From Ensifer sp. PDNC004 (GTDB lineage: Bacteria; Pseudomonadota; Alphaproteobacteria; Rhizobiales; Rhizobiaceae): a stretch of DNA of 64,000 bases. The position numbers were made by a program, and so were the translations under genes. Numbering within the stretch: position 1 is the stretch's first letter; every line of letters starts with the position of its first letter. Below, in pieces: positions 1 to 64,000 of this stretch. A model generated the notes under the pieces. That model saw only the letters and a list, made by a program, of their open reading frames with translations, ran no database searches and had not been told where the DNA came from. The stretch lies in contig NZ_CP070352.1 in NCBI RefSeq assembly GCF_016919405.1, positions 372,001 through 436,000 of the forward strand, given 5' to 3'.

Positions 1-1
1 C

Positions 2-1003
2 GGCGACGCGCTGCTCTCGGCCGACCAGATCTTTCTGAATGTCGGCGGGCGCGCCGCGACCCCGGACTTCCCTGGTGTCGCGGAGGTGCCCTATCTCACC
101 AACGTCTCGATCATGGATCTCGACACCCTGCCCCGCCACTTGATCGTCGTCGGCGGCAGCTACATCGGGCTCGAGTTTGCGCAGATGTTCCGTCGCTTCG
201 GCTCCGAAGTCACCGTGATCGAGAAGGGGCCGCGGCTGATCGGCCGCGAGGATACGGACGTTTCCGACGCCATTCTCGCGATCCTCGAAAAAGAGGGCAT
301 CCAGTTTCGCCTCAATGCCGAGTGCATCCGCTTTGCCAGGAGCGGCGACGATGTCGTCGCCGGCGTGGATTGCACGGCGGGCGCACCCGAGATCGTCGGC
401 TCTCACCTGCTGCTCGCGACCGGGCGCCGGCCGAACACCGACGATCTCGATCTTAACCGCGCCGGCGTCAAGACCGACGCTCGCGGCTATGTCGAAGTCG
501 ACGAGACGCTTAACACCAACGTCTCGCATATTTTCGCGATGGGCGATTGCAATGGCCGCGGCGCCTTCACCCATACGGCCTATAACGACTTCGAGATTAT
601 CGCCGCCAATCTGCTCGACGCAGAGGCGCGGAAGGTCAGCGATCGCATTTCGACCTACGGCCTCTTCATCGATCCGCCGCTCGGACGCGCCGGCATGACC
701 GAGACCGAGGCGCGCAAGTCGGGGCGCAAGCTGCTCATCGGCACGAGGCCGATGACCCGCGTCGGCCGCGCCGTGGAAAAGGGCGAGACCGAAGGCTTCA
801 TGAAAGTGATCGTCGACGCCGAAAGCAACGAGATCCTCGGTGCATCGATCCTCGGAACGAGCGGCGACGAGGCGGTACAGAGCATCCTCGACGTCATGTA
901 TGCCGGCAAGCCCTACACGACAATTACGCACGCGGTTCATATCCACCCGACCGTGTCCGAGCTGATCCCGACGGTCTTCGGCGACCTTCACCCGGCCACC
1001 TGA
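2..1003 (+). CDS. FAD-dependent pyridine nucleotide-disulfide oxidoreductase, MerA/RclA-like (5' truncated by window)
   Basis: The reading frame is open from the first bases, so the start and the N-terminal FAD-binding/redox CxxxxC part lie outside the window; 333 codons remain. Visible are the NAD(P)-binding glycine motif (VVGGSYIGLEFA), the second FAD motif (TNVSHIFAMGDCNG) and the C-terminal dimerisation domain. That domain carries the HPTVSE segment, whose His-Glu pair serves as the active-site base in class I disulfide reductases. The vicinal C-terminal cysteines of true mercuric reductase are absent and no mer genes are near. A general role as a flavin disulfide or quinone reductase (RclA-like) is therefore safer than mercury reduction. 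Genes beyond its stop run on the opposite strand. Confidence 0.85.
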   Translation, partial: GDALLSADQIFLNVGGRAATPDFPGVAEVPYLTNVSIMDLDTLPRHLIVVGGSYIGLEFAQMFRRFGSEVTVIEKGPRLIGREDTDVSDAILAILEKEGIQFRLNAECIRFARSGDDVVAGVDCTAGAPEIVGSHLLLATGRRPNTDDLDLNRAGVKTDARGYVEVDETLNTNVSHIFAMGDCNGRGAFTHTAYNDFEIIAANLLDAEARKVSDRISTYGLFIDPPLGRAGMTETEARKSGRKLLIGTRPMTRVGRAVEKGETEGFMKVIVDAESNEILGASILGTSGDEAVQSILDVMYAGKPYTTITHAVHIHPTVSELIPTVFGDLHPAT

Positions 1004-1012
1004 GCGGCCGGG
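991..1012 (+). terminator. possible weak terminator hairpin
   Basis: CCCGGCC (991-997) can pair with GGCCGGG (1006-1012) around an 8-nt loop that includes the stop codon of the upstream oxidoreductase. A short CGTTT follows. The stem is GC-rich but the T tract is poor. It sits between convergent genes. Confidence 0.35.
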
Positions 1013-1029
1013 CGTTTGATGCCGCGCGC

Positions 1030-2181
1030 TTAAACGAGCGCTGCGCGTGCGAGCTGGTAGAAATAGGTCGCGCCGCGCTCAAGAATGTCGTCGTTGAAAT
1101 CGTAGCGGGTAGTGTGCAGCCCGCTGCTGTCGCCATTGCCGATCAGCACATAGGCGCCCGGCACCTTTTCCAGCAGGAACGAGAAGTCCTCGCTGCCCAT
1201 CAGTGGCTCAGGCAACTCGACATAGGCATCCGCGCCGAACGTGTCGGCGATCACCGCACGCGCGTCCTCGACCGCCTCGGCATCGTTGATCGTCGCGGGA
1301 TAGCCGACCTGCCAGTCGAAGACGGCTTCGGCGTTGTAGCTTTCCGCCTGCAGGCGGGCGATCTGCTCGACACGCTCCTGCAACTGCTTGCGGACGACAG
1401 GGTCCATGGCGCGCATGCTGATTTCCAGCACCGCGGTATCCGGAATGATGTTGGAGGCGGAACCTGCCTGGAACGAGCCGACCGTCAATACGGACGGCTG
1501 GTGCGGCGAGACGTTGCGCGAGACCAGCGTCTGCAACGCCATCACCACGCTGGAACCGACGACGACCGGGTCGACCGTCAGTTCCGGCTGGGCGCCGTGG
1601 CCGCCTTTGCCCTTGATCGTCAGCGTCAGCACGTCGATCGACGCCGCCATGGCGCCGGCGCGGCTGGAGAACTGGCCGACCGGAAGACCCGGCCAATTGT
1701 GCAGCGCATAGACCCGTTCGCAAGGGAAGCGCTCGAACAGGCCGTCTTCGATCATCAGCTTGCCGCCACCGAAGTTTTCCTCGGCCGGCTGGAAGATCAG
1801 GTGAACCGTGCCGTTGAAGTTCTCGTCCTTCGACAGCGCCCAGGCCGCGCCGAGCAGCATGCTGGTGTGGCCGTCATGGCCGCAGGCATGCATCGCGCCC
1901 GGATGCTTGCTCTGATAGGCAAGGCCGGTCTCTTCCTGCATCGGCAGCGCGTCCATATCGGCGCGAAAGCCGATGGCGCGGTTGCTGTTGCCGCGCTTCA
2001 GCGTCGCAACGATGCCGGTTGTCGCAAGACCACGGGTGACCTCGAAGCCCCAGGACTGCAAGAGGCCCGCGACGAACTCCGAGGTCTTGACCTCGGAGAG
2101 GCCGATCTCCGGCATTTCGTGCAGCCTGTGGCGGATGTCGACGAGCTCGGGCAGGAATTCGGAAAAATTGGCGTCGCGCAT
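1030..2181 (-). CDS. M20D-family amidohydrolase (hippurate/N-acyl amino acid hydrolase type)
   Basis: A 383-aa zinc amidohydrolase of the M20D group (hippuricase, IAA-amino acid hydrolase, N-acyl amino acid amidohydrolase). Metal-site motifs are visible: MHACGHDGH (about 97-105), the catalytic/metal glutamates in FQPAEEN, and the C-terminal MGSEDFSF motif. The internal dimerisation domain begins near GKGGHGAQP. No signal peptide is seen, so it is cytosolic. It is the last gene of the arginine-type operon, 10 bp after the ABC ATPase gene, and probably removes an acyl or related amide group from an imported amino acid derivative. The exact substrate cannot be read from sequence. Confidence 0.85.
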   Translation of the reverse strand: MRDANFSEFLPELVDIRHRLHEMPEIGLSEVKTSEFVAGLLQSWGFEVTRGLATTGIVATLKRGNSNRAIGFRADMDALPMQEETGLAYQSKHPGAMHACGHDGHTSMLLGAAWALSKDENFNGTVHLIFQPAEENFGGGKLMIEDGLFERFPCERVYALHNWPGLPVGQFSSRAGAMAASIDVLTLTIKGKGGHGAQPELTVDPVVVGSSVVMALQTLVSRNVSPHQPSVLTVGSFQAGSASNIIPDTAVLEISMRAMDPVVRKQLQERVEQIARLQAESYNAEAVFDWQVGYPATINDAEAVEDARAVIADTFGADAYVELPEPLMGSEDFSFLLEKVPGAYVLIGNGDSSGLHTTRYDFNDDILERGATYFYQLARAALV

Positions 2182-2191
2182 TTCGGCCTCC

Positions 2192-2956
2192 TCAAGCCAT
2201 CTGCAGGAACTGGCGCAGCCGCGCCGATTGCGGATCGCGCATCATCTGCGAAGGCGCGCCGCGTTCTTCGACCAATCCCTTGTGCAGGAAGATCACTTCA
2301 CTCGAGATATCACGGGCGAGTGACATTTCATGGGTGACCATCACCATGGTGCGGCCCTCTTCGGCGAGCTTCTTGATGACGAGCAGCACCTCGTTGACAA
2401 GTTCCGGATCGAGCGCCGAAGTCGGCTCGTCGAAGAGCATCACTTCGGGCTTCATCGCCAGCGCCCGGGCGATTGCCGCGCGCTGCTGCTGGCCGCCGGA
2501 AAGCTGGTTGGGATAGTGATCGCGCTTCGGCGTGATGCCGACCTTTTCCATCAAGAGCTCGGCTTCGCCGATCGCATCCTTCTTCGTCATGCCGAGCACA
2601 TGGATCGGCCCTTCAATGATGTTTTCAAGGATGGTCTTGTGGGACCAGAGATTGAAGCTCTGGAACACCATGCCGAGACGGGTGCGGATATGTTCGAGCT
2701 GTCGCTTGTCGACGGCATGGAACTTGCCGTCCTTGCCCTTGACCGTCCGGATGACCTCGCCCGAGACGGAGATCTCCCCCTCGTCCGGCGTCTCCAGATA
2801 GTTGATGCAGCGCAGAAGCGTGCTCTTGCCGGAGCCGCTGCTGCCGATCAGCGAGATGACGTCGCCGGACTTTGCCTCGAAGGAGACGCCTTTCAGCACC
2901 TCGACGGACCCGAAGCTCTTGTGAATGTTCTTCACCGAAAGCGCTGATGCGACCAT
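2192..2956 (-). CDS. Polar amino acid ABC transporter ATP-binding protein (HisP/OccP type)
   Basis: A 254-aa nucleotide-binding subunit of a PAAT-family importer. Walker A is GSSGSGKST at about 38-46, the signature is LSGGQQQR, Walker B is VMLFDEPTS, and the H-loop is MVTHEM. Length and sequence resemble HisP/OccP/ArtP proteins for His, Lys, Arg, ornithine or opines. It follows the two permease genes (36-bp gap) and precedes the M20 hydrolase gene, so it energises import of the operon's substrate, probably arginine-like. Confidence 0.92.
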   Translation of the reverse strand: MVASALSVKNIHKSFGSVEVLKGVSFEAKSGDVISLIGSSGSGKSTLLRCINYLETPDEGEISVSGEVIRTVKGKDGKFHAVDKRQLEHIRTRLGMVFQSFNLWSHKTILENIIEGPIHVLGMTKKDAIGEAELLMEKVGITPKRDHYPNQLSGGQQQRAAIARALAMKPEVMLFDEPTSALDPELVNEVLLVIKKLAEEGRTMVMVTHEMSLARDISSEVIFLHKGLVEERGAPSQMMRDPQSARLRQFLQMA

Positions 2957-2992
2957 GTTCGTTCCTCTCGCGCGCCTTGGCGCGCCTCCTCT

Positions 2993-3694
2993 TTATGCCT
3001 TCGCCGTGCGGTAGCGGGTGAGCCGCTTCTCGACGACGCCCATGATGCGCGTCAGGATGAAGACGACGGTGAAATAGATGATGCCGGCGGCAATCAGCGG
3101 CTCGAAGGTCAACAGCGACTGGCGCTGCAGGATGCGGGCGGTGCCCATCACCTCAAGCACGGTGATCGTCGAGGCGAGCGACGTCGTCTTCAGCAGGATG
3201 ATCAGGTCGCCCGTCAGCACCGGCAGGCAGGAGCGGAACGCCTGCGGCAGGGTGATGCGGCGAAGGATCATCGACGAGCGCATGCCGATCGATTTTGCCG
3301 CTTCGATCTGTCCGCGCGGGATTGCCTTGATCGCACCGCGGATAACCTCGGCGTTATAGGACGCCTGATTGAGGCTGAGCGCAAAGATCGCATACCACAG
3401 GCCATCACGCAGATAGGGCCAAAGGAAGCTGTGGCGCACCCAGGTGCCGGGCAGGACCTGCCCGAGGCCATAGTAGATCAGATAGATTTGCACGAGCAGC
3501 GGCGTACCGCGGAAGGCGAAGGTGAAAACATAGGCCGGGACCGAGAGTGCGCGGCGGCCGGACAGCCGGGCGAGCGCGACCAGCGTGCCGAGGACGAGAC
3601 CGAAGACGCCGGCGACCGCCGTCAGCAGCAACGTCAGCGGGGTGGCCTTGAGCAGCGCCGGCAGAAAGCCGAGGACGTTGGAGATCGTATCCAT
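2993..3694 (-). CDS. Polar amino acid ABC transporter permease (HisM/OccM type)
   Basis: A 233-aa inner-membrane permease with about five hydrophobic segments. The conserved cytoplasmic EAA loop reads EAAKSIGMRSS near the middle, where it contacts the ATPase. Its first base overlaps the last base of the preceding permease gene at 3694, so the two are translated together and probably form a heterodimeric channel. Confidence 0.9.
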   Translation of the reverse strand: MDTISNVLGFLPALLKATPLTLLLTAVAGVFGLVLGTLVALARLSGRRALSVPAYVFTFAFRGTPLLVQIYLIYYGLGQVLPGTWVRHSFLWPYLRDGLWYAIFALSLNQASYNAEVIRGAIKAIPRGQIEAAKSIGMRSSMILRRITLPQAFRSCLPVLTGDLIILLKTTSLASTITVLEVMGTARILQRQSLLTFEPLIAAGIIYFTVVFILTRIMGVVEKRLTRYRTAKA

Positions 3695-4407
3695 CAGTGG
3701 TGCCCCCGGTTGAGGCGGCGTTCGATCTGCGCGATCACCAGCACGGAAACGAGCGTGATCGCCAGGAACAGGATGGCCGTCAGCCCATAGAAAAAGATGT
3801 ACTGCTTGGTGCCAGCAGCAGCGCGATAGCCGGTGTAGAGCAGCTCGCTGAAGGAGCCGAGCACGCTTATGATGGCGCTTTCCTTGGTGATCGACAGCCA
3901 GAGATTGCCCATGCCGGGAACCGCGTGGCGCATCATCTGCGGGAAGACGATACGGGTGAAGATCTTCTGCCTGGACATGCCGATCGAGACCGCCGCCTCG
4001 ATCTGGCCCGGTGGCACCGAAAGGAAGGCGGAGCGCAGCACCTCGGTCATGAAGGCGCCGGAAACGAAGGCGAGAGCGATGATGGCCGCCCAGAACGGGC
4101 TGAACTGGAAGCTCTCGGCAACGAGGCCGAAGTGTTTCAACAGCCGTTCGGCGCCGCTTGCTACCGAGAAATAGAGAAGCAGGATGACGAGCAGCTCAGG
4201 AAGCGAGCGCACCACCGTCGTGTAGATGTCGGCGAGAAACCGCGGGACGCGGTGTTTCGACAGTTTACCGGCAGCCCCGAGGAAACCGAAGAGAACCGCA
4301 ACCGCATAGGCGACCACGGATACCTGCAAGGTCATCAGCAGGCCCCAGGCGAAATCGTCGCCCCAGCCCTCGCCGCCCCAGGCAAGCAATTGCCAGTAAT
4401 AGTCCAT
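3694..4407 (-). CDS. Polar amino acid ABC transporter permease (HisQ/OccQ type)
   Basis: A 237-aa membrane permease of the His/Glu/Arg/opine family with five predicted transmembrane stretches and the EAA loop (EAAVSIGMSRQKIF). It is the first permease of the operon. A 164-bp gap containing a strong stem-loop separates it from the binding-protein gene, which is typical where the binding protein is made in excess. Confidence 0.9.
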   Translation of the reverse strand: MDYYWQLLAWGGEGWGDDFAWGLLMTLQVSVVAYAVAVLFGFLGAAGKLSKHRVPRFLADIYTTVVRSLPELLVILLLYFSVASGAERLLKHFGLVAESFQFSPFWAAIIALAFVSGAFMTEVLRSAFLSVPPGQIEAAVSIGMSRQKIFTRIVFPQMMRHAVPGMGNLWLSITKESAIISVLGSFSELLYTGYRAAAGTKQYIFFYGLTAILFLAITLVSVLVIAQIERRLNRGHH

Positions 4408-4527
4408 CCGTCGTTACCTGTTCCCGAGTGTCTCGTCAGCCCCGGCGCCGCCCGCCCTCAGGTCGGGAAGGTGCTGTCGCGCCTGCTGCGATGGTGCCCC
4501 GACGCTGCGGCCGGTTTGGCGATCGAG

Positions 4528-4556
4528 GCCGGCGGCGATCCAAGACCGCCGCCGGC
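4528..4556 (-). other. Intergenic stem-loop between binding-protein and permease genes
   Basis: GCCGGCGGC (4528-4536) and GCCGCCGGC (4548-4556) form a 9-bp perfect stem around an 11-nt loop. It lies just downstream of the binding-protein stop on the transcribed minus strand. No U tract follows, so mRNA stabilisation or partial attenuation is more likely than full termination. Confidence 0.5.
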
Positions 4557-4571
4557 TTCCAAATCATGCGA

Positions 4572-5372
4572 TCACTTCTTGCCGAAGATCCACTTGTCGA
4601 CGAGCTTCTGCGTCGTGCCGTCCTTTTCCAGGGCAGCAAGGCCGGCGTTGACCTTGTCGAGCGTTGCGGCATCGCCCTTGCGCACGGCATAGGCGACACC
4701 TTCGCCGAGCGTGACGTTCTTCGGCACTTCGACCTTGACCTCGTAGTCCGCACCTTCAGGCGTCTTCAGGAACGTCTGGATGTAGAGATCGGGGATCAGC
4801 ACGTAGTCGACGCGGCCAGCAATGAGGTCTGCGACCGAATTGTCGGCGGTGTCGTAGCTCTTGGCTTCGGCGCCGGTCAGGTACTTGGTGACATAGGCCG
4901 ACTGGACGCTCGACGCCTGCACGCCGATGATCTTGCCCTCGACGCTTGCCGGATCGATGATCTTGCCGGAACCGTCAGCCGCGTCGATTGTCTTGATCTC
5001 GCTGGTATCACCCTTGGAGCCGACGAAAGACGTGCCCTCGGTGTAGTACGGCGCCGAGAAATCGACGACCTGACGACGCTCGTCGGTGATCGAGAAGGCG
5101 CCGATGATGAAGTCGATCTTGTTTTCCTTGAGCGACGGGATCAGTCCGTCCCAGGCCATCTGGTTGATGTCGCACTTGACGGCCATCTTCTCGCAAAGCG
5201 CACGGGAAAGGTCGGCTTCCAGGCCCTCCCACTCACCGCCGGCGTTGACCTGGGTGAAAGGCATATAAGGCTCCGGCGTCATGCCGAGGCGCAACGTGTC
5301 CTCGGCAAGGGCGCTGCCCGCAGCCATGGAAAGGGCGATCCCTGCGAACAGGGCGGTCTTCAACGTCTTCAT
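4572..5372 (-). CDS. Periplasmic amino acid-binding protein of the ABC importer
   Basis: A 266-aa family 3 solute-binding protein. A Sec signal peptide ends at GSALA-ED near residue 23. The mature part begins with the typical LRLGMTPEPYMPF strand and carries GLEADLSRALCEKM and the DFIIGAFSITDERRQ hinge motif of Lys/Arg/ornithine-type binding proteins. It captures the substrate in the periplasm for the two permeases downstream. Its position directly after ddaH (28-bp gap) suggests an arginine- or methylarginine-like ligand; this is inference. Confidence 0.9.
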   Translation of the reverse strand: MKTLKTALFAGIALSMAAGSALAEDTLRLGMTPEPYMPFTQVNAGGEWEGLEADLSRALCEKMAVKCDINQMAWDGLIPSLKENKIDFIIGAFSITDERRQVVDFSAPYYTEGTSFVGSKGDTSEIKTIDAADGSGKIIDPASVEGKIIGVQASSVQSAYVTKYLTGAEAKSYDTADNSVADLIAGRVDYVLIPDLYIQTFLKTPEGADYEVKVEVPKNVTLGEGVAYAVRKGDAATLDKVNAGLAALEKDGTTQKLVDKWIFGKK

Positions 5373-5400
5373 AATGTTCCTCCTCGGGGATTGCGTCGGA

Positions 5401-6204
5401 TCAGAGCGTGTTGCTGAACCAGCGCAGCGACATGCAGGACAGACCTGCGTCGATCTTGCCGATCTCCGTCGTCTTCATGGGCACGACCTTGTAGCCGAGC
5501 TTGTCGAGCATCTCGATCGTGCGCGGGAAGTCCGAGCCGACCATGACGACGTCGTTGACGCGCAGTGCGTTCGCCGCAGGCTCTTCGCCCTCGGGAATGA
5601 TCACCTGCTTGAAACGCTCAAACGCACCGGACTTCGCAAGGCGGGCGGTCGACAGCACGGTCTCGTCATCAAGCAGCGAGCAATCGGTCTTGAAGTGCAG
5701 CACGCCTTCCGGCGTCGCGACGATCTCGCTCTTGCGGCCAAGCTTGGTGAGGCAAGCCTGAAGGGCTTCGGCGCCGACCTTGTTGGTGCGGGCCGAAAGG
5801 CCGATCATCACGCTTTCGCGGGTCGTCAGCACGTCGCCGCCATCAGCAAAGCCTTCGCCCGGCAGATCGAGCACAGTCTCGAACATGGCGCGCAGCGTCG
5901 GCTCGATCTCGGGCGTTTCCTTGACGCGGGTCTCGGCGCCCGGACGCAAAAGGATTGCTCCTTCGGTAAAGACCAGCGCCGGATCCTCTACGAAGATCGA
6001 GTCCGGGAAGGCTTCGAGCGCCGGCAGCACCGTGACCTTCACGCCAGCATCCTTCATCGCCGCGATATAGGCGTCGTGTTCAGCCTTCACGCCCTCAAAG
6101 GTTGGGTTGCCGCGGTCGTCGGCACGCAGGCCGTTGACGACCGACTTCGACGGGGTGCGCACAATGATGTTGTTGAACTGGTAGACAGGGCGTGACTGCG
6201 ACAT
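5401..6204 (-). CDS. ddaH: Dimethylargininase (DDAH)-type amidinohydrolase
   Basis: A 267-aa member of the guanidino-group-modifying superfamily. DDAH hydrolyses N-omega-methylated arginines to citrulline and a methylamine. Active-site landmarks are the substrate loop FPDSIFVEDPA (67-77), the acidic stretch EGFADGGDV (117-125), the catalytic His in GVLHFKTDC (His170) and the C-terminal nucleophile in AGLSCMSLR (Cys257). Length matches bacterial DDAH (about 250-270 aa) rather than arginine deiminase (about 400 aa). It lies between ctlX and the binding-protein gene in one transcription unit, and its product citrulline is the expected CtlX substrate. Confidence 0.85.
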   Translation of the reverse strand: MSQSRPVYQFNNIIVRTPSKSVVNGLRADDRGNPTFEGVKAEHDAYIAAMKDAGVKVTVLPALEAFPDSIFVEDPALVFTEGAILLRPGAETRVKETPEIEPTLRAMFETVLDLPGEGFADGGDVLTTRESVMIGLSARTNKVGAEALQACLTKLGRKSEIVATPEGVLHFKTDCSLLDDETVLSTARLAKSGAFERFKQVIIPEGEEPAANALRVNDVVMVGSDFPRTIEMLDKLGYKVVPMKTTEIGKIDAGLSCMSLRWFSNTL

Positions 6205-6235
6205 TTGTAATACCTTTGGCTTGGATGAGGTGCTT

Positions 6236-7207
6236 CTAGCGATCGGACATGGCGGCGTAAAGCGGTTGCTTGTTCACGTTTTCCCGACGAGACAGGTGAA
6301 TGCCAGCGAGCATGCAGCGCACGGACCCGCCGGCAAGCTCTATGGTCGGAACGTCGAAGGCGAGAACACGCGCCGAGACTTCCAGCGCCTTGATCTGGTC
6401 GGCGCGGAGCGAAGCGAGTGCGCGGGCCGACATGACGACGACGCGGCCGTCGGCCCCATCGAGTTCGATGGCATTGCCGGCGAAGTTTTCGATCTGCTCC
6501 AGCGTCAGGTCGATGACCTGGCGGCCGGTCTCTTCCAGGCGGGCGCAGATTTCCCGGCGGCGGGCCGCATCCGGGATCATGCTCGTGCCGATCAGCGCAA
6601 ACTCGGTGCCGATGCACATCAGCACGTTGGTATGGTAGATCGAGTTGCCCTGGCGGTCGATCGCGCCGAAGATCATCGGCTCGAAATTGAAGTGGGTACA
6701 GAAACGTTCCAGCGCCACTTCATTGGTACGGTTGGAGCGGGCGGCATAGGCGACGCGACCGATATGGTCGAGCACCATGGCGCCGGTGCCTTCGAGATAG
6801 ACACCGTCCTTTTCGAGGCCGGAATAGTCGATCACATCCTGAACGCGGTATTCGTTCTTCAGCATCTCGATGATGTCGGCGCGGCGCTCGCTCTGGCGGC
6901 TTTCCGAATACATCGGATAGATCGCGACGTGACCGCCCGAGTGGGTCGAGAACCAGTTGTTCGGGAAGACAGAGTCTGGACGGGTCGTCGTTTCGTCTTC
7001 GAAGAGATGGACCGCGACGCCAGCATCGGCGAGCCCGTCAGCCATGCGGCTGACTTCGTCATAAGCCTCCTTGGCGATTGCCGATGGCTGGCGCGCCGCG
7101 TCGGTTGCCTGGAAGGCGTTGTCCTCGGCCGTCATCGGGTTCGGGCCGAAATGGTGCGGACGGATCATCACGACGCCCTTCGGCGCCTGCACGGACAGTC
7201 TCTTCAT
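6236..7207 (-). CDS. ctlX: CtlX-type citrulline hydrolase / amidinotransferase-superfamily protein
   Basis: A 323-aa protein of the amidinotransferase/arginine deiminase fold. The start at 7207 was chosen because it lies 1 nt after the upstream ocd stop (7209) and begins at the family N-terminus MKRLSVQAPKGVVMIRP; an in-frame extension to 7261 would run into ocd. Motifs are RPDSVFPNNWFSTH, YLEGTGAMVLD, the histidine in YHTNVLM, and a terminal cysteine in GGSVRCMLAG. In CtlX, citrulline is thought to be cleaved to ornithine, ammonia and CO2. This fits exactly between ddaH and ocd. Family assignment is good; the reaction in this organism is inferred. Confidence 0.82.
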   Translation of the reverse strand: MKRLSVQAPKGVVMIRPHHFGPNPMTAEDNAFQATDAARQPSAIAKEAYDEVSRMADGLADAGVAVHLFEDETTTRPDSVFPNNWFSTHSGGHVAIYPMYSESRQSERRADIIEMLKNEYRVQDVIDYSGLEKDGVYLEGTGAMVLDHIGRVAYAARSNRTNEVALERFCTHFNFEPMIFGAIDRQGNSIYHTNVLMCIGTEFALIGTSMIPDAARRREICARLEETGRQVIDLTLEQIENFAGNAIELDGADGRVVVMSARALASLRADQIKALEVSARVLAFDVPTIELAGGSVRCMLAGIHLSRRENVNKQPLYAAMSDR

Positions 7208-7208
7208 C

Positions 7209-8255
7209 TTACGCAGCGCTCCGCTCGACGGGGGCCGTCGGCTGCTGCCGGAACAGGCCATAGAGATCGCGCGGATGCTCGGGCTGCGTCGTCAGGTCGA
7301 GTTCGGTATAGAACGGGGTGCCCTGGATCTTGTCGCGCAGGAAACGCAGCGCCGAGAAATCTTCGGTGGCAAAGCCGACGGAATCGAAGATGGTGATCTG
7401 GGCGCTCGAGCGACGGCCTTCGGCCTCGCCGGCAATCACCTGCCAGAGTTCGGTGACTGGGAAGTCCGGCGCCATCTGCTGGATCTCGCCTTCGATACGG
7501 GTCTGCTCCGGATATTCGACGAACACGTCGGCGCGACGCAGGATATCGCCCTGCAGTTCAGTCTTGCCGGGGCAATCGCCACCGACCGCATTGATGTGCA
7601 CGCCGGCGCCGACCATGTTGTCGGAGAGGATCGTGGCGTTGCGCTTGTCGGCCGTGACGGTCGTGATGATGTCGGCGCCAGCAACGGCTTCTTCCGCCGT
7701 GGCTGCGACGACGATGTCGAAGTCCATATCCGCGAGGTTGTTGCAGAACTTGGTCGCCGCTTCGCTGTCGATGTCGAAAACCTGCAGCCGCTTGACGCCG
7801 AGAAGCGCACGGAAGGCGAGCGCCTGGAATTCGGACTGGGCGCCGAGACCGATGATCGCCATCGAGCGGGCGTCGGGACGAGCGAGGTACTTCGCAGCAA
7901 GCGCCGATGTCGCCGCCGTGCGCAGGCCCGTCATGATCGTCATCTCGGAAACGAGACAGGGGTAACCGGTGCTGACATCGGAGAGAACGCCGAAGGCGGT
8001 CACCGTCTGCAGGCCGACATTCGGGTTTTTCGGGTGGCCGTTGACGTATTTGAAGCCGTAATGCTCGCCATCGGAGGTCGGCATCAACTCGATGACGCCC
8101 GTCTTCGAGTGGCTCGCAAGCCGCGGGGTTTTCTCGAATGCGTTCCAGCGGCGGAAATCGTCCTCGATATATTCCGCAAGACCCACAAGGAACGTCTCAA
8201 TGCCGATCGATTTGACCAGCTCGATTACGTTGCCGACACCGACATACTGAACCAC
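7209..8255 (-). CDS. ocd: Ornithine cyclodeaminase
   Basis: A 348-aa member of the ornithine cyclodeaminase/mu-crystallin family, which converts L-ornithine to L-proline plus ammonia with bound NAD. The sequence closely follows agrobacterial Ocd: DDFRRW, ASHSKTGVIELMPTSDGE, the Rossmann motif IIGLGAQSEFQALAF, and the substrate/NAD aspartate in NAVGGDCPGKTE. A GTG start at 8255 is chosen because it has GGAG 8 nt upstream; the open frame extends further to 8378 but that would cover the promoter and operators. It is the first gene of the operon and divergent from the Lrp-type regulator, which is probably its activator. Confidence 0.92.
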   Translation of the reverse strand: MVQYVGVGNVIELVKSIGIETFLVGLAEYIEDDFRRWNAFEKTPRLASHSKTGVIELMPTSDGEHYGFKYVNGHPKNPNVGLQTVTAFGVLSDVSTGYPCLVSEMTIMTGLRTAATSALAAKYLARPDARSMAIIGLGAQSEFQALAFRALLGVKRLQVFDIDSEAATKFCNNLADMDFDIVVAATAEEAVAGADIITTVTADKRNATILSDNMVGAGVHINAVGGDCPGKTELQGDILRRADVFVEYPEQTRIEGEIQQMAPDFPVTELWQVIAGEAEGRRSSAQITIFDSVGFATEDFSALRFLRDKIQGTPFYTELDLTTQPEHPRDLYGLFRQQPTAPVERSAA

Positions 8256-8326
8256 GTTTAAAACTCCATCGGAGAAATTCGATGAAGTCAGCGTAGGCTC
8301 GCAAGAAGTGAGTTGAAATTTTAAAC

Positions 8327-8365
8327 TTGCGCAAAATTGAAGGGTATATTGAGCAATTTGCGCAA
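8327..8365. promoter_or_regulatory. Twin palindromic operators in the ocd/lrp divergent promoter
   Basis: TTGCGCAA occurs at 8327-8334 and again at 8358-8365, with centres 31 bp apart, close to three helical turns. A related TTGAGCAA lies at 8349-8356. Phased inverted repeats of this kind suit an Lrp/AsnC octamer wrapping DNA between two divergent genes. Both the regulator (start 8384) and ocd (start 8255) would be affected. Confidence 0.6.
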
Positions 8366-8383
8366 TCGTAATATACATCTTTC

Positions 8384-8809
8384 ATGCATATCTTCGATGA
8401 CCTCGATCACCAGCTCATCTCGCTCCTGCGAGAAGACGGCCGCGCGCCCTACTCCAAGATCGCTGCGGTGCTCGGCATATCGAGGGCGACCGTGCAGACG
8501 CGCATCGACCGGCTGCTCGAGAGCGGGGCGGTGCTCGGCTTCACCCTGCGCGTGCGGCAGGATTATGACGATCGCGCCATCCGTGCGATCATGATGATCG
8601 AGGTCAGCGGCCGCAACACCACCAAAGTGATCAAATACCTGCGCGGCCTGCCGGAACTTTATGCGCTGCACACCACCAACGGCGGCTGGGATCTGGTCGC
8701 CGAAATCCGCGCCAACAGCCTCAGCGATTTCGATCGCATCCTGCGCGAAGTGCGCGACGTTGACGGCGTGTCGAACAGCGAAACGAGCATTCTGCTCAGC
8801 ACCGTCTAA
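8384..8809 (+). CDS. Lrp/AsnC-family transcriptional regulator
   Basis: A 141-aa regulator with an N-terminal winged helix-turn-helix (about 1-60; DHQLISLLREDGRAPYSKI then the recognition helix ISRATVQTRIDRLLES) and a C-terminal RAM ligand-binding domain (about 65-135). It is divergent from ocd across a 128-bp region with two TTGCGCAA palindromes. Such divergent Lrp-type genes commonly activate an adjacent amino acid catabolic operon when its substrate is present; ornithine, citrulline or arginine is the likely effector. Confidence 0.92.
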   Translation: MHIFDDLDHQLISLLREDGRAPYSKIAAVLGISRATVQTRIDRLLESGAVLGFTLRVRQDYDDRAIRAIMMIEVSGRNTTKVIKYLRGLPELYALHTTNGGWDLVAEIRANSLSDFDRILREVRDVDGVSNSETSILLSTV

Positions 8810-8853
8810 CGCTTCTAACCATCATCTGCGCAGCTCGCGCCACCAAGACAGGC

Positions 8854-9381
8854 ATGACCATGACCCATATCCCCCAGATCGACTACGACACCGCTTCCGA
8901 CGATATCCGCGCCGCGCATGACGAGGAGGTCCGCGTGCGCGGCCGCATGACCAACATGAAGCGCACGCTTTTGCATTCACCGGTCGCGCACCGCATCTAT
9001 GCGGAATGGTTCACGTTGCGCGAGGAACTGCGCCCGGCCCTCGACGACAGGGCGATCTGGTTCCTCTCCCATTCCATTTCAGAAGCGATGAAGTCGCCGA
9101 TCGCCATGGGCTTCTTCCGCCGCGCCTTTGCCAATGCCGGCATCGATTTTCATACCGTCGTGCCGAGCGAAGACGAACAGCGGCTGATCGCCTTCGGGCG
9201 CGCCATCGTCGCCGACAGCAATGCCGTTCCGGAGGAAATCTGGACGGGCCTCAAGGCGCGCTACAACGCCAAGGCGCTGGTCGATCTCGTCGCCTTCGCC
9301 GGCATCATGGTGGCGACGGCGCTCTTCAACAACGTCGTCGAGGTCGAGTTCGACAAGGAACTCGAAGCCTTTGTCGATTGA
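8854..9381 (+). CDS. Carboxymuconolactone decarboxylase/AhpD-like protein
   Basis: A 175-aa all-helical protein resembling the CMD/AhpD superfamily in overall layout (DDIRAAHDEEVRVRGRMTNMKRTLL, later LSHSISEAMKSP and an alanine-rich C-terminal helix pair). The CxxC redox pair of AhpD is absent, so peroxidase-type chemistry is unlikely. It starts 45 bp after the Lrp-type gene and may be cotranscribed with it. A second ATG two codons in (8860) is also possible. Function is not known. Confidence 0.7.
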   Translation: MTMTHIPQIDYDTASDDIRAAHDEEVRVRGRMTNMKRTLLHSPVAHRIYAEWFTLREELRPALDDRAIWFLSHSISEAMKSPIAMGFFRRAFANAGIDFHTVVPSEDEQRLIAFGRAIVADSNAVPEEIWTGLKARYNAKALVDLVAFAGIMVATALFNNVVEVEFDKELEAFVD

Positions 9382-9397
9382 GACCGAGAAGAGCCGC

Positions 9398-9922
9398 GTG
9401 ACGAACGAGACGACGACCAGACGCGCGACCATGGCGGACGCATCCAGCCTTGCGGCGATCAGCCTGGAAGTCTGACTACATAGGTACATCAGGGAAGGCG
9501 TCAACGCATTCTTTGCCGACTATGCGCTAGAGCAGTTTACCACCGCGCGCTTCGAAGAGATCCTGCGCGACGGCAACGAGACCGTCTGGGTTTCGCAGAA
9601 CACCGTCGGCATCGACGGCTTCTTGCGCATGTCGGCAAATTCACAAGCGCCGGTGGACATCGCCTCCGAGCTGGAAATCACGACGCTCTACGTCCAGCCC
9701 CGCCACCATGGTCGCGGCCTCGGGAGAACTCTTCTGAAATCCGGCCTGCAATTCTGCCTGGACGCTGGCCAGCCAGGCACGTGGCTGGCGGTGAACGCTG
9801 TAAATGAAAAGGCAACGGCCTTCTACCTCGCGAACGGTTTTGAGAGGGCAGGACAAACCCATTTCATCATCGGCGACCAGGCTTATCCCAACCACGTTCT
9901 TCAGTTTCGCTTGAACCGCTGA
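9398..9922 (+). pseudogene. GNAT-family acetyltransferase gene interrupted by an in-frame TGA
   Basis: One reading frame encodes a complete GNAT acetyltransferase from a GTG at 9398 (or ATG 9431) to the stop at 9922, broken by a single TGA at 9473-9475. Before the stop is the usual GNAT N-terminus (RRATMADASSLAAISLEV); after it the frame resumes with YIREGVNAFFADYALEQF and continues through the acetyl-CoA loop HHGRGLGRTLL to AFYLANGFERAG. GNATs of this kind typically have tryptophan at the stop position (EVW), so a TGG to TGA change explains the break. A start at 9623 would give only a 99-aa C-terminal piece holding the CoA-binding part. Confidence 0.75.
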
Positions 9923-9974
9923 TCGCTCCGAACAGCGCCCTCGCGCCACGGAACGCTTGACGCCGATCATTTGC

Positions 9975-9986
9975 GTGTATATACAC
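9975..9986. promoter_or_regulatory. Palindrome upstream of the marR-type gene
   Basis: GTGTATATACAC is a perfect 12-bp palindrome ending 5 bp before the likely ATG at 9992. Its position suits an autoregulatory MarR operator that blocks transcription or translation start. Confidence 0.45.
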
Positions 9987-9991
9987 ACATC

Positions 9992-10387
9992 ATGTCTTGT
10001 TGCTACTGTGCCCTCCTACGCAAAGCCACCCGGCGAGTGACGTCCGTCTATGACGATGCACTTCATCCGATTGGCCTCAACCTTGCTCAGTTCAGCCTGC
10101 TTCGGCACATCGCGCGCGATGAACCGATCTCGATGACCGAGCTTGGCAGGAAGATTGAGCTCGAGCGATCAACGGTCAGTCGCAACGTCAAGGTGTTGGA
10201 GGGAATGGGATTGGCCGCGACGGGAAGCGGAAAGGACCAACGGGAGGCCATTGTCGAACTGACCGAGAGCGGCCACCGGATACTGGCTGACGGCGCACCG
10301 CTCTGGCAGGCCGCCCAGGACAAGATCGAGGCGCGGCTGGGAGCCGACGCCACCGCCCAGCTGGAGGACCTGCTGCTGGCGCTTTAG
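9992..10387 (+). CDS. MarR-family transcriptional regulator
   Basis: A 131-aa winged-helix regulator. An open-frame TTG at 9971 overlaps the palindrome, so the ATG at 9992 (MSCCYCALLRKATRR) is preferred; this N-terminus matches a common MarR subgroup. The helix-turn-helix lies at about 45-75 (PISMTELGRKIELERSTVSRN) followed by the wing (GKDQREAIVELT). Three N-terminal cysteines (C3, C4, C6) could allow redox or metal sensing; that is speculative. It precedes an MFS transporter gene by 185 bp and probably controls it. Confidence 0.88.
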   Translation: MSCCYCALLRKATRRVTSVYDDALHPIGLNLAQFSLLRHIARDEPISMTELGRKIELERSTVSRNVKVLEGMGLAATGSGKDQREAIVELTESGHRILADGAPLWQAAQDKIEARLGADATAQLEDLLLAL

Positions 10388-10572
10388 CGCCTCGATTCCA
10401 GATCAACTTTCCGGTCGCAGTCTGCGACTTGTGGCCAGGATAATCCAGGCAGCCTGCGCTGCCCGGAACCGGAAGAATACTGCCAAACAACGGTTCAATC
10501 TGCGACCTGCGCTCCCAACCGCCCGCGCAGCGCTGTCGCATGCCCGAAAACATAGACAGAAGGAAATCGACG

Positions 10573-11868
10573 ATGCTCGGTCCGGCGCTTTCGCGTTATC
10601 TTGCCAGACGCAATATCCATTACGGCTGGGCTGTCGCCGCCGTCACCTTTCTGGTCATGCTGTCAACCGCCGGCGCCATGGGCTCGGCCGGCGTACTGAT
10701 CAAGCCGCTCGAGACTGAATTCGGCTGGACCAATGCGCAAATCTCGCTGGCGCTCGCCATCCGGCTTTGCCTCTTCGGCCTGCTCGGTCCGTTCGCTGCA
10801 TCCTTCATGAACCATTTCGGCGTGCGCCCGGTCGTTTCAACCGCGCTGATCCTCATCGTCTCCGGCATCGCCGTCTCCTTCTACATGACGGAACTCTGGC
10901 ACCTGGTCGCTATCTGGGGCGTGGTGCTCGGCATCGGTACCGGCATGACGGCGCTGGTGCTTGGGGCCACGGTCGCGACGCGCTGGTTCGACAAGCGACG
11001 CGGGCTCGTCGTCGGGCTGATGACCGCCAGCAACGCCACCGGGCAATTGGTCTTCCTGCCGCTCCTTGCATCCCTCACCGAAACGATCGGCTGGCGCTCG
11101 GCGCTGACGCTGATCATCGTCATCCTGCTTGCGGCCTTCACGCTGGTCCTGCTTTTCATGCAGGATCGCCCTGGCGACCTCGGCGTGGCGCCCTTCGGCT
11201 CGAAGCAGATGGCTCCGACACCGCCAAAGGCGAAGAGCTTCGGGGAACTGCTGATCGCACCGATCCGGGCGCTCGCTGACGCCGCCAGGACCAACACCTT
11301 CTGGGTGCTGTTTGCCACCTTCTTCGTCTGCGGCTTCAGCACCAACGGACTGATCCAGACCCACTGGGTTTCGATCTGCGGCGATGTTGGTATTGCCCCC
11401 GTTGCCGCGGCCAGCCTGCTGGCACTGATCGGCGTGTTCGACCTGATCGGCACCATCGGCTCCGGCTGGCTGTCGGATCGTTACGACAACCGCTGGCTGC
11501 TCTTCTGGTTCTATGGCCTGCGCGGCCTGTCGCTGATGTTCCTGCCGTTCAGCGGCTTCAACATCTACACGCTGTCGATCTTTGCGATCTTCTACGGCCT
11601 GGATTGGGTCGCCACGGTTCCACCGACCGTGAAGCTCTCGGCCGAACGCTTCGGACCGGAGTGCGCTGCCCTTGTCTTCGGCTGGGTTTTCACCGGCCAT
11701 CAGCTGGGAGCCGCCAGCGCGACCTTTCTCGCCGGCGCCAGCCGGACGTCGCTGGAGACCTATACGCCGGCCTTGATCGCGGCCGGCATGCTCTGCATCG
11801 TCGCGGCCCTCTTGGTGTTGACCATTGGCCGGCGCCAACCGGAGGCGCTCACCCCGCAACCGGCCTGA
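10573..11868 (+). CDS. Major facilitator superfamily transporter
   Basis: A 431-aa inner-membrane protein with twelve predicted transmembrane helices. It resembles OFA-like MFS carriers (HYGWAVAAVTFLVML at the N-terminus, RWFDKRRGLVVGLMTAS in the helix 4-5 region). ATG 10573 is preferred to ATG 10540 because AAGGA lies 9 nt before it. A central cytoplasmic loop separates the two six-helix halves. Substrate is unknown; the linked marR-type regulator suggests efflux of, or response to, a small organic acid or drug. A strong terminator follows. Confidence 0.88.
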   Translation: MLGPALSRYLARRNIHYGWAVAAVTFLVMLSTAGAMGSAGVLIKPLETEFGWTNAQISLALAIRLCLFGLLGPFAASFMNHFGVRPVVSTALILIVSGIAVSFYMTELWHLVAIWGVVLGIGTGMTALVLGATVATRWFDKRRGLVVGLMTASNATGQLVFLPLLASLTETIGWRSALTLIIVILLAAFTLVLLFMQDRPGDLGVAPFGSKQMAPTPPKAKSFGELLIAPIRALADAARTNTFWVLFATFFVCGFSTNGLIQTHWVSICGDVGIAPVAAASLLALIGVFDLIGTIGSGWLSDRYDNRWLLFWFYGLRGLSLMFLPFSGFNIYTLSIFAIFYGLDWVATVPPTVKLSAERFGPECAALVFGWVFTGHQLGAASATFLAGASRTSLETYTPALIAAGMLCIVAALLVLTIGRRQPEALTPQPA

Positions 11869-11893
11869 ATGGGTCTCGGCAGTGGGTGCATCG

Positions 11894-11928
11894 AAAAGGG
11901 CGGGCTGCCAATGGCAGCCCGCCCTTTT
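11894..11928. terminator. Bidirectional rho-independent terminator
   Basis: AAAAGGGCGGGCTGCC (11894-11909) pairs perfectly with GGCAGCCCGCCCTTTT (11913-11928) around a 3-nt loop, with a T run on the right and an A run on the left. It serves both the MFS gene (plus) and the convergent osmC gene (minus). Confidence 0.9.
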
Positions 11929-11954
11929 TGTTATAGATCTGGAGACCCCGAAGA

Positions 11955-12383
11955 TCAGTGGCCAAACGTCGTGACGAATTCCGGATTGCCGCGAATCGTG
12001 TTGCTGACGGTACAGATTTCGTTTTCGGCCGCTTCCGCAATCGCATGGCGGACCGTGTCGTCGAAATCACCCTTGATATCGAAGACGATATTGAACTTCG
12101 CCACACGGGAGGGCTCGTCATAGGCCTTCTCGCCGGTCACCTTGGCGCTCACTTCCGTCAGCCGATCGAGCACGCCAAATCGGCTGGCAGCAATGCGGGC
12201 GCTTAGCACCAGGCAGCTTGCGAGCGACGCATAGAGCAGGTCGAGCGGGCCGTAGCCGGCCTGCGACGGGCCGGTGACGATATCGAGTTCGCCACCGGTC
12301 ACCGACGTCACATGCGGAAAGCCGGTCTTGCCGACGACCGCCGTCGCACCGGTTTCCCGCGTTCTCACCTTCACATCCGCCAT
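11955..12383 (-). CDS. OsmC-family peroxide-reducing protein
   Basis: A 142-aa OsmC/Ohr-superfamily protein. The two active-site cysteines are present: Cys57 in YASLASCLVLSAR and Cys124 in ENEICTVSNTI, the pair used to reduce organic hydroperoxides. The family N-terminal strands and the GPLDLL motif before the first cysteine are also seen. It is monocistronic, convergent with the MFS gene and bounded by terminators. The subfamily (OsmC versus YhfA-like) cannot be fixed here. Confidence 0.9.
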   Translation of the reverse strand: MADVKVRTRETGATAVVGKTGFPHVTSVTGGELDIVTGPSQAGYGPLDLLYASLASCLVLSARIAASRFGVLDRLTEVSAKVTGEKAYDEPSRVAKFNIVFDIKGDFDDTVRHAIAEAAENEICTVSNTIRGNPEFVTTFGH

Positions 12384-12431
12384 TTCGCAAACCTTCCCAG
12401 AACTTGATCAAACCAATCGGTAGAAACACGT

Positions 12432-12457
12432 CGCCCCGGGCCGGGAGGCCCAGGGCG
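12432..12457 (-). terminator. Hairpin downstream of the peptide-binding protein gene
   Basis: CGCCCCGGGCC (12432-12442) faces GGCCCAGGGCG (12447-12457) with a 4-nt loop. In the minus-strand RNA the single mismatch becomes a G-U pair, and ACGUGUUU follows. This favours termination of the minus-strand gene ending at 12509. Confidence 0.5.
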
Positions 12458-12508
12458 TTTTGATATGTGCGCCTTTTTCTCATCGGCGCAAGGGCGATCG
12501 GTGGCCGA

Positions 12509-14098
12509 TCAGTTCTTCTTCACCAGGCGGTAGAAGACGAAGTCGGAGGTGGCGCCGTTGACGTAGCCTTCGACCTTGTCCTTCATCGCGACCTGGGTCG
12601 CGGCCTGGAACATGATCACGATCGGCGACTTTTCCTGCACCTTGCGCTGCAGGTCGACGTAAAGCGCGTCGCGCTTGGCGGGATCGGCTTCCTTGAGGGC
12701 TGCCTTGGTCGCATCGTTGAGTTCGGCCGGAACCGCCCAGCCGTTACGCCAGGTGGTCGTCGACTGGTACTTGTCGTCGGCATTGTCTTCGTTATAGGCA
12801 AACGCCTTGGCGTTCGAATGCGGGTCCATGAAATCTGGGCCCCAATAGAGCAGCATGGCTTCATGCGTGCGGGCACGGTACTTGGTGATGACCTGGCTGC
12901 CTGTGCCTGGGACGATTTCGAAGTTGATACCGGCTTCGGCAAACGAGGCCTGCAGCGACTGCGCCATGTCGGTGAACGGCGTCGAGTTGATGACGTCGAG
13001 CGTCACCTTGATCGGCGTCTTGATGCCTGCGTCGGCGAGGATCTTCTTCGCCTTTTCGACGTCATAGCTGTAGGGCGTCTCATCGAGCGAACCCGGGAAG
13101 CCCTTCGGCCAGAAGGCCTGGTGAACATCCATCTGGCCCTTGAGGAAGCTGTCGGTCATGCCCTTGTAGTCGACGAGATAGCGGGCGGCTTCCCAGACGG
13201 CCGGCGGCTGCAGGGCTGCGTCCTTCTGGTTGAACGACAGGAAGTGCACGGCGGCCTGCGGGTAGGATTCGACCTTTACGCCGTCCTTGCCTTCGAGACC
13301 CGACACTTGGTCCGGCGTCAGGTTCTTCGCCATGTCGACGTCGCCGGTCTGCAGCATTAGCTGCTGCGTCGCGGCTTCGGCCACGTGGCGGATGATGACG
13401 CCCTTGATTGCCGGAGCGCCGCCGAAGTAGTTCGGGTTACTGGCAAGGTTCAAGAGTTCGCCGGCGCGGAAGGCCTTGAGAACGAACGGACCGGAACCAG
13501 CCGAATTGGCCTTCAGCCAGGCATTGCCGAAGTCGCCGTCGGCCTCGTTGGCCTTGACGGTTTCCGCGTCGACGACCGAAGCCGGGCGGGCGGCGAGAAC
13601 GTTGAGAACGAAGGCCGACGAGAAGTCGCCTTCGTACTTGATCGTGACCTTGTTGCCGTCGGCGGTCACCATCTTGTCGATGTTCTCAGGTGTCCAGCCG
13701 AGCTGCGTCAGGATGAAGGCCGGCGCCTTGTTGAGAACGACGACGCGCTTGAAGGAGTAGACGACGTCTTCGCCGCGCAACGGGTTGCCCGAGGAGAAGG
13801 TGACGCCATCACGCAGCGTGAAGGTGATCGTCTTTGCCGCATCGTCGGCCGTCCATTCGGAGGCCAGACCCGGCGCCAGCTTCTTCACGTCAGGCGCATC
13901 GTACTGCACCAGGCGGTCATAGGTCTGGGTGACGTATTCGCCCGAGGAGAACTCGTAGGCCTCGGCCGGATCGATGCTGACGATGTCGTCGATGTTCTGG
14001 GCGACGACCAGCACATCCGCTGGCGTTTCGGCGAGTGCGGCCGGCGCCACGCTCATCATCAGGGACGCCGCGAAGACCGCGGCCTTGAACATTCTCAT
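12509..14098 (-). CDS. Family 5 (peptide/nickel-type) periplasmic solute-binding protein
   Basis: A 529-aa SBP_bac_5 protein. A Sec signal peptide ends at PAALA-ET near residue 23. The mature protein has the family layout: an N-terminal QNIDDIVSIDPAEAYEFSSG strand, LAPGLASEWTADDAAKTITFTLRDGVTFSSG, then lobe II. Several ATGs stand in a row; 14098 is chosen because AGGAG sits 7 nt before it (only 1 and 4 nt before 14104 and 14101). Its permease and ATPase genes lie on the other strand from 14921, beyond the XRE-cupin gene, so the transporter is split around a divergent promoter. The ligand is unknown: a dipeptide, oligopeptide or similar cationic compound. Confidence 0.9.
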   Translation of the reverse strand: MRMFKAAVFAASLMMSVAPAALAETPADVLVVAQNIDDIVSIDPAEAYEFSSGEYVTQTYDRLVQYDAPDVKKLAPGLASEWTADDAAKTITFTLRDGVTFSSGNPLRGEDVVYSFKRVVVLNKAPAFILTQLGWTPENIDKMVTADGNKVTIKYEGDFSSAFVLNVLAARPASVVDAETVKANEADGDFGNAWLKANSAGSGPFVLKAFRAGELLNLASNPNYFGGAPAIKGVIIRHVAEAATQQLMLQTGDVDMAKNLTPDQVSGLEGKDGVKVESYPQAAVHFLSFNQKDAALQPPAVWEAARYLVDYKGMTDSFLKGQMDVHQAFWPKGFPGSLDETPYSYDVEKAKKILADAGIKTPIKVTLDVINSTPFTDMAQSLQASFAEAGINFEIVPGTGSQVITKYRARTHEAMLLYWGPDFMDPHSNAKAFAYNEDNADDKYQSTTTWRNGWAVPAELNDATKAALKEADPAKRDALYVDLQRKVQEKSPIVIMFQAATQVAMKDKVEGYVNGATSDFVFYRLVKKN

Positions 14099-14108
14099 CA
14101 TCATTCTC

Positions 14109-14792
14109 CTATTTTCGATGAGGCTTGGTTTTTGTGGGTGCCGGCTTCAGCGCCGATTGCGGCGTGCCGGTCTCGTTGAATTGGGAAGCGCGCAGGCGGA
14201 AGAGCGGCAACGTGCCGGTCCAGATCAGCCGCACCGGCCTGTCGGTCTTGTTCCACCAGTAATGCGGCTGGATGCCGCGAAAATGCAGGCCGTCTCCGGG
14301 CGAAAGCACGGTGTCGTCGCCGTCGAGCCCGAACAGGATTTCGCCTTCGAGCATGTAGACGAGCTCTTCGCCCTCGTGGCTGAAGACCTCGGACCGATGC
14401 CCCGGCGGAATGGTGATGACAAAGCTCGACAGCTGGTTGCCGGCAAAATCCGCACCGATGCGCTCATAGGAAACCGGCGAACCGCCGACCGAAAACACCA
14501 TGCGGCCTTCGGCACGCGACAGGCCGGTATCGATCGCCGGCGCCAGGATGAAATGGTTGAGTTCGGCGCCGAGCCCTTGGGCTATTTGCGCCAGGGTGCC
14601 GAGTGACGGCATGGCGAGATCGCGCTCGATCTGGCTGAGATAGCCGACCGAAACACCGGCCGCATCGCTGAGCGCCTGCAATGTCATATGCATCTGCCGG
14701 CGGCGCGCACGCACCAGCGCGCCCACCTTCGGCTGCCCTGCCCCGGCCGATTTGCCCGAAGCGGCTTGCGTATCCTCAGACGGATCGCTCAC
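14109..14792 (-). CDS. XRE-family regulator with C-terminal cupin domain
   Basis: A 227-aa regulator. The N-terminal helix-turn-helix is at about 25-80 (LVRARRRQMHMTLQALSDAAG, then SVGYLSQIERDLAMPSL). A C-terminal cupin barrel occupies about 140-210 (GHRSEVFSHEGEELVYMLEG, SPGDGLHFRG, PHYWWN). A GTG start at 14792 has GGAGG 10 nt upstream; an ATG at 14843 would add 17 residues across the promoter. It lies upstream of the binding-protein gene (4-bp gap) and divergent from the permease operon, so it probably senses a metabolite through the cupin and controls both arms of the transporter. Confidence 0.9.
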   Translation of the reverse strand: MSDPSEDTQAASGKSAGAGQPKVGALVRARRRQMHMTLQALSDAAGVSVGYLSQIERDLAMPSLGTLAQIAQGLGAELNHFILAPAIDTGLSRAEGRMVFSVGGSPVSYERIGADFAGNQLSSFVITIPPGHRSEVFSHEGEELVYMLEGEILFGLDGDDTVLSPGDGLHFRGIQPHYWWNKTDRPVRLIWTGTLPLFRLRASQFNETGTPQSALKPAPTKTKPHRK

Positions 14793-14920
14793 AGCGGTTA
14801 TTCCTCCCGTTTCCGCCCAGTAAAATTTTTTTGATTTAAGCAAACTTATTTATATACTCCAAGCGAATTTTTGCGGTATCGACAATTCAGACCGCAAGCG
14901 AAGAGGGATGGAATCGCCAC

Positions 14921-15994
14921 GTGGCAAACAACAGCACCACAGCAGCAGCGCCTGTACGACGCGCCGCTCGGCCCAGCCGGGCACGCCAGCGCCTTTTCTC
15001 GTTCATGGGCTTCCTGGTTACGCTTGCGATAACCTTCCTTGGCCTGCTTGCCATCACCTTTTTCATCGGCCGCATTGTCCCGATTGACCCGGTCCTGGCC
15101 GTCGTCGGCGACCGCGCGCCCGTTGCCGTCTATGAGCGCGTCCGCCAGGAAATGGGCCTCGACCAGCCGCTGATCACCCAGTTCGTCAGCTATGTCGGCG
15201 ATGTCGCCACGGGCAATTTCGGCACCTCTGTTTCGACCGGTAAACCTGTCATCGAGGACCTCGCCCGCGTCTTCCCGGCGACGCTCGAAATGGCGACGCT
15301 CGGCATCATCCTGGGCGTCTTGATCGGCGTGCCGCTCGGTGTGTTTGCCGCCGCCCGCCGCGGCTCCTGGCTCGACCAGGGCATCCGCGTCATCGGTCTG
15401 CTCGGCTATTCGGTGCCCGCCTTCTGGCTCGGTCTCGTCGGCTTGGCGATCTTCTACGCGAAGCTGAAATGGGTCGGCGGGCCCGGCCGTGTCGACATCT
15501 TCTACGACGGCATGGTGTCGCCCGTGACCGGCCTGATCCTCGTCGACAGCATCATTGCCGGCGAATGGGAGATCTTCCGCAACGCCGTCTGGCACCTGAT
15601 CCTGCCGGCCTCCTGCCTCGGTTTCTTCTCGCTCGCCTACATCGCCCGCATGACGCGGTCCTTCATGCTCGACCAGCTGAGCCAGGAATATGTGACGACC
15701 GCCCGGGTCAAAGGCGTGCCGGAGCGCCTCGTCATCTGGCGCCATGCCTTCCGGCCGATCCGCGTGCCGTTGATCACGGTCATCGGGCTTTCCTATGCCG
15801 GCCTGCTTGAAGGCTCCGTGATGATCGAGACGATCTTCTCCTGGCCCGGCATCGGCAACTACCTGACCGTCGCTTTGCTCAACGCCGACATGGCCGCCGT
15901 CCTCGGCTCGACCCTCGTCATCGGCGCGGTCTTTATCGGCATCAACAAGATTTCGGACGTGCTCTACCGCGTGCTCGATCCGCGTGCACGCTAA
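14921..15994 (+). CDS. Peptide-type ABC transporter permease (DppB/OppB type)
   Basis: A 357-aa inner-membrane permease. A short basic N-terminus (residues 1-25) precedes the first transmembrane helix. The family hallmark IGLLGYSVPAFWLGLVGL and the cytoplasmic EAA-type loop YVTTARVKGVPERLVIWRHAF are visible. A GTG start at 14921 is used, with GAGGGA about 12 nt upstream; no better in-frame start exists. First gene of a four-gene transporter set, divergent from the XRE-cupin gene. Confidence 0.9.
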   Translation: MANNSTTAAAPVRRAARPSRARQRLFSFMGFLVTLAITFLGLLAITFFIGRIVPIDPVLAVVGDRAPVAVYERVRQEMGLDQPLITQFVSYVGDVATGNFGTSVSTGKPVIEDLARVFPATLEMATLGIILGVLIGVPLGVFAAARRGSWLDQGIRVIGLLGYSVPAFWLGLVGLAIFYAKLKWVGGPGRVDIFYDGMVSPVTGLILVDSIIAGEWEIFRNAVWHLILPASCLGFFSLAYIARMTRSFMLDQLSQEYVTTARVKGVPERLVIWRHAFRPIRVPLITVIGLSYAGLLEGSVMIETIFSWPGIGNYLTVALLNADMAAVLGSTLVIGAVFIGINKISDVLYRVLDPRAR

Positions 15995-16007
15995 GGGAGG
16001 AGCGACC

Positions 16008-16913
16008 ATGACCGCACTTCGTGAATGGCTGATAGACGACAGCCCCGCTTCGCCGATGCAGGCGCGCCTCGGGCGCTTCTACCGCATCTTCGGCGCGCTG
16101 ATGCGCAATCCGCTGGCTGTCGTCGGCGCCGTCATCATCCTCGTTCTGGTGCTGAGCGCGCTCTTTGCCCCGTGGCTTGCCACCCATGACCCGCTGCGCC
16201 AATCGCTCGGCGAACGGCTGCTGCCACCGAGTGCGGCCCACTGGATGGGAACCGACGAGCTTGGCCGCGACATCTGGTCCCGTGTCGTCTACGGTTCACG
16301 CATCACGCTCGCCATCGTCACGCTGGTCGCCGTGCTCGCTGCACCCGCCGGCCTGGTGATCGGCGTTGCCGCCGGCTACTTCGGCGGCTGGGTCGACCGT
16401 ATCCTGATGGGCATCACCGACATCTTCCTGTCGCTGCCGAAGCTCATCCTGGCGCTCGCCTTCGTCGCAGCCCTCGGCCCCGGCATCGAGAACGCGATCA
16501 TCGCCATCGCGATCACCTCCTGGCCCGGCTACGCCCGTGTCGCCCGCGCCGAGACGCTGACCTTCAAGAACTCCGAGTTCATCTCGGCCGTGCGCCTGCT
16601 CGGCGCCTCCAGCCTGCGCGTCAATCTCGGCCATGTGCTGCCGCTCTGCACCTCCTCGATGATCGTGCGCGTCACGCTCGACATGGCCGGCATCATCCTG
16701 ACCGCCGCCGGTCTTGGCTTCATCGGACTTGGCGCCCAGCCGCCGCTTCCCGAATGGGGGGCGATGATCTCACGCGGTCGCTCCTTCATTCTCGATCAGT
16801 GGTGGGTCGCGACCATGCCCGGCTTTGCCATCATTCTCGTTAGCCTCGGCTTCTGCTTCCTGGGCGACGGCCTGCGCGACGTGCTCGACCCGAAGAGCGG
16901 GGAGCAACGCTGA
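16008..16913 (+). CDS. Peptide-type ABC transporter permease (DppC/OppC type)
   Basis: A 301-aa permease with the OppC N-terminal extension followed by six helices. Family motifs are HWMGTDELGRDIWSRVVYGSR (spanning about 75-95) and the loop EFISAVRLLGASSLRVNLGHV. The ATG at 16008 is preferred over 15984 because GGGAGG lies immediately upstream and the earlier start would overlap the previous gene. It forms the second half of the channel. Confidence 0.91.
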   Translation: MTALREWLIDDSPASPMQARLGRFYRIFGALMRNPLAVVGAVIILVLVLSALFAPWLATHDPLRQSLGERLLPPSAAHWMGTDELGRDIWSRVVYGSRITLAIVTLVAVLAAPAGLVIGVAAGYFGGWVDRILMGITDIFLSLPKLILALAFVAALGPGIENAIIAIAITSWPGYARVARAETLTFKNSEFISAVRLLGASSLRVNLGHVLPLCTSSMIVRVTLDMAGIILTAAGLGFIGLGAQPPLPEWGAMISRGRSFILDQWWVATMPGFAIILVSLGFCFLGDGLRDVLDPKSGEQR

Positions 16914-17746
16914 TGAGCAATCTTCTCGAAGTCGAAAACCTGCGCGTTACCTTCCCCACACCCCGCGGCGATCTTGAGGTGGTGCGCGGCATCTCCTTCA
17001 CCCTCGGCCGCGAGCGCCTCGGCATCGTCGGTGAGAGCGGCTCCGGCAAGTCGATGACTGGCCGCTCCATCCTGCAGCTGATCCGCGCGCCGGGTCGCGT
17101 CACCGCCGACAAGCTCGTCTTCGATGGCATTGACCTTCTGAAGCAGTCCGAGCGGCAGATGCGCGCCATCCGTGGCGCCCGCATCTCCATGGTGATGCAG
17201 GATCCGAAGTTCTCGCTAAACCCGGTCATGACCATCGGCGAGCAGATCGCCGAAGCGCTGCTGACGCACCAGAAACTGCCGCGCCGCGAGGTCAGCAACC
17301 GCGTGCTCGCCATGCTCGAATCGGTGCGCATCGCCGATCCGGAACGTGTCGCGAAACTCTATCCGCACGAAGTCTCGGGCGGCATGGGCCAGCGCGTGAT
17401 GATCGCGATGATGCTGATCCCGGAGCCGGACCTTCTGATCGCCGACGAGCCGACCTCGGCGCTCGACGTCTCCGTTCAGGCGCAGGTGCTCGACATCATC
17501 GACGAACTGGTGAAGCGCAAGGGCATGGGGCTGATCTTCATCAGCCACGACCTCAACCTCGTCTCCAGCTATTGCGACCGCATCCTGGTGATGAACACCG
17601 GCGAGGTGGTCGAGGAATGCAAGGCCGGCGAACTGATGGCGGCAAAGCATCCCTACACGCGCGGGCTGATCGCCTCGATCCCGCGCCTTGATGAAACACG
17701 GGACGAGCTGCCGGTGCTCGACCGCAGCGCATGGGCCAAGGCATGA
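16913..17746 (+). CDS. Peptide-type ABC transporter ATP-binding protein (DppD/OppD type)
   Basis: A 277-aa ATPase. Walker A is GESGSGKSM (about 43-51), the signature is VSGGMGQR, Walker B is [12 protein letters not shown]. Shorter than typical OppD (about 330 aa): the C-terminal oligopeptide-transporter extension with its cysteine cluster is missing. The ATG overlaps the preceding TGA (16911-16915). Confidence 0.91.
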
Positions 17747-18483
17747 CCGCGCTTTCTCTGAAAAACCTCGACATCTCCTATGGCGACGTGCAGATCACCC
17801 ACGACGTCAATCTCGACATTGCCGATGGCGAGAGCTTCGCGCTTGTCGGCGAAAGCGGCTCGGGAAAGTCGACGGTACTGAAAGCGATCGCAGGTCTCGC
17901 GCCGGAGTGGACCGGCGAGATCACCGTGCTCGGCGCACCGCGCGGCCACGGCATAGACCGCGCCTTCTCGCGCCAGTGCCAGATGGTGTTCCAGGATCCC
18001 TACGGCTCGCTGCACCCGCGCAAGACGGTCGATGCGACGCTCGGCGAAGCGCTGACGATCCACGGGATCGGCGACCGCAGCGCGCGCATCGAAGAGGTCA
18101 TGACCTCGGTCGGCCTCGACCGCAAATTCCGCTTCCGCTTCCCGCACCAACTCTCGGGCGGCCAGCGCCAGCGCGTCGCGATTGCCCGTGCATTGATGCT
18201 GAAGCCGAAGGTGCTTCTGCTCGACGAGCCGACCTCGGCGCTCGACGTCTCGGTCCAGGCCGAAATCCTCAACCTGTTGAAGCGCCTCAGGCGCGAACAG
18301 AACCTCACCTTCCTGATGGTCACCCACAACTTGGCCGTCGTCTCCTTCCTCTGCGATCGCCTGGCCGTCATGCGCCAGGGCCGGATCGTCGAGATTGCCG
18401 ATGTCGCCGATCTCAAGCGCGGCGACCTCAAGGATCCCTATTCGCGTGAACTGATGCAGATCAGCGCCGCGCATGCCAACTAG
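17743..18483 (+). CDS. Peptide-type ABC transporter ATP-binding protein (DppF/OppF type)
   Basis: A 246-aa ATPase pairing with the preceding one. Walker [10 protein letters not shown], signature LSGGQRQR, Walker [14 protein letters not shown]-loop MVTHNL. ATG 17743 forms an ATGA overlap with the upstream stop and is preferred to the ATG at 17731. Like its partner it lacks the OppF C-terminal extension, so the pair forms a compact subtype. Confidence 0.9.
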   Translation: MTALSLKNLDISYGDVQITHDVNLDIADGESFALVGESGSGKSTVLKAIAGLAPEWTGEITVLGAPRGHGIDRAFSRQCQMVFQDPYGSLHPRKTVDATLGEALTIHGIGDRSARIEEVMTSVGLDRKFRFRFPHQLSGGQRQRVAIARALMLKPKVLLLDEPTSALDVSVQAEILNLLKRLRREQNLTFLMVTHNLAVVSFLCDRLAVMRQGRIVEIADVADLKRGDLKDPYSRELMQISAAHAN

Positions 18484-18550
18484 GATGGGACAACAGGACG
18501 ATTTCTCGTCCGTCCCCTTCTAAGATATCGAGTAACCCCAAGGACATAGC

Positions 18551-19057
18551 ATGAACAGTGAACAGATCGCTGCCGCGCTGGCGGAATTCGACGCGGCGAT
18601 TGCCAAAGCCACCGATGCCGATACGGTATGGACCGCATTGCAGACGCTTAGCCGCCAGGTGATCGGCGCCAAGCTCTTCACCATCATGACCGTCGACATG
18701 GTCAATGAAGTCGCCCGCCGAGCCTATACCTCGCATCCCGAGGAGTATCCGACCTCGGGCACCAAGCCGATCCGCTACGACAGCTGGTTCGACATCGTGC
18801 ACAAGGCGCACCAGACCTTCGTCGCCAACACCATCGTCGACATCTCGAAGGTCTTCGGCGACCACGAAACCATCTGGTCGCTCGGCTGCGGCTCGGTCGC
18901 CAACATCCCGGTCGTCGTCGGCGGCGAACTACTCGGCACCGTCAACTGCCTCGACGTCGAGCACCACTACACGCCCGAGCGTGTGGCACTCTCCAAGCAT
19001 CTGGAACTGCCTGCCAAGCTCGCCTTCCTCGCCGCAGCACGCGCCGAGAAGAAGTAA
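18551..19057 (+). CDS. GAF-domain protein
   Basis: A 168-aa single-domain protein. The GAF fold spans nearly the whole length: IGAKLFTIMTVD, PEEYPTSGTKPIRYDSW, then SVANIPVVVGGELLGTVNCLD, which is the usual C-terminal GAF signature. No output domain, helix-turn-helix or membrane segment is present. It lies 67 bp after the transporter ATPases on the same strand and is probably in their operon. A small-molecule binding or sensor role is likely; the ligand is unknown. Confidence 0.85.
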   Translation: MNSEQIAAALAEFDAAIAKATDADTVWTALQTLSRQVIGAKLFTIMTVDMVNEVARRAYTSHPEEYPTSGTKPIRYDSWFDIVHKAHQTFVANTIVDISKVFGDHETIWSLGCGSVANIPVVVGGELLGTVNCLDVEHHYTPERVALSKHLELPAKLAFLAAARAEKK

Positions 19058-19064
19058 GACAGCA

Positions 19065-19090
19065 GGCCGGAGGCGTCATCGCCTTCGGCC
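19065..19090. terminator. Hairpin between convergent genes
   Basis: GGCCGGAGGCG (19065-19075) pairs with CGCCTTCGGCC (19080-19090), eleven pairs including one G-U, with loop TCAT and ATTTCCC after it. It lies between the GAF gene (plus) and the sugar ABC ATPase gene (minus). Confidence 0.6.
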
Positions 19091-19099
19091 ATTTCCCGG

Positions 19100-20191
19100 T
19101 CAGCGGCCGATCGCCCCACCGGTATCCTTCAGGAAAAAGTGCATCTTCTCCGCCTCGATCGGCACCGCGATCTGGTCTTCGGGGCCTATACGTGACGCAG
19201 CGTGAACCTGCGCTGTGAAGGCTGCGGGCCCGACTCGGCCGAGCGCCAGCGTATGCGGGCCGAGTGGTTCGATGTCGCGAACGGTCAGCCTGACTGTCGG
19301 CACATTGGCGTCCGTCGCCATCGTATGTTCCGGCCGGATGCCGAGCACGACGGCCTTGCCAACGTATGCACCGAGCTTTTCGGCACGGCTTTCCGGGATA
19401 GCAACCGCCACATCGCCATCCGCTATAAACTGCATCCCGCCATCGCCGCGTTCCAGCCGCCCCTCGAGGAAATTCATGCTTGGCGCGCCAATGAAGGCGG
19501 CGACGAAAAGATTGGCCGGCGCTTCGTAAAGCGTGATGGGATCCGCCGCCTGCTCGATACGGCCCTGGTTCATGACGACGACGCGGTCGGCCATGGTCAT
19601 GGCTTCCACCTGGTCGTGGGTCACGTAAACGGCAGTCGTCTGAAGACGGCGGTGCAAGAGCTTGATTTCCGTGCGCATTTCGATGCGCAGCTTGGCATCC
19701 AGATTGGACAACGGCTCGTCGAAGAGGAACACATCCGGTTGGCGCACAATCGCCCGGCCGATCGCCACGCGCTGGCGCTGGCCGCCGGAAAGCGCGCTCG
19801 GCTTGCGATCGAGATAGGCGCCGAGATTGAGGATGCGCGCGGCATCCGTCACGGCCTTGTTGATTTCCACCTTCGGCGTGCCGCGCACTTTCATGCCGTA
19901 ACCTATGTTCTCGGCGACGGTCATGTGCGGATAGAGCGCGTAGTTCTGAAACACCATGGAGCAGTTGCGCAGGCCTGGCCTAAGGTCTGTCACGTCGCGG
20001 TCGCCGATCCGGATCGAACCCGAGGTCGCCGTCTCAAGGCCGGCTATCATCCGGAGCGTCGTCGTCTTGCCGCAGCCGGAAGGACCGACAAGCACCACGA
20101 ACTCGCGGTCGGCAATGTCGAGATCGAGCGGCGGGATGACGGTGACGCTCCCGAAGGACTTGGTGATCTGCTGCAATCGGACCTGTGACAT
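19100..20191 (-). CDS. Sugar ABC transporter ATP-binding protein (UgpC/MalK type)
   Basis: A 363-aa ATPase of the CUT1 family. Walker [10 protein letters not shown], signature LSGGQRQR, Walker [15 protein letters not shown]-terminal TOBE/OB regulatory domain of about 120 residues follows (ending near [11 protein letters not shown]). Start at 20191 ([14 protein letters not shown]); the longer open frame runs over the stem-loop and the end of the binding-protein gene. Last gene of the deoR-led operon. Confidence 0.92.
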
Positions 20192-20241
20192 GCTGTAGCC
20201 TCTGATGCTGACGGTGCCCGGTCTCGTCCGGGAAAATTGGA

Positions 20242-20268
20242 GCCCGCCCCGATCGTCTCGGGGCGGGC
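20242..20268 (-). other. Stem-loop between sugar-binding-protein and ATPase genes
   Basis: GCCCGCCCCGA (20242-20252) pairs perfectly with TCGGGGCGGGC (20258-20268) around a 5-nt loop. In the minus-strand RNA UCCAAUUUUCCC follows, so it may act as a partial terminator that lowers ATPase expression relative to the binding protein. Confidence 0.6.
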
Positions 20269-20277
20269 GCGGTCCTG

Positions 20278-21735
20278 TTATTGCTGCGGCAAGCCCATCG
20301 ACGCGCGATAGGCGGCGAGCTGCTTGTCGCGGCCGAACTCGTCGGTCAGCTTGTTCCACTGTTCCGCGACGCTATCGAGCGCCTGCTGCGGCGTCACTTC
20401 GCCGGCAAGCGCCTTGGAAAGCTCGATCTCCAGCACTTCGGTGTAGGAGAAGTAGCCGGGCAGGCGCATGTCGAGCGCGATGTTCTTGGCGGTCACCGCC
20501 TCCTTCTGCGCACCGAGATACTCCTTCGCTTCACGCTCCGAGAAAATCTTCGACCAGAGATCGAGATTGGTCGTGTGCGAGATGCGATAGGGGTTCACAC
20601 CGGTGCCGCCGGTGATCGCCGCCTGGCCGGAAACGGCCGGGCTCGTCAGGTACTGGATGTAGTTCCAGGCGGCTTCCTGCTTGGTCGAGGTCGCAGGCAC
20701 TGCCGCCTGCCAGCCGCCGAAGGCCATGAACGAGGTCTGGACGACATGGTCGAACTTGTCCCACTTCTTGGTCTTGTAGTTCCAGATCTCGTCCGATCCC
20801 GGCAGCGATGCCGAGCCGACATTGCCGGCGACCTTCGATTGCTTCGGGTCGGCGCCGATGACACCGGTGTCACCCCAGCCGATCGATTCCGCCACCTGGC
20901 CACCGGCAAAGGCAGCGTTGACTTCTCCGAAGGAGAAGTTCAGCGCGTTCGGCGGCGCAAGCTTGGAGGCGCGGATATATTCCTCCAGACCGCGAACCCA
21001 ACCGGGATTGTTGACTTGCGCGTCCATCGTCTCGGGATTGAAGAACATGGCGCCGGGGTTGTCCGGATGGCTGGTGTAGCCGGCCACGTGGCTGAACAGG
21101 AACCAGAACTGCTGGCCGCCACGACGGAAGGCCTCGGCCGTGCCCCAGAGGTTGTTGGCCGGCTGATTGAAGTATTCGGCAATGTCGAGATACTGCTTCC
21201 AGGTCTTCGGCGGCGCCAGATCGTAGCCGTATTTCGCCTTGAAGGCCTTCTGGTTGTCGGCGTTTTCGAAGAGATCGATACGGTAGCTATAGGTATGCGC
21301 GTCGCCGTCCATCGTCTGCGACAGGACCTTGCCGTTCCAGACCATCAACTGCTCGCGGTAGACGGGGGCGATGTCGTCCCAGTCGGCGCCCTTCTGCATA
21401 TCCGCCGGCATTTCCGACAGGAAGTCGGTGAAGTCGGGTGCCCAGGCAGGCGCGAAGGCGATCACGTCGAAGGCGTCTTCGCCCGAGGTAAGCGACGTCA
21501 CGATCTTCGGATAGAGTTCCGACCACGGGAACTCGACGACCTTGACCTTGCCGCAGGTCTTTTCTTCCCAGCCCTTGGCCGCAAGCTGCAGCGCCGAGGC
21601 AATGTAAGGACCGGTCTGTGTGGTCGCCGTCAGTTCGACGCCGGTGTAATCCGGATCGCAGGCGGCCAGCGCCGCTCCCGCGCTCCCCAACGCAAGCGCG
21701 GCGAGAGATGCAGATGCCAGTAGCAATTTCCTCAT
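20278..21735 (-). CDS. Family 1 sugar-type periplasmic solute-binding protein
   Basis: A 485-aa extracellular solute-binding protein. The signal peptide is [17 protein letters not shown]..., cleaved near GAALA-AC around residue 24. Start 21735 has AGGAGG 6 nt upstream. The mature part shows the carbohydrate-binding layout with a [17 protein letters not shown] opening and tryptophan-rich ligand regions ([21 protein letters not shown]). It feeds the two CUT1 permeases. Given the linked deoC and sugar kinase genes, a pentose, deoxypentose or nucleoside-like sugar is the probable ligand. Confidence 0.88.
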
Positions 21736-21775
21736 TCTATCCTCCTGTTGAATGAATTCATGCCAAAGCGGTTGA

Positions 21776-22804
21776 TTACTTGATCGCTCCAAGAAGCAGG
21801 CCGGAGCGCATGAGCCGGCTCAAAAGCCCGGCCATGACCATCATCGGAATGATGGCAACGAGAGCGGCAGCGGAAATTGCCCACCATTCGTCGCCGCGCT
21901 GGCTGTTCTGGCCGGCAACGAGAATGGGTAGCGTCTGCCATTTGGAATTGGTCAGGAACAGCGCGAACAGGAACTCGTTCCAGACGAAGGCGAGCGTGAT
22001 CATGAAAGTGGCAATCAGCCCCGGCTTCGACATCGGCAGAACGATGCCGAAGAAGATCCGCCAAGACGGCACGTTGTCGACCATCGCCGCCTCCTCGACT
22101 TCTACCGGCAGCGCCTCGAAGAAATCGCGCATCAGCCAGATGACGATCGGCAGGGAGAAGGCGATATAGGCGAAGGTGAGGCCGACGTAGCTGTCGACCA
22201 GCTTGAAGCCGAGTTTGCCCATCTCCGTGTACATCAGGTAGAGCGCGAAGGCCGCGACGATCGGCGGGAACATGCGCTGGCTGACGAACCAGAAGACGAT
22301 GTCGTTGTTGCCGAGTTCCGGGCCGGGCAGACGGAAACGGCTGGAAATGACCGCAAGTGCAAGTGCTGCAACGAAGGCATAGACCAGCGAGATCCCCTGG
22401 CCGTAGCCAAGCACATGGCGACCGAGCAAGAAGCCACCGAAGGCGATGACCACGAAGATCAGTGCCGAGAGCAGCCGGAAGCGGAAGGTGAAACGCACCA
22501 GCGCATAGGCCGCCATCGCGCCAATGAAGGTCGCGGCAACCGAGGCCGACAGCCCGATGATCGTCGAGGCCCAGAAGGTGCTGAAGAACTGGCCGCGCTG
22601 ACCGGACAGCAGCTCGCTCCAGGCCGTGAGGCTCGGCTCGAAATCGACGAACGGCAGATAGGTCGGCCCGCCGACGACGGCGATCGGCGTCTTGAACGAG
22701 GTGATCAGCACCCAGTAGAGCGGAAAGAAGGTGATGGCGAGCCAGACGAGGCAGCCGCCGAGCGCCAGCCAGCGCCGTTTTCCCTTGAGAGTGCGCACGC
22801 TCAT
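21776..22804 (-). CDS. Sugar ABC transporter permease (MalG/UgpE type)
   Basis: A 342-aa permease, longer than the usual 270-300 aa because of an extra hydrophobic stretch near 110-160 (FGGFLLGRHVLGYG and following). The EAA loop is FEALPVEVEEAAMVDN. Start at 22804 (MSVRTLKGKRRW) gives an ATGA overlap with the upstream permease stop; a longer frame to 23092 merely runs through that gene. Confidence 0.88.
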   Translation of the reverse strand: MSVRTLKGKRRWLALGGCLVWLAITFFPLYWVLITSFKTPIAVVGGPTYLPFVDFEPSLTAWSELLSGQRGQFFSTFWASTIIGLSASVAATFIGAMAAYALVRFTFRFRLLSALIFVVIAFGGFLLGRHVLGYGQGISLVYAFVAALALAVISSRFRLPGPELGNNDIVFWFVSQRMFPPIVAAFALYLMYTEMGKLGFKLVDSYVGLTFAYIAFSLPIVIWLMRDFFEALPVEVEEAAMVDNVPSWRIFFGIVLPMSKPGLIATFMITLAFVWNEFLFALFLTNSKWQTLPILVAGQNSQRGDEWWAISAAALVAIIPMMVMAGLLSRLMRSGLLLGAIK

Positions 22805-23676
22805 TTGTGCTTCTCCAGATAGGGCTTGAGGATGGCGAGATAGACGAGACCGATCACGGTGATAACGATCAGGAACAGGAAGGAAAGCGCCGAGGTGTAG
22901 CCAAGATTGAACTTCTTGAAGCCCTCCTGGTAGGCAAAGAGCGTCAGCGTCTCGGTCGAGATCCCGGGGCCGCCGCCGGTCATGACGAAGACCGTGTCGA
23001 TGATCTTGTAGCTTTCGATTAGCCGGATGAAGACGACGGCGACCGAGATCGGCAACAGCATCGGGAAGGTGATGTCGCGGAACTGCTGCCACGGCGTGGC
23101 GTTCTCGAGAGCCGCCGCCTCATAGACATCGTCAGGCAGCGTCTGCAGTCCGGCGAGCAGCATCAGGATGACAAAGGGCGTCCACTGCCAGACCTCGACC
23201 GCGATGATCGAGCCGAGCGCCCAACTGGTCTGGGTGAGAAAGGGCAGATTGGGGAAGCCGATTGCCGTCATCAGCTCGTTGAGCGGGCCCATCGTCGGGT
23301 TCAGCACCTGGCGGGCGATCAGCGCGACGGCGACCGGCGCCACCAGCATCGGCAGCAGGAAGCTGACGCGGAAGATGCCCTCGCCCGGCACCTTTGAGTT
23401 CAGCGCCAGCGCCACCGAAAGACCGATGACATATTGCAGCCCGACCGAGATGAAGGCGATCAGCGTCGTCGTGCCCGCCACATGCCAGAAGCGCGGGTTC
23501 TGCAAGAGGTCGAGGTAGTTGCCGAAGCCGACGAAACGGGCCGGCGTCGGCGGCACGAGCCGCATGCTCATAAAGCTCGTCGTCAGCGAATAGACGAGCG
23601 GGAAGATCGAGATCATCAGGACGATGATCAGGGCCGGCCAGATGAAGAAGTGCTTGATCGGGTCGTTTCGCGTCAT
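22801..23676 (-). CDS. Sugar ABC transporter permease (MalF/UgpA type)
   Basis: A 291-aa permease with six transmembrane segments and EAA loop DDVYEAAALENATPWQQF. Its start overlaps the kinase gene stop by ATGA (23673-23676) and its own stop overlaps the next permease start, so three genes are translationally coupled. Confidence 0.9.
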   Translation of the reverse strand: MTRNDPIKHFFIWPALIIVLMISIFPLVYSLTTSFMSMRLVPPTPARFVGFGNYLDLLQNPRFWHVAGTTTLIAFISVGLQYVIGLSVALALNSKVPGEGIFRVSFLLPMLVAPVAVALIARQVLNPTMGPLNELMTAIGFPNLPFLTQTSWALGSIIAVEVWQWTPFVILMLLAGLQTLPDDVYEAAALENATPWQQFRDITFPMLLPISVAVVFIRLIESYKIIDTVFVMTGGGPGISTETLTLFAYQEGFKKFNLGYTSALSFLFLIVITVIGLVYLAILKPYLEKHK

Positions 23677-24605
23677 GCGGCCGGACCTCTGGCAAGCAGC
23701 GCCTCGATCTCTGCCAGCCTCGGCATGGCAGGCGCCGTGCCGCGGCGGGTGACCGCGATGCCGGCCGTGGCGCAGCCGAATCGGACCGCCTCGACCGGAG
23801 CAAGGTCCCGCGCCAGTGCGGCGGAGAAGCCGCCGACAAACGCATCCCCTGCCCCGGTCGTGTCGATCACCGGTCCGCTGGCGATCGCCGGAACGAGCAC
23901 CGATTGCTCGTGGTTGTGATAGAGCACGCCGCGTTCGCCGAGCGTGATCAGCGCCGTCTTCGCGCCCTTCTTCAGGATGGCGTCACCGGCACGCCGAATG
24001 TCGTCCTCGGAAGAAAGCTTAAAGCCGACGATGGCTGCGGCTTCCGTCTCGTTCGGCACGAGGTAATCGCAGAGCGGATAGATCGCATCCGCGAAGGCTT
24101 CCGCCGGCGCCGGGTTGAAGACGGTGATGACGCCGGCCGCATGGGCGATTTCGAGCGCACGCTGCGCGGCGGCAACCGGCTGTTCGAGCTGGGTCACGAA
24201 GATGCGCGAGCCCTCGATCGTCTCGCGCGCGGCTTCGACATCATCGACCCCGATCGAGCCGGCGGCACCGGGATAGACGATGATCGCATTCTCGCCGTTC
24301 TGGTCGTTGACGTAGATGAAGGCCGCTCCCGTCGGCAGGTCGTCCATCTCGACGATCTGCGGCGTCACGCCGGCCTCCGCATAGGTGCGGAGCGCCATCT
24401 CACCGAAGGTGTCGCGGCCGAGCTTGGAGATGAAGGAGACGGGACTTCCTGCCCGAGCGCAGGCAACCGCCTGGTTGGAGCCCTTGCCGCCCGGCCCGAC
24501 GGAGAAGCCGCTGCCGGTGATCGTTTCACCGACAACCGGCATGCGCCGCGCCAGATAGGCCGTGTCGGCCACGAAGATACCCAGGATCGAAACACCAACC
24601 TTCAT
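23673..24605 (-). CDS. rbsK: PfkB-family sugar kinase, ribokinase/deoxyribokinase type
   Basis: A 310-aa ribokinase-like protein. The N-terminal PfkB signature GPGGKGSNQAVA (about 37-48) and the C-terminal ATP/anion-hole motif DTTGAGDAFVGGF with catalytic aspartate are both intact, as is NPAPA and the VPNETEA segment. It phosphorylates the 5-hydroxyl of ribose or, in this operon with deoC, more probably 2-deoxyribose. Ribokinase and deoxyribokinase cannot be separated by eye. Confidence 0.87.
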   Translation of the reverse strand: MKVGVSILGIFVADTAYLARRMPVVGETITGSGFSVGPGGKGSNQAVACARAGSPVSFISKLGRDTFGEMALRTYAEAGVTPQIVEMDDLPTGAAFIYVNDQNGENAIIVYPGAAGSIGVDDVEAARETIEGSRIFVTQLEQPVAAAQRALEIAHAAGVITVFNPAPAEAFADAIYPLCDYLVPNETEAAAIVGFKLSSEDDIRRAGDAILKKGAKTALITLGERGVLYHNHEQSVLVPAIASGPVIDTTGAGDAFVGGFSAALARDLAPVEAVRFGCATAGIAVTRRGTAPAMPRLAEIEALLARGPAA

Positions 24606-24706
24606 TCAAGCCTCCCCCTGCAACCGCACCGGTGTGAAACGGTGTGCCCAGGCAATCTCTCGCGATTTCATTCATTTATTCGAGCGCTGCGTTGCGCAGC
24701 GGATCG

Positions 24707-25159
24707 TCAGGTCTTCGGCGGTATGACGCCCTTGGTGAAGAGGAAGCAGCCGTAGAAGCGCGTCTCTCCCGTCGTGATGACGCAATAGGCTTTCTTCGCT
24801 TCCTCGTAGAACTTGAAGCGTTCGATGCCGTACATCGGCGCCGATCTGCCTTCGGCGCGATCGATCGCGGCCTGGACTTCCTGCTGCACCGGTAGCACTT
24901 CGTCGGGCGCACCCATCACCTCCATGCGGCCGGCCGAGGGCTGCAGCGGCGTATCGAGTGGCAGCACCGAAAGCACCGCCTCGACAGCGCGCGCGGCCGA
25001 GACATTGTCGATACGCAAAAGCGTGCCGAGCGTGGTCTTGCGGGCAATGGCGTCGGACGGGAAATTGGTGTCGGAGATGACCAGCGTGTCGCCGTGTCCC
25101 ATGGACCTCAGCGCGTGCAGCACGTCGGCATTCAGCGCCGGATCGATATTCTTCAGCAT
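24707..25159 (-). CDS. RbsD/FucU-family sugar mutarotase
   Basis: A 150-aa RbsD/FucU protein, closer to FucU by its opening MLKNIDPALNADVLHALRSMGHGD and the conserved DTNFPSD. The C-terminal tyrosine motif GETRFYGCFLFTKG is present. Start at 25159 has AGGAGGA 8 nt upstream; a frame to 25201 lacks this. These enzymes interconvert pyranose and furanose or anomeric sugar forms before phosphorylation, here next to the kinase. Confidence 0.88.
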   Translation of the reverse strand: MLKNIDPALNADVLHALRSMGHGDTLVISDTNFPSDAIARKTTLGTLLRIDNVSAARAVEAVLSVLPLDTPLQPSAGRMEVMGAPDEVLPVQQEVQAAIDRAEGRSAPMYGIERFKFYEEAKKAYCVITTGETRFYGCFLFTKGVIPPKT

Positions 25160-25294
25160 ACAATTCTCCTCCTGGCGCGCTCCGGTTTCCGTGGCGCGCA
25201 ATGCATTCCCCTTACAGGTGAACGCGTCTCCCTAACTGCTCACGTTCCTCCACCGCGCGGACCGGCTCCCCCCGCCCCGCACGTGGCTGGCCCC

Positions 25295-27688
25295 CTACTC
25301 GCCGTAGGGGATCCAGATGTTCTTGACGTCCGTCGCGCGGCGCAGATAGGCCGGGCCTTCCGCCGCCTCGCGGTCGAGCCAGTTCGTTGCCTTGCCGTAG
25401 TCGACGAAGGTGCGTTTCAGGTTGCCCACCGAGAGCTTCTCGACAAGGGTCGAGAGTTCCACCGAGCCGAAAGCCCAGAGCGCATCCACGTCGTTGTGGC
25501 TTGCGAGCGTCTTGGCCAGTTCGATCGTCGAACCGGTGACGATGTTGACGACACCGGCCGGAACGTCGGATGTTTCCAGAACCGTATAGAAATCGGTTGC
25601 TGCAAGCGGATGCTGTTCGCTCGGCACGACGACGACGCGGTTGCCGGTGGCGATCAGCGGCGCGACAAGACTGATCATGCCGAGCAGCGGCGCTTCCGGC
25701 GGGCAAACGACGCCGACGACGCCGATCGCCTCGGGGATCGCAAGTGCGACGCCGCGAAGCGGCGGCTGGTGGATCGCGCCCTCGTACTTGTCGGCCCAGG
25801 CACCGTAGGTGAAGAGCCGCGCGATCGAGGCTTCGACCTCTGCCTTGGCGTTCGCTGAGGACGCACCGGTCATGTTGGCAATGCGATCGGCGAATTCGCC
25901 TGCGCGGCCACTCAGGTTTTCAGCGATGTAATAGAGGATCTGCGCGCGGTTGTGCGTCGTTGCCGAGGACCAGGCGGATGCGGCTTGCGCTGCGACGACC
26001 GCGTTGCGGATGTCCTTGCGGTTGCCCTCGCCGACCTCGCCAAGCACCTTGCCCTTCGGCGAAAGCACGTTGCGGTTATAGTTGCCATCCGGCCGCGCCT
26101 GCTTGCCGCCGATGAAAAGCTTGGCGGTACGGTCGACGTCAGGCATGGCGAAATCGCCGGCGACGGGCTTCAGCACCGGTTCGGCGACGGCGGGACGCAG
26201 CTTGCGGCCGAGCCATGCCTTCGGCTTCAGGTATTCGTAGCAGCCCTCACGACCGCCCTCGCGGCCGAAGCCGGATTCGCGCTTGCCGCCGAAACCGGCA
26301 GAAGCATCGAAGAGGTTGGTCGCATTGACCCAGACGACGCCGGCCGCGAGCTTGGCCGCGACATGCAGAGCCAGACCGATGGTCTCGCTCCAGACGCTGG
26401 CGGCAAGGCCGTAGCGCGTGTGGTTGGCAAGCTGGATCGCCTCTTCCGGGGTGCGGAAAGTCATGGAGACGGCGACGGGACCGAAGATCTCTTCGGTGGC
26501 AACGATCGAGGTCGGCTGCACACCGGTGAGCAAAGTCGGCGGATAGAAACTTCCGCCCTTCGGCAATTCGATCTTCGGCTGATGCAGGGCTGCCCCTTCG
26601 GCGACACCCTTGGCGACCAGGTCTTCGATCCGCTGAAGCTGCACCGGCGCGACGATCGCTGCCATGTCGATGGCCTTGTCGAGCGGATGGCCGACGCGCA
26701 GCGTCTGCATGCGGCGCTTCAGCCGCTCGTAAAAGAGCGGCGCCACGCCTTCCTGCACGAGGATGCGCGAGCCGGCGCAGCAGACCTGGCCCTGGTTGAA
26801 CCATATGGCGTCAACCACGCCTTCGACCGCGCCGTCGATATCGGCGTCGTCAAAGACGATGAACGGCGACTTGCCGCCGAGTTCGAGCGTCAGCGACTTG
26901 CCGGTTCCGGCAGTGCGCTCGCGGATGAGGCGGCCGACCTCCGTCGAGCCGGTAAAGGCGATCTTGTCGATGTCCGAGTGCTCGACGATCAGTGCGCCGG
27001 TTTCACCTTCGCCGGTGACGACATTGAGCACGCCGGCCGGAAGACCTGCGGCAGCCGCGAGTTCGGCAAAGAGCAGCGCCGTCAGCGGCGTGAATTCCGC
27101 CGGCTTCAGGATGACGGTGTTGCCGAGCGCTAGAGCGGGCGCGACCTTCCAGGCCAGCATCAGGAACGGGAAGTTCCACGGAATGACCTGACCGACGACG
27201 CCGACCGGCAGCTGATCGGCAAACTCGGATTCCTGCAGCTGCGCCCAGCCTGCATGGTGATAGAAGTGGCGAGCGGCGAGCGGCACGTCGATATCGCGGG
27301 TCTCGCGGATAGGCTTACCGTTGTCGATCGCCTCGACGACCGCGATCAGGCGCGCGTGGCGCTGGATCATACGGGCGAGTGCATAGAGATGGCGGGCGCG
27401 GGCATGGCCCGGCAGCTTTGCCCAGGGGCCTTGCGCCTTGCGGGCAGCGGCAACCGCGTCGTCGACGTCCTTGGCACCGCCGAGCGCGATCTTGGCAAGC
27501 AGCTTGCCAGTTGCCGGCTCGTTGGTCTCGAAGGTCTTGCCGGATGCGGAAGCGACGAAGGCGCCATTGATGAAGTGGCCGAACTCGCCTTTGTGGCGCG
27601 CCAGCCACTGACGGGCTTCGGTGTCGGCCTCGGGTGCTGGACCATAGGACATTTCGTCAAAATACCTTGCGACAGTCATCGGGATCAT
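25295..27688 (-). CDS. Two-domain aldehyde dehydrogenase, ALDH16-like
   Basis: A 797-aa protein with two ALDH modules. Domain 1 (about 35-510) is complete: VIPWNFPFLM, the glutamate motif LELGGKSPF and the nucleophile in NQGQVCCAGSR (Cys303). Domain 2 (about 540-797) resembles the ALDH NAD-binding half (GVVGVVCPPEAPLLG) but ends without an ALDH catalytic cysteine segment. This is the layout of the ALDH16 family. Start 27688 overlaps the deoC stop (ATGA); ATG 27679 is an alternative. In this operon it probably oxidises the acetaldehyde released by DeoC. A small inverted repeat (25292-25310) spans the stop codon. Confidence 0.88.
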   Translation of the reverse strand: MIPMTVARYFDEMSYGPAPEADTEARQWLARHKGEFGHFINGAFVASASGKTFETNEPATGKLLAKIALGGAKDVDDAVAAARKAQGPWAKLPGHARARHLYALARMIQRHARLIAVVEAIDNGKPIRETRDIDVPLAARHFYHHAGWAQLQESEFADQLPVGVVGQVIPWNFPFLMLAWKVAPALALGNTVILKPAEFTPLTALLFAELAAAAGLPAGVLNVVTGEGETGALIVEHSDIDKIAFTGSTEVGRLIRERTAGTGKSLTLELGGKSPFIVFDDADIDGAVEGVVDAIWFNQGQVCCAGSRILVQEGVAPLFYERLKRRMQTLRVGHPLDKAIDMAAIVAPVQLQRIEDLVAKGVAEGAALHQPKIELPKGGSFYPPTLLTGVQPTSIVATEEIFGPVAVSMTFRTPEEAIQLANHTRYGLAASVWSETIGLALHVAAKLAAGVVWVNATNLFDASAGFGGKRESGFGREGGREGCYEYLKPKAWLGRKLRPAVAEPVLKPVAGDFAMPDVDRTAKLFIGGKQARPDGNYNRNVLSPKGKVLGEVGEGNRKDIRNAVVAAQAASAWSSATTHNRAQILYYIAENLSGRAGEFADRIANMTGASSANAKAEVEASIARLFTYGAWADKYEGAIHQPPLRGVALAIPEAIGVVGVVCPPEAPLLGMISLVAPLIATGNRVVVVPSEQHPLAATDFYTVLETSDVPAGVVNIVTGSTIELAKTLASHNDVDALWAFGSVELSTLVEKLSVGNLKRTFVDYGKATNWLDREAAEGPAYLRRATDVKNIWIPYGE

Positions 27689-28698
27689 CCAATCGGGTGA
27701 CGGTTGAGGGCCGAGTAGGCGCCGGTAACGTGGTGTTCGAGCTGACGTTCGATATCGGCAAGCAGGCTCGATGCGCCGATGCGGAAGAGATCCGGCTCGA
27801 GCCATTCACGGCCAAGCTCGTCCTTCATCAGGAACTGGTAGTTCAAGATGTCCTTGGCGGCCGAGATGCCGCCGGCCGGCTTGTAGCCGACCTTGAGGCC
27901 GGTCTGCTCCTGATAGGCGCGGATCATGCGCAGCATGATGAGCGTTACCAGCAGCGTCGCATTGACGCCTTCCTTGCCGGTCGAAGTCTTGATGAAGTCG
28001 GCGCCGGCCATCATGCAGACGAGCGACGCGCGCGCGACGTTGCGCAGCGTCTTCAGGTCGCCGGTCGCAAGGATAGCCTTCACATGGGCGTCACCGCAGG
28101 CGGCGCGGAAGTCGCGCATCTCGTCATAGAGCGCCTGCCAGTTGCCGGTCAGCACATGCTCGCGGGTGATGACGATATCGATTTCCTTGGCGCCATCGGC
28201 AACGGAAGCCTCGATCTCGCGCAACTTGACGTCATGCGGGATAAGACCGGCCGGGAAGCCGGTGGAGACGGCAGCAACGGGGATACCGGACCCATCCAGC
28301 GCCTCGACGGCGGTCGAGACGAAACGATGATAGACGCAGACAGCGCCCGTCGTGATGCCACGGCCGCCCATGCCGAGCGCATCGAGCAAATCCTGGCGCA
28401 CCGGCTGGCGCGCCTTGGCGCAGAGGCGCTTGACGCGCTCCGTCGTATCGTCGCCATTGAGCGTCGTGAGGTCGATGCAGGTGACGGCCTTCAAAAGCCA
28501 GGCGGCCTGCGCGTCCTTCTTCACCGTGCGGCGACCGGGCAGCGTCGCAACGCGACGCTCGGCGGCCGACAGGTTGACGCGCTGATCCAGCACCCAGCCA
28601 AGATCCAGATCGATGCCGTTGTTGCGCGGCCAGTTATGGCCCGCCGCCGGCGAATGCGCGGCCTTCGGCGCGCCAGTTTTCACAGCAAGGTCTTCCAA
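27685..28698 (-). CDS. deoC: Deoxyribose-phosphate aldolase
   Basis: A 337-aa DERA that splits 2-deoxyribose-5-phosphate into glyceraldehyde-3-phosphate and acetaldehyde. The Schiff-base lysine lies in ADFIKTSTGKEG and the second active-site lysine in KVGYKPAGGI; VKAILATGDL precedes them. It is of the long rhizobial/animal type (about 330 aa) rather than the 250-aa E. coli type. A TTG start at 28698 is proposed: AAGGAG lies 7 nt upstream and the encoded N-terminus matches relatives. Second gene of the operon, 173 bp after the deoR-type gene. Confidence 0.92.
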   Translation of the reverse strand: MEDLAVKTGAPKAAHSPAAGHNWPRNNGIDLDLGWVLDQRVNLSAAERRVATLPGRRTVKKDAQAAWLLKAVTCIDLTTLNGDDTTERVKRLCAKARQPVRQDLLDALGMGGRGITTGAVCVYHRFVSTAVEALDGSGIPVAAVSTGFPAGLIPHDVKLREIEASVADGAKEIDIVITREHVLTGNWQALYDEMRDFRAACGDAHVKAILATGDLKTLRNVARASLVCMMAGADFIKTSTGKEGVNATLLVTLIMLRMIRAYQEQTGLKVGYKPAGGISAAKDILNYQFLMKDELGREWLEPDLFRIGASSLLADIERQLEHHVTGAYSALNRHPIG

Positions 28699-28760
28699 GC
28701 GATGGCTCCTTGAACTCCCTGTCACGACCAGCCGCACTCGAGCACAGCCGCCGAGAACTC

Positions 28761-28830
28761 ATTTTTGTTATTTTTCTATCGAATTTTTGTGACTATTCCA
28801 TCAAGAACAGAGAGTGTCAAGCGAGACACT
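28761..28830. promoter_or_regulatory. Candidate promoter/operator region upstream of deoC
   Basis: ATTTTTGT occurs at 28761-28768 and 28783-28790, 22 bp apart (two helical turns) and on one face of the DNA. AGTGTC-N6-GACACT is an inverted repeat at 28813-28830. The region is strikingly AT-rich compared with its neighbours. These are plausible DeoR-family sites between the regulator gene and deoC. Confidence 0.4.
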
Positions 28831-28871
28831 GCCGTTTTGACGATTTCGTAATATTTTTGCGGATGCCGCCA

Positions 28872-29603
28872 TCACAGGCCCGGCAGCTGCGTTTCGCCCT
28901 CTTCGGTGATGATAGAGCGAAAAACGCAGATTGGCGCGAAAAAAGCCGGCTTCAGCTTGCCGATCTTGCTGAGATCGACGACCAGATGGCTCTCGCGCGC
29001 CAGCGAGATGACCTTCTGCTTCACCGAAACTTCGTGGAAATGGACACAGGTCGCGCCACGCGCCGGGTCGACGCCGGCGGCTGAAAGGAAGGCGACGTTG
29101 ATGCCGAGCGAATCGAGCGTCTCCAGACCGGAGTTACCGGAGAAGGACGCCGACGAGGGATGATAGACGCCACCAAGCATGACGATCCGGACATTCGGCT
29201 TATGGGTCAGCTTCTCCGCCACGTTCAGGGAGTAACATACTGCCGTTATTGAATAATTCTCGGGAATGAGGTCGACGAGATATTCGAGCGTGGTGCCGCA
29301 ATCAATGAAGATCGTCTCGTCCGGGCGGATGTGGCGCGTCGCGTGGACGCAGGCCTCGCGCTTGGCGGCCGCGTGGCTGTCGGCCTCACGTGCCAGCTCA
29401 TAGGGCGCGTCGCCTTCGATCTCAGACGCCGGGACGATATGTCCGCCGAGAAAGGCGAACTGGCCGGGATTGTCGGCAACGTCGCGCCGGATCGTCATTT
29501 CCGAGACGCCAAGTAGGGCCGCGGCGTCGCGCAAGTGCAGGACTCTCCGTCCTGAAAGGGCATCGGCGAGCTGGATGATGCGGGCTGTCTTGCGGCTGAC
29601 CAT
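28872..29603 (-). CDS. DeoR-family transcriptional regulator
   Basis: A 243-aa repressor. N-terminal winged helix at about 1-60 (VLHLRDAAALLGVSEMTIRRD), followed by the DeoR sugar-phosphate-sensor domain: IFIDCGTTLEYLVDLIP, MLGGVYHPSSASF, and HFHEVSVKQKVISLA. Start 29603 has GGAAG upstream; the longer frame to 29771 covers a promoter palindrome. It heads the deoxyribose-type operon on the same strand and probably represses it until a sugar phosphate such as deoxyribose-5-phosphate is present. Confidence 0.92.
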   Translation of the reverse strand: MVSRKTARIIQLADALSGRRVLHLRDAAALLGVSEMTIRRDVADNPGQFAFLGGHIVPASEIEGDAPYELAREADSHAAAKREACVHATRHIRPDETIFIDCGTTLEYLVDLIPENYSITAVCYSLNVAEKLTHKPNVRIVMLGGVYHPSSASFSGNSGLETLDSLGINVAFLSAAGVDPARGATCVHFHEVSVKQKVISLARESHLVVDLSKIGKLKPAFFAPICVFRSIITEEGETQLPGL

Positions 29604-29654
29604 GATTTCTTCCGTGTCCGACGTGTTCGGCAGCCGTATGCGGAGCGAACAGGT

Positions 29655-29674
29655 TTTGTGAAAAATATCACAAA
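29655..29674. promoter_or_regulatory. Palindrome with Crp-type spacing upstream of the deoR-type gene
   Basis: TTTGTGA (29655-29661) and TCACAAA (29668-29674) form a perfect 7-bp inverted repeat with a 6-bp AT spacer, containing TGTGA-N6-TCACA. It lies 52 bp upstream of the regulator start. It may be a Crp/Fnr-family site or the DeoR autoregulatory operator. Confidence 0.6.
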
Positions 29675-29760
29675 CACTCTTCTCCAAGCAAGAGGAGTCA
29701 CATTGATTGAAAGCGACCGCCGCGAACGCCGCCAGGCGGCTGATCGCCAAGAAATGACAA

Positions 29761-29782
29761 CGGCGGGCCAACCGGCCCGCCG
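29761..29782 (-). terminator. Hairpin downstream of the aminopeptidase P gene
   Basis: CGGCGGGCC (29761-29769) pairs perfectly with GGCCCGCCG (29774-29782) with a 4-nt loop. In minus-strand RNA it is followed by UUGUCAUUUCUU. It lies 49 bp after the pepP stop and would separate this operon from the deoR-led one. Confidence 0.6.
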
Positions 29783-29830
29783 CTCCACTGACGTCATGTC
29801 AATCCGCGCAAAGAAGCGGACGAAACGCGA

Positions 29831-31633
29831 TCACGCGCCGATCGGCGCCGTCCGCTCGGCAAGCCAGCCGACCGTCTCCGGCTCAAGCAAGCCGTCGAGC
29901 TCCTGCGCGACGCGACGGTGATAGGCATCAATCCAGGTCCGCTCAGCCGTCGTCAGCAGGCCCAGATCAGCGAGCCGCAGGTCGATCGGCACCAGCGTCA
30001 GGCTCCGGAAGCTCAGGAACCCGTCGCCGTCGTCCACCACCTCCACCTGGTTCTCGATGCGGATGCCGTAGGCGCCGGCCTTGTAGTAGCCCGGCTCGAT
30101 CGTCGTCACCATGCCCGGCTTCAGCTCGATCTCGTTGACGCGCCGATCGAAGCGCTGCGGCTGTTCGTGTACCGAGAGAAAGTGACCGACCCCATGGCCA
30201 GTTCCGTGGTCATAGTCGAGACCGAGATCCCAGAGCGGGCGGCGGGCAAAGGCGTCGAGCTGATGGCCGAAGCTTCCCCTGGGGAATTTCAGCGACGCCA
30301 TGGAGATCAGCCCCTTGAGGACGGCTGTGTAGGCGCGGCGGATCTCGTCGCTGACCGGACCGATCGCCGTCGTGCGCGTGGCATCGGTGGTGCCGGTCAG
30401 ATACTGCCCACCGGAATCGAGCAGATAGATGCCATCCTTGAGGATCAGCCCGTTGCTCGCCTCGGTGGCTGCATAATGGCACATCGCCGCGTGGCCGCCG
30501 GCCGCCGAAATCGACCGAAAACTCGGCTCGACGAAGCTTTCGGCCATCTGGCGATAGGCGAGGATGCGCTCTTCCGCTTCCAGTTCGCTCACCGGTTTGC
30601 CGCTCGCCTCCCGTTCTTCGGCGTGCCGCTCGAGCCAGGCAAAGAAGCGAACCCAGGCGGCGCCATCCAGACGGTGACAATCCCGGAAGCCCGCAAGCTC
30701 GGTCGCGTTCTTATGCATCTTGGCGAGCGTGATCGGGCTCTTCGCGAGCTGCACGGTGCCGCCTGCGGCGCGTGTGGCATGCGCGGTCGCCGACGGGGCG
30801 AATCCGGGATCGATCAAGGCGGTGCGCCCCGCCGCCATCACCGTGACACGATCAAGCAGCTGCCCAGGCTCGGCAATCGCAACATCCTCAAGCTCGAAGT
30901 CCGAGAGATCGTTCGGGAGCTTGCGATGATCGACCAGCCATTCCGTCTGCCCGGCGCGATCGAAGATCAGGAAGGATTGCGGCATCGGGTTGAAGGCGAC
31001 GTCGCGGCCACGGACATTGAGGAACCAGGCGATATTGTCCGGCTGCGCTTCGATCAGGAGGTCGGCTCCCTGCTCCGCCAGCATGGCGGCGATGCGGCGC
31101 TTCTTCTCAGCAACGCTCTCGCCGGAATTGGCGACCGGGAAGGCGGTGATCTTGCCGAGCGGCTTTTCCGGCTGGTCGGTCCAGATCGCATCGACAAGGT
31201 CCCCATCGACAGGCATCCAGACGCCGCCGGCCAGTTCGACCGAACGGCTGCAATCGGCATCCCAGGTGGACGGCAAAAGCATGGCGTTGAAACCGACACG
31301 TTCGCCCTTGCGCAGATTGTTCTTCAGCCAATCCTTGAGCGGAGCGTCATAGAAGTGCTCGATCGTGAAGGTGCCGAGATCCACTTCGTCTCGCACCTGC
31401 ACCTGGTAGCGACCATCGACGAAGATCGCCGCGCGGTCGCGCATGACGATCGCCACGCCGGCCGAACCGGTAAACCCGGAGACGAAGGCCAGGCGATGGT
31501 CATGCGGCGCGCAATACTCGCCCTGATGTTCGTCGAAGCGCGGCACGACGTAGCCGTCGAGCCCGGTTTCCGCAAGTTTGCGGCGTAGCGCGCCGATGCG
31601 GCCGGAGATGTCCGGCCTTGCTCTCGTATCCAT
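29831..31633 (-). CDS. pepP: Xaa-Pro aminopeptidase (aminopeptidase P, M24B)
   Basis: A 600-aa cytosolic metallopeptidase that removes the N-terminal residue in front of proline. It has two creatinase-like N-terminal domains and a C-terminal pita-bread domain, the three-domain form like animal cytosolic aminopeptidase P. Metal ligands are visible: the aspartates in YLLDSGGQY and GTTDATRT, the histidine in HGTGHGVGHFLSVHE, and glutamates in TTIEPGYY and RIENQVEV. Last gene of the peptide-transport operon, 24 bp after the second ATPase gene, so imported X-Pro peptides are the likely substrates. Confidence 0.93.
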   Translation of the reverse strand: MDTRARPDISGRIGALRRKLAETGLDGYVVPRFDEHQGEYCAPHDHRLAFVSGFTGSAGVAIVMRDRAAIFVDGRYQVQVRDEVDLGTFTIEHFYDAPLKDWLKNNLRKGERVGFNAMLLPSTWDADCSRSVELAGGVWMPVDGDLVDAIWTDQPEKPLGKITAFPVANSGESVAEKKRRIAAMLAEQGADLLIEAQPDNIAWFLNVRGRDVAFNPMPQSFLIFDRAGQTEWLVDHRKLPNDLSDFELEDVAIAEPGQLLDRVTVMAAGRTALIDPGFAPSATAHATRAAGGTVQLAKSPITLAKMHKNATELAGFRDCHRLDGAAWVRFFAWLERHAEEREASGKPVSELEAEERILAYRQMAESFVEPSFRSISAAGGHAAMCHYAATEASNGLILKDGIYLLDSGGQYLTGTTDATRTTAIGPVSDEIRRAYTAVLKGLISMASLKFPRGSFGHQLDAFARRPLWDLGLDYDHGTGHGVGHFLSVHEQPQRFDRRVNEIELKPGMVTTIEPGYYKAGAYGIRIENQVEVVDDGDGFLSFRSLTLVPIDLRLADLGLLTTAERTWIDAYHRRVAQELDGLLEPETVGWLAERTAPIGA

Positions 31634-31657
31634 GATGTCTTTCCTATCGAGTGAGTT

Positions 31658-32671
31658 TCAGGCGTCGCCGACCGTCTCGGCGAAATGGCAGGCGGTCATG
31701 CCGGATCCGACCGGACGCAGCGCCGGCTTTTCGTGGCGGCAAAGCTCGGTCGCGTGCGGGCAACGCACATGAAAGGGGCAGCCGGGCGGGATGGCGAGCG
31801 GGCTCGGCAGTTCGCCCGACAGTGCCGGCGCACGACGCCTGGCGCCCGGGTCGAGCGATGGTGCGGCCGCAAGCAGCCCCTTGGAATAGGGATGCATCGG
31901 CTTCGAAAACAGCGCCTCCGACGGTCCGATCTCGACGATGGCGCCGAGATAGATGACGGCGACGCGGTGCGAGACATGGCGCACGAGGCGAAGGTCGTGC
32001 GCGACGAACAACACCGTCAGGCCGAGCTCGTCCTGAAGCTCGATCAGCAGATTGACGACCTGCGCCTGCACCGAAACGTCGAGTGCCGAGACCAATTCGT
32101 CCGCGACGAGACAGGTCGGCTCCAGCGACAGCGCCCGCGCAATGCCGATGCGCTGCCGCTGGCCACCGGAGAATTCATGCGGGAACTTGTCCGCGGCTCC
32201 ATCGGGCAACCGCACGAGCTCGAGCAGCTCGTCCACCCTGCGGTCGATCGCCGCACCCTCGCGCATGCGGTGCACCGTGATCGCCTCTCGCAGGGTATCG
32301 CGCACGGTCATGCGCGGATTGAGCGAGGTGTAGGGGTCCTGGAACATCATCTGGACGCGCCGGTTGTAGGCGCGCCGCCGTGCCCCCTTGAGGCCCACGA
32401 CACTCTCGCCCTCAAACAGGATATCGCCTGATGTCGGCCGGTGCAGGCCGGCGATCAGGCGCGCGAGTGTCGACTTGCCGCAGCCGGACTCGCCGACGAT
32501 CCCGAGCGTCTCGCCGGGCATCACATCGAGATCGATGCCGTTAACCGCCGAGACGACCTGCTGCGGGCGCCGGGCCAGCGTGTCCGACAACGAACGCCGT
32601 TTCTCGAACTGGATCGATAGCGCACGGAGCGAGAGCAAGGGAGCGCCGCTGGTTGACATAGGCATAGTCAT
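31658..32671 (-). CDS. Oligopeptide ABC transporter ATP-binding protein (OppF type)
   Basis: A 337-aa ATPase. Walker [10 protein letters not shown], signature FSGGQRQR, Walker [13 protein letters not shown], in which leucine replaces the usual proline (DEL rather than DEP). The full C-terminal oligopeptide extension with [14 protein letters not shown] is present. It overlaps the preceding ATPase gene by ATGA. Confidence 0.92.
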
Positions 32672-33681
32672 TGCGCCGCCTCCCGCGGTCCGAAATGCGC
32701 TTGGGCATCCTCAAGATGATGGCAGGCAACGAGCCGCGACGAGCCGATCGCTTCGAGCGACGGGCGACGATCGGGACATTCACGCCCAGCGACCGGACAG
32801 CGGGCGCTAAAGGCGCAGCCGGGCGGCAGCGCGTTTAGCGCCGGCGGCGCACCGGGGATCGAATAGAGCGGCGTTCGCGGGGCGACGTCGCGCGGGATCG
32901 AACGCAGCAAGCCCAGGGAATAGGGATGGCGCGCATCGGCGATCACATCCGTCGTCGTGCCGACTTCGCAAAGCCTGCCGCCATACATGACGGCGACACG
33001 ATCGCAGGTTTCGGCAACGACGCCCATGTCGTGGGTGACGAGGATCACCGCCATGCCGAGATCGCGGCTCAGCGACTGGATGAGCCTGAGGATCTGGTCC
33101 TGAATGGTGACGTCGAGCGCCGTCGTCGGCTCGTCTGCAAGCAGCAGCTTCGGATTGGAAGCAAGCGCAATCGCAATCATCACCCGCTGGCGCATGCCAC
33201 CGGAGAACTCGTGCGGGAAATCGTCGAGACGATTGCGCGCGCCGGGAATGCCGACGAGATCGAGCAGTTCGATCGCGCGCGCCTTGCGCGCCCTCGCATC
33301 GAGATCCGTATGGGCCACGAGGTTTTCCGAGATCTGCAGGCCAACGGTCAGCAGCGGATTGAGCGACGACATTGGCTCCTGGAAGATCATCGCGATCTCA
33401 CGGCCGCGAATGCGGCGAAGCCGGGCCTCGTCGAGCGGGACGAGGTCCTGGCCGTTCCAGAGGATCTCGCCGGACACGCGGCCGCGCGGTCGGATGATAC
33501 CGAGGATCGAGCGCAGCGTGATGCTTTTGCCCGAACCGGATTCGCCGACGAGCCCGAGGATCTCGCCCTGCCCGACCTGAAACGAGACGTCGTCGACCGC
33601 CACCAGCGGCCGCTCCTTCGTCCCGAACTCGGTTCGCAGATGCCTGACATCGAGCACGACGGATTTTTCTGTACTTCTCAT
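32668..33681 (-). CDS. Oligopeptide ABC transporter ATP-binding protein (OppD type)
   Basis: A 337-aa ATPase. Walker [10 protein letters not shown], signature FSGGMRQR, Walker [13 protein letters not shown], and the C-terminal extension with [14 protein letters not shown]. It pairs with the downstream OppF-type ATPase and follows the permease gene after 1 bp. Confidence 0.93.
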
Positions 33682-33682
33682 C

Positions 33683-34552
33683 TCAGCGCCCCTTCGGTCG
33701 AAGCAGATCGGCGAGCGCGTCGCCGACGAGGCTGAAGCCGAGCCCGGTCAGGACGATGGCTATGCCCGGCATCAGGCTCATCCACCAGGCCGTCATCAGG
33801 AAATTGCGTCCCTCGGCGATCAGCACGCCCCATTCGGCGGCCGGCGGCTGCGCGCCGAGGCCGAGATAGCCGAGCGACGAGCCGAGCAGGATCGCGAGCG
33901 CCATGTCGGTCATCCAATAGACGAGGATCGGCGAGATCGCGTTCGGCAGCAGATGGCGGAAGATGATGCGGCGATCGGAATAGCCGAGCACGCGACCGGC
34001 GGCGGCATAGTCGTTGGCCTTCTGCGCCATGATTTCGGCGCGCGTCAGCCGGGCGTAATAGACCCAGTTCACCGCGGTGATCGCCACATACATGTTGACG
34101 AGGCCCGGGCCGAGGACGGCGACGATCGCGATCACCAGGACCAGGAACGGAAAGGTGATGATCGCGTCGACGCAGCGGCCGAAGATCACGTCGGCGATAC
34201 CGCCGTAGTAGCCGACGAACGCGCCGACGGTGAGCCCGATCAGGAGCGCGAAGATCGTCGCGAAGAAGGCCATCTGCATATCGACCCGATAGGCCCAGAT
34301 GACGCGCGAAAGCACGTCTCGGCCGAAATTGTCGGTGCCGAAGGGATGCGCAAGGCTTGGTCCCTGTTGGATCGCCTGGAGATCGAAGGCCAGCGGATCA
34401 TAGGGCGCAAAGAGCTGAGGAAACAGCGCAAGCGCGAGCGACAGGCCGAGAATGGCGATGCCGATCACGAAGGACGGGCGGGCGAAGGCGCGTGCCAGAA
34501 AGGCGGTCAGCCGCCCCTGCGTCCGCGCATGGGATTGCGTCAGAACCGTCAT
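33683..34552 (-). CDS. Oligopeptide ABC transporter permease (OppC type)
   Basis: A 289-aa inner-membrane permease with six helices. Motifs are HPFGTDNFGRDVLSRVIW and the cytoplasmic loop DYAAAGRVLGYSDRRIIFRH. ATGA overlap with the upstream permease stop (34549-34552). Confidence 0.92.
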   Translation of the reverse strand: MTVLTQSHARTQGRLTAFLARAFARPSFVIGIAILGLSLALALFPQLFAPYDPLAFDLQAIQQGPSLAHPFGTDNFGRDVLSRVIWAYRVDMQMAFFATIFALLIGLTVGAFVGYYGGIADVIFGRCVDAIITFPFLVLVIAIVAVLGPGLVNMYVAITAVNWVYYARLTRAEIMAQKANDYAAAGRVLGYSDRRIIFRHLLPNAISPILVYWMTDMALAILLGSSLGYLGLGAQPPAAEWGVLIAEGRNFLMTAWWMSLMPGIAIVLTGLGFSLVGDALADLLRPKGR

Positions 34553-35490
34553 GATTGGCGAAGCCTCGGATCGAGCCAGGATTGCACGACATCCGTCAAA
34601 AGGAAGACGACGGAGACGAGCACGGCAAAGGTGAGCGTCAGGCCCTGGATCAGCGGATAGTCGCGGGCAAAGATCGCCTCCAGCATCAGCCGTCCGACAC
34701 CGGGAATGGCAAAGACCGTCTCAGTCACCAAGGTGCCGCTCATCAGGTTGCCGATCGAAAGCCCCAGCAGCGTCACCGTCGAGACCAGCGCATTGCGCAG
34801 CACATGCCGGGTCATGATGATGCGCGGCGACAGGCCCTTGGCACGGGCGAATTGCACGTATTCCGCGTCGAGCACCTCGATCAGAGAGGCCCGGAGATTG
34901 CGCAGGATGATCGCCGAGGTATAGAGCGCGACGCTGAGTGCGGGCAGGATCAGGTGGTAGAGGTTGGCAAGAAAGCTCTTGCCGTAGCCGCCGACCGGAA
35001 ACCAGCGCAGATGCGCCGCAAGCACGGTCAACAGCAGGAGCCCGATATAGAAGACCGGCATGGACAGGCCGACCTGAAAGACGCCACGGATGGCGACATC
35101 GACCGGACTGTTGACGCGCGATGCCGCAAGAAAGGCGAGCGGACCGGCAAGCAAGACCGCGAGCACCACCGAATAGAGCGCCAGGAATATCGTCGTCGGC
35201 AGCCGGCTGAGAATAACCTCGGTGACCGGCGCCTTCAGCATGATCGAACGGCCGAGATCGCCGGTCAGCGTGTTCTTGACAAAGACGAGGAACTGCATCG
35301 GCAGCGGCTGGTCGAGACCGAGATTGTGCCGGATCTGTTCAAGCTGAGCATCGGTCGCCTTGGCCTCGGCCATGGCGATCGCCGGGTCACCCGGCAGCAT
35401 GCGCACGAGCAGGAAGATGAAGATCATTACCAACAGGAACGTCGGGATGATCTGCAGCAGCCGTGCCACGAGATAGGAAAGTGAGGGCAT
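34549..35490 (-). CDS. Oligopeptide ABC transporter permease (OppB type)
   Basis: A 313-aa permease. Start at ATG 35490 (MPSLSYLVARLLQIIP) with AAGG upstream; a TTG five codons earlier is less likely. The N-terminal helix, MLPGDPAIAM motif, QVGLSMPVFYIGLLLL and loop YVQFARAKGLSPRIIMTRHVL are all typical. Confidence 0.92.
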   Translation of the reverse strand: MPSLSYLVARLLQIIPTFLLVMIFIFLLVRMLPGDPAIAMAEAKATDAQLEQIRHNLGLDQPLPMQFLVFVKNTLTGDLGRSIMLKAPVTEVILSRLPTTIFLALYSVVLAVLLAGPLAFLAASRVNSPVDVAIRGVFQVGLSMPVFYIGLLLLTVLAAHLRWFPVGGYGKSFLANLYHLILPALSVALYTSAIILRNLRASLIEVLDAEYVQFARAKGLSPRIIMTRHVLRNALVSTVTLLGLSIGNLMSGTLVTETVFAIPGVGRLMLEAIFARDYPLIQGLTLTFAVLVSVVFLLTDVVQSWLDPRLRQS

Positions 35491-35512
35491 GGTTCCAACC
35501 TTCAACGGAAAA

Positions 35513-35532
35513 CCGGGCGGCTTGCCGCCCGG
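35513..35532 (-). other. Stem-loop between peptide-binding-protein and permease genes
   Basis: CCGGGCGGC (35513-35521) and GCCGCCCGG (35524-35532) form a tight hairpin, followed in minus-strand RNA by UUUUCCGUU. It is a terminator-like element inside the operon and may let the binding protein be made in excess. Confidence 0.6.
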
Positions 35533-35553
35533 CTCTCTCGGATCGTTCCGCTA

Positions 35554-37131
35554 TCAGTCGGCGCGCCAGGCTTCAGAGAAGTCGTTGGCGCCGAGCGGCG
35601 TCTGGACGTAGCCTTCGATCGACTTCGACACGGCGACGGCAAAGGGCGTTTCGAACAGGAAGAGCAGCGGCGCTTCCGCCGCGTAGATCTCCTGCATGCG
35701 CTTGTATTCGTCCTTGCGCTTGGCCGGATCGGTCTCGACGTTGGAGGCTTCAAACAGCGTGTTGAATTCCTGGTTGTTCCAGCCGGTGCCGACGGCCTGG
35801 CGCTGCTTGTAGTAGCCGAGCCAGCCGGTCACCTGCGCCGGATCGTTGACGTCGTTCGCCCAACCGTAGGTATGGATGTCGAAGTCGCCGGACCGGTTCT
35901 TCTCGCCGCGGGTCGGGTTGTCGACCTGCTCGACCTTGAGGTTGACACCGAGCGGCGCCCACATCTGCTGGAGTGCGGTAAACAGCGTCGCATCGTCGGC
36001 GCTGCCTGCAAGCGTGGTAAGCTTCACCTCGAAGCCGCCGCTGAGACCGGCTTCCGCCAGCAGCTGCTTGGCCTTTTCCGGATCATAGGGATAGAGCGGC
36101 TCGGGGCCATAGTGAAGCTGCGTCGCCGCCGACATCAGCGAGGTCATCGGCTTACCCGTATCGAAGGTCACGAGCTTGATCAGCACGCTCTTGTCGGTCG
36201 CATAGTTCAGCGCCTGGCGCACCTTGGCGTCGGCAAGCGGGTTCTTCGATCCGTCCTTCGTCGTCTCGCGCGTGTTGATAGGCGCGTAGACGATGCGGGT
36301 CGAGGGGAAGAGCTCCATCTTCAGGTTCGGATCGGCACCGAGTTCGCCGACGCGGGCAAACGGAATGAACTCGGCGGCATCGACCTCGCCGGCCTGCAGC
36401 TTGAGGATACGGGTCGCATCGTCAGGAATGACGAGGAATTCCACTCGGTCGAGATAGGGCAGCGGCTTGCCGTCTTCGCCCTGGCGCCAGTAGTTCGGGT
36501 TGCGCTCGAAGCTCATGCTCGAGCCCTGCACATGGCTCTTCATCACGAAGGGGCCAGATGTCACCGGACCGGACGAGAAGAAGGCCCGCGCCTTTTCCTG
36601 GTCGGTGGCACCTGCCGCCTTTTCGAAGGCCGCCTTCGGCATGATACCGGTGTTGAAAGTCGCAAGGATCGAGATGATCGTCGGGTCGGGGTTCTTCAGC
36701 GACACGGTGATCTTGTTGCCATCGGTCGTGACCTTGTCGACCGCGCCGAGCAGCCCGGCCCAGGGGCCGAGTTCGGCATTGCGCGCCCGGTCGAGCGAGA
36801 AGACGACGTCCGCGCCGGTCAGGTCTGAGCCGTCAGAGAACTTGAGCCCGTTTCTGAGAGTAAGGGTGATGGTCTTGCCGTCGGCCGAAACCTCGTGACC
36901 CTCGGCGAGACCCGGCACGATCGAACCGTCAGGACCGTTGCGCAGCAGCGTCTCGTAGAGACCGTTGACCATCCAGAGATCGGGATTGCGGTCGGCGTAA
37001 ACGGGATCGATGACGGTCGAGTCGTCGTAGCGCGCGAAGGTCATTGCGCCGCCGCGCTCGATCGCAAAGGCCGAGGTGGCCGCAAGCAGACCCAGCGTCG
37101 TGCCGAGCAGAATAGGCAATATACGTTTCAT
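35554..37131 (-). CDS. Family 5 periplasmic oligopeptide-binding protein
   Basis: A 525-aa SBP_bac_5 protein. A Sec signal peptide ends at TSAFA-IE near residue 23. Start 37131 has AAGGAGG about 6 nt upstream. The mature part shows the family order GGAMTFARYDDSTVIDP, VPGLAEGHEVSADGKTITL and the DWGYANDVND-like ligand region (YGWANDVNDPAQV). First gene of the Opp/aminopeptidase P operon. A 17-bp palindromic block stands 59 bp upstream of its start. Proline-containing peptides are suggested by the linked pepP and racemase-like genes. Confidence 0.9.
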   Translation of the reverse strand: MKRILPILLGTTLGLLAATSAFAIERGGAMTFARYDDSTVIDPVYADRNPDLWMVNGLYETLLRNGPDGSIVPGLAEGHEVSADGKTITLTLRNGLKFSDGSDLTGADVVFSLDRARNAELGPWAGLLGAVDKVTTDGNKITVSLKNPDPTIISILATFNTGIMPKAAFEKAAGATDQEKARAFFSSGPVTSGPFVMKSHVQGSSMSFERNPNYWRQGEDGKPLPYLDRVEFLVIPDDATRILKLQAGEVDAAEFIPFARVGELGADPNLKMELFPSTRIVYAPINTRETTKDGSKNPLADAKVRQALNYATDKSVLIKLVTFDTGKPMTSLMSAATQLHYGPEPLYPYDPEKAKQLLAEAGLSGGFEVKLTTLAGSADDATLFTALQQMWAPLGVNLKVEQVDNPTRGEKNRSGDFDIHTYGWANDVNDPAQVTGWLGYYKQRQAVGTGWNNQEFNTLFEASNVETDPAKRKDEYKRMQEIYAAEAPLLFLFETPFAVAVSKSIEGYVQTPLGANDFSEAWRAD

Positions 37132-37189
37132 CTCACTCCTCCTTTTGACCGCAGCCGTCATCGATCGTGTGCCAAACACGCTTATTGGA

Positions 37190-37206
37190 TATTGGATCCA
37201 ATTTTT
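37190..37206. promoter_or_regulatory. Operator copy 1: TATTGGATCCAATTTTT
   Basis: The core ATTGGATCCAAT (37191-37202) is a perfect 12-bp palindrome, preceded by another ATTGGAT at 37184. The same 17 bp occur, inverted, at 39207-39223 upstream of the racemase-like gene. It lies 59 bp before the binding-protein start and probably binds the nearby GntR-type regulator. Confidence 0.7.
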
Positions 37207-37304
37207 CTTAGTGTTTTTTGCCGCCGACGGATTGCCGCGAAGACGTTCTTGTAGTTCCCCTTTTCAAGAAGGCCGGCACGCGATCTGATCGGCTTGCCGA
37301 ACCA

Positions 37305-37323
37305 ACTTTAGCTGGACTAAAGT
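37305..37323. promoter_or_regulatory. Palindrome upstream of the XRE-cupin gene
   Basis: ACTTTAG (37305-37311) and CTAAAGT (37317-37323) form a perfect inverted repeat with a 5-bp spacer, 35 bp before the regulator ATG. A likely autoregulatory operator of the XRE-cupin protein. Confidence 0.6.
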
Positions 37324-37358
37324 ACATCGATAGACGTGAGTCAAGCGGAAAGAAAGTC

Positions 37359-37979
37359 ATGCCCCTGAAGATCGAAGAGGCGCCCGAAGCCCATGAAGGC
37401 GCCTCCCTCCCCGAAGCCTCGACACCCGCCTCGCTCGGGCAAATGCTCAGAGCCCGCCGCAAGGAAATCGGCAAGACCATGAAGGACGTGGCGCGCGAGG
37501 CCGGGCTGACGGAGGGCTTCATCAGCCAGATCGAGCGCGGCATTTCCACCCCGTCGCTGATCTCGCTTTACAACGTCGCCAACGCGCTCGGCACCAGCGT
37601 CGATACCTTCCTGTCGCAGCCGCCGCAGCATTCGCATTCGATGGTGTCGCATGCCGGCGAACGCCCCGGCTACAATGTCGAAACGAAAGAACGCGTCTAC
37701 GAACTGATCGAGCGCGGCTTTCCGGGCGCTGCGCTCAATGGCTGCATCACCCATATGCCGCCGGGCTATGCGTCGGAACTGACCAGCCACGAGGGCGAGG
37801 ATTTCCTCTACCTGATCGAGGGCGAGATGCTCTACCAGATCGACGGCAAGGACTATCTCTTAAAGGCCGGCGACACGCTGCACTTCCCCGCCTCGCTGCC
37901 CCACCGCGCCCGCAATGTCGGCGCGGGACCGGCCCGCGAACTCTGGGTCGGCACAACCCGGATCATCAAGGAAGACTGA
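37359..37979 (+). CDS. XRE-family regulator with cupin domain
   Basis: A 206-aa regulator: helix-turn-helix at about 27-80 (LRARRKEIGKTMKDVAREAGL, FISQIERGISTPS) and a cupin barrel at about 120-200 (GYASELTSHEGEDFLYLIEG, LKAGDTLHFPASLPHRARN). The ATG at 37359 is preferred because an upstream TTG frame covers the palindrome. Divergent from the peptide transporter operon and convergent with the racemase-like gene. It may sense a peptide or proline derivative. It is a second, distinct paralogue of the regulator at 14109. Confidence 0.9.
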   Translation: MPLKIEEAPEAHEGASLPEASTPASLGQMLRARRKEIGKTMKDVAREAGLTEGFISQIERGISTPSLISLYNVANALGTSVDTFLSQPPQHSHSMVSHAGERPGYNVETKERVYELIERGFPGAALNGCITHMPPGYASELTSHEGEDFLYLIEGEMLYQIDGKDYLLKAGDTLHFPASLPHRARNVGAGPARELWVGTTRIIKED

Positions 37980-38016
37980 ACCAGCGGAACCATCCAAAGG
38001 ACTGGGCGGAAAGGTA

Positions 38017-38037
38017 CGGGCCGCACAAGGCGGCCCG
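38017..38037. terminator. Hairpin between convergent genes
   Basis: CGGGCCGC (38017-38024) pairs with GCGGCCCG (38030-38037) around a 5-nt loop. It lies between the XRE-cupin gene and the convergent racemase-like gene. T tracts are short. Confidence 0.5.
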
Positions 38038-38049
38038 CAAGGTCAGGCC

Positions 38050-39081
38050 TTACTGCTTTCGCGGCCAGGTATCGGCGAGACGGTAGCCGGCCGGCCACGG
38101 ATCGGCCGGGTCGAGCATCACTTGGTGGGTGCCGGTGATCCAGGCACGGCCGGAGATTTCGGGCACGATCGCCGGGCGTCCGCCGACGGTGGTTTCGCCG
38201 ACGATGCGGCAATTGAAGGTCGAATCGATGATCGAGTGACCGTTGAAGCGCTGGCCGACCTTCATCAGCCCGCGCGCGTGCAGCACCGCCATGCGCGCCG
38301 AGCAGCCGGTACCGGTCGGCGAGCGGTCGAGCTTGGCCGGCTGGATGACGACCGTGTTGCGACCATGCAGAACGCCGTCCTTTTCCTCGACCGGCAGCGT
38401 CAGCTGGCAGAAGGAAATGTGAGCCCATTCCGGATTTTCCGGATGGGTGAAGCCGAGCTGTTCGTTGGCCGCGCGGGTGATCTTGATGCCGGTTTCGGCA
38501 AGTTCGCGCGCCTCGTCCGGCGTCACCGAGAAACCAAGAGCGCGGGCGTCGGTGATGACGAAGCTATCGCCGCCGTAGGCGGTATCGACGGTCAACGTGC
38601 CCAGACCCTCAACCTCGAGCTTGGCGTCCAGCTTGTCGGCAAAGGACGGCACGTTGGTGACGGTGATGCGCTCGGCTTTGCCGTTACGGCACTCGGCAAC
38701 GACGTTGACCAACCCGCCCGGCGCTTCCAGCACCATGCGCGTTTCCGGCTCCTGCATCGGCACGATGCCGCTGTCGAGCAGGACGGTCGAAACGCAGATC
38801 GAGTTGGACCCCGACATCGGTGGGGTATCTTCGGGCTCCATGATGATGAAGCCCATCGTCGCGCGCGGGTCCTTCGGCGGCACAAGCAGGTTGATGTGGC
38901 GGAAGACGCCGCCGCGCGGCTCGTTGAGCACGAAATTGCGCAGCGTCTGATCTTCGGCAATGAAGCGGCGCTGTTCCCAGAGCGTGTTTCCGGGCGGCGG
39001 CGCGACGCCGCCGACGATGACGTCGCCGACTTCCCCCTCCGCGTGGCAAGAAACGATGTGAACGACCTTGTTGCTGCGCAT
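38050..39081 (-). CDS. Proline racemase-superfamily enzyme with Ser/Cys active site (hydroxyproline epimerase/dehydratase type)
   Basis: A 343-aa member of the proline racemase superfamily, which holds proline racemase, 4-hydroxyproline 2-epimerase and trans-3-hydroxyproline dehydratase. The first catalytic position is serine (Ser90 in [11 protein letters not shown], where epimerases have MCGH); the second is cysteine (Cys260 in [12 protein letters not shown]). Ser/Cys members are known and may epimerise hydroxyprolines with mixed specificity. Start 39081 has AAGGAG upstream. Alone on its strand, with operator copy 2 upstream and the GntR-type gene divergent. Linked peptide import and aminopeptidase P suggest hydroxyproline or proline released from peptides. 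Confidence 0.85.
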
Positions 39082-39206
39082 GCCCTTCTCCTTCGGTGCT
39101 GGTGGACGGGCGCCACCCGGGCGCGCCATGCTTTCGCGCTGGCTACGCTCCGCTCTTCGCCGGAGATGATAGCGCGTCCGCGCCCGCCCGGCGAAAACAG
39201 TCATAG

Positions 39207-39223
39207 AAAAATTGGATCCAATA
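39207..39223. promoter_or_regulatory. Operator copy 2: AAAAATTGGATCCAATA
   Basis: Exact reverse complement of the 17-bp block at 37190-37206, with the palindromic core ATTGGATCCAAT at 39211-39222. It lies in the divergent region between the racemase-like gene (start 39081) and the GntR-type gene (start 39372 or 39294). Confidence 0.7.
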
Positions 39224-39371
39224 TACAATCTGAAATATTCGAATTTGCTGCGAGAACCGAACGCGTCTGTTGCCCGGCGCCTGAATTGGACCTATGACCA
39301 TTGGCCAAGCGCGCGAAAACGCTTCCGAATTCGCCGAGCCCTCACGGTTCGGCCAGCAGGATTTGAACACG

Positions 39372-40037
39372 ATGAAACTCGACGCCGTCGATGTCAGGCA
39401 AGCCGCCTCCGCCGCCGATATCGTCTATGAGGCCCTGCGCAAGGCGATCATCGAAGGTGACCTCGCCGAGGGCGAGAACCTGCGTCAGGACCACATCGCC
39501 CAGATGTTCAACACCAGCCGCATTCCAGTGCGCGAGGCGCTTTCGCGGCTGGAGCAGCATGGGCTGATCACCACGGAGCGCTACAAGGGTGCCGTCGTCG
39601 CCGGCCTCTCGATCGAGGAAATCGAGGAGATCTTCGAGTTCCGCGCGCTCATCGAGGCGGAGGTCATTCGGCTTGCGATACCCAATCTCGACCGCCGCAC
39701 ACTCGATCTTGCACGCCAGCATTGCGAGGAGTTCGAGCGGGAGGAAAATTCCGACCGCTGGGGCGAAATCAACCGCAATTTCCACTACAGCCTCTACGAG
39801 GCAGCCCGTCGCCCCTATTACCTGCAGATTGTCCGCGCCTCGCTCGATCGCATCGACCGTTACCTGCGGGCGCAGCTGACGCTGACCTCGGGCGTTGCGC
39901 GCGCGCGCCGCGAACACAAGGCGATACTGGATGCCTGCATTGCGCGCGACGCGGAGCGAGCCAGCGCCTTGACGCGTGACCATATCCTCGACGCCGGTCG
40001 CTCGCTGACCGTCTTCCTGAGAGACCAACGAGGCTAG
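39372..40037 (+). CDS. GntR-family regulator, FadR/FCD subfamily
   Basis: A 221-aa regulator. N-terminal winged helix (about 14-75; VYEALRKAIIEGDLAEG, IPVREALSRLEQHGLI) followed by an all-helical FCD ligand domain with the metal-site pattern (FRALIEAEVIRLA, NRNFHYSLYEAA, EHKAILDACIARD). ATG 39372 is chosen for its AGGA and normal N-terminal length; ATG 39294 would add 26 residues. Divergent from the racemase-like gene across operator copy 2. It is the best candidate for binding both copies and coordinating the two transcription units. Confidence 0.9.
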   Translation: MKLDAVDVRQAASAADIVYEALRKAIIEGDLAEGENLRQDHIAQMFNTSRIPVREALSRLEQHGLITTERYKGAVVAGLSIEEIEEIFEFRALIEAEVIRLAIPNLDRRTLDLARQHCEEFEREENSDRWGEINRNFHYSLYEAARRPYYLQIVRASLDRIDRYLRAQLTLTSGVARARREHKAILDACIARDAERASALTRDHILDAGRSLTVFLRDQRG

Positions 40038-40248
40038 CGGCGCGGTTTTCCCGTGGCTTTGGCCGACCATCATAATAGTTTGATTTACATATCGTTTTAT
40101 CGTGTTTCATTCCGGATCGATGTTCGATCTTTCACAGCAGTGCTCCCGCTGAAATTGCGCCGCACGTCGACTGCTCTTCGGTTGACAAGCGGGGCGGAAG
40201 CCTGAAAAGTGAAGCCTCTATCGAGACCGGCAGCGTTGGGAGGACTTG

Positions 40249-43200
40249 ATGTCTGTGCGCGCGTTTTTCGGCCTTTCCACCCTTTTCCTGTCGCTTGTGA
40301 CCGCCGGCGTCCCCGCCGTTGCCCAGGAGAGTGGACGGCAGATCGAGATCACCAAGGACGGCGACTATTTCGGTTTCGACCTCAGGACCGAACAGAACGT
40401 CTCGCTCGACGAATGCCAGCAGACATGCATCGCGGACCAGTCCTGCCGCGCGTTCACCTACAATCCCAAGGTCAAGTGGTGCTTCCTCAAGTCCGATTAT
40501 AACCAGCTCAACACTTTCCCCGGCGCGATTGCCGGCAAGGTCGTGCAGCCGCAGGCCACACAAGCCGATATCGGCGCACCGCCGCGCCTGAATTTCCTGT
40601 CGGATCAGCTGCTGCAGGACGCCCGCAACACCAAGGCCAATCTGGCGCTCGCCGACGACCAACAGGGCATGGGCGTGAATACGCTCATCGACATGGCGCG
40701 CGGTCAGGCCGGCATGGGCAATATCGAGAATGCGTTGAGGGCCTTCCAGGGCGCGCTGGCGATCAATCCGGATGACGGCGAACTCTGGCTGGAGGCGGCG
40801 CGCACCGCGAACCGCATCACCAACAATTCAAGCGTATCGATCCAGGCGGCCATCGCCGCGATCAACGGCTATGAACTCACCCGCACCACCGAGAGCCGGG
40901 CGCATGCACTCGCCGTCATGGCGAAATCGCTGGAAGGCGCCGAGAATTTCCGCGCCGCATTGAACGCCTACAAGGCGAGCCTCGAATTGGTGAAGGCGAA
41001 ATCGGTCGAGGCGGCCTATCTCGACCTCAAGCAGCGCAAGGGCTTCCGCGTCGTCGAACATACGATCGATTCCGACGCTGCGACGCCGCGCGCCTGCGTG
41101 CAGTTCTCCGAGCAGCTTCTAAAGAGCGGCGCCGACTATGCCTCGTTCGTCACCGTCAATGGCGCTGCGCCAAAGGCGCTTGAGGCCAAGGGCGACCAGA
41201 TCTGCATCGAGGGCCTTTCGCATGGCGAACGCTACAAGCTGACCGTTCGCAGCGGCCTGCCCTCCACCGTCGACGAAGTGCTCGAAGCGCCCGTGACCCT
41301 CGACATCTATGTCGCTGACCGTGCGCAGATGGTGCGCTTCACCGGCGACAGCTTCGTGCTGCCGTCGACCGCGCGCCGCGGCATCCCGCTCGTCTCCGTC
41401 AACACCGACAGCGCCAAGCTGAAACTCTACCGCGTTGGCGACCGCAGCATCGCCCAGGTGCTGCAGAGCTCGCAGTTCCTGACGCAGCTCGATGGCTACA
41501 GCGCCCAGCGCATCGAGGATGAGATCGGCGAACTCGTCTGGCAGGGCTCGATCGATATCGAGCGTGACGTCAACAAGGAGGTTGTCACCAGCTTCCCGGT
41601 CGACGAGGCGCTGCCCCAGCGCAAACCCGGCGTCTATGTGCTCACCGCCGCGCCGACAACCGGCGTCAGCCAGGAATGGGACGCGCGCGCGACACAGTGG
41701 TTCGTCGTTTCCGATATCGGCATCTCCACCTATGCCGGCACCGACGGGTTGAACGTCTTCGTGCGTTCGCTTGCCACAGCCGAGCCGATCGAAGGCGTAG
41801 AACTGCAGCTCGTCGCCAAGAACAACGAGATCCTCGGCACGGCCGTGAGCGATGACGACGGCCGCGTCACCTTCACCGCCGGCCTGATCCGTGGCACGGC
41901 CGGCCTGACGCCTGCGGTGATCACGGCCAAGAAGGGCGAAGACGATTACGTCTTCCTCGACATGAGCCGCGCCGGCTTCGACCTTTCCGACCGCGGCGTC
42001 ACCGGACGCGCGGCGCCCGGCGCCATCGACATTCTCGCCTGGACCGAACGCGGCATCTACCGCGCCGGCGAAACCGTGCATGCGGCAGCGCTTGCCCGTG
42101 ACGTCGACGGCATGGCGATCGAAAACCTGCCGCTCACCTTCGTCTTCCTCCGCCCGGATGGTGTCGAATACCGCCGCATGACCAGCGCCGGCGGCAAGCT
42201 TGGAGGCCATACACTCGAACTCGACACCCAGGCAAACGCCATGCGCGGCACCTGGACGATGCAGATCTTCACCGATCCGAAGTCGCCTGCGATCGGCGAG
42301 AAGCAGTTCCTCGTGGATGACTTCGTGCCGGATCGCACCGAATTCGACCTCACCAGCGACGCCAAGGAAATCGCTGTCGGCGAGACGGCGAGTGTGGCGG
42401 TCGACGGGCGCTATCTCTATGGCGCGCCGGCTGCCGGGCTCGAACTCGAAGGCGAAGTGACGATCAAGCCGACGCGCGAAAATGCCGCCTTCAAGGGCTA
42501 CTCGTTCGGACTTGCCGACGAAGAGGCAAGCGAAGACACGCGCCTGCCGCTCGAAGAGCTTTCGTCGCTCGACGAGGAAGGCAAATCCAGCTTCGACGTC
42601 CTCATCGACGAAGTCCCCTCGACCACGCAGTTGCTTAATGCCACGGTGACCGTCCGCATGCGCGAAGCCGGTGGCCGCGCCGTCGAGCGCTCGCTGAAAC
42701 TGCCGGTGCGCGCCGAAGGCCCAATGCTCGGCATCAAGCCGGAATTCGAAGGCGAACTGGCTGAGAACTCGGTCGGCAAGTTCCGCATCATCGCCGTCGA
42801 TCCGGCCGGTGCCAAGCTCGCCATGCCCGGGGTCCTCTGGAAGCTGATCAGCGTCGAGCGGAACTATCACTGGTACCGCGACGGCAGCGCCTGGAAGTAC
42901 GAACCCGTCGTCACCACCAAGCAGGTGGCCAACGGCAGCGTCGATCTGACGGAAGACGGCGGCGACATCTCCGTGCCCGTTGGTTGGGGGCGGTATCGCC
43001 TGGAAGTCGAGACGGCCGCGGTCGATGGCCCGACCTCGAGCCTCGAATTCGACGCCGGCTGGTACGTTGCCGCCACCTCGACGGAAACGCCTGACGGCTT
43101 GGAAATCGCGCTCGACAAGGAGAAATACGCAGTCGGCGACACGGCCAAGCTCAAGGTCTCGCCGCGTTTTGCCGGTGAGCTGCTGGTGACCGTCGGTACC

Positions 43201-45705
43201 GAGAACCTGATCACGACGCAGACGGCATCGATTGCCGCGGAGGGCGGCGAAGTCGAGCTGCCGGTCACCGACGCCTGGGGCGCCGGGGCGTATGTCACGG
43301 CCACGCTCTATCGGCCAGGCGACGCCCAGGAAAGCCGCATGCCGATGCGCGCCATCGGCATCAAGTGGCTTTCGGTCGATCCGGCCGATCGCGCACTTGC
43401 CGTCACGCTCGGTGCGCCCGAGAAGATGGAGCCGCGCCAGCCGCTCGATATCAGCCTTCAGGTCGCCGGTGCCGGCGCCAATGAAGAAGCCTATGTGACG
43501 ATCGCCGCCGTCGACGTCGGCATCCTCAACCTCACCCGCTACGAGCCGCCGAACCCCGAATCCTGGTATTTCGGACAGCGCCAACTCGGCCTTGAAATCC
43601 GCGACCTCTACGGCCGCCTGATTGACGGCTCGCTTGGCGCGACCGGAAAACTGCGCACCGGCGGCGACGGCGGCCAGGTGGCACTTCAGGGCAGCCCGCC
43701 CACGGAAAAGCTGGTCGCCTTCTTCGAAGGGCCGGTTCAGCTCGACGGCGACGGCAAGGCAACGGTTAGCTTCGACATTCCGCAGTTCAACGGTACGGCG
43801 CGGCTGATGGCCGTCGCCTGGACGAAATCCGGTGTAGGCCACGCCACGCGCGACGTGGTGATCCGCGATCCGGTCGTCGTCACAGCCAGCCTGCCGCGGT
43901 TCCTGGCACCCGGAGACCGGTCGGACCTGAGACTCGATATCGCCAACACCGACGCACCAGCCGGCGACTACCAGATCCATGTGACGACCAGCGGCCAGGC
44001 GACCGTCGAGCAACCGGGCACGGGCAGCACCGTCACTCTGGACCAGGGCGGCCGCTCCTCGATCACCTTGCCGGTGGTCGGGCAATATCCCGGCAGCGGC
44101 GTCGTCACAGTGGCACTGACCGGCGCCAACGGCCTTTCGCTCGAGCAGTCGCTCGACCTGCTCGTGCGTCCGGCAACCCTGCCGGTGACTGAGCGGCGGG
44201 TGGTATCGATCGCGCCGGGAAGCAGCCTGACGGTCGACGGGCAGTTGCTCGCCGACAGCATCCTGCAGGGCGCCTCGGTCAACCTCAGCGTCACCCGCTC
44301 CGCCGCCTTCGACATGCCGGCGCTGCTGATGACGCTCGACCGCTATCCCTACGGCTGCACGGAGCAGACGACCAGCCGCGCGCTGCCGCTGCTCTACCTG
44401 AGCGAACTCGCCAAGCAGTCCGGGCTTGCCGACGACGAGGGCGTGACCAAGCGGGTGCAGGAGGCGATCTATCGTGTGCTCTCCAACCAGTCTTCGTCGG
44501 GAAGCTTCGGCCTTTGGGGGCCGGGCTACGGCGACCTGTGGCTCGACGCCTATGTCACCGATTTCTTGACTCGGGCCCGCGAGCAGAAATACGACGTGCC
44601 GGAGGCCGCGATGGTTCAGGCGCTCGAAAACCTGCAGAACGGCGTCAGTTACGACACCAATGCCAAGGATCGCGGCAACGAGATCGCCTATGCGCTCTAC
44701 GTGCTTGCCCGCAATCGCAAGGCGGCGATCAACGATCTTCGCTATTACGCCAACACGCTGATCAACGACTTCCCGACGCCGCTCGCCAAGGCCCATATCG
44801 CCGCAGCGCTTTCGCTGTATGGCGATGCTCAAGGGGCGCAGGACACGTTTGCCAACGCGGCGAACATGTCGACGGGTCTCGTCAATGTCAGCCTGTCGCG
44901 CTCCGACTACGGCTCGTCGCTGCGTGAGGGCGCGGCGGTGCTGGCGCTCGCAGCCGAAAGCCGACCGGTCCCGCCGATCGTTCCGGAGCTGTCGAAAATG
45001 GTCGCCCGCGAATGGGAACAGAAGACCTATACCAGCACCCAGGAACAGGCCTGGATGCTGCTTGCCGCCCGCGCCATCCAGAATGGCGACGAGGACATGG
45101 CGCTCGACGTCAACGGCGCATCGAAGACCGGCAGCTATGCCGCCCAGATGACGGGCGACGCGCTCATCACCCATCCGGTGGTGATCCGCAACCAGGGGGC
45201 AGATCCGGTCTCGGCCGTGGTCACCACGGTGGCCGCCCCAGCCCAACCGCTTTCGGCCGGCGGTGACGGCTTCACCATCGAGCGCACCTACTACACGCTC
45301 GACGGTGCCGAGGCGAACGTCATGGAAGTGCGGCAGAACGAACGCTACGTCGTCGTGCTGAAGGTCACGGAAGCCAACGACTGGCCGTCGCGCGTGCTGG
45401 TTACCGACCTTCTGCCGGCCGGTTTCCAGATCGACAATCCGAGCCTCGTCGACAGCGCACAGCTCAGCAATTTCGAGTGGCTCGGTGAAATCACCGCGAC
45501 CCACACGGAATTCCGCAACGACCGCTTCGTCGCAGCACTCGACCGCAGCATCGGATCCGGCCGCGAAGTTACGCTCGCCTATGTCGTGCGCGCGGTAACA
45601 CCGGGCACCTACGATCATCCGGCCGCAACCGTCGAGGACATGTACCGGCCGCAGCTTTCGGCCCGCACAGCGACCGGGCGCATGGAGGTGCTGGCGGCGC
45701 AATAG
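40249..45705 (+). CDS. yfhM: Bacterial alpha-2-macroglobulin family protein (YfhM type) with N-terminal PAN-like domain
   Basis: An 1818-aa periplasmic protein. The signal peptide ends near AVA-QE (about 25) and has no lipobox, unlike E. coli YfhM. A cysteine-rich PAN/apple-like module follows at about 30-95 (DECQQTC, DQSCRAFTYNPKVKWC). Then come repeated macroglobulin beta domains. The thioester motif YGCTEQ is intact, with Cys at about 1370, followed by the helical thioester domain and a C-terminal receptor-like domain. Such proteins are thought to trap proteases that breach the outer membrane. ATG 40249 has GGGAGG upstream. It is 8 bp before pbpC, the usual partner. Confidence 0.93.
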   Translation: MSVRAFFGLSTLFLSLVTAGVPAVAQESGRQIEITKDGDYFGFDLRTEQNVSLDECQQTCIADQSCRAFTYNPKVKWCFLKSDYNQLNTFPGAIAGKVVQPQATQADIGAPPRLNFLSDQLLQDARNTKANLALADDQQGMGVNTLIDMARGQAGMGNIENALRAFQGALAINPDDGELWLEAARTANRITNNSSVSIQAAIAAINGYELTRTTESRAHALAVMAKSLEGAENFRAALNAYKASLELVKAKSVEAAYLDLKQRKGFRVVEHTIDSDAATPRACVQFSEQLLKSGADYASFVTVNGAAPKALEAKGDQICIEGLSHGERYKLTVRSGLPSTVDEVLEAPVTLDIYVADRAQMVRFTGDSFVLPSTARRGIPLVSVNTDSAKLKLYRVGDRSIAQVLQSSQFLTQLDGYSAQRIEDEIGELVWQGSIDIERDVNKEVVTSFPVDEALPQRKPGVYVLTAAPTTGVSQEWDARATQWFVVSDIGISTYAGTDGLNVFVRSLATAEPIEGVELQLVAKNNEILGTAVSDDDGRVTFTAGLIRGTAGLTPAVITAKKGEDDYVFLDMSRAGFDLSDRGVTGRAAPGAIDILAWTERGIYRAGETVHAAALARDVDGMAIENLPLTFVFLRPDGVEYRRMTSAGGKLGGHTLELDTQANAMRGTWTMQIFTDPKSPAIGEKQFLVDDFVPDRTEFDLTSDAKEIAVGETASVAVDGRYLYGAPAAGLELEGEVTIKPTRENAAFKGYSFGLADEEASEDTRLPLEELSSLDEEGKSSFDVLIDEVPSTTQLLNATVTVRMREAGGRAVERSLKLPVRAEGPMLGIKPEFEGELAENSVGKFRIIAVDPAGAKLAMPGVLWKLISVERNYHWYRDGSAWKYEPVVTTKQVANGSVDLTEDGGDISVPVGWGRYRLEVETAAVDGPTSSLEFDAGWYVAATSTETPDGLEIALDKEKYAVGDTAKLKVSPRFAGELLVTVGTENLITTQTASIAAEGGEVELPVTDAWGAGAYVTATLYRPGDAQESRMPMRAIGIKWLSVDPADRALAVTLGAPEKMEPRQPLDISLQVAGAGANEEAYVTIAAVDVGILNLTRYEPPNPESWYFGQRQLGLEIRDLYGRLIDGSLGATGKLRTGGDGGQVALQGSPPTEKLVAFFEGPVQLDGDGKATVSFDIPQFNGTARLMAVAWTKSGVGHATRDVVIRDPVVVTASLPRFLAPGDRSDLRLDIANTDAPAGDYQIHVTTSGQATVEQPGTGSTVTLDQGGRSSITLPVVGQYPGSGVVTVALTGANGLSLEQSLDLLVRPATLPVTERRVVSIAPGSSLTVDGQLLADSILQGASVNLSVTRSAAFDMPALLMTLDRYPYGCTEQTTSRALPLLYLSELAKQSGLADDEGVTKRVQEAIYRVLSNQSSSGSFGLWGPGYGDLWLDAYVTDFLTRAREQKYDVPEAAMVQALENLQNGVSYDTNAKDRGNEIAYALYVLARNRKAAINDLRYYANTLINDFPTPLAKAHIAAALSLYGDAQGAQDTFANAANMSTGLVNVSLSRSDYGSSLREGAAVLALAAESRPVPPIVPELSKMVAREWEQKTYTSTQEQAWMLLAARAIQNGDEDMALDVNGASKTGSYAAQMTGDALITHPVVIRNQGADPVSAVVTTVAAPAQPLSAGGDGFTIERTYYTLDGAEANVMEVRQNERYVVVLKVTEANDWPSRVLVTDLLPAGFQIDNPSLVDSAQLSNFEWLGEITATHTEFRNDRFVAALDRSIGSGREVTLAYVVRAVTPGTYDHPAATVEDMYRPQLSARTATGRMEVLAAQ

Positions 45706-45713
45706 GCAAAATC

Positions 45714-47795
45714 ATGTCGATTGGGCGCAAACTGCTGATCGCCTTGCCCGTCTGCCTGCTTCTGACGGGGCTGACGGGCTTTGCGATCGAGAAGGCTGAC
45801 GAGGCCTTCCCGCCACCGCTTGGCGAGGCGGACGTCGTGTCGCGCGAGGTGGACGACGCCAACGGACAGCTCTTGCGCGCCTTCGCAACGCCGGATGGTC
45901 TCTGGCGGTTGAAGACGACCGTCGACGATGTCGATCCGCAGTTCCTGAAGATGCTGATCGCCTACGAGGACCAGCGCTTCGAGGAGCATTCCGGTGTCGA
46001 TCTGCTGGCGCTCGGCCGCGCTGCTTTGCAATTCGTCAGCAACGGCCGGATTGTCTCGGGCGCTTCGACGCTCTCAATGCAGGTCGCCCGCCTCATCGAG
46101 CCACGGCAGCAGCGCTCGATCACCGCCAAGCTGCTGCAGATCGCCCGCGCGATCCAGATCGAGCGACGGTTATCCAAGGACCAGATCCTCAATCTCTATC
46201 TCACCCACGCGCCCTATGGCGGCAACATCGAGGGCGTGCGCGCCGCAAGCCTCTCCTGGCTCGGCAAGGAGCCTAAACGGCTGACGGCCGGCGAGGCGGC
46301 TCTGCTCGTCGCCCTGCCGCAACTGCCGGAAAAGCGCCGACCGGACCGCAACCATGCCGCCGCCGTCGCTGCGCGCGAACGGGTGCTGACGCGGCTTGCG
46401 GTTGCCGATGTGATCGGAGACGGCGAAGCGGAGCGCGCGATCGCCACCTCCGTCCCGTCGCGCCGGCTGCAGCTTCCCGCCTATGCCGCCCATCTCGCCG
46501 AGAGGGCGTTGCGCAAGGCCCCGCAGGCAGTTCGGCACCAGACAAGCTTGCGCCTTGCCGTCCAGCGCAACCTCGAGGGCGTGGCGAGGGAAGGCGCTGC
46601 CAAGCTCGGACCGAAGGTGTCGGTCGCCATGCTGATGGCCGATGCGAAGACCGGCGAGATCGTCGCTTCGGTCGGATCCGCCGACTATTTCGATGCGAGC
46701 CGCTCCGGCTGGATCGACATGACCCGCATCACGCGCTCGCCGGGCTCAACCCTCAAGCCGTTCATCTATGGTCTTGCCTTCGAAGAAGGGCTCGTCAGCC
46801 AGGAGACGATCATCGAGGATCGACCGGCCGACTTCTTCGGTTATCGCCCGCGCAATTTCGACATGAGCTACCAGGGTGATGTCAGCGTGCGCGAAGCGCT
46901 GCAATTGTCGTTGAACGTACCGGCAATCCGCCTTCTCGACGCGGTCGGTCCGGCCGAACTGATGATGCGCTTTCGCCGTGGCGAGGTGAAGCCGGCGCTT
47001 CCTGCCGGCGAAGCACCAGGCCTTGCGATCGGTCTTGGCGGCGTCGGGCTCTCGTTGCGCGATCTCGTGCAGCTCTATGCGGCGCTTGCCAATCGCGGCT
47101 TCCCGCTCCGGCTCGGCGACGGCGTCGAGGGCAAGGCCGGCCTGATCGAAGCGGAGCCGGTGCTTTCGCCGGTCGCCGTCTGGAATGTCTCCGACGCGCT
47201 TTCTGGCGTCTTGCCGCCCGCCGGCAGTCGCCAGCGCGGCATCGCCTACAAGACCGGCACCAGCTATGGCTACCGCGATGCCTGGTCGGTCGGCTACGAT
47301 GGCCGCCATGTGCTCGGGGTATGGGTCGGACGGCCCGACAACGGCGCAGTTCCCGGCCTGACCGGCTATGGCAGCGCCGCTCCCATTCTCTTCGAAGGCT
47401 TCGCCAAATCGGGCTTCGGCATCACGCCGCTGCCCGATGCGCCGGCCGGGGTGGTCCGCATTTCTCAAGCCGAACTGCCGATCAGCCAGCGCCGCTTCTC
47501 ATTGACAGCAAGCGGCCTCGTCAACGCTTCGGCCCGCGAACCGGCCCCGCAGATCGTGTTTCCGCCCGAGGGTGCGCGCGTCGAGCTCGGCGCGGATCAC
47601 CAGACGCTCTCGCCGCTGACACTCAAGCTCCAGGGCGGACGCGCGCCGTTCCGCTGGCTTGCCAACGGCAAGCCACTGCCGGAACTCACCCGCCGGCGGG
47701 TGACGCAGTGGCAACCGGACGGAGCCGGCTATTCAACGCTGACGGTCATCGATTCCGTCGGCCGCGCCGCCAGCGTGCGCGTCTTCATCGAGTGA
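45714..47795 (+). CDS. pbpC: Penicillin-binding protein 1C
   Basis: A 693-aa bifunctional peptidoglycan synthase anchored by one N-terminal helix (about 5-24). Glycosyltransferase 51 motifs are EDQRFEEH (85-92) and GASTLSMQ (116-123). Transpeptidase motifs are STLK with Ser345, SLN at 399-401 and KTGTS at 513-517. A C-terminal BiPBP_C domain occupies about 600-690. Paired with the macroglobulin gene upstream, as in many Gram-negatives, suggesting wall repair linked to protease defence. Its last 11 bp overlap the 3' end of the opposite-strand kinase gene. Confidence 0.95.
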   Translation: MSIGRKLLIALPVCLLLTGLTGFAIEKADEAFPPPLGEADVVSREVDDANGQLLRAFATPDGLWRLKTTVDDVDPQFLKMLIAYEDQRFEEHSGVDLLALGRAALQFVSNGRIVSGASTLSMQVARLIEPRQQRSITAKLLQIARAIQIERRLSKDQILNLYLTHAPYGGNIEGVRAASLSWLGKEPKRLTAGEAALLVALPQLPEKRRPDRNHAAAVAARERVLTRLAVADVIGDGEAERAIATSVPSRRLQLPAYAAHLAERALRKAPQAVRHQTSLRLAVQRNLEGVAREGAAKLGPKVSVAMLMADAKTGEIVASVGSADYFDASRSGWIDMTRITRSPGSTLKPFIYGLAFEEGLVSQETIIEDRPADFFGYRPRNFDMSYQGDVSVREALQLSLNVPAIRLLDAVGPAELMMRFRRGEVKPALPAGEAPGLAIGLGGVGLSLRDLVQLYAALANRGFPLRLGDGVEGKAGLIEAEPVLSPVAVWNVSDALSGVLPPAGSRQRGIAYKTGTSYGYRDAWSVGYDGRHVLGVWVGRPDNGAVPGLTGYGSAAPILFEGFAKSGFGITPLPDAPAGVVRISQAELPISQRRFSLTASGLVNASAREPAPQIVFPPEGARVELGADHQTLSPLTLKLQGGRAPFRWLANGKPLPELTRRRVTQWQPDGAGYSTLTVIDSVGRAASVRVFIE

Positions 47796-49581
47796 CGGTG
47801 CGGATCTCGCGCGCCGCGTCGTCAGGCCGCTCGGCGAGAAGCGCTTCGATCTCGTCTTCGAGCCGAACTGCATCGAGCGGCTTGTGCAGAAGACGGTGGC
47901 CGCTTGCGGTCACTTCCTTCAGCCGCGCCGGCGAGGTATCGCCGGAAAGGATCAGCGCCGGCACCTCCCACCCAAGATAGGCTCTGATCTCCCGGATTGC
48001 TTCGATCCCGGTCTTGCCGGCCTCAAGGCGGTAGTCGGTGATGACGAGATCGACCGGCGTCTCTCTCAGGCGCGCAGCCTTCTCAAGCTCCGTTCGGGCC
48101 GCCGCGGCCGAACGCCCGGCATAGACGGCATAGCCGAGCGTGCGGAGCAGCAACGTCGTGGCATCCAACGCGTCGCGTTCGTCGTCGATGACGACGATGC
48201 CCCCTTGCTGGGTCGCGGCGGTCGGGTGGGCGCGTCCGGGCTTTGCCAGCGACGGCGGTGAGACCACCGGCAATGTGATGGAGAACATCGAACCGCGCCC
48301 CTCCGTCGAGACCACCCGAACCGGATGGCCGAGCAGTACGGCGGTGCGCTGGACAATGGCAAGGCCGAGCCCGAGCCCTTGCGATCGATCGCGCGCCGGG
48401 TTTTGAAGCTGTACGAACTCCTCGAAGATCGCCTCCTGCTCGGACGCCGGGATGCCGACGCCGGTGTCCCAGACCTGCACCTCCACCGCAGCAGCGCGCC
48501 GCCGGCAGCCGATCAATACCGTCCCGGTGCGGGTGTAGCGGAAGGCGTTGGACAGCAGGTTGTCGAGGACACGCTTCAGCATCATCGGATCGGTATCGAC
48601 CCAGACATCCGTCATGACCACGCGCCAACCGAGATCCTGGTCTTTGGCGATGCCGGAGAACTCGTCCTTGAGATCGGAGAGCAACCGCCGCAAGGATAGC
48701 GGCTCGCGCGCGACGGTGACGATGCCTGCATCGAGCTTGGAAATGTCGAGCAGCGCGTCGAGCAGACCGCCGAGACTGCCCACGACCGAGCGCGCGCGGT
48801 CGGCGAGATCGCGGGCGCTCTTCGCCGGAACGTCACCGTTTCGGCCGAGCGCTGCCAACGTCGAGATGAAGAGGCTCAGCGCGTGGATCGGCTGGCGCAG
48901 ATCGTGGCTTGCAGCAGCGAGGAACCGCGACTTCGAACGATCGGCACTTTGCGCCTTGTCGCGCTCTTCCTGGAGGCTGGTAATCAGCGACAGGTTCTCG
49001 AAGCGCAGCCGCACCGTTTCGGCGAGCGTCCTGTGGGTGACCCGGCTGTAGTAGAGATCGACGCCGAAGAGGCAGATGGTGAAGATCAGATAGGTGTCGT
49101 AGATCGGCCCCTCGCCGAGGAAGCAACGGATGGCGAAAGGCAGCAGGATCGCGACCAGCGAACCGGCATAGGCGAGCGGAAAGGCAGACAGCGACGGCAC
49201 CGCGCCGCTGGCAATGCCGGTGATCACGATGCAGATGAAGGCAAGCGTCTGCGGCTCGTCCGGATGGAAGGCAAACCACCCGAGCGCGCCCCAGAGGCCG
49301 CTGGAAGCCCACGAAAGCAGCGTGAAGCGCCAAGCCCATAGCCTCCAGTCCCGCGTCCGCCCTTCATCCGCCTGCCGCCTGTATCGCCAGTCGAGAAGAA
49401 TGCGGGCGAATGTCAGCAGATAGAGTGCGGCACCCCAGGAAAGCAGCAGATCCCAGGCCACGAGGTCGCGCAGGACATAAGCAACCGGCAATGGAATTGC
49501 GAAATTGGCAAAAAGCACCGCGTAAGATTGACGAAATAATAAGCCTATCAGGAGAGGTTGCAGGTGTTCGCGAGTCTCCAT
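47785..49581 (-). CDS. Hybrid sensor histidine kinase with C-terminal receiver
   Basis: A 598-aa membrane kinase. Residues 1-185 hold about six hydrophobic segments with no large periplasmic domain. A short coil leads to the phospho-acceptor box SHDLRQPIH (His226), the N box LDNLLSNAFRYT, G boxes VWDTGVGIP and GLGLGLAIV, and a C-terminal receiver with Asp516 in VITDYRL. This is the layout of membrane hybrid kinases of the RpfC/BarA-like kind. Divergent from the NarL-type response regulator by 70 bp; the two probably form one phosphorelay. The signal is unknown. Confidence 0.92.
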   Translation of the reverse strand: METREHLQPLLIGLLFRQSYAVLFANFAIPLPVAYVLRDLVAWDLLLSWGAALYLLTFARILLDWRYRRQADEGRTRDWRLWAWRFTLLSWASSGLWGALGWFAFHPDEPQTLAFICIVITGIASGAVPSLSAFPLAYAGSLVAILLPFAIRCFLGEGPIYDTYLIFTICLFGVDLYYSRVTHRTLAETVRLRFENLSLITSLQEERDKAQSADRSKSRFLAAASHDLRQPIHALSLFISTLAALGRNGDVPAKSARDLADRARSVVGSLGGLLDALLDISKLDAGIVTVAREPLSLRRLLSDLKDEFSGIAKDQDLGWRVVMTDVWVDTDPMMLKRVLDNLLSNAFRYTRTGTVLIGCRRRAAAVEVQVWDTGVGIPASEQEAIFEEFVQLQNPARDRSQGLGLGLAIVQRTAVLLGHPVRVVSTEGRGSMFSITLPVVSPPSLAKPGRAHPTAATQQGGIVVIDDERDALDATTLLLRTLGYAVYAGRSAAAARTELEKAARLRETPVDLVITDYRLEAGKTGIEAIREIRAYLGWEVPALILSGDTSPARLKEVTASGHRLLHKPLDAVRLEDEIEALLAERPDDAAREIRTVTR

Positions 49582-49651
49582 TGCCGCTCCTCTCTCGATG
49601 CAACGCGGATATCCGCGGAGAATTGCCTGAATTCGATGAAGGATTGCTTAC

Positions 49652-50311
49652 ATGCGCAAACTGCTGACGATCGTGGTGGCAGACGATCACGCCATCGTTC
49701 GCGAGGGCCTGAAGCTGCTGCTCTCCACCATGGACCCCGTATCGGTGGTTGCGGAAGCGGCCGACGGCGAGACGCTTACGACCATCGTGCGCGCCAGCAG
49801 TCCTGATCTGGTGATCCTCGACCTCGGCATGCCGGGGGTTGCCGGCGTGCAGTTCATCAACGAACTCCGGGCGGTCGCGCCGCGCATGAAGATCCTGGCG
49901 CTGACCGCAAACATCGAGCCGCGAACCGTGCGAGCCGTGATCGCGGCCGGGGCCAGCGGTTACCTCACGAAGACCGGCGACCCGGCCGAACTGAATGCAG
50001 CACTCGATGCAATGCTCAGAAACGAAATTTATCTCAGCCAATCGGTTCGTTTCGCCATCGACGATCCCCGCAGCCACCAGCCGCCGCCGACAACCGATAC
50101 GGCGCTCTCTCCCATCCCCCTCACCCGCCGCGAAATGCAGATCCTCTCTCTCGCCGCCCAGGGGCTGACCGCGCGCGAGACCGCCGATCGCCTCGGTATC
50201 AGCCCGCTGACCGCCCGCAAGCATCGCGAGAACCTGATGCGCAAGCTCAGTCTGCACAACACGGCAGAGATCGCGGCCTATGCGCTGCGCATCGGCCTGC
50301 CGATCGGTTGA
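49652..50311 (+). CDS. NarL/FixJ-family response regulator
   Basis: A 219-aa protein: receiver domain (about 6-120) with acidic pocket ADDH and phospho-site Asp57 in VILDLGMPG, then a LuxR-type helix-turn-helix at about 150-215 (TRREMQILSLAAQGLTARETA, then SPLTARKHRENLMRKL). It faces the hybrid kinase gene and is its likely output. An 18-bp palindrome lies downstream of it. Confidence 0.93.
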   Translation: MRKLLTIVVADDHAIVREGLKLLLSTMDPVSVVAEAADGETLTTIVRASSPDLVILDLGMPGVAGVQFINELRAVAPRMKILALTANIEPRTVRAVIAAGASGYLTKTGDPAELNAALDAMLRNEIYLSQSVRFAIDDPRSHQPPPTTDTALSPIPLTRREMQILSLAAQGLTARETADRLGISPLTARKHRENLMRKLSLHNTAEIAAYALRIGLPIG

Positions 50312-50391
50312 TATCGCGGTCCTCGCCGGTCTTTCCGGAAATCACCTTCCCTTAACCACGGCAAAACAGGCGATCCTGCCACAACGCCGAA

Positions 50392-50409
50392 ATACGGCAC
50401 CTGCCGTAT
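50392..50409. promoter_or_regulatory. 18-bp palindrome between the response regulator and LysE-type genes
   Basis: ATACGGCA (50392-50399) and TGCCGTAT (50402-50409) are perfect inverted arms around CC. It lies 81 bp after the response regulator stop and 110 bp before the LysE-type start. It looks like an operator of the lux-box length class, or a hairpin terminator; no T run follows, which favours an operator. Confidence 0.5.
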
Positions 50410-50518
50410 GTCAATCGGATACAACCAAGCGTAGTTCTCCCGCTCTATCGCGCCACCGAGATGGTTCGACGCCAAGACGTCGGCCCGGGGCGTTCCGGCT
50501 ATTTCGGGAGGAGCCGCC

Positions 50519-51133
50519 ATGCCGTCGCTGGAGCATTGGATTTCGTTCGCACTGGCAACGGCGATTTTCGCCTTCATGCCGGGTCCTGCCATTCTCTATA
50601 TGACGGCGCAGACGTTGGCGCATGGCCGCAAGGCCGGCCTCCTGGCGGCGCTCGGCATTCATATCGGCTGCTACGTCCACATCGCCGCCGCGGCGCTCGG
50701 GCTTGCCGCCCTGCTTCACCATGCACCGCTTCTCTATGGGGCGATAAAGCTTGCCGGCGCCGTCTATCTGGTCTGGCTCGGCGCGACCATGCTGCTCGGG
50801 GTCGGCAAACATGCCGCCCACGCCGAGGCTGCGAAACCCGGCGTCCTGCGCGACAGCATCGTGGTGGAGGTCCTCAATCCCAAGACCGCCTTGTTCTTCG
50901 TTACCTTCCTGCCGCAGTTCGTGGATCCGGCCGTGGCGATGCCGATGTCGCTGCAGTTCCTGATGTTCGGCCTGCTGGTGAACCTTGCCCTGTCGGTCGC
51001 CGATGTCGCCGCGGTCTTCCTCGCCTCCTTCACGCTCGGTCGGCTGGCCGGCAGCGCCGGCAATCTTGTTCCGCGCGCCTGCGGTTCGATCCTCATCGGC
51101 CTCGGCTTGATGCTGGCGAGCCAACCGATCTGA
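50519..51133 (+). CDS. LysE/RhtB-family amino acid exporter
   Basis: A 204-aa inner-membrane exporter with about six hydrophobic helices. Family landmarks are MPGPAILYMTAQTLAHGRKAG near the N-terminus, then LAGAVYLVWLGATML and LNPKTALFFVTFLPQFVDP. ATG 50519 has GGGAGG upstream. No operon partner is obvious, and the substrate amino acid cannot be assigned. Confidence 0.92.
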   Translation: MPSLEHWISFALATAIFAFMPGPAILYMTAQTLAHGRKAGLLAALGIHIGCYVHIAAAALGLAALLHHAPLLYGAIKLAGAVYLVWLGATMLLGVGKHAAHAEAAKPGVLRDSIVVEVLNPKTALFFVTFLPQFVDPAVAMPMSLQFLMFGLLVNLALSVADVAAVFLASFTLGRLAGSAGNLVPRACGSILIGLGLMLASQPI

Positions 51134-51205
51134 TCGCCCAAAGACGGTACGCGCGCCGGGCGCCACCTTGGTGTATCCTAAAAGACGCTGAAGTCGGGGG
51201 GCGCC

Positions 51206-52009
51206 ATGCTGAATGCAACCGAGATCGCCAAGGCCGCCGAGAGCCTGCATCAGGCCGAGCGCGATCGAAAACAGATCGGGCTCCTCTCGATCAAGCATCC
51301 CGAAATGACGGTCGACGACGCCTATGCGATCCAGGCTGCCCTGATCCGGCGCAAACGTGACGACGGCCACCGCATCATCGGCTGGAAGATCGGGTTGACC
51401 TCCAACGCCATGCAGCAGGCGCTCGGCATCGACACGCCGGATTCCGGCGTGCTCTTCGACAACATGCTGTTTGATGACGGCGCAAGCATCCCCGCCGACC
51501 GCTTCATCCAGCCGCGCGTCGAAGCGGAGATCGCCTTCATCATGAAAACCGGGCTCAAGGGTCCGCGCGTCAACATCGTGCAGGTGCTGAACGCCACGGA
51601 TTATGTGATGCCGGCGCTGGAGATCCTCGACAGTCGCATCGTCCGCACGGATCCGAAGACAAAGAAGGCGCGCATCCTCGTTGACGCGATCGCCGACAAT
51701 GCCGCCAATGGCGGCCTCATCCTCGGCGGCCGGGCCGTCCGTCCCGATACGGTCGACATGCGCTGGATGGGAGCGATCGTGTCACGCAATGCGGTGATCG
51801 AGGAGACCGGGCTTGCGGCCGGCGTGCTCAACCATCCGGCCCGCGGCATCGCCTGGCTTGCCAACCGGCTGGCGCAATGCGGCGACGCGATCGAGCCTGG
51901 CCAGATCGTACTTTCGGGCTCGTTCGTCCGCACCCTCGAAGCCAAGAGCGGCGACACGATCGTCGCCGATTTCGGCGTCTACGGCTCAGCGAGTTGCCAC
52001 TTCGCGTGA
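51206..52009 (+). CDS. hpaH: 2-oxo-hept-4-ene-1,7-dioate hydratase (HpaH-type, FAH superfamily)
   Basis: A 267-aa hydratase of the HpaH/MhpD family. Metal and active-site motifs are visible: GWKIGLTS, RVEAEIAFIM, PALEILDSR and the C-terminal VADFGVYGSASCHF. In homoprotocatechuate degradation HpaH adds water before an aldolase step. No other hpa genes lie in the window, so the enzyme is orphaned here and may serve a remote pathway. Convergent with the glycerate kinase gene. Confidence 0.87.
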   Translation: MLNATEIAKAAESLHQAERDRKQIGLLSIKHPEMTVDDAYAIQAALIRRKRDDGHRIIGWKIGLTSNAMQQALGIDTPDSGVLFDNMLFDDGASIPADRFIQPRVEAEIAFIMKTGLKGPRVNIVQVLNATDYVMPALEILDSRIVRTDPKTKKARILVDAIADNAANGGLILGGRAVRPDTVDMRWMGAIVSRNAVIEETGLAAGVLNHPARGIAWLANRLAQCGDAIEPGQIVLSGSFVRTLEAKSGDTIVADFGVYGSASCHFA

Positions 52010-52048
52010 AATGGCTAGCGGCAGGCTATTGCACCCGCCACGCGCGTA

Positions 52049-53317
52049 TCACTGCACCAGGATGGCGCGGAAATCGTTGACGTTGGTGCCGGTCGGCCCC
52101 GGCTTGAAGAGATCGCCCAGCGCGTCGAAAGCCGACCAGCTGTCGTTCTTCTGCAGAAATGCCGCCGCATCCAGCCGTTGCGCCACAAGGCGGGCGATCG
52201 TCGTGTCGTCGGCAAAGGCGCCGGCATTGTCCTCGGAGCCGTCGATGCCGTCGGTATCAGCGGCCAGCGCCGAGACGCCCTTGGCGCCGTCGATGCCAAG
52301 CGCCAGCGCCAGCAGGAACTCGCTGTTGCGGCCACCCTTGCCCTTGCCGCGGATGGTGACGGTCGTCTCTCCACCCGAGAGAACGACGACGGGTTTGGTG
52401 AACGGCCGACCACGGCCGGCGACTTCGCGGGCGATCGCCGCATGCACGCCGCCAACGTCGCGCGCCTCGCCCTCGATCGCATCGGAAAGAATGATCGCCT
52501 CGATGCCCGCGGCGCGCGCCTCGGCAGCCGCGGCTTCAAGCGAGACGGAAGCGGAGGCGATCAACCGGACTTCGTTGCGTGCAAAACGCGGATCGTCAGG
52601 CGAAGGCGCGGCGCTATCCGGGCTGTTGATCCAGGCAATGACCTTGGCCGGCAGGTCCAGACTGTAGCGCTCGATCAGCGTCAGTGCATCTTCGCGCGTG
52701 CTGGCGTCCGCCAGTGTTGGGCCGGAGGCGACCAGCGCCGGATCGTCGCCCGGAATATCGGAAACGATCAGCGAGACGACCTTTGCCGGATAGGCTGCAG
52801 CGGCCAGGCGACCGCCCTTGATCATAGAGACGTGCTTGCGCACGGCATTCATGGCGCTGATCGGCGCGCCGGAGGCCAAGAGCGCGCGGTTGACGGCGAT
52901 CTCGTCTTCGAGCGTCAGACCGGGTGGCGGCGAAGGCAGGAGTGCCGAGCCGCCGCCGCAGACGAGCGCCACGACAAGATCATCCTCCGTCAGGCCACTG
53001 ACTTCAGCGAGCAAGCGCTTCGAGGCCAGCAGGCCGTTTTCATCCGGCAGCGGGTGCGATGCTTCCAGAACTTCAATCTTCTCGCAAGGAGCAGCATAGC
53101 CATAGCGGGTGACGATCACGCCGGAGAGCGGACCATCCCAGTGCCGCTCGAAGGCCGCCGCCATCTGGGCGGCACCCTTGCCGGCCCCAACCACCACCGT
53201 GCGCCCTTTCGGTCGCGCCGGCAGGTTGGCGGCAATCACCTTCTCCGGATCAGCCGCGGCAACGGCCGAGGTGAACAGCGCTTCGAGGAAACGGCGTGGA
53301 TCGGTGATGGCTGGCAT
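52049..53317 (-). CDS. ttuD: Glycerate 2-kinase (type II, TtuD/GckA family)
   Basis: A 422-aa MOFRL-family glycerate kinase that phosphorylates D-glycerate, usually to 2-phosphoglycerate. Motifs include the N-terminal VVGAGKGAAQMAAAFE, ALVCGGGSALLPSP, VSLIVSDIPGDDP and C-terminal DTDGIDGSEDNAGAF. Start 53317 has GGGGGA upstream; a frame to 53473 covers the gap after glxR. It is the last step of the glyoxylate-to-glycerate route encoded just upstream. Confidence 0.92.
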   Translation of the reverse strand: MPAITDPRRFLEALFTSAVAAADPEKVIAANLPARPKGRTVVVGAGKGAAQMAAAFERHWDGPLSGVIVTRYGYAAPCEKIEVLEASHPLPDENGLLASKRLLAEVSGLTEDDLVVALVCGGGSALLPSPPPGLTLEDEIAVNRALLASGAPISAMNAVRKHVSMIKGGRLAAAAYPAKVVSLIVSDIPGDDPALVASGPTLADASTREDALTLIERYSLDLPAKVIAWINSPDSAAPSPDDPRFARNEVRLIASASVSLEAAAAEARAAGIEAIILSDAIEGEARDVGGVHAAIAREVAGRGRPFTKPVVVLSGGETTVTIRGKGKGGRNSEFLLALALGIDGAKGVSALAADTDGIDGSEDNAGAFADDTTIARLVAQRLDAAAFLQKNDSWSAFDALGDLFKPGPTGTNVNDFRAILVQ

Positions 53318-53490
53318 TGGTCTCCCCCTGGAGGATGTCGCGTCGCTCCATCCATACATGTGATCCCAACCCAAATCACGGTTGGAACCTAATGAAAGTC
53401 TCGGGCGGCGGTTCCTCCAACCGCCGCCCGGACGCATGACCGGCCCGGAACAATGGGACGCCGGACGAGCCATGCGCAGTCAAGGTCGCC

Positions 53491-54375
53491 TCACGCGACC
53501 TGGTGGTTCGCCATGCGCTCCAGTGCCCGAACGAGGCCGGAGTGGTCGAGACCGCTGTCGCCGTTGGCGGCGCAGTTGTTGAAGAGTTCCTGCGTTGCCG
53601 CCGTGTTCGGCAGCGAGATGCCGAGCGACTTTGCACCCTGGAGCGCCAGGTTCAGGTCCTTCTGGTGCAGCGAGATGCGGAAGCCCGGATCGAAGGTGCG
53701 CTTGATCATGCGTTCGCCGTGCACTTCGAGAATGCGTGAGGAGGCGAAGCCGCCCATCAACGCTTCGCGAACACGCGCCGGATCTGCACCGGCCTTGGAC
53801 GCGAAGACGAGGGCTTCGGAAACCGCCTCGATCGTCAGCGCGACGATGATCTGGTTGGCGACCTTGGTGACCTGGCCGTCGCCGCAGTCACCGACGAGCG
53901 TGACGTTCTTGCCCATCAGCTTCAAGAGCGGCAGGGCGCGGTCGAAGCTCTCCTGGGCGCCGCCCGCCATGATCGACAGCGAGGCGTTCTTGGCGCCGAC
54001 TTCGCCGCCGGAGACCGGGGCATCGATGTATTCGGCACCGGTCCCGCGAACCTTCTTGGCGAATTCCTTCGTCTCGATCGGCGAGATCGAGCTCATGTCG
54101 ATGACGAGCTTGCCCTTGGAAAGGCCATAGGCAACGCCGTTTTCGCCGAAGAGAACATCCTTGACCTCAGGGGTGTCCGGCAGCATCAGGATGATGGTGT
54201 CGACGGTCTCGGCGAGCGCCTTCGGCGAGTCGACGAACTTGAGGCCGTTGTCGAGCAGCTCCTGGCGCGGCGGAATGACGAATTTCGAGGTAACGATGGT
54301 GTGGCCGGCATCCTGCAGGTGGCGCGCCATCGGCGTGCCCATGATACCCAGTCCAATGAAACCGATTGTTGCCAT
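53491..54375 (-). CDS. glxR: 2-hydroxy-3-oxopropionate (tartronate semialdehyde) reductase
   Basis: A 294-aa beta-hydroxyacid dehydrogenase. Dinucleotide motif GFIGLGIMGTPMA at the N-terminus, substrate motif DAPVSGGEVGA and catalytic lysine in GQVTKVANQ are present. It reduces tartronate semialdehyde to D-glycerate with NAD(P)H. Five bp after hyi, so certainly cotranscribed. Confidence 0.94.
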   Translation of the reverse strand: MATIGFIGLGIMGTPMARHLQDAGHTIVTSKFVIPPRQELLDNGLKFVDSPKALAETVDTIILMLPDTPEVKDVLFGENGVAYGLSKGKLVIDMSSISPIETKEFAKKVRGTGAEYIDAPVSGGEVGAKNASLSIMAGGAQESFDRALPLLKLMGKNVTLVGDCGDGQVTKVANQIIVALTIEAVSEALVFASKAGADPARVREALMGGFASSRILEVHGERMIKRTFDPGFRISLHQKDLNLALQGAKSLGISLPNTAATQELFNNCAANGDSGLDHSGLVRALERMANHQVA

Positions 54376-54380
54376 GGTGC

Positions 54381-55196
54381 TTAGCTCCTGATCTTGATGA
54401 TGTCTGCGGATTGGGTGCGCTGGCGCTCGGCGCCGAGCCAGCCAAGGCCCTCGGCCGTCGTGGTGCGCGGCTTGTATTCGCAGCCGATCCAGCCGTCGTA
54501 GCCGGCTGCTTCCAGCGCGTCGAAGACGAAGGGATAGTTGATCTCGCCGGTGCCCGGCTCGTTGCGGCCCGGATTGTCGGCAAGCTGAACGTGGACGATG
54601 CGATCGGCAAAGCGCTTGTAGGTGCCGATCAATTCGCCCTGCGTGCGCTGCTGGTGGTAGAGGTCGTACTGGATGAACAGGTTGTCGCTGCCGACCTCCT
54701 CGATGATCGAAGCCGCCTGTTCGACCGTGTTGAGGTAGAAGCCCGGAATATCGAAGTCGTTGATCGGTTCGATCAAGAGGCGAATGCCCTGCTTGCCGAG
54801 TTCGCTCGCGGCAAGCTTGAGGTTGGCGACCAGCGTGTCGCGCAGCACCTGTTCAGAGACACCGTGAGGCGCGATGCCAACCAGGCAGTTGACCTGCTTG
54901 CAGTCGAGCGCCGTCGCGTAGTCGATGGCGCTCGCCACGCCTTTGCGGAACTCGTCGACCCGGTTAGGCAGGATGGCGATGCCGCGTTCGCCGCTCGCCC
55001 AGTTGCCTGCCGGCAGGTTGTGCAGAACTTGGGTCAGGCCATGGCGCTGAAGCTCTGCGCGCAGGCTTACCTTTTCGAATTCGTAGGGAAACAGATATTC
55101 CACGCCCTCGAAGCCGGCCTTGGCAGCAAGGGCGAAACGATCGAGGAACGGCACCTCGTTGAACAGCATTGTCAGGTTCGCAGCGAACTTCGCCAT
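54381..55196 (-). CDS. hyi: Hydroxypyruvate isomerase
   Basis: A 271-aa TIM-barrel isomerase interconverting hydroxypyruvate and tartronate semialdehyde. Family motifs are FAANLTMLFNEVPFLDRF, LIEPINDFDIPGF (metal glutamate), QYDLYHQQ and GEINYPFVF. AGGAGG lies 9 nt before the start. Second gene after gcl. Confidence 0.94.
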   Translation of the reverse strand: MAKFAANLTMLFNEVPFLDRFALAAKAGFEGVEYLFPYEFEKVSLRAELQRHGLTQVLHNLPAGNWASGERGIAILPNRVDEFRKGVASAIDYATALDCKQVNCLVGIAPHGVSEQVLRDTLVANLKLAASELGKQGIRLLIEPINDFDIPGFYLNTVEQAASIIEEVGSDNLFIQYDLYHQQRTQGELIGTYKRFADRIVHVQLADNPGRNEPGTGEINYPFVFDALEAAGYDGWIGCEYKPRTTTAEGLGWLGAERQRTQSADIIKIRS

Positions 55197-55273
55197 GCGA
55201 TGTTTCCTCCTTGTGTTTGTCTTGTGAGCGATGCGGGCGGCGGAGCGTCCGCATCTCCTCAGTCATTCGGGGC

Positions 55274-57058
55274 TCAGTCGAGCAGGGCCGTAATCGCAGT
55301 TGGTACGTCTTCACCGCGCAGCGCCAGTTCCTCGAACTCGACGACGGCATTGATGTCGGCGCCCATGGAGATGTTGGTGACGCGCTCCAGGATGAACTCG
55401 ATGACGACGGGCACCTTGTGCTCGTCCATCAGGGCACGGGCACGGTCGAAGGCTTCCTGGAACTCGTTCGGGCTGCGCACCCGGATCGCCTTGCAGCCGA
55501 GACCTTCGGCAACCGCGACGTGGTCGACGCCGTAGCCCTTCTCCGCATCGCCCGACGCGTTGATGTTGTCGAAGGCGAGGCTGACCTCGAAGTCCATGTT
55601 GAGGCCGCGCTGTGCCTGGCGGATGAGGCCGAGGTAGGAATTGTTCACGACCACATGCAGGTAAGGCAGCTTGTGCTGGGCGCCGACGGCGAGTTCCTCG
55701 ATCAGGAACTGGAAGTCGTAGTCGCCCGAGAGCGCAACGATCGTCCGGTCCGGGTCGGCGGCGCGAACACCGAGCGCTGCCGGCAGGGTCCAGCCGAGCG
55801 GGCCGGCCTGGCCGCAGTTGATCCAGTTGCGCGGCTTGTAGACGTGCAGAAACTGGGCACCGGCGATCTGGCTGAGGCCGATGGTCGAGACGTAGCAAGT
55901 GTCGCGGCCAAACGCCTTGTTCATTTCTTCATAGACGCGCTGGGGCTTGAGCGGCGTCTGGTCGAAGTGCGTCTTGCGCAGCATCGTGCGCTTGCGCTCG
56001 CGGCACTCTTCAGCCCAGGCGGACCAGTCGCGCAGCTTGCCGGCTGTCTTCCATTCGGTCGCAACGTCAAGGAACAGCTTCAGCGCGGCGCCGGCATCCG
56101 AGACGATACCGAAGTCAGGCGCGAAAACGCGGCCGATCTGGGTCGGTTCGATGTCGACGTGAACGAACTTGCGGCCTTCCGTGTAGGTCGGAACGTTGCC
56201 GGTGTGGCGGTTGGCCCAGCGGTTGCCGACGCCGAGAACGAAGTCGGAGGCGAGCATGTTGGCATTGCCGTAGCGGTGCGAGGTCTGCAGGCCGCACATG
56301 CCGGCCATCAGCGGATGGTCGTCCGGGATCGCCCCCCAGCCCATCAGCGTCGGGATAACCGGAATGCCGGTGATTTCGGCAAACTCGGTCAAGAGATCGG
56401 ACGCGTCGGCGTTGATGATGCCGCCACCGGCGACGATCAACGGACGCTCCGCCTCGTTCAGCATCGCGATCGCCTTTTCGGCCTGGGCGCGCGTCGCCTT
56501 CGGCTTGTAGGCCTCGAGCGGCTGGTAGGTGTCGGGATCGAACTCGATCTCGGCAAGCTGGACGTCGACCGGCAGGTCGATCAGGACCGGACCGGGACGG
56601 CCGGAGCGCATGATGTGGAACGCCTTCTGGAAGACGAAGGGAACGAGCGCCGGCTCCATGACGGTAACGGCCCACTTGGTGACCGGTGCGGCGATCTTGG
56701 CAATATCGACAGCCTGGAAGTCTTCCTTATCCAGGCGGGCGCGCGGCGCCTGGCCGGTGATGCAGAGGATCGGGATCGAATCTGCCGAGGCCGAATAGAG
56801 GCCGGTGATCATGTCCGTGCCGGCCGGGCCCGACGTGCCGATGCAGACGCCGATATTGCCGTGCTTGGCGCGGGTATAGCCCTCGGCCATGTGGGAAGCG
56901 CCTTCGACGTGGCGCGCCAGGATGTGACGAACCGAGCCGCGCGCCTTCAGCGCCGAGTAGAACGGATTGATGGCCGCACCCGGTACGCCGAAGGCGCAAT
57001 CGATGCCTTCCTTCTCCAGAACGTAAACAGCCGCGTCAACGGCACGCATCTTTGCCAT
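55274..57058 (-). CDS. gcl: Glyoxylate carboligase
   Basis: A 594-aa ThDP enzyme that joins two glyoxylate molecules to tartronate semialdehyde with loss of CO2. A diagnostic point is valine at residue 51 ([12 protein letters not shown]) where almost all ThDP enzymes have glutamate; this is the known Gcl substitution. The ThDP/Mg motif [15 protein letters not shown] is present. Start 57058 has AGGAGGAG upstream. First gene of the operon, divergent from the IclR-type regulator. Confidence 0.95.
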
Positions 57059-57117
57059 GGAAACTCCTCCTATTTCCTGAAAACATAATCCATAATTCGC
57101 GATACACAACACATAAA

Positions 57118-57132
57118 TGGAATTCATTTCCA
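57118..57132. promoter_or_regulatory. IclR-type operator in the gcl/iclR-type divergent promoter
   Basis: TGGAATTCATTTCCA has arms TGGAA and TTCCA with a 5-bp spacer, close to the TGGAAA-type palindromes bound by IclR/AllR proteins. Another half-site, TGGAAAT, lies at 57138-57144. It is 60 bp from the gcl start and faces the IclR-type gene. Confidence 0.65.
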
Positions 57133-57228
57133 TCATGTGGAAATAAAGATTTTCAACAATTCGGAGAAAATCGCAGCGGGGCCTGATAGAGGATGATGAG
57201 CAGAGATGTGATTTGCAGAGAGGCTTCG

Positions 57229-58050
57229 ATGGACGGCAACGGCAGGGGAAAACGCGGGCGCAAGGCGGGTGAGAATGCCGCCCCTTCATCCGTCCAGGTG
57301 CTGGACCGCAGCCTCGCTCTGCTGACGGTGGTGGCTGAAGGCGACGGCTCGACCTTGACGCAGCTCGCCGACGAGACCGGCATGGCGCCGTCCACGGTTC
57401 ACCGCCTGCTGACGACGCTTTCCGGCCACGGCATGGTGATGAACGACCCGGATACCGGCGCCTGGACAGTCGGTTTAAAGGCATTCGAGATCGGCAATGC
57501 CTATCTTCGTTTCCGCAAGCTCGGAACCATCAGCCGGCCATTTCTGAAGGGCCTGATGGAAGAAAGCGGCGAGACGGCGAATATCGGCATCGAGGAAGGC
57601 GGCGACGTCGTCTTCATCTCGCAGGTCGAAAGCCACGCGCCCATGCGCGCCTTCTTCCGTCCCGGCCGCCGCGGCCCGGTGCACGCCTCCGGCATCGGCA
57701 AGGCCATCCTGTCCACCTGGTCCGACAAGGAGATCGCCCAGTTGCTCCACGGCCGCGAGCTTGCCCATTTCACCGACAAGACCCGCGATACGCTGCCGGC
57801 GCTCTTGAAGGATATCCAGGAGATCCGCCACCGCGGCTGGTCGGTCGACGACGAGGAGCACACGCTCGGCATGCGCTGCGTCGCCGCCCCGATCTTCAAC
57901 GAATATGGCGAAACGATCGCCGGCATCTCCATCTCCGGTCCGTCGGTCCGCGTGAGCGACCAGAAGCTCTCGACCTTCGGCCCCATCGTTCGCGAACGCG
58001 CCGATGCGCTGACCAAGGCGATGGGCGGCAAGCGGCCGGAAGAGCTTTAG
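57229..58050 (+). CDS. IclR-family regulator (AllR-like)
   Basis: A 273-aa regulator. N-terminal winged helix at about 25-85 ([20 protein letters not shown]) and a C-terminal effector domain ([44 protein letters not shown]). Start 57229 has GAGAGG upstream; in-frame ATGs at 57193/57196 would add 11-12 residues. Divergent from gcl, so likely the glyoxylate-responsive regulator of the gcl-hyi-glxR-ttuD operon, like AllR in enterics. Confidence 0.9.
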
Positions 58051-58066
58051 ACCCCGACCAACAGTA

Positions 58067-58097
58067 ACGCCGCGCGTCCGATCCGGACACGCGGCGT
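58067..58097 (-). terminator. Hairpin between convergent iclR-type and guaD genes
   Basis: ACGCCGCGCGTCCG (58067-58080) faces CGGACACGCGGCGT (58084-58097), a 14-bp stem with one mismatch that becomes a G-U pair in minus-strand RNA. A terminator-like element, mainly for guaD. Confidence 0.6.
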
Positions 58098-58142
58098 AAT
58101 AGCAAGCAACGCGGGCGAGCCCGCGGCAGGGGCATATGCGCC

Positions 58143-59495
58143 TTAGGCCGTTTCGAGGCTCTTTGCCGTGGTCGTGGCTGCATCCTTCGAAGCGCGTGCC
58201 GTCCCCTTCATCGCCTTTCCGGCGACATAGGTCTCGGCGACACAACGGTCGTCACCCATCGTCTGCAGGATGAAGAGTTCCTCGACAAGCGAACCGGCAA
58301 CCCGCATGCGCAAGTCCATCGACGGCTTGGCGCGGCTGTCGAGTACGACGATATCGGCATCGGCGCCGACATGCAGCGAGCCGATACGGTCATCGAGGTC
58401 GAGCGCCCGGGCGTTGCCGAGCGTCATGCGGTAGAAGGAGTTGAACGGCGTCAGCCGCTGGCCCTGCAGGTGCAGCACCTTGTAGGCCTCGTCCATCGTT
58501 TCCAGCATCGAGAAGCTGGTGCCGGCACCAACATCGGTTGCGACCGACCAGCGGGCGCCGAGCTTGTCGAAACGATCTCGGTCGAAGAGACCCGAGCCGA
58601 GGAACAGGTTCGACGTCGGGCAGAAATTGCCGACGGCACCGGTTTCGGCCAGCACCGAGATCTCGCGATCGCTCAGATAGATGCAGTGACCTAACAGGGT
58701 CTTGCGCGTCAGCAGGTCGTAGCGCGCGTAGATGTCGGTATAGTCCTTCGCCTCCGGATAGAGCGACGTGGCGAAGGCGATTTCGTCCCTGTTTTCGGAG
58801 AGATGCGTTTGCACGTAGCATTCCTGATGCTCGGCAACGAGCGTGCGGCTCGCCTCCATCTGCTCCGGCGTCGAGGTGATGGCAAAGCGCGGGCAGATGG
58901 CGTAGTGCGCGCGGCCGCGGCCATGCCACTTGGCAATCAGCGCCTTCGTCTCGTCATAGCCCTGCTGCGGCGTGTCGCGCAGCGCGTCGGGCGCGTTGCG
59001 GTCCATCATCACCTTGCCGCCGATCATCAGCATGCCGCGGGCTTCGGCAGCACCGAAATAGGCGTCGACGCTTTCGGGATGCACCGAGCAATAGGCGGCC
59101 GCCGTCGTCGTGCCGTTCGCCAGAAGCTCATCCAGGAAACGGCCGGCGATGAAGTCGGCATGCTCCGGTTTACGGAACTTCTGCTCCTCGACGAAGATGT
59201 AGGTGTTCAGCCATTCGAGAAGCTGGGCGCCGTAGGAGGCGATCGCCTGCGTCTGTGGGAAATGAAGATGCGTGTCGATCAGGCCGGGCAGCACCAGATG
59301 GGGGCGATGGTCGGCGACCGTGACGCCGGCACCGGCACGGCGGGCGACATCGGCATGATCGCCGATGTCGGCGACCTTGCCGCCGCGCACCAGCACGGCG
59401 CCATCTTCGAAGTAGCGATAGGAGGCGGTGTCATCGATGCCCTTCGGTTCCTCGACGAAGGTGAGCACGCGGCCGCGGATCAAGAGATCGGTCAT
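58143..59495 (-). CDS. guaD: Guanine deaminase
   Basis: A 450-aa amidohydrolase-superfamily enzyme turning guanine into xanthine. Zinc ligands are seen in DTHLHFPQ (His76, His78), a histidine in VQTHLSENRDE, another in LGHCIYLSD, and the aspartate in VATDVGAG. The guanine-deaminase hallmark LHFPQTQ is present. Its start overlaps the puuD stop by ATGA (59492-59495), placing it after puuD in one operon. Confidence 0.94.
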   Translation of the reverse strand: MTDLLIRGRVLTFVEEPKGIDDTASYRYFEDGAVLVRGGKVADIGDHADVARRAGAGVTVADHRPHLVLPGLIDTHLHFPQTQAIASYGAQLLEWLNTYIFVEEQKFRKPEHADFIAGRFLDELLANGTTTAAAYCSVHPESVDAYFGAAEARGMLMIGGKVMMDRNAPDALRDTPQQGYDETKALIAKWHGRGRAHYAICPRFAITSTPEQMEASRTLVAEHQECYVQTHLSENRDEIAFATSLYPEAKDYTDIYARYDLLTRKTLLGHCIYLSDREISVLAETGAVGNFCPTSNLFLGSGLFDRDRFDKLGARWSVATDVGAGTSFSMLETMDEAYKVLHLQGQRLTPFNSFYRMTLGNARALDLDDRIGSLHVGADADIVVLDSRAKPSMDLRMRVAGSLVEELFILQTMGDDRCVAETYVAGKAMKGTARASKDAATTTAKSLETA

Positions 59496-60730
59496 TGGGT
59501 CTTTCCTCCATTCACGACCGACTCGTACCAGGCGACGAGCAGCTGCCGCTCTTCGTCCGACACGGCGGTCACGTTGGCGGGCGGCATCGCGTGGCTGCGG
59601 CCGGCCTGCAGGTAGATTTCACGCGCGTGATTGGCGATCTCCGCATCGGTCTCGAGCGTCACGCCCTTCGGCGGGACGATCATGCCCTCCCAGCCGGGCT
59701 CCTTGGCATGGCACATGGAACAGCGGCCAAGCACCGTGTCGCGCACCTTCGGGAAGGCCTCCGCCGTCACGAAGGGTTGCTGTGCGGCGGAGATTTTTTC
59801 TTCGCCGCCGCCCGAGAGAATCTTCGGCACGGTCGAAAGCCACATGATCGCAACGAAGAGAAGTGCGGTCACGAGCCAGGTCCAGGTCGGATTGCCCTTG
59901 TTCGCGTGGCGGGTGTTGAAATAGTGGCGGATGGTGACGCCCATCAGGAAGACCAGCGAGGCGATGATCCAGTTGTACTGGGTACCGAACGCGAGCGGGT
60001 AGTGGTTCGACAGCATCAGGAACAGAACCGGCAGCGTCAGGTAGTTGTTGTGGGTCGAGCGCTGCTTGGCGATCACGCCGTACTTGGCGTCGGGCGTGCG
60101 GCCGGCGATCAGGTCGCCGACGACCACCTTCTGGTTCGGGATGATGATGAAGAACACGTTGGCCGACATGATCGTTGCGGTGAACGCACCGAGATGCAGG
60201 AAGGCGGCGCGGCCGGTGAAGAGTTGCGTGTAGCCCCAGGCCATCGCGACCAGGATGAAGTAGAGCAGCACCATCAGTCGCGTGTTGTCACGGCCGAGTG
60301 GCGACTTGCAGATCGTGTCATAGGCGAGCCAGCCGAAGGCGATCGAAGCAAGCGAAATGGCAATCGCCACCGGCTTCGAGACATCGAGCACGTTCGGATC
60401 GATCAGATAGAGGTCGGCGCCTGCGTAGTAGACCAGGCAGAGCATGCCAAAGCCGGACAGCCAGGCGACGTAGGACTCCCATTTGAACCAGATCAGGTGC
60501 TCGGGCATGTTGGCCGGTGCAACCAGGTACTTCTGGATGTGGTAAAAGCCACCACCGTGCACCTGCCATTCTTCGCCATAGGCGCCGACGGGAAGGCCGG
60601 GATGTTTCTTCAGACCGAGGTCAAGGGCGACGAAGTAAAAGGACGAACCGATCCATGCAATGGCGGTGATGACGTGCAGCCATCTCACGGCAAAGGTCAG
60701 CCAATCCCAGGCGATGGCATAGTCGTACAT
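59492..60730 (-). CDS. puuD: Membrane urate hydroxylase/oxidase with cytochrome c domain
   Basis: A 412-aa PuuD protein: about eight transmembrane helices (1-310) including the family N-terminus WLTFAVRWLHVITAIAWIGSSF, then a periplasmic cytochrome c domain with haem motif CSMCH near residue 335 and MPPANV as possible axial region. It oxidises urate and passes electrons to the respiratory chain, replacing soluble uricase. First gene of the puuD-guaD operon, divergent from a LysR-type gene. Confidence 0.93.
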   Translation of the reverse strand: MYDYAIAWDWLTFAVRWLHVITAIAWIGSSFYFVALDLGLKKHPGLPVGAYGEEWQVHGGGFYHIQKYLVAPANMPEHLIWFKWESYVAWLSGFGMLCLVYYAGADLYLIDPNVLDVSKPVAIAISLASIAFGWLAYDTICKSPLGRDNTRLMVLLYFILVAMAWGYTQLFTGRAAFLHLGAFTATIMSANVFFIIIPNQKVVVGDLIAGRTPDAKYGVIAKQRSTHNNYLTLPVLFLMLSNHYPLAFGTQYNWIIASLVFLMGVTIRHYFNTRHANKGNPTWTWLVTALLFVAIMWLSTVPKILSGGGEEKISAAQQPFVTAEAFPKVRDTVLGRCSMCHAKEPGWEGMIVPPKGVTLETDAEIANHAREIYLQAGRSHAMPPANVTAVSDEERQLLVAWYESVVNGGKTQ

Positions 60731-60877
60731 GAAATTCTCCCATTTCTCCTCTCGCCATTATGTGTCATTGCTGGAGGTCGCGGGAACGTCGCTGCTTCAC
60801 CAACACTTTCAAAAAAATCTATAAAATAGCGACGGAATGGATAGGCTAGAGAGAGCCCGGAGGAGTGGGACGAAGGC

Positions 60878-61792
60878 ATGTCTTATCTGGACAATGTGCG
60901 CGTCTTCGTACGCGTCGTAGAGCTTGGAACCCTATCGGCGGCCGGTCGCGACCAGCGCGTGACGCCGGCAGTTGCAAGCAATAGAATCAAAGAGTTGGAA
61001 CGCCACATGGGCGTTCGCCTGTTCAATCGGACGACGCGCAAGCTGACCCCGACAGAGCACGGTCGCGTCTTTTACGACGGTGCGGTAAAGATCCTCGAGG
61101 CGGTCAACGAAGCGGAAAATGCGATCGCCGATCTCTCGCGCAATCCGAAGGGGGCGCTCAAGATTACTGCTCCCTTAGGGATAGGTCGGCGGCTGATTGC
61201 GTCGGGCATTCCGGAGTTTCACGACAAGTATCCCGACATCGAAGTGCGGCTTCGCCTGTCGGACCACAATGTCGATATCCTGTCGGAAGGCGTCGACGTC
61301 GCCTTCAAGCTCGGCATCCTCGAAGATTCGAACCTGCGCATGCGCGGCATCATGAATTGCGAGCGCGTTGTCTGCGGTGCACCGGCCTATTTCGAGAAGC
61401 GGGGTATCCCTCAGACGCCCGACGCACTCATCGCCGACAAGCACGACTGTCTGCTGCTCAGGTATCCCGGTTCGAAAGAGTATTTCTGGACGCTCCAGAC
61501 CATGGAAGGCGTGCGCAAGCTCGAAGTCACCGGCCCCTATGATTCCGACGATGGCGATGTGCTCACCCAATGGGCGCTCGACGGCCGCGGCATCATCAAC
61601 AAGCCACTCTTCGAGGTGAAGGCCCACATCAATTCCGGTGCATTGGTGCCGATCCTCACCGAAACGCCGCCGCTCAGCGTGCAGCTTGCGGCGATCTATC
61701 CGCACAAGCGTTTCCAGGACCCGAAGGTGCGGCTAATGATCGATTACATGGCCGAGCGCTGTCAGCGTCTCATCAACGGAATGCTGGCCTGA
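60878..61792 (+). CDS. LysR-family transcriptional regulator
   Basis: A 304-aa regulator with an N-terminal helix-turn-helix (FVRVVELGTLSAAGRDQRVTP, then SNRIKELERHMGVRLFNRTTR) and a periplasmic-binding-like effector domain. Divergent from puuD by 147 bp. A short inverted repeat CTAT-AAA-ATAG at 60819-60829 lies between them and may be part of its site. It probably controls puuD-guaD in response to a purine or urate-like compound. Confidence 0.93.
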   Translation: MSYLDNVRVFVRVVELGTLSAAGRDQRVTPAVASNRIKELERHMGVRLFNRTTRKLTPTEHGRVFYDGAVKILEAVNEAENAIADLSRNPKGALKITAPLGIGRRLIASGIPEFHDKYPDIEVRLRLSDHNVDILSEGVDVAFKLGILEDSNLRMRGIMNCERVVCGAPAYFEKRGIPQTPDALIADKHDCLLLRYPGSKEYFWTLQTMEGVRKLEVTGPYDSDDGDVLTQWALDGRGIINKPLFEVKAHINSGALVPILTETPPLSVQLAAIYPHKRFQDPKVRLMIDYMAERCQRLINGMLA

Positions 61793-61937
61793 CCATTCGC
61801 GTTCCGGCCCCTTCGGCCTGAGCTTTGGAGCAGGGCGTCAAGGCCTAAGCATCGCTACAGGCTGCCGGCCACTCCGACCGGAGGGGTCCGGTTCGTTCGC
61901 CCGGGGCGGGGTCCCACGTGGTTCGCAAAATAACAAA

Positions 61938-61964
61938 GAGGGCGCGCCGATGCGGCGCGCCCTC
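61938..61964. terminator. Bidirectional terminator
   Basis: GAGGGCGCGCC (61938-61948) pairs perfectly with GGCGCGCCCTC (61954-61964) with a 5-nt loop. Minus-strand RNA continues UUUGUUAUUUUG, which terminates the glycine-rich protein gene; plus-strand transcripts from the LysR-type gene would also stop here. Confidence 0.8.
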
Positions 61965-61979
61965 GATATTTTCCAGAGA

Positions 61980-62579
61980 TCAGCGTTTCACGTCGCTGTG
62001 CTTCGACTTGCCGGGAACGCCGTCACCGCCGCCGTTGCCGAAGCCGTTGTTGGCGTGCTTGGGCTTGCCGCCACCGCCGCCGTCACCGCCGGTGCCGCCG
62101 CCATCGCCACCGGTGCCGCCACCGTCACCACCCGTGCCGCCACCGTCACCACCCGTGCCGCCGCCATCGCCGCCCGTGCCACCACCGTCACCGCCCGTGC
62201 CGCCGCCATCGCCGCCGGTGCCGCCGCCATCACCGCCCGTGCCACCACCGTCACCACCGGTGCCACCGCCATCGCCGCCGGTGCCACCACCATCGCCGCC
62301 CGTGCCGCCATCACCACCGGTGCCGCCCGTGCCGCCATCGCCCCCCGTTCCACCGTCACCGCCGGTACCACCCGTACCGCCATCACCGCCCGTACTACCA
62401 TCACCACCGGTTCCTCCGGTGCCGCCCGTCCCGCCGTCGCCACCGGTGCCGCCCGTGCTGCCTTCACCACTGGTAGTACCCCCATCGGCGTGGGCAACGC
62501 CGATCATGAACGGCGCGCTATAGTGCGTCAGCACCGCGAATGCCGTGGACAAGAGCAGAGCACGCGTCAGTTTCTTCAT
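61980..62579 (-). CDS. Secreted glycine-rich repeat protein
   Basis: A 199-aa protein of unknown function. A signal peptide (MKKLTRALLLSTAFAVL...) is cleaved near VAHA-DG (about 31). Residues 42-171 are almost only Gly, Asp and Thr: irregular GGTGGDG units, then ten exact GGDGGGT heptads (94-163). The tail has basic residues (GKPKHANN, GKSKHSDVKR). Start 62579 has GGAG upstream. Length probably varies between strains by repeat slippage. Possible roles include calcium or wall binding, but nothing specific can be claimed. Confidence 0.75.
   Translation of the reverse strand: MKKLTRALLLSTAFAVLTHYSAPFMIGVAHADGGTTSGEGSTGGTGGDGGTGGTGGTGGDGSTGGDGGTGGTGGDGGTGGDGGTGGTGGDGGTGGDGGGTGGDGGGTGGDGGGTGGDGGGTGGDGGGTGGDGGGTGGDGGGTGGDGGGTGGDGGGTGGDGGGTGGDGGGGGKPKHANNGFGNGGGDGVPGKSKHSDVKR
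62091..62300. repeat. Tandem 21-bp repeat (ten units)
   Basis: Ten consecutive 21-bp units, each encoding GGDGGGT on the minus strand; units differ only at synonymous third positions. A less regular GGTGGDG region flanks it (62301-62456). This is a coding repeat, not a CRISPR array: there are no spacers. Confidence 0.9.
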
Positions 62580-62848
62580 AGTCGTCTCCCGATCTGATGC
62601 GTCCCCGTCTCTGTGCAATTGCGTAAAACGCGATTTGTCTGAAAAGCACTAAAGAAAATCCTGGACGCGTTACTTCCGCTAAGGTCGACCTCAGCGTCAA
62701 CCTTATTTTAGAAACTACTGATGATAGACAGATCCGGAAGCAAAGGGTAAGCGACACATTTGTGGTATGGCTTACGGCGCACGGGTCATGCGACCGATCC
62801 ATTCGGGTTAGGGATCACGCTGTCGCAGCTGGCGGACGGCCGAGGCCG

Positions 62849-63775
62849 CTAGGCTCTGGACCTCTCGATCCCCGGAAGGTTGCCGATCGCCTCGACCAGG
62901 AAATCAACCAACAGACGAACACGGGCGATGCCAGAGCGTTCCGGCACGATCAGCAGGCTGAGCGGCACCGCAGGCAATGAATAGTCCGGAAGCAGCGGTA
63001 CCAACACGCCGGCCTCAATCAGATCGTCGACGAGCCATCGGTGGGCAGGCGCGATGCCCCGGCCGGCGACGAGAGCCTCACGTGCGGCAAGCCCGTGGTC
63101 GACGCGAAGACGCCCACCGAAGGGGACGGACAGATGCCGCCCGTCCGCGGCTTCGAAGTTGAGCCTGTCACTGCCGGCGATGTTCGACATGCGGATCCCC
63201 TCATGCGCCGAGAGGTCGCTTGGAGCGCGCGGATATCCACGCGCGGCCAGGTACGCCGGCGCCGCCACAAGCAGACGCCGGCTTTGCCCAAGCGGCCGTA
63301 GCTTCATCGAGCTGTCGCTGAGAGGTCCAAGACGCAGCGCGACATCTATGCCTTCCCGCACGAGATCGATGCGCTCGTCGGTCAGGCTCAGATCGACGCC
63401 AATGTCGGGATGCCTGTCCTGGAAGGCAAAGATCAGCCGGCTGACGTGCAGCACCCCGAATGCGGAGGTACAGGACACACGAATGGTGCCGGCAGCCGCG
63501 CCGCGGGCGCCGCGCGCTTCGTCGCCGGCCTGTTCTACCAGTCGCAGGATCTGGACGCTATCGGCGTAGTAACGGCTGCCTTCGTCGGTCACCGTGACGC
63601 GACGGGTGGTGCGGCTAAGCAGCGGCACGCCGATCGCTTCCTCAAGCTCCCGCAGCTGCCGCGTCACCGTCGACTGGCCGATGCCGAGCTCACGGGCAAC
63701 GGCCGAAAGGCTGCCCCGCTCGGCGACGCGCACAAAGCTTCGCATGCGTTCGAGCGTGACGTCAGATTTATCCAT
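62849..63775 (-). CDS. LysR-family transcriptional regulator
   Basis: A 308-aa regulator. Helix-turn-helix at about 5-65 (FVRVAERGSLSAVARELGIGQ, STVTRQLRELEEAIGVPLLSRTTRR), then the effector-binding domain. Start 63775 (MDKSDVTLERMRSF). Divergent from a quinone reductase-like gene by 95 bp with an inverted repeat between, the classic arrangement for a LysR regulator of an oxidoreductase involved in redox or xenobiotic response. Confidence 0.93.
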   Translation of the reverse strand: MDKSDVTLERMRSFVRVAERGSLSAVARELGIGQSTVTRQLRELEEAIGVPLLSRTTRRVTVTDEGSRYYADSVQILRLVEQAGDEARGARGAAAGTIRVSCTSAFGVLHVSRLIFAFQDRHPDIGVDLSLTDERIDLVREGIDVALRLGPLSDSSMKLRPLGQSRRLLVAAPAYLAARGYPRAPSDLSAHEGIRMSNIAGSDRLNFEAADGRHLSVPFGGRLRVDHGLAAREALVAGRGIAPAHRWLVDDLIEAGVLVPLLPDYSLPAVPLSLLIVPERSGIARVRLLVDFLVEAIGNLPGIERSRA

Positions 63776-63788
63776 TTTATGGCACAAT

Positions 63789-63818
63789 CCTATGCATTTC
63801 GAATATCTACCGCATAGG
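63789..63818. promoter_or_regulatory. Inverted repeats in the lysR/quinone-reductase divergent promoter
   Basis: CCTATGC (63789-63795) and GCATAGG (63812-63818) are perfect inverted arms with centres 23 bp apart. A second inverted repeat, GTCTCA-GTTGA-TGAGAC (63839-63855), lies in the leader of the quinone reductase-like gene. The first is a plausible LysR site. Confidence 0.55.
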
Positions 63819-63870
63819 CACGCAGCGGTCTACCTAGAGTCTCAGTTGATGAGACCAGGGAAGACCGACC

Positions 63871-64000
63871 ATGAAAGTTCTGATTGTTTATGCCCATCCG
63901 GAACCGCGCTCGCTCAATGGCGCGCTGCGCGATGTCGCCGTCAGCGCGCTTGAGGCCGAAGGCCATGAGGTTCGTATCACCGATCTCTATGCCGAGCGAT
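63871..64000 (+). CDS. Flavodoxin-fold NAD(P)H:quinone oxidoreductase-like protein (3' truncated by window)
   Basis: Only the first 43 residues are in the window. They read as the start of a flavodoxin-like fold: MKVLIVYAHPEPRSLNGAL, in which YAHP and the following serine-rich loop bind FMN or FAD in KefF, MdaB and NQO1-type reductases, followed by GHEVRITDLYAE. ATG 63871 follows AGGGAAGACCGACC. Divergent from the LysR-type gene, its probable regulator. Confidence 0.8.
   Translation, partial: MKVLIVYAHPEPRSLNGALRDVAVSALEAEGHEVRITDLYAER

Follow-up and report, generated by a model that had tools for sequence, protein, structure and literature searches.

We favor, with moderate confidence, the reading that this locus is a two-unit regulon, likely under the adjacent GntR/FCD protein, for the import of hydroxyproline (Hyp)-containing peptides, their opening by aminopeptidase P, and the dehydration of trans-3-hydroxyproline. 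The locus lies in the window, the 64,000-nucleotide stretch of DNA from the soil bacterium Ensifer sp. PDNC004 that was analysed, and its features are collected in Table 1. At the level of sequence, the support comes from the genes themselves, from two sites and their uniqueness in the genome, and from the conservation of these sites along with the GntR gene.

In the mechanism that we propose, the GntR protein would bind both 19-bp sites and would probably act as a repressor, occupying the enzyme promoter as long as no hydroxyproline-derived inducer is present. The ABC importer would bring short peptides into the cell, and aminopeptidase P would cleave the bond between Xaa and Pro or Hyp. The proline racemase-superfamily enzyme would convert trans-3-hydroxy-L-proline to delta1-pyrroline-2-carboxylate, which a reductase from a separate Hyp cluster would convert to L-proline; 4-hydroxyproline, once freed, would pass to that same cluster. 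The XRE-cupin protein would feed a second signal into the importer promoter via a palindrome of its own.

Table 1. Genes and predicted regulatory sites of the locus (window coordinates)
Feature	Position	Strand	Evidence
Aminopeptidase P (Xaa-Pro aminopeptidase, three-domain XPNPEP1 type)	29831..31633	-	Pfam M24 + Creatinase_N/N_2 + M24_C
ATPase of peptide ABC importer, OppF/DppF-like	31658..32671	-	ABC_tran + oligo_HPY
ATPase of peptide ABC importer, OppD/DppD-like	32668..33681	-	ABC_tran + oligo_HPY
Permease of peptide ABC importer, OppC-like	33683..34552	-	BPD_transp_1
Permease of peptide ABC importer, OppB-like	34549..35505	-	BPD_transp_1 + BPD_transp_1_N
Periplasmic solute-binding protein (SBP), family 5	35554..37131	-	SBP_bac_5, 309 bits
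Operator 1 (predicted), ATTGGAT-ATTGG-ATCCAAT	37184..37202	+	Pattern searches + alignment of relatives
Second palindrome ACTTTAG-N5-CTAAAGT, likely operator of XRE-cupin regulator	37305..37323	+	Genome search + relatives
XRE-cupin transcriptional regulator, divergent from importer operon	37359..37979	+	HTH_3 + Cupin_2
Proline racemase-superfamily enzyme, likely trans-3-hydroxyproline dehydratase	38050..39081	-	NF047722, 4K7G alignment
Operator 2 (predicted), ATTGTAT-ATTGG-ATCCAAT on minus strand	39211..39229	-	Between enzyme and GntR genes
GntR/FCD regulator	39294..40037	+	GntR + FCD; orthologue/site correlation

The predicted shared operator and the GntR gene

The two 17-bp blocks that the first-pass annotation had singled out (37190-37206 and 39207-39223) are exact reverse complements of each other, and the longest exact stretch common to both is 20 bp. 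A palindrome common across the genome would have spoken against a shared operator, and this was checked. Across the entire 6,778,202 bp, the 12-bp core, ATTGGATCCAAT, was found at two places, both at this locus, with about 0.09 copies expected from base composition; its reversed control pattern gave 0 matches in the whole genome. A whole-genome search with a 14-position arms pattern, allowing at most one mismatch, returned the same two places only. From relatives, we redefined the conserved unit as the 19-bp ATTGKAT-ATTGG-ATCCAAT. Operator 1, which includes the 12-bp palindrome of the earlier annotation, sits 52 bp upstream of the SBP start. A sigma-70-type promoter scan passed no candidate. 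Because the 19-bp element stands at two places only, before both units, their joint switching by the adjacent regulator is predicted.

The symmetric arms of this element were rejected as its sole determinant. In 13 of 297 genomes the arms match around a different centre, but none of these is among the 15 genomes with a close GntR, which makes the centre part of the site. At the Aminobacter importer site the arms are kept but the centre is not, and near GntR relatives at 52-59% identity the 12-bp core appears to be mostly kept, with a varied outer arm. Given these variants and the role of the centre, we prefer a model of a 19-bp site with three half-site-like repeats over a simple two-arm model.

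The regulator has a GntR DNA-binding domain and an FCD ligand domain, both over the Pfam cut-offs, which places it in the FCD subfamily of the GntR family; its orthologues align from the ATG at 39372. We compared the site and the GntR gene across 86 loci with the enzyme gene, made up of 6 chosen plasmid records (from 30 listed of 555 matches) and the best 80 of 397 genome stretches. All 33 sampled loci with a GntR orthologue (at least 53.7% identity) carry the site at 13 to 14 of 14 arm positions. The remaining 53, in which GntR absence means no tblastn match at E 1e-20 within the fetched stretch, have the site in one locus only (L007), and this apparent counter-example is resolved by a GntR orthologue (86%) that its record carries at a distance of about 27 kb. 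Among 297 Rhizobiaceae genomes, the full element is present in 14 and a GntR at 67% identity or more in 15; all 14 fall among the 15, and the 15th has one mismatch in the element. At the importer promoter, all 13 syntenic loci carry the site, with 13 to 14 of 14 arm positions matching. GntR relatives at 39-45% identity have a 12-of-14 site in just three of eight loci.

In aligned promoters, site identity was 99%, versus 40% in the remaining columns; the 27 enzyme promoters were picked for having the site (with L007, L037, Nitratireductor, and Devosia excluded), so the first value is partly a product of construction and the second is not. The 14 importer promoters (the window and 13 others) were picked by gene content. 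The Fisher value for this comparison, 4e-23, ignores shared descent because related genomes were counted separately, and some may be duplicates of one another. The earlier proposal of one regulon with the GntR protein tied to a shared operator holds up by comparison, in that the site tracks the GntR gene, and the adjacent GntR/FCD protein is likely to bind the 19-bp sites.

The proposed hydroxyproline link likewise holds by comparison with relatives. HypO, HypE, and/or DHDPS-type genes adjoin the GntR relatives at 52-59% identity in seven of eight inspected loci. Such Hyp catabolic genes, of the hydroxyproline oxidase, epimerase, or deaminase type, also adjoin the closer GntR of Nitratireductor and, in Devosia, a relative at 54%. 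Because the regulator of these relatives stands beside Hyp catabolic genes, the importer and aminopeptidase P most likely handle Hyp-containing peptides. The main Hyp cluster of the genome carries no copy of the operator (arms pattern, at most one mismatch), and the core targets of a HypR regulon (hypE, hypO, hypD, and hypH) are thus not found under it. That cluster has a GntR of its own, which is the likelier HypR because of its position; the GntR in the window is only 31% identical to it.

Predicted peptide import and aminopeptidase P

The first-pass annotation had described a six-gene importer and aminopeptidase operon, and the gene spacing fits a single operon; the XRE-cupin gene between the two units had been overlooked. 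The Dpp/Opp-type importer set is complete, with a family 5 SBP, two permeases, and two oligo_HPY ATPases. The SBP start was placed at 37131, after GGAGGA, and the closest solved relative of the protein is AapF. Its Asp427 aligns with DppA Asp408, and DppA Arg355 is not kept; we take these two DppA residues to hold both peptide termini. Nickel import was rejected, as the NikA model scored 168 bits against a cut-off of 393. The aminopeptidase has the three-domain M24 architecture, and 3ctz (Xaa-Pro aminopeptidase 1) is its best solved relative at 346 bits. Its metal-ligand motifs are kept (D406, D417, H480, E513, and E527, presumably the metal ligands themselves), and no obvious signal peptide was seen by eye.

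The palindrome in the importer/XRE intergenic region occurs once in the genome at no more than one mismatch and is kept in 13 of 13 syntenic loci. It is probably the predicted operator of the XRE-cupin regulator itself, and the importer promoter would then likely read two regulators.

It is possible, although we consider it unlikely, that proline-rich peptides in general are the substrate of the importer and aminopeptidase, with Hyp one of several inducers and a dehydratase that shares their regulator but not their substrate. Three genomes (L176-L178) have the XRE-SBP-opp-aminopeptidase operon without the GntR site, with no GntR at E 1e-60 and no enzyme gene within the fetched stretch (the L177 contig ends about 2 kb past XRE), so the substrate need not be 3-hydroxyproline peptides. 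The XRE palindrome is conserved in two of these three. Moreover, aminopeptidase P is described as almost specific for penultimate Pro, with Hyp cleaved less (PMC9166765 authors). However, the retention of the GntR operator at the importer promoter in every syntenic locus points to a substrate link, as does a second cluster, known from R. miluonense and R. freirei, which links enzyme, importer, and aminopeptidase in a different gene order.

Within the reading that we favor, which is import of Hyp-containing peptides, we put forward still more tentatively a dedicated scavenging of protease-resistant 3-hydroxyproline peptides (e.g., collagen Gly-3Hyp-4Hyp). Aminopeptidase P would be adapted to Xaa-3Hyp, the promoter would be read by the XRE-cupin protein and a Hyp-responsive GntR, and an older peptide operon would have been recruited via a second operator. 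The first-pass annotation had suggested plant hydroxyproline-rich glycoproteins as a possible source of the peptides; 3-hydroxyproline is rare in plants. It is a minor residue of collagen, and Gly-3Hyp peptides have been reported intact in mouse plasma (PMC9166765); a set of enzymes able to open them would therefore be of use.

The reaction of the racemase-superfamily enzyme

The enzyme scored 658.4 bits against the trans-3-hydroxyproline dehydratase model NF047722 (T3LHypDht; cut-off, 550), 211.8 bits against a second dehydratase model, NF045511 (cut-off, 540), and below the cut-offs of the epimerase models. Aligned to 4K7G (577 bits), the trans-3-hydroxyproline dehydratase B9K4G4 of Agrobacterium vitis, it has the same residue pair, Ser90/Thr256, as that characterised enzyme (Zhao et al. 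2014, PMC4113996). This alignment rules out the earlier label of a Ser/Cys racemase, and epimerisation, given before as the likely reaction, gives way to the Ser/Thr dehydratase that the enzyme fits. We conclude that it is likely a trans-3-hydroxyproline dehydratase.

There is a small chance that the enzyme acts chiefly as an epimerase of hydroxyproline (3- or 4-Hyp), feeding D-amino acid oxidation. Close Ser/Thr relatives are functionally mixed and partly promiscuous, with epimerases among the members of the same cluster (PMC4113996), so some epimerase activity is conceivable. However, only the dehydratase model NF047722 and not the epimerase models recognised it, and the Hyp cluster of the genome already holds a separate 4-hydroxyproline epimerase, above its cut-off.

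As for the reductase that would follow dehydration, the sole Ldh_2 gene found in the genome lies inside the Hyp cluster, and proline-ketimine reductases have been demonstrated within this family (PMC4113996). An ornithine-cyclodeaminase-family gene in the window (about 7320-8231) was rejected for this role, as by eye it resembles a true ornithine cyclodeaminase. The genome has two further members of that family.

That the XRE-cupin protein or some other factor, and not GntR, binds the 19-bp site is very improbable: the XRE-cupin gene does lie between the two units, but it has a separate palindrome, and an XRE operator is ruled out by loci that have one without the other, the site being found beside GntR where there is no XRE match (e.g., L023, L024, L034, and L043) and absent where XRE and the operon occur without GntR (L176-L178).

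Relation to known hydroxyproline regulons

The first-pass annotation knew of no description of this combination of genes, but it is not wholly undescribed. The principle is known from HypR regulons of the gammaproteobacterial Alteromonadales and Aeromonas, in which aminopeptidase P and a peptide permease are predicted (Leyn et al. 2016, PMC5343134); this variant of it is new in that the GntR differs and that an ABC importer and the dehydratase take part. Literature searches gave no paper on this gene combination among the matches listed, and no description of this GntR subfamily was found. As here, those regulons have a GntR-family Hyp regulator, and AmpP, other proline peptidases, and a di/tripeptide permease are predicted in them. 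Unlike here, they lie in other taxa and use the permease PdtP in place of a five-gene ABC importer (PMC5343134). The regulon at our locus would comprise just two units, which include a 3-Hyp dehydratase but no 4-Hyp enzyme.

HypR of Streptomyces coelicolor is also an FCD-type GntR, a repressor that links Hyp catabolism and, likely, collagen use, and it represses the gene for a putative secreted collagenase (PMC6608401). However, its motif, CTNTGC(A/C)ATGTCAC, differs from the 19-bp element, and neither a peptide importer nor aminopeptidase P is named for its regulon in the available text of that paper. Cluster 3 of the proline racemase superfamily, to which B9K4G4 belongs, resembles our locus in its Hyp-type genome neighbours; the available text of that account describes no importer/aminopeptidase operon or shared operator and notes peptidase neighbours just for one cluster, from Bacilli (PMC4113996).

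These comparisons assign a likely ligand class and a DNA site to a GntR subfamily of Rhizobiaceae, Aminobacter, Nitratireductor, and Devosia, and they predict what an orphan peptide importer takes up. They also offer a clean natural case of operon recruitment, with three relatives that lack the GntR site at the importer operon and 13 sampled loci that have it.

A repeated palindrome and its probable GntR partner

The source genome comprises 6,778,202 bp in three contigs (C1 to C3). Among named organisms Ensifer adhaerens is closest to it, and strain L18 of that species carries an enzyme 99% identical to the proline racemase superfamily enzyme of the window (among the best 80 of 397 genome stretches). 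The six leftward genes of the importer operon are separated by small gaps or overlap. A gene for an XRE-cupin regulator, absent from the inventory of the first-pass annotation, was added to the feature list.

Features of the window and of the genome's hydroxyproline (Hyp) genes
Feature	Position	Strand	Remark
OCD_Mu_crystall family gene	about 7320-8231	-	425 bits
Importer operon	29831-37131	-	six genes
Aminopeptidase P	29831-31633	-	600 aa
Substrate-binding protein (SBP)	35554-37131	-	head of importer operon, then two permeases, two ATPases
Second palindrome, ACTTTAG-N5-CTAAAGT	37305-37323		35 bp before XRE gene; single genomic copy, perfect
XRE-cupin regulator	37359-37979	+	right of importer operon
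Proline racemase superfamily enzyme	38050-39081	-	
GntR/FCD regulator	39294-40037	+	
1819-aa protein	40246-45705		CTEQ thioester-like motif
Hyp cluster	C1:1.225-1.237 Mb		4-hydroxyproline epimerase (superfamily member) and cis-3-Hyp dehydratase, both above cut-off; oxidase, aldehyde dehydrogenase, DHDPS-type gene, GntR; amino-acid-type SBP with likely ABC genes
Other superfamily gene	C2:2431674-2432636		
Other superfamily gene	C3:803574-804551		

The 17-bp blocks that had been claimed to be shared by the importer and enzyme promoters are indeed exact inverted copies of each other, and the longest exact stretch common to both copies is 20 bp. The palindrome also proved not to be common in the genome; frequent occurrence would have counted against its relation to these genes. 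ATTGGATCCAAT occurs at two places genome-wide, both in the window, with 0.09 copies expected from base composition and none found for the reversed control pattern. When the 14 outer-arm positions were searched across the whole genome with at most one mismatch, only the same two places matched.

We screened 86 loci, each encoding a relative of the enzyme, for the window's genes and for the arms pattern; 6 are plasmid records, chosen from 30 listed of 555, and the others are the best 80 of 397 genome stretches. A GntR orthologue of at least 53.7% identity was present at 33 loci, all of which bear a site matching 13 or 14 of the 14 arm positions; 27 of these 33 sites read exactly ATTGTATATTGGATCCAAT. 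Among the remaining 53 loci, such a site was found only in Ensifer canadensis (L007), where the record that holds the enzyme also encodes a GntR orthologue (86%), about 27 kb off and presumably relocated by insertion or rearrangement. Both operators are intact in that record (NZ_CP083371.1 1295500-1322764). Weaker GntR relatives (39-45%) were present at 8 loci, 3 with a 12-of-14 site and 5 with no site in the arms-pattern search, and no site of at least 13 positions was found where a 90-93% identical enzyme stands beside a GntR of the Hyp-cluster type (e.g., L010, L021, L038, and L067).

We sampled 297 Rhizobiaceae genomes evenly from a larger group; 27 of them contain the exact arms pattern, 14 the full element with the centre ATTGG, and 15 a GntR of at least 67% identity. 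Full element and GntR occurred together in 14 genomes, and the fifteenth (L139) differs by one mismatch. In the thirteen genomes with the arms alone the centre differs, and a close GntR (at least 67%) is encoded in none of them. Ten genomes have a GntR relative at a greater distance (52-59%); in these, the best raw match was 15 to 18 of 19 per 3.6-kb locus, at most about 150 bp from the GntR gene start in nine genomes and 300-750 bp away in the tenth (L152).

The probable hydroxyproline link and the enzyme

The regulon was assigned to hydroxyproline mainly because GntR and its site adjoin Hyp genes in relatives. In Nitratireductor (L043), GntR and a DHDPS-oxidase-epimerase run flank the site, and the dehydratase follows downstream; in Devosia (L048), a 54% GntR and the site border, on one side, a locus of DHDPS, oxidase, epimerase, dehydratase, and OCD-family genes; and in Rhizobium sp. 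Root1334 (L034), the GntR-site-dehydratase module ends a Hyp cluster having its own second GntR. Hyp oxidase, epimerase, or DHDPS-type genes adjoin the 52-59% GntR relatives at 7 of 8 loci (eight of the ten genomes), some of the DHDPS matches being at just 29-30% identity; no match to any of the three was found near the GntR of L188, which belongs to this group.

The enzyme exceeds the cut-off of one dehydratase model, NF047722, and scores below those of the epimerase models and of a second dehydratase model, NF045511. Its Ser90 and Thr256 align with 4K7G, the Agrobacterium vitis dehydratase B9K4G4, whose reported residues Ser90/Thr256 (PMC4113996) are identical, numbering included. This pair replaces the Ser/Cys label of the first-pass annotation, which probably stems from a Cys four residues past the Thr (SPTGTGC). 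Because the cluster of B9K4G4 is described as functionally mixed and partly promiscuous (PMC4113996), we treat the dehydratase activity as predicted. Three further superfamily members are encoded in the genome: the epimerase of the C1 Hyp cluster and two genes, on C2 and C3, neither of which meets an NCBIfam cut-off. Names in the C1 cluster beyond the two above cut-off rest on similarity and the published pathway. Its Ldh_2 gene is the only one detected in the genome, and since proline ketimine reduction is reported as demonstrated for Ldh_2 (MLD2) family members (PMC4113996), the product of the window enzyme likely has a taker. The OCD_Mu_crystall gene, probably an ornithine cyclodeaminase, lies about 22 kb off and may be a neighbour with a role in proline metabolism.

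Two likely regulators at the promoters

As read from the sequence, the enzyme promoter has a conserved TTTCTAT stretch after the site, with TTGTAT, itself part of the site, 17 bp ahead of TATGAC. GntR bound at the site would cover this plausible promoter and so may repress the enzyme gene, a proposal we keep conditional because no sigma-70 consensus passed the promoter scan. HypR is described as a negative regulator with 4-Hyp as inducer in Sinorhizobium meliloti (PMC5343134, citing White et al. 2012) and as a repressor in Streptomyces coelicolor (PMC6608401); by analogy, repression lifted by a Hyp-type ligand would be the likeliest mode of GntR.

In an alignment of 14 importer/XRE intergenic regions, selected by gene content, the 19-bp site showed 96.6% identity versus 74.5% elsewhere. 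The same alignment revealed the second palindrome, which is kept in 13 of 13 syntenic loci. Three genomes (L176 to L178) carry the importer operon and XRE with no GntR (sought genome-wide), no GntR site, and no enzyme nearby (sought in the stretch retrieved from each genome, whose end in L177 is some 2 kb past XRE). The second palindrome was found in two of them, L176 (one mismatch) and L177, and not in L178, whose XRE is just 49% identical. Read most simply, XRE-cupin would be the older regulator of the importer operon, which would have gained the GntR operator on being joined to the Hyp enzyme. The importer-aminopeptidase operon has another set of peptide-type ABC genes as its direct neighbour in both L177 (about 10270-14500) and L178 (about 3000-8000); the set in L177 comes with a second XRE-cupin gene.

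Predicted peptide import and comparable clusters

Aminopeptidase P resembles Xaa-Pro aminopeptidase 1 (3ctz), with the metal-ligand motifs kept. The SBP belongs to family 5; the DppA aspartate, which we take to be the residue holding the peptide N-terminus, is kept, but the DppA arginine is not.

HypR regulons predicted for Alteromonadales and Aeromonas are reported to contain aminopeptidase P, other proline peptidases, and a di/tripeptide permease, those of Alteromonadales also including collagenases (PMC5343134); a Hyp regulon reaching up to peptides is therefore already known. As far as we have seen, the GntR subfamily with its 19-bp site, the pairing of an ABC importer with a 3-Hyp dehydratase, the promoter with two likely regulators, and the proposed history of recruitment are new; no description of this gene/site set was found among the matches listed in the open-licence literature.

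A comparable cluster in Rhizobium miluonense and Rhizobium freirei (L075 and L081; about 9000-20000) combines ABC genes and a peptide-type SBP with a GntR (43%), aminopeptidase P (52%), and an enzyme of the window's type; its content in L075 was checked with Pfam. It adjoins a cis-3-Hyp dehydratase gene, its gene order differs from that of the window, and no copy of the 19-bp element was found in it. Peptide-type ABC genes also stand beside the enzyme in L061, L065, and L080, with no aminopeptidase P match at the locus. By eye, the 1819-aa protein of the window resembles an alpha-2-macroglobulin of the bacterial kind that carries a PAN-like part at its N-terminus.
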